IMG/VR virus record: IMGVR_UViG_3300009091_000363
Coordinates: 1-27,198 of that record
Length of the DNA: 27,198 nucleotides
Source: a virus
Strand: one strand, 5' to 3'
The translations under genes were made by a program, and so were the position numbers. Positions 1 to 27,198 of the stretch are shown here, piece after piece (the first letter of the stretch is position 1; every line of letters starts with the position of its first letter). The notes below the pieces were generated by a model, which was not told the DNA's origin, searched no databases, and saw only the letters and a list, made by a program, of their open reading frames with translations.

Positions 1-45
1 AAAGAGAAGAATATATAAATAAAAAAAAGAAAGGGTTGATTTAGG

Positions 46-174
46 ATGTTATGTGAAAAATGTAAATTTTCAGAGGCTACGGATAATTGTAATGGATACG
101 ATGTATGTTATAGTTGTTTATCTGAAATGATGGGATGGTGTAAAAAATTATGGATAAAGATAAAAGCCAGATAA
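46..174 (+). CDS. Small cysteine-rich (zinc-ribbon-like) protein, 42 aa
   Basis: A 42-residue reading frame starts at an ATG preceded by AAGAAAGGG at about ten bases. It contains CEKC near the start, a single Cys at residue 15 and CYSC at residues 21-24, with a further Cys downstream. Paired CxxC knuckles of this kind usually bind one zinc ion. Its last 25 bases overlap the start of the next gene, which suggests translational coupling. No family is recognised. It could be a small regulator or a structural micro-protein. The coding call rests on the ribosome binding site and the two CxxC pairs. Confidence 0.55.
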   Translation: MLCEKCKFSEATDNCNGYDVCYSCLSEMMGWCKKLWIKIKAR

Positions 175-467
175 GTGACGGTTATCACACATTTGAGGAA
201 TTATATTATCATAGAACTATTTTGTTTTCCATAATATGCAGACAAAATAAAAAAATGGCCTGGCGGTCAAAGTTACACGCCGACGGGTCCATGTTTGAAA
301 ACTTTTTTATAGCCGGTATAACGACGGCGGCCGGTGATTATACATATCATTGTGAAATAAAATATTGGGAACTTTTTAATTATATTAAAGAATTACCTAA
401 TGCCCTGGAGTGGGATGGACATAAGCCTGAAGATATAACTAGACTATTCTTTTTATACGAAGCATAA
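150..467 (+). CDS. Hypothetical protein, 105 aa
   Basis: This is a 105-residue soluble protein with no recognised domain. It is rich in aromatic residues (Tyr, Phe, Trp), has no signal peptide and no transmembrane segment. It starts inside the end of the preceding cysteine-rich gene and is followed within two bases by a strong intrinsic terminator, so it is the last gene of a transcription unit that began left of the window. It looks like a typical accessory phage gene, and I cannot assign a role. Confidence 0.6.
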   Translation: MDKDKSQISDGYHTFEELYYHRTILFSIICRQNKKMAWRSKLHADGSMFENFFIAGITTAAGDYTYHCEIKYWELFNYIKELPNALEWDGHKPEDITRLFFLYEA

Positions 468-468
468 T

Positions 469-508
469 AAAAAAGCCAATCCTTTTTTTAGGGGGGAAAG
501 GCTTTTTT
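469..508 (+). terminator. Intrinsic (Rho-independent) terminator
   Basis: An inverted repeat pairs AAAAAAGCC (469-477) with GGCTTTTTT (500-508). The inner arms can add G-U and G-C pairs between the CC/T-run and the G-run. The hairpin ends in a run of six T on the + strand and has an A-run at its 5' side, so it could work in both directions. It lies between the last gene of the left operon and the minus-strand frame that ends at 559, and would terminate both. Confidence 0.85.
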
Positions 509-558
509 ATTATCTGTAGTAATTCTTTTAAATATAACGTTAATATGCACTAATTTAA

Positions 559-786
559 TTATATCATTTCATCATTTTTATTCAAGATTTCTTTAATTAA
601 ATCATATAAATTTTCATCATGGATATTTAGATCTACTTTTTTTAATATAATACTAAAAGCTTTAAATATCCAAAATAAATCACTGTTATCATGCACAACC
701 GCCAAAATCCCTTGAATATCATTGTTTTTTAAGTAGGCTTGTAAGGCCTCGATTCCTATTTGTTTCAAATACATTTTTTCTATCAT
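559..786 (-). CDS. Possible minus-strand hypothetical protein, 75 aa
   Basis: This 75-residue frame is the only minus-strand frame not lying over a plus-strand gene. It fills the gap between the terminator at 469-508 and the promoter at 791-820. The predicted protein is mostly helical with alternating hydrophobic and charged residues, and has no known motif. On the minus strand AAGGATGG lies about 14 bases before the ATG, which is rather far. The palindromic ATTATATAAT at 811-820 could serve as a -10 box for both strands. Its isolation supports a real divergent gene, for instance a lysogeny or accessory gene, but the evidence is thin. Confidence 0.45.
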   Translation of the reverse strand: MIEKMYLKQIGIEALQAYLKNNDIQGILAVVHDNSDLFWIFKAFSIILKKVDLNIHDENLYDLIKEILNKNDEMI

Positions 787-790
787 TTTT

Positions 791-820
791 TTGACACCAT
801 CCTTAATTACATTATATAAT
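791..820 (+). promoter_or_regulatory. Consensus sigma-A type promoter
   Basis: TTGACA (791-796) is followed after 18 bases by TATAAT (815-820), a perfect match to both housekeeping promoter boxes. It points into the lipoprotein gene, whose ribosome binding site AAAGGAG (834-840) and ATG (851) follow. It is the best promoter in the window and probably starts the transcript that runs through the endolysin and packaging genes. The -10 box lies inside the palindrome ATTATATAAT. Confidence 0.8.
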
Positions 821-850
821 TAAATAAATAAAGAAAGGAGAATTAAATTA

Positions 851-1276
851 ATGTTAAAAAAATTATTTATTGGGATGGGAATTATTTTTGTATTGATTTT
901 TGTTCTAGCTATGTGTGATACTACGACACCATCAACAACCCCTGTTCCAACCGCAACCGCAACAATAACCCCTGAAATATTAAAGATTACTGCAATTGAT
1001 TTAGCAAATACTTATAAGGCTAATGAGATTAATGCAGATAAAATTTATAAAGGCAGACAAATAGAACTAACAGGAAATGTCTATGATATTTCGGATATGT
1101 TAGGATCGCAAAGCATAACCATTGAAGGCCAGGACTACAATAATGTGTTATGCTTTTTTAAAGCAAATCAAAAGGATAAATTAGCAACTTTAGTAAAAGG
1201 CCAAAGTATAACTATAATAGGCCTAGTTGAGGGTTATTCCTTAATGACGGTGGTGAAGAACTGTGAAATTAAATGA
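851..1276 (+). CDS. Lipoprotein with OB-fold tRNA_anti-like domain
   Basis: A 141-residue predicted membrane-anchored protein. Lys-Lys at the start is followed by a hydrophobic stretch (residues 5-20) and a lipobox-like L-A-M-C ending at Cys22. Met just before the Cys is less usual than Gly, Ala or Ser. A Thr/Pro-rich linker (about 24-41) leads to a domain containing ANTYKANEINADKIYKGR, a G-V core and a closing NC. This pattern fits the tRNA_anti-like OB-fold family found in surface lipoproteins and prophages. It is probably displayed outside the cell membrane. It has its own consensus promoter and sits beside the lysis genes, so a role in superinfection exclusion or envelope conversion is possible but is inference. 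Confidence 0.7.
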   Translation: MLKKLFIGMGIIFVLIFVLAMCDTTTPSTTPVPTATATITPEILKITAIDLANTYKANEINADKIYKGRQIELTGNVYDISDMLGSQSITIEGQDYNNVLCFFKANQKDKLATLVKGQSITIIGLVEGYSLMTVVKNCEIK

Positions 1277-1409
1277 AAAATCAGTAAATTTTATTATGGA
1301 TAAAGAAGAACACAGACAACTAAAAAATTATTGTGTAAAAAATGATATTTCGATTAAAGAAATTATTTTAAGATGTTTGAGAAAGGAAGGGATAATAAAA
1401 AATGAGTAA
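1263..1409 (+). CDS. Small ribbon-helix-helix-like protein, 48 aa
   Basis: This short frame starts at a GTG inside the end of the lipoprotein gene and ends just inside the amidase gene. It reads VNFIMDKEEH early on, then a helix-turn-helix stretch with SIKEIILRCL near the end. That beta-strand plus two-helix pattern is typical of ribbon-helix-helix (Arc/MetJ/CopG) DNA-binding proteins. An alternative ATG start lies at 1296 but would cut off the DNA-contacting strand. Overlaps on both sides suggest translational coupling. It could be a small repressor acting on a nearby promoter. The fold assignment is by pattern only. Confidence 0.55.
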   Translation: MKLNEKSVNFIMDKEEHRQLKNYCVKNDISIKEIILRCLRKEGIIKNE

Positions 1410-2097
1410 ATCAATTTATTTAAGTCCAAGCGCACAAGAGAATAATATAGGTGTCCTTAATTATGGTGATGAAGAAAGACGAATGAATGAGTTTGTCGAT
1501 AGACTTATTTGGTATATGAATCAAGGCAAGGGAGGTATTATGATTTATCGGAATAATCCTAGTATGTCACTGGCTCAAATTATTGAGGATTCAAACGCTA
1601 AGAGTCCAGATTTTCACTTTTCAATACATAGTAATGCGGGCGGCGCCGCCGGAACAGAAATATATTATTTCCATGAAAACGTAGGCGAAGGAAAAAGATT
1701 CGCGCAAATGATGTATAACGCAATTGCCCCAATTACTATTAGTGCCGACCGTGGTTGTATGCCTGATAGTGTACTGTATACCAATGGCCTTGCTGAATTA
1801 AGAGAGACTAACGCCCCGGCTTCGCTTATCGAGATCATGTTCCATGATAACGAAAGGGATGTCGTAGATTATTTTAATAAAATTGAGTTATTAGCTTTGA
1901 CGATGGCCAAAACTATTTACGAATTTTTCGGCATCACTTATAATTATATAAGTTCTGAGAAAGAAAGGGCCATTAAGGTATTACAAAGCGTTTCAAATTA
2001 TGCAAATAAGGTATGGATTCCTGAATTTGAGGTATTAGCCAATAGAGGCCTGAATATATGGGGGTTAATCTTATTAATAAAGCAAGCGGAGGATTAA
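1402..2097 (+). CDS. N-acetylmuramoyl-L-alanine amidase (endolysin)
   Basis: This 231-residue protein hydrolyses the amide bond between muramic acid and L-alanine in peptidoglycan, and probably releases phage at lysis. It matches the Amidase_3 family over residues 1-175: SPSAQENN near the start, YGDEE (21-25), SIHSNAG (74-80, with a metal-binding His76) and IEIMFHDN (144-151, with Glu145). In the classical family the first metal ligand is a His in a GHGG motif; here the SPSxQ form replaces it, as in many clostridial phage endolysins. The last 50 residues may be a short wall-binding tail of unknown type. There is no signal peptide, so a holin is expected, but none is visible nearby. It overlaps the previous gene and ends exactly where the next begins. 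Confidence 0.88.
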   Translation: MSKSIYLSPSAQENNIGVLNYGDEERRMNEFVDRLIWYMNQGKGGIMIYRNNPSMSLAQIIEDSNAKSPDFHFSIHSNAGGAAGTEIYYFHENVGEGKRFAQMMYNAIAPITISADRGCMPDSVLYTNGLAELRETNAPASLIEIMFHDNERDVVDYFNKIELLALTMAKTIYEFFGITYNYISSEKERAIKVLQSVSNYANKVWIPEFEVLANRGLNIWGLILLIKQAED

Positions 2098-2442
2098 ATG
2101 GATAAAAAACAATTAGAAAAATTAGGACTTACTAAAGAAGAAGTAATGTTTATTGAAAGACAACAATGTATTTTTTTGGCGGCAAGGAATTACGGGGTAG
2201 ATGGAGAGTTAAATATACAAGCTACTAAATACGCTTTGAGTCAGTTAAATAAAAAAGATATAACTTATCAAGAAGCTATGAAAAAAATAAAAAATGAATT
2301 AAAAAGTAATCAGTCGGGAAATAGTATTTATTATGGTTGGCAAAGTAATTTAGCCATGATAATTATGGATAATACCCAATTGAATGCCGAAGAATGCAAT
2401 ATAATTGCAATTAAATTTTTAAATAGATTGATGGAGGATTAG
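2098..2442 (+). CDS. Hypothetical protein, 114 aa
   Basis: A helical, charged, soluble protein with no recognised motif. It starts directly after the amidase stop, behind a GGAGGATTA ribosome binding site (2088-2096) lying in the amidase's last codons. A matching signal at 2433-2441 drives the next gene. The protein is rich in Lys, Asn and Gln, with helices interrupted near residues 70-80. Its place between endolysin and packaging genes says little about its job. I do not recognise it. Confidence 0.65.
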   Translation: MDKKQLEKLGLTKEEVMFIERQQCIFLAARNYGVDGELNIQATKYALSQLNKKDITYQEAMKKIKNELKSNQSGNSIYYGWQSNLAMIIMDNTQLNAEECNIIAIKFLNRLMED

Positions 2443-2444
2443 GA

Positions 2445-2768
2445 ATGAATATTATAGAATTACATGATCCATATAGTGATATTAAATGGTATAAAGATAT
2501 TACTTTAATTAAAAGAAGTACTGACGAAGGATATTGGTATCATTCATTAATTAATCATGATTATACTATTATGATTAAACCAAGTATTGATCAAACTGGT
2601 TATTGGATTTTTTTATATTATAAAAATAACGAAATATATCATGATTATTTATGTAATGGATCTATAATATCCGCTGAAGAAATTTGTATATCTGTATTTA
2701 AAGTAATAAATGCAGGATTTTCTAATTTAATTATTAAAGAACATATAAAAGATGGAGGATTAGGATGA
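2445..2768 (+). CDS. Hypothetical protein, 107 aa
   Basis: A Tyr- and Ile-rich soluble protein of 107 residues. The alternation of aromatic and polar residues suggests a mainly beta fold. It sits behind the second GGAGGATTA signal (2433-2441) and overlaps the next gene by four bases (ATGA). Its use of AT-rich codons is higher than in the packaging genes downstream, which fits an accessory gene. No family is recognised. Its partner downstream looks like an anti-defence sponge, so this gene may lie in an accessory or anti-defence spot. Confidence 0.65.
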   Translation: MNIIELHDPYSDIKWYKDITLIKRSTDEGYWYHSLINHDYTIMIKPSIDQTGYWIFLYYKNNEIYHDYLCNGSIISAEEICISVFKVINAGFSNLIIKEHIKDGGLG

Positions 2769-3100
2769 AATTAAATAATTCAATGGCGACACAAGAAAAT
2801 ACTTTTGTTGTAGAAGGAAATGGCCACTGTACTTATGAGGTCCACGATGTTCACACAGATAATATATTGAGTTTAGTTAAATTCCAGAAGGGGGCCATTA
2901 GTGAATTTGGCCTTAATGGAATTTTTAATGAAGATGTTATAATAATGGTTATAGATCGACTTGAATTTTTTCAAACTCAAAGTCTGGCATGTAAAGAAAA
3001 TGAAGAAGCATTAAAGAAATTATATGAATCTTTAATGTGGTTAAAAAAAAGGACATTGGATCGAAAATTAAGAGGTGTCCAGGGAACAAGTGAGGTATAA
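2765..3100 (+). CDS. Tad1/Acb2-like cyclic-nucleotide sponge (putative anti-defence)
   Basis: This 111-residue protein has a short beta-rich N-terminus, then a block I recognise from phage proteins grouped with the Acb2/Tad1 hairpin domain: FQKGAI (40-45), GLNG (49-52), NED (55-57), DRLEFFQ (64-70), CKEN (76-79), WLKKRT (92-97) and RGVQGT (103-108). Tad1 and Acb2 proteins sequester the cyclic nucleotide or gcADPR signals made by Thoeris and CBASS defence systems, so the infected cell fails to trigger death. The helical hairpin is about the expected length. The start overlaps the preceding stop and has GGAGGATTA (2754-2762) before it. The family link is from memory of its conserved residues; which ligand it binds cannot be told. 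Confidence 0.6.
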   Translation: MKLNNSMATQENTFVVEGNGHCTYEVHDVHTDNILSLVKFQKGAISEFGLNGIFNEDVIIMVIDRLEFFQTQSLACKENEEALKKLYESLMWLKKRTLDRKLRGVQGTSEV

Positions 3101-3101
3101 T

Positions 3102-3614
3102 ATGAAAATTGTAAAAGTAGATATAGATAAATTGAAATTTCCTGGGTATAATCCCAGGAAAAGATTAACACCTGAAGATAAGGTTTATAAAAAAATTAAA
3201 GCATCCATAGAAAAATTTGGATATGTTGATTTAGTAATTGTTAACAAGGATTTTACAATAATTGGTGGTAATCAACGGGTCCAAATTTTAAAGGATTTGG
3301 AATTTGAAGAAATAGACGTGATACAATTAGAATTAAACAAAAAAGAAGAAAAAGCTTTAAACATTGCCTTGAATAAAATTCAAGGGACCTGGGATGAAGA
3401 AAAATTAAATATATTATTAACTGATTTAAAAATTAGTTTAAAAGATGATTTTTTTACAACTGGTTTTAATGATAAAGAAGTTCAAAAACTTCAAAAAAAG
3501 TTTGAGAAAATAAAAAATGATCCTGAAATTGAAAGTAATTTTGAACCTGTCAAAAGGACTAAAACAGTGAAAAACATCAAATGTCCAAATTGCAGTCATG
3601 AATGGAATGAGTAA
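3102..3614 (+). CDS. ParB/sulfiredoxin-fold protein upstream of terminase
   Basis: This 170-residue protein has the ParB N-terminal domain (about 1-115). It opens with KVDIDKLKFPGYNPRK, as such domains do, and carries the core GGNQR (55-59), the counterpart of the CTP/DNA-contacting GxxRxxA region. The C-terminus carries CPNCSHEW, a possible single metal knuckle. Phage proteins of this type often lie just before the terminase genes and have been linked to DNA nicking, modification or partition; the exact role here is unknown. I chose the ATG at 3102, with GTGAGG six bases upstream, over a GTG at 3075, because homologous domains begin at this Met. Confidence 0.78.
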   Translation: MKIVKVDIDKLKFPGYNPRKRLTPEDKVYKKIKASIEKFGYVDLVIVNKDFTIIGGNQRVQILKDLEFEEIDVIQLELNKKEEKALNIALNKIQGTWDEEKLNILLTDLKISLKDDFFTTGFNDKEVQKLQKKFEKIKNDPEIESNFEPVKRTKTVKNIKCPNCSHEWNE

Positions 3615-3617
3615 AAA

Positions 3618-4118
3618 ATGGGGAGACCTTCGGAATATGATAAACGAATAAAGTTTATGCGCGATGAAATCATCGCGTGGCGTGAGCAAGGTATTGGAAT
3701 CGAAGATATAGCTTTAAAATTAAATATTGCGCCCTCCACAATGTACGAATATCAAAATAGATACTCGGAGTTTAGGGAGGTATTAAGCCATTCTAAAACA
3801 AAATTGGTAAATAAACTCAAAAAAAGCCTTTGGAAAGAGGCTATGGGTTTTGAGTATGACGAGGTAACCTATGAAGAAAGCTATCTTGGGACTAAAAAAA
3901 AGATAACCAAAAAATATTTCAGGAGCCAACCGAGTTTACTAATTTATGCTTTGTGTAATTTGGACCCCAATAATTTTAGAAGGTTGGATAAAGAATTTGT
4001 TAATGAAGTTATTGAGGGATTAAAAAGAGAGTTTAGCGACGAGAAAATAAAAAGGGCATTCGATGTATTAAATAGTGATGCCATAGAGGCGGCGAAACAA
4101 GAAAATGAACCAGTCTAA
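3618..4118 (+). CDS. terS: Terminase small subunit
   Basis: The small terminase binds the phage packaging site and loads DNA into the large terminase and portal. This 166-residue protein begins MGRPSEYD and has an N-terminal helix-turn-helix (about 25-50) with the pattern of a DNA-recognition domain. A longer helical and acidic C-terminal part follows, suited to ring formation and large-subunit contact. It lies directly before the large subunit and overlaps it by 14 bases. Length and position are typical for small terminases. Confidence 0.8.
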   Translation: MGRPSEYDKRIKFMRDEIIAWREQGIGIEDIALKLNIAPSTMYEYQNRYSEFREVLSHSKTKLVNKLKKSLWKEAMGFEYDEVTYEESYLGTKKKITKKYFRSQPSLLIYALCNLDPNNFRRLDKEFVNEVIEGLKREFSDEKIKRAFDVLNSDAIEAAKQENEPV

Positions 4119-5451
4119 ATTATTGAATGTCGTGGATGTCGGGGATACTTTCGAAACAATAGCCCCTAAAACGAAAGAGCATTTACATTTATATTGTGCA
4201 ATTGTGTTAAATATGCGATTTCCTTATCCTAAAAATTGCCCGGATCATGATTCCATATTGGATGCTATATGGGATACATACGCGGAGGAAGTAGATTCGT
4301 CTATATGGTATGCTATGCGTGGCTCTGGTAAAACATATACATTGAGCGGCTTGTCATACTTAGAAAGTCTATTTAAACCTCAATGCGGTATCACCATTTT
4401 AGGGGGTAGTCTTGAACAGTCCACAAAAGCCGTTGGGTATCTTGATTATTTGTGGAATTTACCGGGTGTTCCAAGCCATATGCTGGTGAATGGTAATGTA
4501 GCGGGTAGAGGTTATAAATTAATAAACGGGTCCTGGGTCACGGCTTTGGCGGCGTCGGCTAAGTCCGTGCGTGGTCCCCATCCTCAAAAGTTGCGCCTTG
4601 ATGAACTCGATGAAATGGATGAAAAAATATATGATGCGGCTTTAGGTCAACCCAAGGAAAATCATGGGATTCGAGATAATATATTAATATCATCGACTTT
4701 ACATCATGCTTTCGGGCTTATGACTAAGGTAATCGACGAAAGGCATGAAAAAGGGGCAAGATTATATCAATGGTGTGTGGAGGATATCAAGAAACCCTAT
4801 GGATTTTGGAGTGTAGAGGAGTTAAGAAGAAGAAAACGCCAAATTACAAAAGCTATGTGGGATGCAGAATATTTATTGAAAAGGCCTCAAATCGGGGATT
4901 CTATTTGGGATTTTATGACAATAGACAAAGCTTATAGACGAGGTTTTAATATAGAATATGATCCTAAAATATCAGTCGAGGCCGGCTTAGACTGGGGTCA
5001 TACTTGCACGGTATTAAGTATTATCCAGGACACCAAAGAAAAAATAAACGTTCCCGAAGCGTACCCGTGGGAATACCGGGAATTAAATGAGCGGTGCAAA
5101 GATATTGCCGAGATATGCATTGAAAGAAAGATACAAGTTATTTATTGTGATAGTAATCCAAAGGATTCATATATTACATTAAAAACAATATTGAAAAATA
5201 AACGGGTCCCAACTGTTGTTACTCCAATAGCTTTTAGCAAATGGAAAGACACGGGAATAGACGTAGTTAGGTTTTATCTTGAAAATGATTTGATGAATAT
5301 CAAAGATAAAATTATGCAAGATAAAATGAAAAAATATCATTATAAAAACCCGGATCAGGGGATAATTGATAAAATCGACGATCATTACCCTGATAGTTTA
5401 ATAGCCTGGGCGGCGTCAAGATGGAGAATATTGGCCTATGATAAAAAGTGA
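4105..5451 (+). CDS. terL: Terminase large subunit (packaging ATPase-nuclease)
   Basis: This 448-residue motor protein translocates DNA into the prohead and cuts the concatemer. The ATPase part has a Walker A-like RGSGKT (72-77) and Walker B LRLDELDE (163-170; Asp166 and Glu167). The RNase-H-like nuclease part shows Asp296 in AGLDWGHT, Asp349 in VIYCDS and Asp430 in HYPDSLIAW, the expected three acidic residues. The length is normal. The gene overlaps the small subunit and the following gene, as in a compact packaging operon. Together with the later neck gene order it suggests an SPP1-like, probably headful-packaging phage. Confidence 0.93.
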   Translation: MNQSKLLNVVDVGDTFETIAPKTKEHLHLYCAIVLNMRFPYPKNCPDHDSILDAIWDTYAEEVDSSIWYAMRGSGKTYTLSGLSYLESLFKPQCGITILGGSLEQSTKAVGYLDYLWNLPGVPSHMLVNGNVAGRGYKLINGSWVTALAASAKSVRGPHPQKLRLDELDEMDEKIYDAALGQPKENHGIRDNILISSTLHHAFGLMTKVIDERHEKGARLYQWCVEDIKKPYGFWSVEELRRRKRQITKAMWDAEYLLKRPQIGDSIWDFMTIDKAYRRGFNIEYDPKISVEAGLDWGHTCTVLSIIQDTKEKINVPEAYPWEYRELNERCKDIAEICIERKIQVIYCDSNPKDSYITLKTILKNKRVPTVVTPIAFSKWKDTGIDVVRFYLENDLMNIKDKIMQDKMKKYHYKNPDQGIIDKIDDHYPDSLIAWAASRWRILAYDKK

Positions 5452-5734
5452 ATTAAGAATTTATGGTATGAATTGTAAAATCGAGAAAGTTAAAAATTAT
5501 GCAAGGGATTACACATATCTTGGAACATTTTGCGGAAATGATAGTATTATTAAACTCGATAATGATTTAAAATTAGAAGTGGAACAAAAAACATTATTAC
5601 ATGAAATAATAGAATCCATTAATTATCAATTTGAATTAGACCTCGAACATAATAAAATTTCAACATTAGAAACGGCTTTATTTGGGATTATCAAGGATAA
5701 TCAATGGTTACTCGAATATTTAAAGGAGGAATAA
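5438..5734 (+). CDS. Small phage protein with HEIIE metallopeptidase-like motif
   Basis: A 98-residue protein whose middle reads LLHEIIESINYQ, followed by EH and LETAL. The HEIIE pattern and following helix resemble small phage proteins related to zinc metallopeptidases, but the second His of a classical HExxH site is Glu here. It may therefore bind metal differently or be inactive. The gene overlaps the large terminase by 14 bases and runs up to the ribosome binding site of the portal gene. A maturation or packaging role is possible but unproven. An internal Met at residue 11 is a less likely start. Confidence 0.6.
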   Translation: MIKSELRIYGMNCKIEKVKNYARDYTYLGTFCGNDSIIKLDNDLKLEVEQKTLLHEIIESINYQFELDLEHNKISTLETALFGIIKDNQWLLEYLKEE

Positions 5735-5736
5735 AA

Positions 5737-7245
5737 ATGTTTTTTAGTGAAGGTAGCACCTTTCCACCCGAAGAATGGGCGTATTGGTATGATAAATATG
5801 CTGAGTGGGCTTCCTGGTATTCGGGGGATTCTGACGAATTATTAAAATATTATAGTTGTAAATTATCCAATCTCAATATTGAATCAAATATGTTTTGGGC
5901 TAAACTGGACATTCAGGAAAGAGCCGACGCAATCCATTTCCCGATTGCGGGTGATATTGCGGGCATGAGTAGTAATTTATTGTTTTCCGAAGCGCCTAGA
6001 TTTGGCTATGAAAAAGATAATAAAGCCGGAGAACGAATTGACGCGTTTATGACAGAAAACGGATTTTTAAATATTTTACTGGAAACCTCTGAATTGACCG
6101 CATCTTTGTCAGGTGCATTTTTGAAACTCGATGTTGATAAGCGACTTTCTGAGCTTCCTTTATTGAGTGTAATTACCCCTAATAATGCGTTTCCAACGTT
6201 TCTAAGAGGGCGTTTATGGGAAATCTTATTTTATCGTGAAGTTAAAAGTGACAAATCTAATATATATAGATTATTTGAAAATCGAAAAAGGACATCGACG
6301 GGCGATGGGTACATGGTCGAATATCGATTATATAGAGGTTCCGAGGGTAAATTAGGTCATGTTGTAGATCTAAATTCAATTGATGAAACGGCAAGCCTAA
6401 ATTTACAAGATACTATCCATACGAAAGTCAACGGCTTGGGGGTCGTTTATATCCCAAATATGAGACCTAATAAATTAGTTCCCGGATCTTCATTGGGAAT
6501 TAATGATTATCAGGGATGTATAAGTTTAATGGATTCCCTTGATTTTGCCTGGACTTCATGGGTCAGAGATATAGAGTTAGGGATGGGCCAGATATTCGTT
6601 GATGAAGAAATATTACGACGAGAAGAAACATCGGCATATGGGGCCGAAAAAAGTATATTAAATTCATTCTCTAAATTTCAAAAATGTTTTATGAAATTAA
6701 ATTTGGGGTCCTATCGGATGGCCGGATCGAACACAAAACCAATTGACATAGTTCAGTTTGAAATGCGTGTCGATGAACACATGGCTTCTTGTGACTACAT
6801 GTGTAAACAAATAATAAACATGGCCGGTTATAGTCTTTCGACATTTGGCTTTGATGAAGGTGGGAGAAGTGAGTCAGGCACGGCCTTACGAATAAGGGAA
6901 AGGAAATCATGGTTAACTAGAGAAAAGAAAAGTAGATATTGGCAACCTGTAATAATGGATCTATTATTACAAATGCAACAATTGGATAATAGTGTAAACA
7001 CTATTTTCTATGATCCTGAGATTGTGACAGTTGAAATGGAAGATAGTATTGCGGTAGATGCAAAAGAACAAAGTGAGACAGTGAGAAACCTAGAACAGGC
7101 TAAAGCTATTTCTACACTTACAAAAGTTAAACTTTTACATCCTGATTGGGACGAAAAGGCAATAAATGAAGAAGTGGTAAAAATATTAGATGAAAGCGGA
7201 GTAGGAGGAGAAACGTTTAATAATACGTTTAATGCGGAAACATGA
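5737..7245 (+). CDS. Portal protein (SPP1 gp6-like)
   Basis: The portal is the twelve-part ring at the capsid vertex through which DNA passes. This 502-residue protein fits by length, by its place right after the terminase and before the minor capsid protein, and by features of SPP1-type portals. These are an aromatic-rich N-terminus (EEWAYWYDKY), an ESGTALR-type stretch in the last third, then a basic helix and an acidic C-terminal tail. I chose the ATG at 5737 because AAAGGAGG (5722-5729) lies just before it; a frame extension to 5704 has no such site. Its stop overlaps the recombinase start (ATGA). Confidence 0.85.
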   Translation: MFFSEGSTFPPEEWAYWYDKYAEWASWYSGDSDELLKYYSCKLSNLNIESNMFWAKLDIQERADAIHFPIAGDIAGMSSNLLFSEAPRFGYEKDNKAGERIDAFMTENGFLNILLETSELTASLSGAFLKLDVDKRLSELPLLSVITPNNAFPTFLRGRLWEILFYREVKSDKSNIYRLFENRKRTSTGDGYMVEYRLYRGSEGKLGHVVDLNSIDETASLNLQDTIHTKVNGLGVVYIPNMRPNKLVPGSSLGINDYQGCISLMDSLDFAWTSWVRDIELGMGQIFVDEEILRREETSAYGAEKSILNSFSKFQKCFMKLNLGSYRMAGSNTKPIDIVQFEMRVDEHMASCDYMCKQIINMAGYSLSTFGFDEGGRSESGTALRIRERKSWLTREKKSRYWQPVIMDLLLQMQQLDNSVNTIFYDPEIVTVEMEDSIAVDAKEQSETVRNLEQAKAISTLTKVKLLHPDWDEKAINEEVVKILDESGVGGETFNNTFNAET

Positions 7246-7772
7246 AATATGTGGATGGAATTAGTAGTTATGAGAGTATAGATAGAATTTATACATATTT
7301 AAAAAATAAAAATAAAAGAAATGCATTTTATTGGATTTTAGGTTATTCATTTGGTTTGAGAGACAGTGATATTCGATCTTTAAAAGTAAAAGATATAAAT
7401 AAAGATATCATAATGTTGATTGAACATAAAAATAATAAACCTATTATTATAAAAAATACAATTAAAAATCAAATTAATGAATATATTAAAAATATGAATG
7501 ATGATGATTATTTATTCCCATCAAGGAAAAAACATATAGTTTCATATATTTCAAGGCAACAAACATATAGGATAATGAAAGATGTACAAATAGCATTGAA
7601 TTTAAAAGAAAACATAGGAACTCATACGTTAAGAAAAACATATGCTAATATAAATTATGATGGTGATATTAAAAAAACAGCTAGATTATTAAATCATTCA
7701 TCAACAAATAATGTTTTAACTTATATAGGAATAAATCCTAAAAAAATTAAGGAGTTGACTATAAATGAATGA
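7242..7772 (+). CDS. Compact tyrosine recombinase (catalytic domain only)
   Basis: A site-specific recombinase of the phage-integrase family, 176 residues long. The full catalytic set is present: Arg40 (GLRDSD), Lys63, His128 and Arg131 (HTLRKT), His152 (LNHSS) and Tyr161 (TYIGI). There is no N-terminal arm-binding or SAM-like core-binding domain, so it is about half the length of a normal integrase and near the size of FimB/FimE-type inversion enzymes. It overlaps the portal gene by 4 bases and the next gene by 8. It is clearly more AT-rich than its neighbours and uses no GCC or GCG alanine codons, which they favour. That points to separate ancestry, but the tight coupling argues for stable residence. 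The target site is not visible. Confidence 0.88.
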   Translation: MKYVDGISSYESIDRIYTYLKNKNKRNAFYWILGYSFGLRDSDIRSLKVKDINKDIIMLIEHKNNKPIIIKNTIKNQINEYIKNMNDDDYLFPSRKKHIVSYISRQQTYRIMKDVQIALNLKENIGTHTLRKTYANINYDGDIKKTARLLNHSSTNNVLTYIGINPKKIKELTINE

Positions 7773-8157
7773 TATAAAATTACCAAAGGAAACCAATGAA
7801 GAATATAAATACAGGTTATTTATAAATGACCTAGTTATCAATGGGATTGGTCCAGCACTAAAAGAAGTTGAAAGGGTGTCATTGGATTTAAACGCCAAAC
7901 CCGACAAATTAATAGATATTTTAAAGCCTGAATTAAAAAACATGGATTGTATTAATATACCTAGAAAATATATTAAAATACATAATTTACTTTGTGAATG
8001 TATCAGGGCTTATATTAAAGGGATAAATTACATGATTGAAGGTAAAACAAAAGCTGATGTTAATGCTTTGTATAAAGCCGGTCAATATATAAAAGAAGGT
8101 AACGCCTGGATGGGTGTTACAAAAACTAGAATGTGGGAGATAATCGATGCAGGATGA
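7765..8157 (+). CDS. Hypothetical head-region protein, 130 aa
   Basis: A helical, soluble 130-residue protein with no recognised family. It starts within the end of the recombinase gene and overlaps the minor capsid gene by 11 bases, so it is probably translated together with the head genes. Position between portal and minor capsid protein suggests a minor head or packaging accessory, but nothing in the sequence proves it. A Cys-containing mid-region (LLCEC) and a C-terminal TRMWEI stretch are its only distinctive features. Confidence 0.6.
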   Translation: MNDIKLPKETNEEYKYRLFINDLVINGIGPALKEVERVSLDLNAKPDKLIDILKPELKNMDCINIPRKYIKIHNLLCECIRAYIKGINYMIEGKTKADVNALYKAGQYIKEGNAWMGVTKTRMWEIIDAG

Positions 8158-9247
8158 TTTAATATACGAGGCTGAGAGTGTTGTATTTGCTATTGGAAAT
8201 ACTTTAGCTTCACAATTAAAATCAAATCTGAATAAAAAAAAGTATGACATGGTAGCAAGAAAAGCCGCTATGGGCTTTGCAATCGGTGGACAAAAATGGA
8301 TTGACAATGATTTGACCGAGGCATATATATCAGGTTTAAAGCGTGTTCCCAAAGGTGGGTCAAAACCCATCAAAAATGGAACATTTTTGGTACATAAAAA
8401 GCCTGATAAAATACCATTATTGCCACGAATAATTGTAGATAAATTCAAAGATTATCCTAATCAAACAAAATTTTACGAAGTCTTCAGGGCCGCGGCTATG
8501 GAGAGTTTAAAAAAACCGACATTGCAGATATTACGGGCGGCCGATGATGTATTTAGACAGGCGTCGATTGAGGTTGGGAGTGTATCATTTCGAGAAAGTG
8601 ATATAGTAACTCGTCGATTGATAAGTCAAAGATTAATGAATAATTACGCCGATCGAGGTTTGCAATGTATTACATATAAAAACGGGGCTAAATATAGCCT
8701 CGATACTTATAGCGAAATGTTAGCCAGGACGTTAATACAAAGGTGTTCTTTACAGGCGTCAATAAATCGGTATTGCGAAAAAGGATGGAATTTAGGGGTC
8801 GTTAGTGCGCATTTCCGCGCTTGTAATTTATGCACGCCATATGAGGGCGTTGTATTAAGTTTAGATGGAATGTCAGACGCTCACGCCTCGATATGGGATG
8901 CTGAAATGCAAGGTCTTTTCCATTCTAATTGTAAACATGATGTTAGTCCTTATTTTGAAGGATTAACAGAGCGAATCATAGCACCTTTGGACCCTGGCGA
9001 AGCGGCATTAGTTAATAAATATGGATATGAGGAAGCTCAGAAAATAGCTTATAAAGCAATGCAACAACAAAGGTATATCGAAAGGCAAATTAGAAAATAT
9101 AAAAGGGAGTCAATGTTCTCTTTGGATGAAGTTAGTCAAAGAAAAGCCGATAAGAAAGTCAAAGACTGGCAAGCTAGACAAAGAGAGCATTTATCAAATA
9201 ATATATATTTACCTCGCAAATATGCGAGAGAAGGAGTAAATTTATGA
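8147..9247 (+). CDS. Minor capsid protein (Phage_min_cap2 / MuF-like)
   Basis: A 366-residue minor head protein, the counterpart of SPP1 gp7, which binds the portal and is present in few copies in the capsid. Family marks lie in the second half: VSAH (219-222), CNLC (226-229), a spacer with SIWDAEMQG, then HSNCKHDVSPYFEG (259-272). The paired Cys and His residues may hold a metal. The C-terminal 80 residues are a basic helical region that could contact DNA. The next gene overlaps its stop by four bases. Confidence 0.82.
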   Translation: MQDDLIYEAESVVFAIGNTLASQLKSNLNKKKYDMVARKAAMGFAIGGQKWIDNDLTEAYISGLKRVPKGGSKPIKNGTFLVHKKPDKIPLLPRIIVDKFKDYPNQTKFYEVFRAAAMESLKKPTLQILRAADDVFRQASIEVGSVSFRESDIVTRRLISQRLMNNYADRGLQCITYKNGAKYSLDTYSEMLARTLIQRCSLQASINRYCEKGWNLGVVSAHFRACNLCTPYEGVVLSLDGMSDAHASIWDAEMQGLFHSNCKHDVSPYFEGLTERIIAPLDPGEAALVNKYGYEEAQKIAYKAMQQQRYIERQIRKYKRESMFSLDEVSQRKADKKVKDWQARQREHLSNNIYLPRKYAREGVNL

Positions 9248-10014
9248 AAAAAATAATAGTTTTAACTATGATAATCTGTTTAACATTATCAATGGGAAGC
9301 TATGGCTATACTAATTTAAACGATGACCATTTTGTAAAATCCGGTAATGTATGTGTTGCATATCATTATCACAATGGTGTTAATGCCGGATGGGAAGTAA
9401 TATTTAATAAATATGTATTGTGGGATGATAGGGAAACATTAAAACCAATTACCCCCAATGACGACAAAGGAACCTGGACAAAATATGATAAGACTTATAA
9501 AGTGAAGTTAACCGATGCGAAACCTAGATATCCCGATGGATTAATATGGGGCTACTGTGTAAAAGTTGACGGAATAAAAGTCACTAAAGGCCAATCTATT
9601 AGTACAAAGGGTTTAACTTGTAAAATTGAAGTAATTGGAAAAGATCAAGGAGGACAAACAATTTACAAGGGATCATGTGATGATGGAATATTAAATGAAA
9701 CTGGCTTTAGTACAATAAATGTTGTTTGTTCAAGTGATGAAAAAAGAAACCCACCTCTATTTTATGTTTTCGATTTCAAGACTTGTCATGAAATTATCTT
9801 TGATGATTCATATACACCATTGACACCTATACCAAGCCCAACCGACACCATAAGTCCATCGGTAACCGATATCCCCACGGATGCGCCAACTAATAATGGT
9901 AATACACTTCCAAAAACTGGAGAATCTAATAATATGACATTGCCTATTTTAGGTTTAATTATAGTTATTGCCGGGGCTGGTTTGGGTGTGTTTAAATTGA
10001 AACATAGAAATTAA
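9244..10014 (+). CDS. LPXTG cell-wall-anchored surface protein
   Basis: A 256-residue exported protein. It has a signal peptide (MKK, then a hydrophobic core to about residue 18), an extracellular domain with several Cys, a Pro/Thr/Ser-rich stalk (about 195-219) and a complete sorting signal: LPKTGE (222-227), a hydrophobic segment (about 233-250) and the basic tail KLKHRN. Host sortase would cut after Thr and link the protein to peptidoglycan. The extracellular domain is not recognised. Such a gene among head genes is unusual. It shares ATGA overlap with the minor capsid gene and ends before a strong terminator, so it should be made with late genes. A role in blocking adsorption or changing the host surface is inference. 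Confidence 0.85.
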   Translation: MKKIIVLTMIICLTLSMGSYGYTNLNDDHFVKSGNVCVAYHYHNGVNAGWEVIFNKYVLWDDRETLKPITPNDDKGTWTKYDKTYKVKLTDAKPRYPDGLIWGYCVKVDGIKVTKGQSISTKGLTCKIEVIGKDQGGQTIYKGSCDDGILNETGFSTINVVCSSDEKRNPPLFYVFDFKTCHEIIFDDSYTPLTPIPSPTDTISPSVTDIPTDAPTNNGNTLPKTGESNNMTLPILGLIIVIAGAGLGVFKLKHRN

Positions 10015-10025
10015 ATTTTAATATC

Positions 10026-10055
10026 AAAACCCCATTTATTAATGGGGTTTTTTTT
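10026..10055 (+). terminator. Strong intrinsic terminator
   Basis: AAAACCCCATT (10026-10036) pairs perfectly with AATGGGGTTTT (10041-10051) around a TATT loop, followed by more T to 10055. It sits just after the LPXTG gene and just before the sugar cassette. It would end or reduce transcription of the packaging and portal operon and separates it from the glycan genes. The A-run on the left makes it potentially bidirectional. Confidence 0.9.
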
Positions 10056-10067
10056 AATATGTTTTTA

Positions 10068-10076
10068 TGGTATATT
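10068..10076 (+). promoter_or_regulatory. Possible extended -10 promoter of the glycan cassette
   Basis: TGG directly followed by TATATT gives an extended -10 element between the terminator and the first cassette gene. No good -35 box is visible 17 bases upstream, where there is only a T-run. A start here would give a short leader with the ribosome binding site ACGGAGG (10095-10101). The location is right for a cassette promoter, but the match is modest. Confidence 0.4.
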
Positions 10077-10106
10077 GTTATAAAGTTATTAAATACGGAG
10101 GTTACG

Positions 10107-11078
10107 ATGTTAAATAAAAAATGGTTAATTGTTGGTGGGACCGGGTCATTTGGTCAAGAAATTATAAAACAAATCTTTGAAAAATATGAACCTAAAAAAA
10201 TCTATGTTTATTCCAGGGACGAATATAAGCAACATTTAATGAATAATAAATTTAAAAAAGATCCTTCAGAACTCCAATTTTTTATTGGTGATGTAAGGGA
10301 CTTAGAACGTCTTAAGATGGCCACGGATGGCATTGACTATATAATTCATACCGCGGCTTTAAAACATGTACCATCTTGCGAATATAATCCATTTGAGGCT
10401 ATCAAAACAAATGTTTTAGGAAGCCAAAATGTAATCCAGGCGGCACTTTATAATAATGTAAAAAAAGTAATTGCATTATCTACTGATAAGGCCGTGAATC
10501 CAATGAATTTATATGGTGCTACTAAACTTTGCATGGAAAAACTAATTATAGGTGGGAATGCCTATGTTGGAAATAAGGATATTAAATTTTCGATATGTAG
10601 ATATGGGAATGTTATTGGTTCTCGTGGGTCTGTAGTGCAAACTTTCAAGAAACAAAGGCGTGTAGGTACTATTTCGATAACAAATCCTGAAATGACGCGT
10701 TTTTGGATTAGCTTAAAAAATGCCGCTGAATTTGTATTAAATTCTTTGGGTGTCATGCAAGGCGGGGAAATCTTTGTGCCAAAGATGCCGTCAATGAAAA
10801 TTACGGATTTGGCCGAGTGTATCGCCCCTGATGCTCTGATAAAAGTTATTGGGGTAAGGCCTGGCGAGAAAATCCATGAAATGTTGATTGCAAAAGATGA
10901 TCGAATTTTAATGGAAGCTAAGAATTTCTATATTATTGAGAATAATTATCACTGGAATAATAAAGGCCCTTATGATTATGATTGTGAAGAAATAGAAAAC
11001 TTTGATTATACATCGAACACCAATGATAAATGGTTAACAGTCGAAGAAATGCGAGGATTATTAAATGATATCTTATAG
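10107..11078 (+). CDS. pseB: UDP-GlcNAc 4,6-dehydratase, inverting (PseB-like)
   Basis: This enzyme converts UDP-GlcNAc to UDP-2-acetamido-2,6-dideoxy-L-arabino-hexos-4-ulose, the first step to pseudaminic acid. It has the NAD(P) motif GGTGSFG (10-16) and the dehydratase signature with Asp127, Lys128 and Tyr136. Their spacing is the same as the catalytic Asp, Lys and Tyr of Helicobacter FlaA1. RPGEKIHE follows in the last third, also typical. At 323 residues it has normal length. I chose the ATG at 10107 because ACGGAGG lies just before it; an upstream Met at 10059 would sit in the terminator trailer. It overlaps the next gene by 14 bases and opens the glycan cassette. Confidence 0.9.
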   Translation: MLNKKWLIVGGTGSFGQEIIKQIFEKYEPKKIYVYSRDEYKQHLMNNKFKKDPSELQFFIGDVRDLERLKMATDGIDYIIHTAALKHVPSCEYNPFEAIKTNVLGSQNVIQAALYNNVKKVIALSTDKAVNPMNLYGATKLCMEKLIIGGNAYVGNKDIKFSICRYGNVIGSRGSVVQTFKKQRRVGTISITNPEMTRFWISLKNAAEFVLNSLGVMQGGEIFVPKMPSMKITDLAECIAPDALIKVIGVRPGEKIHEMLIAKDDRILMEAKNFYIIENNYHWNNKGPYDYDCEEIENFDYTSNTNDKWLTVEEMRGLLNDIL

Positions 11079-12081
11079 TAGGCAAGCAATAAACGATGAT
11101 GATGTAAAAGCGATTAGTGAAGTATTAAAAGATGATTTCTTAACTACAGGCCCTAAGATTGAAGAGTTTGAACAAGCTCTTTGTAATTATTCGGGTTCTA
11201 AATTTTGCAGGGTGTTAAGTTCAGGCACGGCGGCGTTACACGCGGCTATGTTCGCAATTGATCTAAAACCAGGCGACGAGGTAATTATTCCTACAATGAC
11301 TTTTGTGGCCACTGCAAATTGTGTAAGATATATGCATGGAACAGTCGTTCTATGTGACGTCGATGACAGTCTATGCATTGATCCTGAAAAAATTGAGAAT
11401 TTAATTACCCCGAAGACGAAGGCTGTTATTTGTGTAGATTATGCCGGTCAAGCCTGTAATTATCCACGAATAAAGGATATATGCGGCTTACATAATTTAT
11501 TCTTGATATCGGATGCTTGTCATAGTATGCAAGTAGACCCAAGGGCTGATATAACATGTTTTAGTTTTCATCCAGTTAAACATATAACTACTGGCGAAGG
11601 TGGGGCATGTCTCACAGATCACTATATATTTAATTTAATGATACAATCATTTAGAAATCATGGTAGAGTTGATAATAACACGACACACCTTGGATATAAC
11701 TATAGAATGAATGATATTCAAGCGGCTTTAGGGATATCTCAATTAAAAAGGATTAAACAGAAGTTGAATGAAAGATCGAAGATTGCTAAGAAATATGATG
11801 AACATTTTGAAACAATTGAACATAAACGGCAACATACATATCATTTATATGTAATCAAGGTTGATAACCGTGATGTTGTAATGGGATACTTGAAATACAA
11901 GGGAATAGGGTGTCAGATACATTACAAACCTATCTATGATTTACACTATTACGAAGGCTTAAGGGGTAATTTTGAGAATACCGAAAAATTAAAAGATAAA
12001 ATTCTTAGTATTCCTTTATATCCTGGTCTATCTGAGAATGAACAAGAATACATTATAAGGGAGATAAAACAATGGAAATAA
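11065..12081 (+). CDS. pseC: PLP-dependent sugar aminotransferase (PseC-like, DegT family)
   Basis: This enzyme would transfer an amino group to C4 of the PseB product. It starts ISYSRQAINDDDVKA and DFLTTGP, close to PseC proteins. Cofactor residues are visible: Asp150 in ISDACHS and the Schiff-base Lys172 in SFHPVKHITTGEGG. The length of 338 residues is a little short for the family, mainly because the loop between the Asp and the Lys is trimmed. Trimming recurs elsewhere in this cassette. It overlaps PseB and the NeuB-like gene, so the three are probably made together. Confidence 0.88.
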   Translation: MISYSRQAINDDDVKAISEVLKDDFLTTGPKIEEFEQALCNYSGSKFCRVLSSGTAALHAAMFAIDLKPGDEVIIPTMTFVATANCVRYMHGTVVLCDVDDSLCIDPEKIENLITPKTKAVICVDYAGQACNYPRIKDICGLHNLFLISDACHSMQVDPRADITCFSFHPVKHITTGEGGACLTDHYIFNLMIQSFRNHGRVDNNTTHLGYNYRMNDIQAALGISQLKRIKQKLNERSKIAKKYDEHFETIEHKRQHTYHLYVIKVDNRDVVMGYLKYKGIGCQIHYKPIYDLHYYEGLRGNFENTEKLKDKILSIPLYPGLSENEQEYIIREIKQWK

Positions 12082-12692
12082 TATTGGATTTTGGCTCTGG
12101 AAATACTTCCCAGAACGATTTAAAATATATTAAAAAAATGTATGATGAATTGAAAAAAGTTGATAATGGAAAACATAAGATAATCGTTAAATGGCAACTT
12201 TTCAAAGATGATGGAATTAATATCCCATTGAATCCTAACTCATTTAATTATGCCTATAATTATGGGCGTCAACTAGGTTATGAAGTGACAAGTTCGGTTA
12301 ATGACATAGAATCAATGAAATATCTAACTCAATTTGATATCCCTTTTGTAAAAATATCAAATAACCATGCTAGATATTTTTTAATTGATTTAATACCCCC
12401 TAAATTCAAGGTGTATGTATCGGGTATCTTTATGAATCCAAGACCTAACATGGTGGTATTTAATTGTATAAGTAAATATCCGGCCAGTGTTGAGGATTAC
12501 GAAAATAAATTTGATTATTTTGAGAATATCAGTGATCACACGGATAATTTTGAATTATATAAAAAATATAAACCAAAACGCATTGAATGGCATTATAGAT
12601 TATTGGATTCGACCGGGCTTGATTCTGGTAGTTTTGCCAGGACGCCCGAACAATTACAGGAGGTGATTTTTAGTGAAAACAATATTGATTGA
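12072..12692 (+). CDS. Compact NeuB/PseI-like nonulosonate synthase
   Basis: NeuB-family enzymes condense PEP with an amino sugar to make sialic-acid-like nonulosonates such as pseudaminic acid. Landmarks are present in the right order: IVKWQ (38-42), TSS (73-75), VKIS (93-96), NCISKYP (131-137), SDHT (154-157) and IEWHY (171-175). His156 and His174 would be the metal-binding pair. At 206 residues it is far shorter than the usual 340-350. The C-terminal SAF (antifreeze-like) domain is absent and the barrel is trimmed. It overlaps both neighbours and shows no frameshift, so it is an intact short form rather than debris. Whether it works alone is unknown. Confidence 0.75.
   Translation: MEIILDFGSGNTSQNDLKYIKKMYDELKKVDNGKHKIIVKWQLFKDDGINIPLNPNSFNYAYNYGRQLGYEVTSSVNDIESMKYLTQFDIPFVKISNNHARYFLIDLIPPKFKVYVSGIFMNPRPNMVVFNCISKYPASVEDYENKFDYFENISDHTDNFELYKKYKPKRIEWHYRLLDSTGLDSGSFARTPEQLQEVIFSENNID
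12658..12667 (+). promoter_or_regulatory. Near-perfect Shine-Dalgarno deciding a GTG start
   Basis: AGGAGGTGAT is complementary to the 3' end of 16S rRNA over its whole length and lies five bases before the GTG at 12673. It supports GTG as the true start of the HAD gene inside the end of the NeuB-like gene and predicts strong translation. Confidence 0.8.
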
Positions 12693-13017
12693 TTTCGACG
12701 GGGTAATACATACTTATAAATCAGGATGGAAAGGGATTGAAATTATCCCTGATGGTCCAGTCTCTGGAATCAAAGAAATGATTGACGAATTGAGAGAACA
12801 AGATTATATTGTGACGGTTTTTTCAACTCGATGTTGTGAGGAAAAAGGAATCGAAGCAATGAAAGGCTGGTTAAACCAATATAAAATAAAGGTTGATGGG
12901 TTTACCGCGGTTAAAGTACCGGCTTACCTTACAATTGACGATAGGGCAATATGTTTCAATGGTGACCCTGGGAAAACATTGGAAGAAATAAGGAGGTTTA
13001 AGACATGGCAGAATTAG
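12673..13017 (+). CDS. Small HAD-superfamily hydrolase
   Basis: A 114-residue HAD-fold protein with motif I LIDFDGVIH (4-12; nucleophile Asp7, acid Asp9), a motif II-like VTVFSTR (47-53) and an acidic motif near the end (LTIDDRAI). It lacks a cap domain and is as small as phage-type phosphatases. It could dephosphorylate a sugar phosphate made by the neighbouring synthase, as Neu5Ac-9-phosphate phosphatase does elsewhere, or stand in for a missing step of the pathway. Both ideas are inference. The GTG start is supported by a near-perfect ribosome binding site, and it overlaps the genes on both sides. Confidence 0.72.
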   Translation: MKTILIDFDGVIHTYKSGWKGIEIIPDGPVSGIKEMIDELREQDYIVTVFSTRCCEEKGIEAMKGWLNQYKIKVDGFTAVKVPAYLTIDDRAICFNGDPGKTLEEIRRFKTWQN

Positions 13018-13190
13018 ACTTAAGTGGATTTTTAGAAACTATTGAAAATAGTATTACTGAGGAATTTAAAAAACGATATGCTGAATTAATCAAAGCGGCC
13101 GAAGATCAAAAAGAATATCAACGAGGCCTATATAATGGATTAGAATTGGCATGTAGCATAATTCAAAAAAGGGAGGCCGTTTATAAATGA
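13005..13190 (+). CDS. Small hypothetical protein, 61 aa
   Basis: A 61-residue acidic, helical protein, probably a coiled coil, with no recognised domain. It overlaps the HAD gene by 13 bases and the cytidylyltransferase by 4 bases (ATGA), so it is part of the cassette and likely expressed. It could be a small partner protein of one of its neighbours. GGAGG at 12991-12995 precedes its start. Confidence 0.6.
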   Translation: MAELDLSGFLETIENSITEEFKKRYAELIKAAEDQKEYQRGLYNGLELACSIIQKREAVYK

Positions 13191-13816
13191 ATTTTTTATG
13201 TATAATCGCGGCTCGAATGACATCTTCCAGATTTCCCGGTAAATGTATGAAAGAAATATGTGGTATTCCTATGACGGAATGGGTTTTAAGAGCGGCCAAT
13301 AAAAGTTTATATATCGACAAGGCCGTTATTGGAATTACTAATGAAGTTAGTAATATCCCTATTAAAAATTATTTTAAATCTGAGGATGTCGAGGAAATAG
13401 AATGTAAATCTGAGGATGTATTGAGTCGGTTTTATCATATTGCGTGTAAATATGAGTCTAAAAATATTGTAAGGATAACAAGTGATTGTCCACTTTTATA
13501 TTTTTATCCAGACATCATTGACACAACTATAGCCTCCCATATTGTAAAACAAAATGATTACACATGGAACAGGGGTAATTTTGGGACTTGTTCGGGTCTT
13601 GATGTTGAAGTGTTTACATTTAATACTTTAATAAAAACATATGACAAAGCCACCGGGTCGGATCGGGAACATGTTTGCCCTTATATGCGAAATCACGATA
13701 AATTTAAATTTGGTGAAGTTACTTTTTATGACGTTTTTAATCAAAAATGGTCCGTGGATACTTTAGACGATCTTGAAAAAATCCAGGATGCATTTAATTT
13801 TTTAAGGAGAAAATGA
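13187..13816 (+). CDS. CMP-nonulosonate cytidylyltransferase (SpsF/PseF-like)
   Basis: This 209-residue nucleotidyltransferase would activate the nonulosonate with CTP. It shows the SpsF-type signature: IIAARMTSSRFPGK (6-19) at the nucleotide site, then SEDVLSR, VRITSDCPLL, GLDVEVF, SDREHVCPY and WSVDTLDD in order. SpsF proteins occur in Bacillus and clostridial pathways for spore-coat and flagellar sugars. The substrate is probably the product of the NeuB-like enzyme upstream. Length and motif order are normal for the family. The next gene starts one base after its stop. Confidence 0.82.
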   Translation: MNFLCIIAARMTSSRFPGKCMKEICGIPMTEWVLRAANKSLYIDKAVIGITNEVSNIPIKNYFKSEDVEEIECKSEDVLSRFYHIACKYESKNIVRITSDCPLLYFYPDIIDTTIASHIVKQNDYTWNRGNFGTCSGLDVEVFTFNTLIKTYDKATGSDREHVCPYMRNHDKFKFGEVTFYDVFNQKWSVDTLDDLEKIQDAFNFLRRK

Positions 13817-13817
13817 A

Positions 13818-14390
13818 ATGAGATATCAAGAGGAATTATGGAAAGGGAAGTTAGGGGATAATTACACTGATGATAACGACCGGGAAAGATATGTTCAATA
13901 TAAAATCGATATATTCAGGGGTATTTTAGATAAAAAATTTAATATAAACAGTGTACTTGAATATGGGGCGAATATAGGCCTAAATATTCCCGCGATTAAA
14001 CAATGTTGTCCTAAAGCCACATACTATGGTGTAGAAATAAACAAAAAGGCCTATGATAAACTAAAAAGATCATGTACGGCCTGGAATCAATCTATATTTG
14101 ATAAATTAGATCTTAAAGCCGATTTAGTATTTACATATGGCTTACTTATTCATATATCCCCTGATGATTTAAACGAGGCCTACAAGGTTTTATATGAGCA
14201 TAGCAATAAATATATATTACTTATAGAACACATCAGTAAACACCCTTTTACAGTCGTATATCGTGAAAGGGAAAACGCCTTTTTTAAAGGTGATTTCATA
14301 AATGATTTTCAAAAATTGTACAATTTAAAAATGATAAAATCTGGAAAAGTCAGGGGCGATTTAATATGGGCGTTACTCTCGAAGTCTTAA
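13818..14390 (+). CDS. Pseudaminic-acid-associated methylase-like SAM methyltransferase
   Basis: A 190-residue class I methyltransferase. It begins with QEELWKGKLGDNY, as do methylases found in pseudaminic acid clusters, and has the SAM-site strand VLEYGANIGLNI (46-57), close to the ELGxNxGxN form of that group. GLLIHISPDD follows in mid-protein. It may methylate the sugar or a late intermediate; the exact target of this family is not settled. It has one base of space from the cytidylyltransferase and overlaps the acetyltransferase by 25 bases. Confidence 0.72.
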   Translation: MRYQEELWKGKLGDNYTDDNDRERYVQYKIDIFRGILDKKFNINSVLEYGANIGLNIPAIKQCCPKATYYGVEINKKAYDKLKRSCTAWNQSIFDKLDLKADLVFTYGLLIHISPDDLNEAYKVLYEHSNKYILLIEHISKHPFTVVYRERENAFFKGDFINDFQKLYNLKMIKSGKVRGDLIWALLSKS

Positions 14391-14869
14391 ACAAAGAGGA
14401 TTTAGAGTATATCAGAATTGAGAAAAATAAAATTAAGGGAAGTTGGAGAACTCCATTTTTATTAACTAGAGAAATGCAAGAAAATTATTATAATGATGTT
14501 GTATCTAATAGAAATTCTAATAATAGGATATTTGGAATTTGTGCCGATGGAAAATTAGTAGGAACGACCGGGATTTCACACATAGAATGGGAAAATAGAC
14601 TTGGAGAAATAACCATGTTTGTAATACAAACCGGTAAAGGTTACGGAAAAGAGGCATTAAAATTAATCCTGGATTATGCTTTTGACGAATTGAATTTAGA
14701 AAATGTATATGGTGAATGCTATGAATGCAACAATTCAATTGATTTTTGGAAAAAAATGAATCCATCATATATGACAATTTTACCGGCCCGGAAATATTAC
14801 GGTGGATATTATTGGAGTTCCTTGTATTTCAGTTTTAACAAGGAGGGTTACAATGAAAATAATGATTAG
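14366..14869 (+). CDS. GNAT N-acetyltransferase (PseH-like)
   Basis: A 167-residue GNAT-fold protein with the acetyl-CoA pyrophosphate loop QTGKGYGKEA (88-97), a preceding GEITMFV strand and a C-terminal W-K-K-M helix. In the pseudaminic acid route PseH acetylates the 4-amino group made by PseC, and that is the likeliest role here. Other amino-sugar acyltransferases are possible. It sits between the methylase and an ATP-grasp gene and overlaps both reading frames at the edges. Length is normal for single-domain PseH. Confidence 0.75.
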   Translation: MGVTLEVLNKEDLEYIRIEKNKIKGSWRTPFLLTREMQENYYNDVVSNRNSNNRIFGICADGKLVGTTGISHIEWENRLGEITMFVIQTGKGYGKEALKLILDYAFDELNLENVYGECYECNNSIDFWKKMNPSYMTILPARKYYGGYYWSSLYFSFNKEGYNENND

Positions 14870-15701
14870 TGCCGTGGGTGGAAGTGTTGCCATAAGCTAT
14901 ATACAGCACTTACAAAAGTTAGGTCATTATGTCATTGGTATTGATATGAATGATGATATTCCAGGTAAACATTATTGTGATGAATTTCACAAGGTGGACC
15001 CGTGCCATATTCGTTATATCACCGATATTGATTATGATCTATTTTTTCCTTTCATTGATGAAGAATTACTTTTATGCATGAATGATAAAAGGATAATTCA
15101 ATGTGATCATGAAACAAATATGACATGTATAAATAAACATTTTTTATATCAATATTGTATATCCCATGATATTAAGGTACCGGCTTTAAGTAGTGTAATG
15201 GATAAATACGGATTTGTTAGGGGTATTTATTCAAGAGGGTCCAAAGAGGCCTTTTTAACAACCGATTTTAGACAATATATGTTGAGTGGTAAATACATAG
15301 TCCAGAAGTTTATTCAAGGTATAGAGTATACCATAGATTGTTTGGTGAATCTAAATGGTGAATTTATATTTTGTGTACCCAGGAAACGAGTAAATTTTAC
15401 TAATGTTTCCCTGCAGGGCGAAATTGATATGAGGCAGGATCTAATTGATTTTACAAAAGATATTGTAAGTAAAATAAAATTTAAAGGTCCTATTAATATT
15501 CAGGTTATAGTTAGAGATAATGAAATTTACCTCATAGAAATAAATCCTAGATTAGCGGGGTCGGCTATATTTAGTATTATGGCGGGGTTTGATATTATAA
15601 AGGATTCAATAGATATTTGGTCCGGGAATTATTATAAATCAGATTATAATATCCAAGATAAAAAGAAAGTGTATAGGTATTTAACGGAATGGTCGGATTA
15701 G
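14853..15701 (+). CDS. ATP-grasp ligase (carbamoyl-phosphate-synthase-like)
   Basis: A 282-residue protein of the ATP-grasp fold, whose members join a carboxylate to an amine or similar group using ATP. The N-terminal pre-ATP domain begins MKIMISAVGGSVAISYIQ. IVQKFIQGIEYTID and the metal-site strand EINPRLAGSA in the last part are typical of the fold. Such genes occur in polysaccharide clusters and may attach an amino acid or other acid to a sugar amine. AGGAGGG lies just before the ATG at 14853, so I prefer it to a start at 14802. It overlaps the following HAD gene by 13 bases. Confidence 0.78.
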   Translation: MKIMISAVGGSVAISYIQHLQKLGHYVIGIDMNDDIPGKHYCDEFHKVDPCHIRYITDIDYDLFFPFIDEELLLCMNDKRIIQCDHETNMTCINKHFLYQYCISHDIKVPALSSVMDKYGFVRGIYSRGSKEAFLTTDFRQYMLSGKYIVQKFIQGIEYTIDCLVNLNGEFIFCVPRKRVNFTNVSLQGEIDMRQDLIDFTKDIVSKIKFKGPINIQVIVRDNEIYLIEINPRLAGSAIFSIMAGFDIIKDSIDIWSGNYYKSDYNIQDKKKVYRYLTEWSD

Positions 15702-16210
15702 TATTTGATTTGGATGATACCTTGTATGATTCAAAACAATTTGTATTTGCAGGGTTTGAAGAAATTTGCAAAAAAATATCTGTGGAGATGCTTAAAAATT
15801 TTTATGATATTGACCCTAATAAAGTTATGCATAGATTTGGTAATTCTATTTATAGAGGTATTAAACCTAAATTGACTTTGTATCCTTGGGTAAATCCGTT
15901 ATTTAAAATTTTAACTTGCCCAGTAGGACTGATAACAAACGGTGACAAGGAAACACAAAATAATAAAATTGATATTTTAGGGATTCGTAAATATTTTGAT
16001 CATATTATAATTTTAGATGATCCTAAATTTTATAAACCTAATCCGTCGTCATTACAAATAATGTCAGACGTGTTAAAAATAGATAAAGCGTGTTATGTTG
16101 GCGATAGAGAAAGCGATAAAAAATTTGCTGAAAATGCCGACGCCTATTTTATTGATGTAAAGGAGGATAAATTCATTGAACGTATTATGTATTGTTGCCC
16201 ACCCCGATGA
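15689..16210 (+). CDS. HAD-superfamily phosphatase
   Basis: A 173-residue HAD hydrolase with all four motifs: FDLDDTLYDS (6-15), LITNGD in the middle, KPNPS (Lys motif) and YVGDRESD near the end. A short helical cap is inserted after motif I. Likely substrate is a phosphorylated sugar or intermediate. It overlaps the ATP-grasp gene at its start and the PIG-L gene at its end, so the three appear coupled. It is larger than and not closely similar to the HAD protein at 12673. Confidence 0.8.
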   Translation: MVGLVFDLDDTLYDSKQFVFAGFEEICKKISVEMLKNFYDIDPNKVMHRFGNSIYRGIKPKLTLYPWVNPLFKILTCPVGLITNGDKETQNNKIDILGIRKYFDHIIILDDPKFYKPNPSSLQIMSDVLKIDKACYVGDRESDKKFAENADAYFIDVKEDKFIERIMYCCPPR

Positions 16211-16796
16211 TGAAATTTTGGGATGCGGTGGAACACTTAGTAAACATGTTGAAAATGGTGATAACGTATTAGTTGTTATAATGTCCACCGGCGGCCGTGA
16301 AGTTGATTTAAAAACTGAGGCGTCCTTAGCTTCAAAGATTATTGGGTATAACTTATCTTTTGAAAATTACCCCGATCAGGGTTTTGATGGTGTGCCTATT
16401 TTGGATATTATACAAAATATTGAACAATATATAAAAGTGTATAAACCAGAGATCATTTATACACATAGCAACCATGATTTAAATAAAGATCATAGGCTTA
16501 TATTTGAGGCCGTGTTGACAGCGGCAAGGCCTTGTAATTCTCATTTAGTTAAGCAAATATACAGTTTTGAAATATTATCCAGTACAGAATGGGGGTTTAC
16601 ATCGTTTAAGCCTCAAATGTTTGTTGAAATTGATATTGATAAAAAATTATTAGCAATGGATTGTTATAAAAGCGAATTAAGGGGTTATCCACACCCTCGA
16701 AGTTGGCAAATTATAAAAGAGAAAGCGTCGGTAAATGGTAGTATAGTATTAAAAAATTATTGTGAAACTTTTGAAATAGTAAGGGTGATAAAATAA
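16176..16796 (+). CDS. PIG-L/LmbE family sugar N-deacetylase
   Basis: Zinc-dependent deacetylase that removes N-acetyl groups from amino sugars. AHPDDE (8-13) near the start is the family hallmark, and a second zinc-site motif, HSNHDLNKDHR, follows in mid-protein. Its 206 residues are normal length. It starts at TTG (16176), justified by AAGGAGG (16160-16166) nine bases upstream. A TTG start could also lower expression. It overlaps the HAD gene. In this context it may deacetylate a diacetamido sugar to free an amine for the ATP-grasp ligase or another acyl group. Confidence 0.85.
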   Translation: MNVLCIVAHPDDEILGCGGTLSKHVENGDNVLVVIMSTGGREVDLKTEASLASKIIGYNLSFENYPDQGFDGVPILDIIQNIEQYIKVYKPEIIYTHSNHDLNKDHRLIFEAVLTAARPCNSHLVKQIYSFEILSSTEWGFTSFKPQMFVEIDIDKKLLAMDCYKSELRGYPHPRSWQIIKEKASVNGSIVLKNYCETFEIVRVIK

Positions 16797-16797
16797 A

Positions 16798-18048
16798 ATG
16801 AACATATTAATTTTAGGGGATCATAAATTTATAGCTGAAGCAGGAAGAACTATAAAAGATCATAAATTATTTTGTATAGTTGGGGATAGATTGACATTAC
16901 CCCTTAAAAAGAAGCTTTTACAAATTAATAAAAATATGACTTTACATCCCCATAAAAAGTTGAAGAATTTTAATTTCTTTAGAACTGTAGACTGGACCAA
17001 AGTAACACCGTTAGATCAATATACAATTGAAGGTATGAGAGATTGTGAAAGCGAAGTTATGAAAATGTATGAACGTATCAAATCCATTAAGCCAAATGAC
17101 AGCTTTGACACACGTAAAAGTCATTATTTGGCCTGTTTACGTTATTGGTCGTATTATTTAGCAGTAAATAAAATTGATGTCTTCTTGGCGGCTTTTGTAC
17201 CTCATATGGGGTATGATTATGTTATTTATAATCTGTGTAAGTTTAAGGGGATCAAGACATTTACCAATTATTTTTTATTCCCTGATTGGGGTTATTTTAT
17301 TGAATCAATTAAAGATCCAATGGCAGGCTTTGAGCCTCTTTATGGTAATTTTAAATATCCCCGATTAAAGAGCATATTTGAAGAATATTTAAATAATAAG
17401 CCTTTAAGTTATAAACCTATTACCATTCCCAATGTCCCTCGTGTCGTTGAATTTCAAAAAAAAGTAAGGATCATGTATAAGGATTTATTTGATTTTTATA
17501 AATCATGTTGTAAAAAGTTTGATATTAGTAAGCCTTTTATTTACGTGCCATTGCATTATCAATATGAAGCTTCAACATGTCCATTAGGGGGAGTCTTCGT
17601 TGATCAATTGTTAATGATTGAAATTCTTAGCTTCACGGGTTATACAATTTACGTCAAGGAACACCCTCACATGTCAAAGAATCGATCAATAGCTTATTAT
17701 AACAGGCTTACAAAAATGCGGAATGTTCATTTAATACCAGTGGAAACTAACCATTACACATTGATTGATAAGGCTTTTGCTGTGGCTACCGTAACAGGGA
17801 CCGCCGGATGGGAGACAATTTTGAAAGGAAAATGTTGTTTATTGTTTGGTAATATTTATTATCAATATTTACCCGGTTGTTTTTCTGTTGGATCATATCC
17901 GGATGTAATGCGAGCCATTCAAGAAATTAGAAGTTTTAAATTTGATAAGGAAAAAGTAGAGGCATATTTAAAGGGTTTAGAGCCATTTTTACATCCTTTA
18001 AATTATAATTCTATGATACTTAAATTCAAAGAAAGGATAGGAATTTAA
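16798..18048 (+). CDS. KpsC/KpsS-like capsule glycosyltransferase
   Basis: A 416-residue protein resembling the capsule polysaccharide biosynthesis family (PF05159) to which beta-Kdo transferases KpsC and KpsS belong. Its second half holds FIYVPLHYQYEAS, YVKEHPHMSK and VATVTGTAGWETILKGK, the conserved substrate and nucleotide-site segments of this fold. Family members use CMP-activated sugars, so CMP-pseudaminic acid or a relative is the natural donor here. No signal peptide or membrane segment is seen, so it would act on the cytoplasmic face. It abuts the next gene with no gap. Confidence 0.75.
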   Translation: MNILILGDHKFIAEAGRTIKDHKLFCIVGDRLTLPLKKKLLQINKNMTLHPHKKLKNFNFFRTVDWTKVTPLDQYTIEGMRDCESEVMKMYERIKSIKPNDSFDTRKSHYLACLRYWSYYLAVNKIDVFLAAFVPHMGYDYVIYNLCKFKGIKTFTNYFLFPDWGYFIESIKDPMAGFEPLYGNFKYPRLKSIFEEYLNNKPLSYKPITIPNVPRVVEFQKKVRIMYKDLFDFYKSCCKKFDISKPFIYVPLHYQYEASTCPLGGVFVDQLLMIEILSFTGYTIYVKEHPHMSKNRSIAYYNRLTKMRNVHLIPVETNHYTLIDKAFAVATVTGTAGWETILKGKCCLLFGNIYYQYLPGCFSVGSYPDVMRAIQEIRSFKFDKEKVEAYLKGLEPFLHPLNYNSMILKFKERIGI

Positions 18049-18885
18049 ATGGTTAAATTAAACAAATATGGTTACTATGAATTAACCAATATGCCCAGTG
18101 AAGAAGAATTAAATTATTATTATTCAACCTATTACCAGGATAATAAAAGCGCTTCTTACAAACAAGAATATACACAATTGGAAAAGGATTTTTTTAAGGC
18201 TAAATTACAACAAAAACACATGTTATGTGGATCATTCACAAGTTTTTTGGATGTTGGTTGCGGCGAAGGATTCGCTTTAAAATATTTCCACGATAAAGGG
18301 TATACCGTCAAAGGCATTGATTACAGTGATGCAGGATTATTAAAACATAATCCAGATATGAAGGGGTTTATTGATATTGGTAATATTTTTGATATCCTAG
18401 AACATATGACAGAAAAGTTTGACATTGTTAATCTTGATAATGTTTTGGAACATGTAAGAGAGCCCAGGAAACTTTTAGAAAAATGCATCGAAGTGTGTTC
18501 TAAAAAGATTATTATCAAAGTACCAAATGACTTTTCGTATTTTCAAAGGTATGTTATGGGGATTCGAAAAGTTGAAAAAAATTATTGGGTAGTTACCCCG
18601 GATCATATTAATTATTTTAATAAAGATGGTTTAATTAATTTATGTAAGGCTGTAGGCCTTGAAAAAGAATTTATTTTAGGTAATTATTTAACTGAATTTT
18701 ATGCCTTACATAAAGATACTAACTACTTAGAAACACCGAGTTTGGGACGGGAATGTCACTTTGCTCGATGTCATGAAGAAGTTTTATTTAATAAGATAGG
18801 TATTAAAGAAACAATAGAATTGTACAAGGTCTATGGAAAAATGGGTCTTGGAAGAGAAATTATAGGAGGTTTTACAAAATGTTAA
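18049..18885 (+). CDS. SAM-dependent methyltransferase, class I
   Basis: A 278-residue methyltransferase with the SAM motif LDVGCGEG (67-74), GIDYSD following it and NVLEHVREP in mid-protein. The layout is that of small-molecule or sugar methyltransferases of the Methyltransf_23 type. The N-terminal YYSTYYQ region is typical of those in polysaccharide clusters. It could methylate a sugar hydroxyl or a chain end. The C-terminal 80 residues have no recognised domain. It overlaps the following methyltransferase by seven bases. Confidence 0.82.
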   Translation: MVKLNKYGYYELTNMPSEEELNYYYSTYYQDNKSASYKQEYTQLEKDFFKAKLQQKHMLCGSFTSFLDVGCGEGFALKYFHDKGYTVKGIDYSDAGLLKHNPDMKGFIDIGNIFDILEHMTEKFDIVNLDNVLEHVREPRKLLEKCIEVCSKKIIIKVPNDFSYFQRYVMGIRKVEKNYWVVTPDHINYFNKDGLINLCKAVGLEKEFILGNYLTEFYALHKDTNYLETPSLGRECHFARCHEEVLFNKIGIKETIELYKVYGKMGLGREIIGGFTKC

Positions 18886-19484
18886 AAGAATATTTAGGAA
18901 TTGATCATACTAGAAATGGGTGGCTTGAAAGTCAAGAATTAAGCCATGATTTTTGGAGAAATCCAGATTCAACAAATCAGCCTGAAGAATATGCAAAATA
19001 TGAAGATAGATCCGCGTATATATTAAAACAATTTAGAGATTTTGATATTAAACATGATGCAAAAATATTAGAAATAGGATGTAATTGTGGCCGTAATTTA
19101 AACTATTTAGAAGGTGCCGGATATAAAAATTTAACTGGTATAGAAATTAATGAGGACGCCATAGAATTTGGCAAAAACTTTTATAAAAATGATAACTATA
19201 AAGTAATTAATAGCCCAGTTGAAAATATTATTGAAGGCCTTGGCGACTTTGATTTAATATTTACTTGTGCCGTATTAATGCATATCCACCCACAACAAGC
19301 CGATTATGTTTTTAGTACTATGAGAAAATTAGCTAATAAGATAATAATAATTGAGGACACTTTAGTAAACAGAGATTACAAGGCTATATTTGAGCAAGAT
19401 GGCTTAATGTTAATAAGAGAAGAATTAACTAAATATTTTATTCCGTGTCCAACTAAAATGGTAACTCAGGTATTCGTCAAATGA
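18879..19484 (+). CDS. SAM-dependent methyltransferase, Pse-methylase-like
   Basis: A 201-residue class I methyltransferase with ILEIGCNCGRNL (63-74) and VLMHIHPQQ in mid-protein. Both segments resemble those of the methylase at 13818 (EYGANIGLNI and LLIHISPDD), so the two may be distant paralogues. It lies directly after another methyltransferase and overlaps both neighbours. Its target is unknown; methylation of a sugar or chain terminus is plausible. Length is compact, with no additional domain. Confidence 0.8.
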   Translation: MLKEYLGIDHTRNGWLESQELSHDFWRNPDSTNQPEEYAKYEDRSAYILKQFRDFDIKHDAKILEIGCNCGRNLNYLEGAGYKNLTGIEINEDAIEFGKNFYKNDNYKVINSPVENIIEGLGDFDLIFTCAVLMHIHPQQADYVFSTMRKLANKIIIIEDTLVNRDYKAIFEQDGLMLIREELTKYFIPCPTKMVTQVFVK

Positions 19485-20155
19485 TTGACGTAATTTATTT
19501 ATGTGCAGGGGTTGGCAAACGCGCCAACCTCGGTTATCCTAAGCAATTTTTAAGTTTGCACGGCAAACCATTATTAATACACGGATTAGAAACATTAAGA
19601 AGGATAAAAGAAATAGGGGAAATTATTATTCCTTGCCCTGAAGAAAACCGACAAAAAATATTGAAGGCTTGTTTTAACTACAATATTGATCATGTGATTG
19701 TATGCCAAGGCGGTGATACTCGTCAAGATTCTAGTTATCTAGGTTTAAGCGAAGTTGTTACTGATGAAGTATTAATTTGTGAAGCAGTTAGGCCTTTTAT
19801 GAGTTTAAATTTAATTAAAAAAGTTCTGGATTGCGAAAATGAATTTGTAGTACCAATTAGCCAAATGTACGCCTCGGTAATAGATTGTTGTGGAAATAGT
19901 TTTGACAGGAATACCATTGGACCCGTTCAAATGCCACAAAAATATAATACCCAACTATTGAATCACGGACATGTTAAGGCTAGAGTGAATGAAAAATTTG
20001 ATTATACAGACGACGCCGCTTTAATCATTAATGAATTAGGGTTAATCCCTAAAATTGTAAAGGGTGATGATGTAAATATTAAGATAACGACCCCTCTTGA
20101 TGTTTACATTGCTGAAGCTATTTATAAATATTTACAAGGAGAAAAACAAGAATGA
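19481..20155 (+). CDS. IspD/TarI-like cytidylyltransferase
   Basis: This 224-residue enzyme would make a CDP-activated polyol phosphate from CTP. It has the IspD-family N-terminus CAGVGKRANLGYPKQ (8-22), a mid-protein QGGDTRQDSSYLG and a C-terminal NIKITTPLD. In the family TarI makes CDP-ribitol for teichoic acids and IspD makes CDP-methylerythritol for isoprenoids. The following gene encodes an SDR reductase, a pairing found fused in Haemophilus Bcs1, which makes CDP-ribitol. That makes CDP-ribitol, or another polyol, the best guess here. It overlaps both neighbours by four bases. Confidence 0.82.
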   Translation: MIDVIYLCAGVGKRANLGYPKQFLSLHGKPLLIHGLETLRRIKEIGEIIIPCPEENRQKILKACFNYNIDHVIVCQGGDTRQDSSYLGLSEVVTDEVLICEAVRPFMSLNLIKKVLDCENEFVVPISQMYASVIDCCGNSFDRNTIGPVQMPQKYNTQLLNHGHVKARVNEKFDYTDDAALIINELGLIPKIVKGDDVNIKITTPLDVYIAEAIYKYLQGEKQE

Positions 20156-20769
20156 AATCAATAATTATTACAGGATCAAATAGGGGATTAGGTAAAGAAG
20201 TAGCGAGAGAATCAAGTAAAAGGGGTTATTTTTATTATCCAATTTGTAGGTGGAACGATATAGATGTTACCGACTATGAGGCATTGAGTAATTTTTATAA
20301 AGAAATGGAATTACCCGAAGCGCTTATAAACAATGCCGGGATTTATAAAGGTGGATCTATATTAGAAATGAATGTCCAGGACTGGCAAGAAGTTATCAAT
20401 GTAAATCTAAATGGGATTTTTAATAATTCAAAGCTATATGCTGAATTGTGTATAAAAAATAAAATTCCAGGTAAAATTATTAATATTGCTTCGACTGCCG
20501 GGTTAGGTGCTAGGCCTGGACGGTCAGCCTATGCGGCTAGTAAAGCCGCGGTTATAAATTTAAGTTTAAGCCTATCCGAGGAATTAAAAGGATATGGGAT
20601 AAAAGTTTTTTGTTTATGTCCAGGTGCTTTTAATTCAGATATGAGGCGTCAAATTGCCCCCGACGACGATTTTGATAATATGCTAAAGCCTTCGTTCTTA
20701 GCTTCGTTCATCATGGATTTAGTAGAAGACGGAAAATTTTTAGATAGCCAGGTGGTGAAATTATGTTAG
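20152..20769 (+). CDS. Short-chain dehydrogenase/reductase (Bcs1 reductase-domain-like)
   Basis: A 205-residue NAD(P)-dependent oxidoreductase. It shows the cofactor motif TGSNRGLG (7-14), NNAG (60-63), catalytic Ser114, Tyr127 and Lys131 (YAASK), and CPGAFNSD after it. In Haemophilus Bcs1 a similar domain reduces ribulose 5-phosphate to ribitol 5-phosphate before the cytidylyl transfer by the fused IspD domain. Coupled ATGA overlap with the IspD-like gene supports that pairing. It is slightly shorter than typical SDRs (about 250). Substrate is inferred from context. Confidence 0.82.
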   Translation: MKSIIITGSNRGLGKEVARESSKRGYFYYPICRWNDIDVTDYEALSNFYKEMELPEALINNAGIYKGGSILEMNVQDWQEVINVNLNGIFNNSKLYAELCIKNKIPGKIINIASTAGLGARPGRSAYAASKAAVINLSLSLSEELKGYGIKVFCLCPGAFNSDMRRQIAPDDDFDNMLKPSFLASFIMDLVEDGKFLDSQVVKLC

Positions 20770-21893
20770 TTAACGTTATGAATAAAGCTCACTTTGATAT
20801 TTGTGTAGGTCAATGGACATTTAGACCTTACGAAGAAATAATAATAAATGTTGGGCCTATGGATTTCGATTTTAAAATGATACGAGCTAATCCTAATTTA
20901 AGAGTAGGAAAATTAAACAATGCACAGTATATTAAGAAACATAAATTATATTTGGGTAGTAAATTTAATTTTGCCTACGACGATAACGATGTAAATATTG
21001 GATTTGCCTATAAATACGCCATTGAAGCACTAGCGGACCCGATAATTAAACATTTACCACAAGAAGACACGGGATATCATAGTCGTCCTGTTCCCGGTAA
21101 AGGAGGTAAGGGATTAAATTGTAGGTTTTTTTCAAGTCTACGAATTAATCAACAAGGTAAAACCCCGGTTGGACCTCGTGACGTTTTTATAAGTCATGGA
21201 ATCGGTGATAAAAACTATTGGATAGGACCTAACATCCAAGATTATAAATACGCATTTTGCCCGGGTCCTGCCTGGGAAAACAGAATGAGAAAAACCGGGT
21301 ACAAAGGGGCAATTTTTCAAGTTGGGTATACTAAACTTGATCCACTTTTTAATGGTGAATATGTGAAAAATTCCACGGATAAAATAGTTGTGGCGTGGTT
21401 ACCTACACATGGATATAACAACAAGCATCGGGGACGATCTAGTTTTCCTATGTTTACCCGTTTTATAAATCAGATATCTAAAGATTATCAGTTTGTTGAT
21501 GGTATGCATCCAACGACAAAATTACATAATAAAGAAAAGAATTACCCTACTATGCAATTATTGATTGATGCTGATGTTGTCATTGCTGACGCGGGTAGTA
21601 CAGTATATGAAGCGTGGGCCTTGGGTAAACCTGTGATATTCCCTGATTGGATTTGTAAAGATGATGTCTTAGGACATTTTAAGACAGATAAGAATAACTT
21701 GGAATATATTATTTATGATAAATCTATTGGGTATCATGCTAATAACATGAAAGAGTTAAATAAAATGATTGAAATCGCGGCAAGCGATGGAATGCAACAA
21801 CCAGAAATAGAATTAATGGAAAATATCTTTCCACAAAAATTGAGAGGTAAGAGCGGTGAGGTTGCCGCCAAGGTTTTAAATGAACTCTATTAA
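20763..21893 (+). CDS. TagB/TagF-like polyol-phosphate transferase
   Basis: A 376-residue protein whose C-terminal half resembles CDP-glycerol/ribitol phosphotransferases of teichoic acid synthesis. WLPTHGYNNKHRG, the DGMHPTTKLH segment and DADVVIADAGSTVYEAW match the conserved GT-B nucleotide-site region of TagF, TarF and TarL. The donor could be the CDP-polyol made by the two preceding genes. No membrane segment is visible; the known enzymes are peripheral membrane proteins. The N-terminal 150 residues are not recognised. It overlaps the SDR gene and the following Rha-like gene. Confidence 0.65.
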   Translation: MLVNVMNKAHFDICVGQWTFRPYEEIIINVGPMDFDFKMIRANPNLRVGKLNNAQYIKKHKLYLGSKFNFAYDDNDVNIGFAYKYAIEALADPIIKHLPQEDTGYHSRPVPGKGGKGLNCRFFSSLRINQQGKTPVGPRDVFISHGIGDKNYWIGPNIQDYKYAFCPGPAWENRMRKTGYKGAIFQVGYTKLDPLFNGEYVKNSTDKIVVAWLPTHGYNNKHRGRSSFPMFTRFINQISKDYQFVDGMHPTTKLHNKEKNYPTMQLLIDADVVIADAGSTVYEAWALGKPVIFPDWICKDDVLGHFKTDKNNLEYIIYDKSIGYHANNMKELNKMIEIAASDGMQQPEIELMENIFPQKLRGKSGEVAAKVLNELY

Positions 21894-22143
21894 ATTGGCC
21901 GAAAAATTAAATATGTCCCATTTTTCAATTTATCGAATTATATGTTTACATAGAATTTACTTTGAAGAATTAGGGCCGATTAAAGAAAAAAAGTTATTGC
22001 CAGGTAAAAACACTAAAGGGGGTCGGCCTATAATCTTTGTTAAGCATTTAAATCAACTTCAAATTAACTTCTTGATAAGTTTACTTAAGAATACCCCGGA
22101 AACCTGTAAATTAAAATTTAAAACAATTAAATCTATGTTATAA
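21880..22143 (+). CDS. Rha-like phage regulatory DNA-binding protein
   Basis: An 87-residue protein resembling the N-terminal Rha (pRha) domain of phage regulators. An LAEKLNMSHFSIYR helix-turn-helix segment is followed by FEELGPI, then GGRPIIFV and a helix with LNQLQINFLISLLKNT. It lacks any C-terminal domain. It overlaps the TagF-like gene by 14 bases, so it is co-expressed with the cassette. It lies just before the promoter at 22154 and could regulate it, which is inference from position. Confidence 0.55.
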   Translation: MNSIKLAEKLNMSHFSIYRIICLHRIYFEELGPIKEKKLLPGKNTKGGRPIIFVKHLNQLQINFLISLLKNTPETCKLKFKTIKSML

Positions 22144-22153
22144 TCAAATTACG

Positions 22154-22182
22154 TTGACAAACGGTATGTTGCCAAACATAAA
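22154..22182 (+). promoter_or_regulatory. Promoter of the scaffold and capsid genes
   Basis: TTGACA (22154-22159) and CATAAA (22177-22182) lie 17 bases apart, a perfect -35 and a four-of-six -10. The site sits in the only gap between the cassette and the scaffold gene. It would let the head and tail genes be expressed independently of the sugar genes. GGAAGAGG follows as ribosome binding site for the ATG at 22203. Confidence 0.65.
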
Positions 22183-22202
22183 AAATGGAAGAGGTATTAA
22201 AA

Positions 22203-22811
22203 ATGAAATTAAAAAAATTACTAACAATAATGTTGTTAGGTCCATTATTCCCAGTTCTTAGGATAGAAGGGGAAGAAGGAAAAGAAGAACCAGAGCCAGA
22301 AGAAAAACCAGAAGAACCCGAAGAAAAACAAGAGCCAGCAAAAACTTTTTCCCAGCAAGAAATTGATAAAATTATCGAAAAGCGTTTGAGTCGCGAACGT
22401 AAAGCCTGGAAAAAACAGGTTGACGATGAAAAACTCAAGGCCCAAATGTCTGTTGAAGAAAGATTAAAGGCAGAAAAGGGCGAAGCTGAGAATAAAGCAA
22501 CCGAGGCAATTGTCAAGGCCAACCAACGCTTGGTTAGGTCTGAAATTCTTAATAAAGCGGCGAATTTAGGGGTCATTGATACCGATGCGGCTTATAAGTT
22601 ATTAGATAAGGATGATATTGATGTTGATGATGATGGAAACGTCACGGGAGTAGAAGAAGCCATAAAAGCTTTAATTACTGCAAAACCCTATTTGATCAAA
22701 AAAACATCTTCAGACGATACAAACAAATCCGGGGATGATCAGCAAGGTAGTAATAACAAAAAAAAGTCCGTGTCCTTGAATGATTTAATCAGGAGGGCCA
22801 CGGGTCGATAA
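22203..22811 (+). CDS. Capsid scaffolding protein
   Basis: Scaffolds guide capsid assembly and leave or are digested before DNA fills the head. This 202-residue protein has the usual make-up: a very acidic Pro/Glu-rich stretch (about 20-45), a long coiled-coil-like helix with SQQEIDKIIEKRL and SVEERLKAEK, then a globular part and a basic C-terminus (SLNDLIRRATGR) that can bind the shell. It precedes the major capsid gene directly. I chose 22203 over 22185 because GGAAGAGG is then at a suitable distance. It resembles the DUF4355/gp20-type scaffolds. Confidence 0.83.
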   Translation: MKLKKLLTIMLLGPLFPVLRIEGEEGKEEPEPEEKPEEPEEKQEPAKTFSQQEIDKIIEKRLSRERKAWKKQVDDEKLKAQMSVEERLKAEKGEAENKATEAIVKANQRLVRSEILNKAANLGVIDTDAAYKLLDKDDIDVDDDGNVTGVEEAIKALITAKPYLIKKTSSDDTNKSGDDQQGSNNKKKSVSLNDLIRRATGR

Positions 22812-22833
22812 TTAAAGAAAAGGATGTGTTCAT

Positions 22834-23817
22834 ATGGCAACATATATTCCCCGTAGTGGGGCTGAGGCTTTAATGCCAGAGGATTACATGCGCGAAATTA
22901 TTCAGGAAGTGCCTGAAATGAGCGCGGTTATGGGACTTGCCTATCGTGCGCCTAATATGACTAGAGCGCAGAAAAGAATTCCAGTTTTATCAGTTTTACC
23001 AACGGCTTACTTTACAAATCCAGGACCTGAAAAGCCAACCCCTGATTATCTAGGTTGGAAATCTACGACTAAAGTTATGTGGGAAAATAAATATCTTGAT
23101 GCTGAAGAATTAAATGTAATCGTTGCAATTCCAGAGGCTGTTTTGGATGATGCTGACTATGATATTTGGGCAGAAGTTAAACCTTTATTGCTTGAAGCTT
23201 ATGGGTTAGCATTTGATCAAGCGGTATTTTATGGCATCAATGCCCCTTATGTATGGCCTACGAATATCGTAGCCGCCGCTACTGCCGCCGGTAATTTTGT
23301 TACTGCTGGGTCTTTAGGCGATTTATACGATGATGTTATGGGTGAAAATGGCTTGATTGCAAAAGTTGAAGAAGACGGATATTTAGTGAATGGTCATGTT
23401 TGCGCTATGACAGTAAGAGCAAAATTAAGAGGTTTAAGGGATAACGCCGGAAATCCAATATTTAAGGCGTTAAATAAAGAAGGTATTCAAGGTAAAACAA
23501 TTTATACATTAGATGGTGAGCCTTGCATCTTCCCAAGAAATGGTTCTATTATTCCAGCGAGAAGCCAAATAATTACCGGTGATTGGCAAAAATTAATCTA
23601 TGCAATAAGAAAAGATATTACATGGAAAATATTGGATCAAGCCGTAATTCAAGATCCATTAACCGGGGAAATTGTATACAATTTAGCCCAACAAAATATG
23701 ATTGGCCTTAGATCTTGTATGAGAATAGCTTGGCAAGTACCTAACCCAATTAATAGAGTTAATTCGGATGAAGATACACGATACCCATTTGCAGTATACG
23801 GGCAAGGTGGGTCATAA
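22834..23817 (+). CDS. Major capsid protein (HK97 fold)
   Basis: A 327-residue shell protein, inferred from length, position after the scaffold and HK97-like features. These are an N-terminal arm (ATYIPRSGAEALMPEDYM), a mid-protein VAIPEAVLDDADYDI stretch typical of the E-loop/P-domain boundary, and a C-terminal domain with IQDPLTGEIVYNLAQQ. There is no extra delta domain, matching a separate scaffold. AAGGATG precedes the ATG. It is more GC-rich and uses more common codons than accessory genes, as expected for a highly expressed protein. Confidence 0.88.
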   Translation: MATYIPRSGAEALMPEDYMREIIQEVPEMSAVMGLAYRAPNMTRAQKRIPVLSVLPTAYFTNPGPEKPTPDYLGWKSTTKVMWENKYLDAEELNVIVAIPEAVLDDADYDIWAEVKPLLLEAYGLAFDQAVFYGINAPYVWPTNIVAAATAAGNFVTAGSLGDLYDDVMGENGLIAKVEEDGYLVNGHVCAMTVRAKLRGLRDNAGNPIFKALNKEGIQGKTIYTLDGEPCIFPRNGSIIPARSQIITGDWQKLIYAIRKDITWKILDQAVIQDPLTGEIVYNLAQQNMIGLRSCMRIAWQVPNPINRVNSDEDTRYPFAVYGQGGS

Positions 23818-23819
23818 CT

Positions 23820-23999
23820 ATGAAAGTTGAATTCTTAAAAAATGGCATGTATAAAGGTAGAAAATACTTAAAAGGTTCTATTGTTGATATGGATACAATG
23901 GATTCTAAGGCTTATCTATTTTCTAATGTCGTTAGAATAGCATTCAATCAAACCAAAATAGTAATAAAAAAGCCAAGAAGTAAAAAAAAGAAGGTGTAA
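23820..23999 (+). CDS. Small basic protein next to the capsid gene, 59 aa
   Basis: A 59-residue frame starting three bases after the capsid stop. It has a beta-rich start (KVEFLKNGMYKGRKYLKG), a middle with FSNVVRIAF and a very Lys-rich tail (KKPRSKKKKV). It resembles small head proteins that sit beside capsid genes, such as decoration or DNA-binding proteins, but no family is recognised. The next gene starts four bases after its stop. Confidence 0.65.
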   Translation: MKVEFLKNGMYKGRKYLKGSIVDMDTMDSKAYLFSNVVRIAFNQTKIVIKKPRSKKKKV

Positions 24000-24003
24000 A
24001 GTT

Positions 24004-24195
24004 ATGCCTTATAGTCTTAATGATAGACCTGAACGAATAAAAAAATTACCTGAAAAGGCCCAGAAAATTTGGATTGCCGCTTTTAATGCTAGTTATCCAA
24101 AAGGTGAAGAATCCGCGAATAAAATAGCATGGGGCGCAATAAAAAACGCCGGGTATAAACAGGATAAACAAGGTAATTGGAGGAGGTGGGAATAA
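24004..24195 (+). CDS. ChaB-family protein
   Basis: A 63-residue protein matching the ChaB family over its full length: MPYSL at the start, LPEKAQKIWIAAFNAS, then IAWGAIKNAGY and NWRRW near the end. ChaB was named for a regulator of cation transport in Escherichia coli, but small ChaB proteins are common in phage and archaeal or insect virus genomes, where their role is unclear. Here it lies between the capsid and neck genes, so a structural or head role is possible. Confidence 0.85.
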   Translation: MPYSLNDRPERIKKLPEKAQKIWIAAFNASYPKGEESANKIAWGAIKNAGYKQDKQGNWRRWE

Positions 24196-24645
24196 ATGTA
24201 TATTACGGCGGCGGAATATGTTACTTTAACTGGTAGGCCTATAGCAGAAGCTACGACAATACGAATTACGATGGCGTCAAAGCTATTGGATAATCGTATA
24301 GGAAATTATGCAATAGATACCACGGGATATAAAATTACTACCCCTGGGTGGACTGTATGGGATGATGGTTTAGACATTACATTGAATACGGCCAAAAAGG
24401 ACGCTGTAAAATTATGGGTTGCCACGATGATAGGGTATTTAGTGGATTCCGGTGGCCTACCTCCAACTACTTCCCAAAATGTGAAGTTAGGCCGGTTTAG
24501 TGTTGGAAAAGCGAGTTCTTCGGGGTCATTATTACCTGAAGAAATGGGATTTGCAGATAGTATTCTTGTAACATCCGGAATAATCAATAGGAAAGTAAGA
24601 TTGACAAGGGGGATTTATCGTAATGAGTATGGCCAGTTTTATTAA
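24196..24645 (+). CDS. Head-tail connector protein (SPP1 gp15-like)
   Basis: A 149-residue protein immediately after ChaB. Position after the capsid and a helix-rich N-terminus starting MYITAAEYVTLTG fit the gp15-type adaptor that binds beneath the portal. The ITAAEY and TMASKLLDNRIG stretches are typical of such adaptors. AGGAGGTGGG precedes the start. It overlaps the next neck gene by 23 bases. Assignment is mainly by order and general pattern. Confidence 0.68.
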   Translation: MYITAAEYVTLTGRPIAEATTIRITMASKLLDNRIGNYAIDTTGYKITTPGWTVWDDGLDITLNTAKKDAVKLWVATMIGYLVDSGGLPPTTSQNVKLGRFSVGKASSSGSLLPEEMGFADSILVTSGIINRKVRLTRGIYRNEYGQFY

Positions 24646-24964
24646 TTTATGTACACATACACTCAATCTTGTAAAACGAAATAGAAATGTATCAGGGGAT
24701 TTTATAACCGTATCGACTATACCTAATTTAAAAGGTTTTGTTCAGTATGGCGATCATTTGATTACAAATGATAAGGGTGAAACCTTGAAAGCTACGGCTA
24801 TTGTGTTTTTACAAGACAATTGTGGAATTGATGTAAATTGGGAATACTGGATGATAAATCAAATAGCCCCTTATGTCCGATCTAATATGGAAGTGTTGAA
24901 AATAGATCCCATAGATGATCCGAGGACTGGTAAAACACACCATTACGAATTGGCGGTGAGATAA
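24623..24964 (+). CDS. Head closure / stopper protein (SPP1 gp16-like)
   Basis: A 113-residue protein placed where SPP1-like phages have the stopper that seals the DNA-filled head. It looks beta-rich, with VKRNRNVSGDFI at the start, VQYGDHLI and FLQDNCGIDVN in the middle and KTHHYELAVR at the end, similar to head-closure proteins. A second ATG six bases downstream is an equal alternative start. It overlaps its neighbours on both sides. Confidence 0.65.
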   Translation: MSMASFINLCTHTLNLVKRNRNVSGDFITVSTIPNLKGFVQYGDHLITNDKGETLKATAIVFLQDNCGIDVNWEYWMINQIAPYVRSNMEVLKIDPIDDPRTGKTHHYELAVR

Positions 24965-25341
24965 TGTCAAGTGGATGGCGAAGGTGGGACGGTGACCAAA
25001 TAAACCGGGTAGTAAAAGAAGCATGTCGGAAAGCTTGTGAAAAAGCGGCAAATGTAGTATTGCCAGCTACTAAACAAGAGGTTCCTTTAGACGAGGGATT
25101 TTTACTTAGGACGGGAATTGTTTTAATGCGTTGGAAGGGTAGTAATCCCGTGGCTGTCATTTCATATGGTGGAGGGTCCGGGACTGGATTTCCAAGGCTT
25201 CCTTATGCTATTAGATGGCACGAGAACGACGCCAATTTTCAACATGGAAGAAAAAAGAAATATTTAAAAGATCCTTTTAATCGATTAGGACCTAACGCAT
25301 TACAAAATTGTTTAATAGAAGAATTAAGGGCGGTGTTGTAA
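24964..25341 (+). CDS. Neck protein, HK97 gp10-like tail completion
   Basis: A 125-residue protein with the pattern of the HK97-gp10/minor capsid family: an N-terminal helix with KACEKAANVVLPATKQ, then VPLDEGFLLRTG and a C-terminal YAIRWHENDANFQHGRK. The last part matches the YaxxqHE region of this family. Such proteins help join tail to head. It starts one base inside the preceding stop and ends directly before the next gene. Confidence 0.78.
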   Translation: MSSGWRRWDGDQINRVVKEACRKACEKAANVVLPATKQEVPLDEGFLLRTGIVLMRWKGSNPVAVISYGGGSGTGFPRLPYAIRWHENDANFQHGRKKKYLKDPFNRLGPNALQNCLIEELRAVL

Positions 25342-25755
25342 TTGGGTAGTATAGCCAATCAAATAATGAAATACCTTGATAATCAAGGACACGGCACGGA
25401 AAACGTTGATTTATTTTATGGATTTAAACCAAATACCCCGGATAATTGTATTATTATTTATGATGAATCAGCGCCGGGCCTAGATGAATCAAGTTGTTTA
25501 GAAGTTGATTTATATGGAATACAAATTTTGGTTAGAAATACTAATTATGATACTTGCTATTCAATAATAAATGCTATTCATAAAGAAGTTGCGGGGTTCG
25601 GTGGGCAAGTGCTTGTTGTTGGCGGTGATATAATATCATATGTCACCGTTGAAACCTCCCCAACTTCATTAGGTAAGGATGATAAAGGGCGTAGTGAATG
25701 GACATCACATTATTACGTAAGAGCTACGTCAATTTTGAATGATTGGAGGTTATAG
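25342..25755 (+). CDS. Tail terminator protein (SPP1 gp17-like)
   Basis: A 137-residue protein in the place of the tail terminator, which ends the tail tube and binds the head. It has an N-terminal helix with IANQIMKYLD, then beta strands with LEVDLYGIQILVRN and an end with HYYVRATS typical of minor capsid/terminator proteins. It begins with TTG directly after the preceding stop; AAGGGCGG lies upstream. A downstream ATG at 25366 is possible. It overlaps the leader of the tail tube gene. Confidence 0.68.
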   Translation: MGSIANQIMKYLDNQGHGTENVDLFYGFKPNTPDNCIIIYDESAPGLDESSCLEVDLYGIQILVRNTNYDTCYSIINAIHKEVAGFGGQVLVVGGDIISYVTVETSPTSLGKDDKGRSEWTSHYYVRATSILNDWRL

Positions 25756-25756
25756 C

Positions 25757-26182
25757 ATGAATGAAGTTAAATTTGCTAATACTGTTATACAGGTACAAAG
25801 TGAAACCGTTGCAAAAGTAACAAGTTTCAAAAGAAGTGTTGAAATCGACGAAGAAGATACAACCGGCTCAGAGGATTATATCGTTGGCACTGATGTATTA
25901 CATAAACAATTTGTATCAATTGCAGTCGGTGAAACCGCCGACGTTGAGGGTATCGCCATTGAATCGACTTTAACAGGGCTTGACGATGGACAAAGTGAGT
26001 TAAGGGACGCGGCGGAACGTGGTGAAACTGTAAGTATGAAATATACCAGATATACAGGGTATGGATATACATTTACAGGATTTTTTACAAAATATGAAGA
26101 ATCGGGAAGTACAGCCGAAGTTTATAAATATAAAGGAACATTTAGAATAAATTCTAAAGTAGAGTTAACACCGGCAAGTTAA
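25757..26182 (+). CDS. Major tail tube protein
   Basis: A 141-residue beta-rich protein following the tail terminator, in the standard position of the tail tube subunit of a siphovirus. No sheath gene lies between, which supports a non-contractile tail. Segments such as VEIDEEDTTGSEDYIVG and YKGTFRINS fit tube proteins. GGAGG at 25745-25749 and a seven-base gap point to the ATG at 25757 and not the upstream one at 25739. Confidence 0.75.
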   Translation: MNEVKFANTVIQVQSETVAKVTSFKRSVEIDEEDTTGSEDYIVGTDVLHKQFVSIAVGETADVEGIAIESTLTGLDDGQSELRDAAERGETVSMKYTRYTGYGYTFTGFFTKYEESGSTAEVYKYKGTFRINSKVELTPAS

Positions 26183-26192
26183 GGAGAAATTA

Positions 26193-26618
26193 ATGGATAA
26201 TGATAAAAGAGAAAGTTATTTGAATGACCAATTAAAAATATTAGCAGATAATCAAGAAGCTGAATTACTTCTTGATTTTGACGCGGCGGTGGAAGAAGTA
26301 GAAGAAAAGCCATATAAGATAAAGTTCAACGGGAAAATTTATGATGTACCCCGCGAAATGCCTTTAGGTTTTGCGACTTTTTTCTTCAGATATTGTTATA
26401 AAAAAATTAATAACAAAGTAACATTAGAGGTTCCAGAGGATAGGATGATGCAATTTATTGAATTAATGTTCGGAAAAGAGATGCTTCGCGCTTTAGAAAC
26501 ATCTAAGAAAGCCGTATCAATTGATTTAGTATTCAATAAATTAGCCGGCACTATTCTAGCTAAATGGGGCTATAATGTTCAATCGAACAATTCAGAAACT
26601 TCTCAAAAAAAAATTTAG
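26193..26618 (+). CDS. Tail assembly chaperone, short product (gpG-like)
   Basis: A 141-residue acidic protein between the tail tube and tape measure genes, the usual place for the chaperone that coats the tape measure. It ends in KKI followed by a stop within an A-run. Ribosomes that slip one base back at that run would add a second domain (separate entry). AAGGAG lies upstream of the ATG. A YKIKFNGKIYDVP strand pair near residue 40 resembles chaperones of this type. Confidence 0.8.
   Translation: MDNDKRESYLNDQLKILADNQEAELLLDFDAAVEEVEEKPYKIKFNGKIYDVPREMPLGFATFFFRYCYKKINNKVTLEVPEDRMMQFIELMFGKEMLRALETSKKAVSIDLVFNKLAGTILAKWGYNVQSNNSETSQKKI
26606..26612 (+). promoter_or_regulatory. Slippery site for programmed -1 frameshift
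   Basis: A run of nine A (26605-26613) contains A-AAA-AAA in the correct reading phase just before the stop TAG at 26616. Slipping back one base here lets translation continue without interruption to 26824. A frameshift at this point in tail chaperone genes is a well-known feature of long-tailed phages, though classical sites are G-rich or A-rich heptamers with downstream structure. I did not find a clear downstream hairpin. Confidence 0.82.
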
Positions 26619-26824
26619 ATCCAAGAATAATAATTTGGGCTTGGGGAGCGTTAGAAGCTGATTTTTGGAGATTTTATAAAATCGATATAAATAATAAATC
26701 TTCTCTGACATTGAGAAAATTTTTAGTATTTATACGAGGATTACCCGATGATTCAGCTTTTAAAGCCTGGGCCAATAATAAAGATAATAGGAATTTTGTA
26801 GAATTTGAAGAGGTGGAAATATAA
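26612..26824 (+). CDS. Tail assembly chaperone, frameshift extension (gpGT-like)
   Basis: In the -1 frame the sequence reads on from the A-run (NLDPRIIIWAWG) for 70 residues to a stop at 26822-26824. It has no ribosome binding site and no good start codon of its own. Joined to the first 140 residues it would give a chaperone of about 210 residues that binds the tape measure protein. The stop overlaps the tape measure ATG as TAATG. Confidence 0.82.
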   Translation, partial: NLDPRIIIWAWGALEADFWRFYKIDINNKSSLTLRKFLVFIRGLPDDSAFKAWANNKDNRNFVEFEEVEI

Positions 26825-27198
26825 TGGCTATCGTAATTGGTGAATTAGTTGTTAACCTTGTAGCTGATATAAATAGATTTACCCGTGATATCAATAACGC
26901 CCGTGTAAGCGGGCAAAATTTCGCAACTGATATTGGGGATACTATGACCGCCGCGGGCAAAGGTGTAATAAGTTTAGGATCAACAATGACTAAATATCTT
27001 ACACTCCCTTTAGTGGGTGCCGGTGTAGCGGTTTTTAATTTAGGTAAAGATTTTGAAAGTGAAATGAGTCATATTACGGGCTTAGTTGGTGTTGCAAAAA
27101 GCCAAGTAGATGCCTGGGGAGCTGATATTTTAAAATTGGCACCTGAGTTAGGCAAAGCACCAAAAGAGTTGGCCGCGGGTTTATACTATGTTACAAGT
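26824..27198 (+). CDS. Tail tape measure protein, N-terminal part (cut by window end)
   Basis: The first 125 residues of a longer protein that sets tail length and helps DNA entry. The start fits the family: ELVVNLVADINRFTRDI, then GDTMTAAGKGVISLGSTMT and a small, Ala/Gly-rich hydrophobic stretch (YLTLPLVGAGVAVF), followed by FESEMSHITGLVGVA. The reading frame is open to the last base. GAGGTGG (26810-26816) precedes the ATG. Confidence 0.9.
   Translation, partial: MAIVIGELVVNLVADINRFTRDINNARVSGQNFATDIGDTMTAAGKGVISLGSTMTKYLTLPLVGAGVAVFNLGKDFESEMSHITGLVGVAKSQVDAWGADILKLAPELGKAPKELAAGLYYVTS

Follow-up and report, generated by a model that had tools for sequence, protein, structure and literature searches.

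A glycan-synthesis island, usually among phage head genes, that may decorate virions with a type-switchable polyol-phosphate-linked glycan

Results

Gene content and integrity of the island

The window analysed here, the whole 27,198-nucleotide stretch of viral DNA in IMG/VR record IMGVR_UViG_3300009091_000363, carries a cassette of 17 ORFs recovered on the + strand (C01–C17, positions 10107–21893, Table 1). It is flanked by phage head genes, with TerL, portal and minor head genes upstream and scaffold and MCP genes downstream. Overlaps occur at 13 of the 16 internal junctions, the remaining three leaving at most 1 bp, and the GC content runs on without a break into the flanks. The ORFs, their Pfam and NCBIfam matches and the flanking genes bear out the initial annotation, which from the sequence alone had described a 17-gene, + strand, mostly overlapping cassette between the minor-capsid and scaffold genes; the sugar enzymes it named are also recovered by Pfam and NCBIfam, the TarL/TagF-fold transferase falling below Pfam cut-offs. 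The C01 start at 10107 is preceded by a ribosome-binding site, and a longer ORF opens at 10059.

Table 1. Features of the cassette and its borders in the window.
Feature	Positions	Strand	Evidence
LPXTG protein gene	9244..10014
Intrinsic terminator just 5' of cassette	10026..10051	+	11-pair stem plus T tract
C01 PseB, UDP-GlcNAc 4,6-dehydratase (inverting)	10107..11078	+	TIGR03589, 433.7 bits vs cut-off 407.75
C02 PseC-like DegT aminotransferase	11065..12081	+	PF01041, 9e-99; TIGR03588 best but under cut-off
C03 NeuB/PseI-like ulosonate synthase, compact, no SAF domain	12072..12692	+	PF03102, 25.6 bits vs cut-off 22.1
C04 small HAD-like protein	12673..13017	+	phrog_1238, phrog_23773
C05 61-aa ORF	13005..13190	+	no Pfam match; 97% conserved in L059, 52% in L058
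C06 SpsF/NeuA-type cytidylyltransferase (CTP_transf_3)	13187..13816	+	PF02348, 2.8e-21
C07 methyltransferase	13818..14390	+	PF08242, 1.5e-4, under Pfam cut-off
C08 GNAT N-acetyltransferase	14366..14869	+	PF13302, 1e-12
C09 ATP-grasp ligase	14850..15701	+	PF15632, 8.6e-21
C10 HAD phosphatase	15689..16210	+	PF13419, 6.5e-19
C11 PIG-L deacetylase	16176..16796	+	PF02585, 1.2e-23
C12 Capsule_synth/KpsC-like transferase, candidate CMP-ulosonate transferase	16798..18048	+	PF05159, over cut-off
C13 methyltransferase	18049..18885	+	PF13489, 4.8e-14
C14 methyltransferase	18879..19484	+	PF13649, 4e-10
C15 IspD-like CDP-polyol cytidylyltransferase (core trio)	19481..20155	+	PF01128, 1.7e-37
C16 SDR reductase, proposed to form the polyol phosphate (core trio)	20152..20769	+	PF00106, 2.8e-38
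C17 polyol-phosphotransferase of TarL/TagF fold, N-terminal domain phage-specific (core trio)	20763..21893	+	AF2 and Foldseek
C17 N-terminal domain, residues 1-74	20763..20984	+	folds alone, pLDDT 90.5
87-aa ORF overlapping C17, linking cassette to scaffold/MCP	21880..22143	+	no Pfam or PHROG match; conserved in many relatives

Two ways in which the cassette might have been spurious had been raised at the outset, an assembly join with host DNA and a block surviving in related phages only as decayed remnants, and neither applies. An assembly join is excluded by three other IMG/VR contigs (2721755344_000001, 3300027792_000211 and 3300009082_000324), which carry all or nearly all of the block in the same order, the first of them beginning at PseC and containing the cassette from there on. 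Protein identity to these contigs is 90–99%, one 61-aa ORF excepted. Reading frames are intact across the clade, with the sole exception of L100, whose C17 is broken into two frames.

The terminator hairpin ahead of the cassette is retained in the relative L059, with paired changes on both sides of the stem, and a terminator search of the window found no evident terminator between the cassette and scaffold/MCP. The cassette is thus contiguous with the scaffold/MCP side only, and may have a promoter of its own.

A constant trio and an exchangeable module

The trio C15–C17 is present in all 17 MCP-selected contigs whose MCP is at least 64% identical, versus none of the 36 with an MCP at most 59% identical. 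C17 was found in 31 of 31 judgeable clade members, IspD in each of the 14 large phage contigs and the SDR in 27 of 28 tabulated relatives, and the divergence of the trio parallels that of MCP to much the same degree as is seen for other head genes. C15 and C16 are adjacent and overlapping, and this pairing of an IspD-type cytidylyltransferase with a reductase, as in CDP-ribitol synthase, is kept across the clade. IspD plus SDR is also the domain pair of Bcs1. C15 scores under the cut-offs of both NF001183 (ribitol-5-phosphate cytidylyltransferase, 94.7 vs 166) and the ispD model TIGR00453 (141.3 vs 181.3); as the IspD and SDR families are broad, CDP-ribitol is just one possible product. The trio is most likely a fixed machine for adding an alcohol-sugar phosphate in the style of teichoic acid, serving as a constant linker.

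Upstream of the trio, clade phages carry one of several exchangeable modules, which are of two types. One type comprises PseB, PseC, NeuB, SpsF and GNAT with one CMP-ulosonate-type transferase, either KpsC-like or sialyltransferase-like; another comprises a DXD glycosyltransferase, often with a pyruvyltransferase. All 14 phages with both NeuB and SpsF have exactly one KpsC-like or GT29-like transferase, the two being mutually exclusive. Family profiles match C12 to KpsC (6mgb, E 7e-6) and C03 to pseudaminic acid synthase (8h2c, E 1.5e-4), the C03 family having invariant KWQ, SDHT and EWH motifs, while C04 occurs in the window's close relatives only. The proposal of a near-complete route to two activated sugars was overstated for the CMP-sugar branch: PseB is a true member of its family, but profile searches found no PseG UDP-sugar hydrolase among the cassette genes of the window or of sampled relatives. 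Without a recognisable PseG, the label "pseudaminic acid" is not established for this route. C02 scores under the PseC cut-off (336.5 vs 423.5), as does the PseF-type enzyme of the window under its own. Phages that are otherwise about 92–97% identical have exchanged these genes with sharp breakpoints; in one in situ swap, between phages with 92–98% identical flanks, 2.3 kb is exchanged for 1.3 kb. The upstream module is most likely a glycan-type set that is replaced by recombination while the trio stays constant.

Genomic placement and distribution

Recurrence at the head locus holds in part: nearly all relatives have an island at this site, with C15–C17 as its sole constant portion and C01–C14 as one of the exchangeable modules. 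One phage, L076/G008, has its intact island away from the head operon, beyond the tape measure gene and on the opposite strand, and the gap between its minor capsid and scaffold genes is an ordinary one of about 1 kb. Other phage lineages, set apart in the C17 tree, have a C17 homologue next to MCP (L101) or between TerL and portal (L106–L113). A hydropathy scan for multi-pass membrane glycan proteins found no sugar gene with two or more TM segments in any island. Tyrosine recombinases occur in 2 and serine recombinases in 0 of 14 large contigs, records that are not certified complete.

Among cultured phages, the NeuB-like synthase has no relative, the IspD matches are mostly unannotated short records resembling host carry-over, and C17 occurs only in Thermobifida phage P1312, past its tail genes. 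One MAG-derived contig, L062, is labelled Spirochaetes, which is not conclusive as to host; no second island copy was found in nine genomes of its class. Our search of the literature, partial in coverage, turned up no account of an island of this kind.

Fold and N-terminal domain of C17

The AF2 model of C17 (pLDDT 91.5) has a GT-B fold resembling TagF/TarL, its best Foldseek matches in the PDB being TarL (8va1, with CDP-ribitol) and TagF (3l7j), at E 3e-9 to 5e-9 and TM about 0.5. At the sequence level C17 has no PDB match and scores under the curated Pfam cut-off of PF04464 (TagF/TarL; 14.8 vs 22.1 bits), a threshold that its bacterial relative in L066 clears at 23.3. H145 (SHG) and H249 (HP), which may be the counterparts of TagF's two catalytic histidines, are invariant in 38 sequences. 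Bacterial homologues align only from residue 75 or later and lack the N-terminal domain; they sit in ordinary surface-glycan loci with glycosyltransferases, rhamnose genes and polyol dehydrogenase. The N-terminal domain has no significant match in Pfam, PDB sequences or Foldseek and occurs in no other ORF of the sequences compared. It resembles phage FluMu_N/YqbF domains weakly and short of significance, with best E values of 0.07 against the viral library and 1.9 against the PDB.

Discussion

We suggest, with a probability of roughly 0.6, that the island encodes a cytoplasmic, late-infection pathway by which the phage decorates its own virion proteins with a glycan that is linked through polyol phosphate and can switch type. 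This reading rests on the clade-wide trio whose divergence tracks MCP, the TarL/TagF fold of C17, the Bcs1-like IspD and SDR pairing, the single KpsC/GT29-like transferase in each NeuB and SpsF phage and the in situ swap. It also draws on C17 homologues near head genes elsewhere, contiguity with scaffold/MCP, few recombinases and the lack of multi-TM sugar genes in any island. The link to virions or late infection favoured in the initial annotation gains support from several of these observations and from the phage-only N-terminal domain of C17, virion decoration itself being a proposed form of that link. Counting against our reading are the island outside the head operon in L076/G008, the terminator ahead of the cassette, the bacterial C17 homologues in ordinary surface-glycan loci, the missing PseG and the non-significant likeness of the N-terminal domain to phage head-region domains.

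In the proposed pathway, C16 and C15 would jointly convert a host keto-pentose phosphate into a CDP-polyol (CDP-ribitol-like) in the manner of Bcs1, and C17, guided by its N-terminal domain, would move the polyol phosphate onto a capsid-associated acceptor. The module would make a CMP-ulosonate-type sugar for C12 to add, and the methyl-, acetyl- and deacetylase enzymes would trim it. The trio would thus be the constant linker, and the module, replaced via recombination, would set the glycan type of each phage. A more specific "serotype locus" version is tentative, its odds somewhat short of even: the linker machine, usually in the head operon, would anchor an exchangeable ulosonate or pyruvylated glycan on the capsid, and the resulting coat, similar to teichoic acid, would change type through recombination.

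The main rival, which we consider unlikely, is that late in infection the island adds a wall or teichoic-acid-like polymer to the host envelope, using host lipid carriers and flippases, and so blocks superinfection or adsorption to debris. In its favour are the TarL/TagF fold of C17 and the surface-glycan loci of its bacterial homologues, and the adjoining LPXTG gene suggests a Gram-positive host. However, no island encodes a flippase, a GtrA/B-like protein or a polyprenyl-phosphate membrane enzyme, the island is usually contiguous with scaffold/MCP and the N-terminal domain of C17 is confined to phages. Lysogenic conversion in particular is disfavoured, as integrases are few and membrane glycan proteins absent. 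The LPXTG protein could instead be the acceptor, as a phage-encoded surface protein displayed on the infected cell, since its gene lies directly 5' of the cassette; this is very improbable, as the gene was found only in the window and its close relative L059 (where its central domain is deleted) whereas the trio is clade-wide, and the terminator stands between.

Hypermodification of phage DNA has a proposed precedent in Bacillus phage SP-15, whose carbohydrate cluster of 10 genes, among them a CDP-glycerol glycerophosphotransferase and glycosyltransferases, has been assigned to the hypermodification of bases (PMC5977210), and the enzymes of the island are all soluble. We nevertheless regard it as improbable: the thymidylate-synthase-family enzyme from which such phages obtain their hydroxymethyl or dihydroxypentyl base was found in 0 of 14 large contigs, with positive controls, so that the clade lacks base-making enzymes, and the island usually accompanies head rather than replication genes. 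That the island has no phage function, being host genes carried along by chance or a chimera of the assembly, is hardly credible and already refuted by the relatives; the enzyme families are host-like and L062 is MAG-derived, but the genes are intact over 40–60% protein divergence in about 35 contigs, alleles have been swapped and the whole unit has relocated.

Mycobacteriophage virion glycosylation relies on a few phage glycosyltransferases and on host sugar donors. PMC12691614, citing Freeman et al. 2023, reports virions glycosylated by phage glycosyltransferases. Phage-encoded transferases acting on virions are the likeness to the island as we propose to read it; the differences are the polyol-phosphate trio and an exchangeable module that would make its sugar de novo. 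With TarL/TagF and Bcs1, a CDP-ribitol synthase of known activity (PMC10299916), in teichoic acid and the H. influenzae capsule, the island shares fold and IspD and SDR pairing, but its genes are separate, score under Pfam/NCBIfam cut-offs, include the extra phage domain and lack wall or capsule export partners. Relative to the PseB-PseC-PseH-PseG-PseI-PseF pathway to pseudaminic and other nonulosonic acids, it has a true PseB with PseC-like, GNAT, NeuB-like and CMP-transferase-like enzymes, but its synthase is compact and the PseG step is missing. Prophage serotype conversion of the gtrABC type likewise swaps glycan type, but with the membrane flippase and transferase that the island lacks, and integrases are few in the island's clade.

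If our reading is true, some phages build their own surface glycan, activated sugars included, and vary it in the way that bacteria vary their capsules. Phage surface chemistry would then be a genetically readable, evolving trait, with bearing on adsorption and environmental stability, and a polyol-phosphate transferase that does not belong to the animal dystroglycan pathway would act on protein assemblies. The N-terminal domain of C17 together with the IspD-SDR pair would be a marker for finding such phages. Most likely, the glycan type in this uncultivated phage family could change much as a bacterial serotype does.

The cassette as a phage locus

The 17 ORFs that the initial annotation had placed on the + strand between head genes were recovered in this 27,198-base IMG/VR virus record, and the enzyme families proposed there agree with the Pfam and NCBIfam results. 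The ORFs overlap at 13 of 16 internal junctions, the largest gap being 1 bp; PHROGs assign the neighbours to head genes, and a clear terminator lies only on the upstream side, the scaffold/MCP side being contiguous. PseB is a true member of its family, scoring above the NCBIfam cut-off; for PseC, the PseC model is the top match with a score under the cut-off, and the NeuB match is marginal. The remaining families are CTP_transf_3, GNAT, ATP-grasp, two HADs, PIG-L, three methyltransferases, Capsule_synth, IspD and SDR, while the last gene, C17, reaches no Pfam cut-off.

An assembly join with host DNA, the origin against which the initial annotation had cautioned, is contradicted by three further contigs with the same block order at 90–99% protein identity, the 61-aa ORF C05 excepted; one of these contigs begins at PseC, its first cassette gene. 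MCP identity to the closest cultured phages, which include Bacillota phages, does not exceed 49.5%. In Acutalibacter phage Fontainebleau, minor head and scaffold are separated by just two small genes, and in L022, a contig with an MCP 59% identical, this interval is compact and lacks sugar genes.

Features of the window and of related contigs
Feature	Record	Position	Strand	Context
Cassette, 17 ORFs	window	10107-21893	+	between minor-head/LPXTG and scaffold/MCP genes
Minor-head and LPXTG genes	window	8147-10014		upstream flank
LPXTG protein	window	9244-10014		head operon
Terminator	window	10026-10051		upstream of cassette
Scaffold and MCP genes	window	22185 and 22834		downstream flank
Recombinase domain (phrog_216)	window	7242-7772		between portal and minor head genes
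Collagen-like protein	L066	3-2160		shortly upstream of C17 homologue
Repeat protein, 625 aa	L088	6022-7899		adjoins trio
Minor head protein, apparent intein	L088	2478-5051
Tyrosine recombinase	L076 (G008)	9159-9986 (12529-13002)		between SDR and C17
Toprim-domain protein	L090	11594-12670		between C17 and scaffold
Split C17	L100	9788-11139
Extended minor head protein	L105	3603-5450

The LPXTG protein carries a signal peptide and a wall anchor, both kept in relative L059, where the central domain is lost; this gene points to a Gram-positive host and to a surface moron that varies. The 176-aa tyrosine-recombinase catalytic domain is 99% identical in L059 and absent from most clade genomes. Elsewhere, the L088 minor head protein apparently contains an intein, part of which is homing-nuclease-like (motifs of Hint type after HPNC, recognized by eye), and that of L105 has an extra C-terminal domain of ~200 aa, possibly a MuF-type effector. 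The Toprim-domain protein (~350 aa), recorded in L090 and at 17 other loci, occupies the C17–scaffold interval in most of 18 relatives and not in the window.

A constant trio

Phages were sampled on MCP alone, and C17 was then sought by profile search. It is present in all 17 contigs that have an MCP at least 64% identical and DNA covering the region, and in none of 36 with an MCP at most 59% identical, many of them short and 14 having ~10 kb upstream of the MCP; L008 and L017, too short to judge, were left out. Searching with C17 extended the set to ~34 distinct contigs besides the window with both genes, and in nearly all of them C15 (IspD-like), C16 (SDR) and C17 follow one another directly. 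In L100, C17 is split across two frames, by frameshift, assembly error or decay. Since the trio's identity matrices correlate with those of MCP to about the same degree as other head genes' matrices do, the trio is inherited as core. The recurrence at the same head locus that the initial annotation had proposed to check holds for an island in almost every relative; within it the trio alone is constant, and the genes upstream of it vary.

The predicted structure of C17 (pLDDT 91.5) best matches TagF and Staphylococcus aureus TarL with CDP-ribitol (E 3e-9 to 5e-9, TM ~0.5). The same pair of domains, IspD plus SDR, occurs in Bcs1. Bcs1 reduces ribulose-5-phosphate, then activates the product to CDP-ribitol (PMC10299916). 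Together, the fold match and this pairing make a CDP-polyol the likely donor for C17, and the trio very probably makes and transfers polyol phosphate. Ribitol is only a guess, because the trio IspD falls below the cut-offs of both the ispD and ribitol-specific models.

The virion as a probable acceptor

Virions are the best single reading for the location of the glycan, with a probability of roughly 60%. The evidence is indirect, and begins with the position of the cassette, next to scaffold and MCP with the one clear terminator upstream, and with gene order in other lineages. L101 has the order MCP, GT, IspD, C17, small protein, head-tail connector; L106–L113, a separate high-GC phage group, have TerL, C17, usually SDR, then further on portal and head morphogenesis genes. 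The tree sets both apart from the main clade, L106 and L107 grouping with bacterial homologues. An N-terminal domain present in the clade C17 and absent from bacterial homologues folds by itself when modelled alone, and weakly resembles phage FluMu_N/YqbF domains, at a level that is not statistically significant. In addition, the sugar genes all appear to encode soluble proteins, and lysogeny recombinases are rare among 14 large contigs.

Counting against the virion reading, one phage, L076 (the same phage as G008), carries the whole island outside the head operon, beyond the tape-measure gene and encoded on the opposite strand, its minor-head-to-scaffold gap being ~1 kb; thus the unit can work away from the head operon, and is also kept as a unit. 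A tyrosine recombinase lies within this island, and recombinases may help move such modules. DNA is a less likely acceptor: SP-15 uses a glycerophosphotransferase whose gene cluster has been ascribed to modification of DNA (PMC5977210), but no thymidylate-synthase homologue was found in the 14 large clade contigs.

Two neighbouring genes concern possible protein acceptors. The L088 protein, with many SGSGVG-type repeats, could be a head fibre and glycan acceptor. The collagen-like neighbour in L066, a Syntrophomonas MAG, is compatible with a glycoprotein acceptor without proving it, and may point to a role in the glycoproteins of bacterial surfaces.

Exchangeable upstream modules

The sequences show the gene content, the conservation and the swapping of modules. 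NeuB, SpsF and GNAT occur together in 14 of 28 tabulated relatives (13 also with PseB and PseC), each with exactly one transferase, either C12-type (KpsC-like, PDB profile E 7e-6) or GT29 sialyltransferase-like (Pfam 1.4e-9; PDB profile E 0.0018). Transferases of both types use CMP-activated ulosonates, which fits the accompanying SpsF and NeuB-like genes. PseG was found neither in the window nor among the relatives sampled. The sugar could therefore be something other than pseudaminic acid, or this step could be supplied by the host. A DXD glycosyltransferase is present in twelve other relatives, frequently accompanied by pyruvyltransferase, GT2, MurB-like, nitroreductase or FrhB-like genes. 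Neither module occurs in L094 or L097, the latter carrying a different GT. No tabulated relative mixes the two modules; in L082 a GT29-like domain is fused to a DXD domain.

Virion glycosylation by phages is already known (Freeman et al. 2023, as cited in PMC12691614); our literature search found no description of a head-operon polyol-phosphate linker with interchangeable sugar modules. Such interchange is seen between L079 and L078, L098 and L080, where DNA is 88–98% identical on both sides and the interval separating GNAT from IspD is swapped: in L078 it spans 2.3 kb (formyltransferase, PIG-L, GT29-like), versus an unrelated 1.3 kb with a C12-like gene, with breakpoints at identical L079 positions (7336 and 8652–8664). 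This allelic swap proceeds in the same manner as capsule or O-antigen type change in bacteria.
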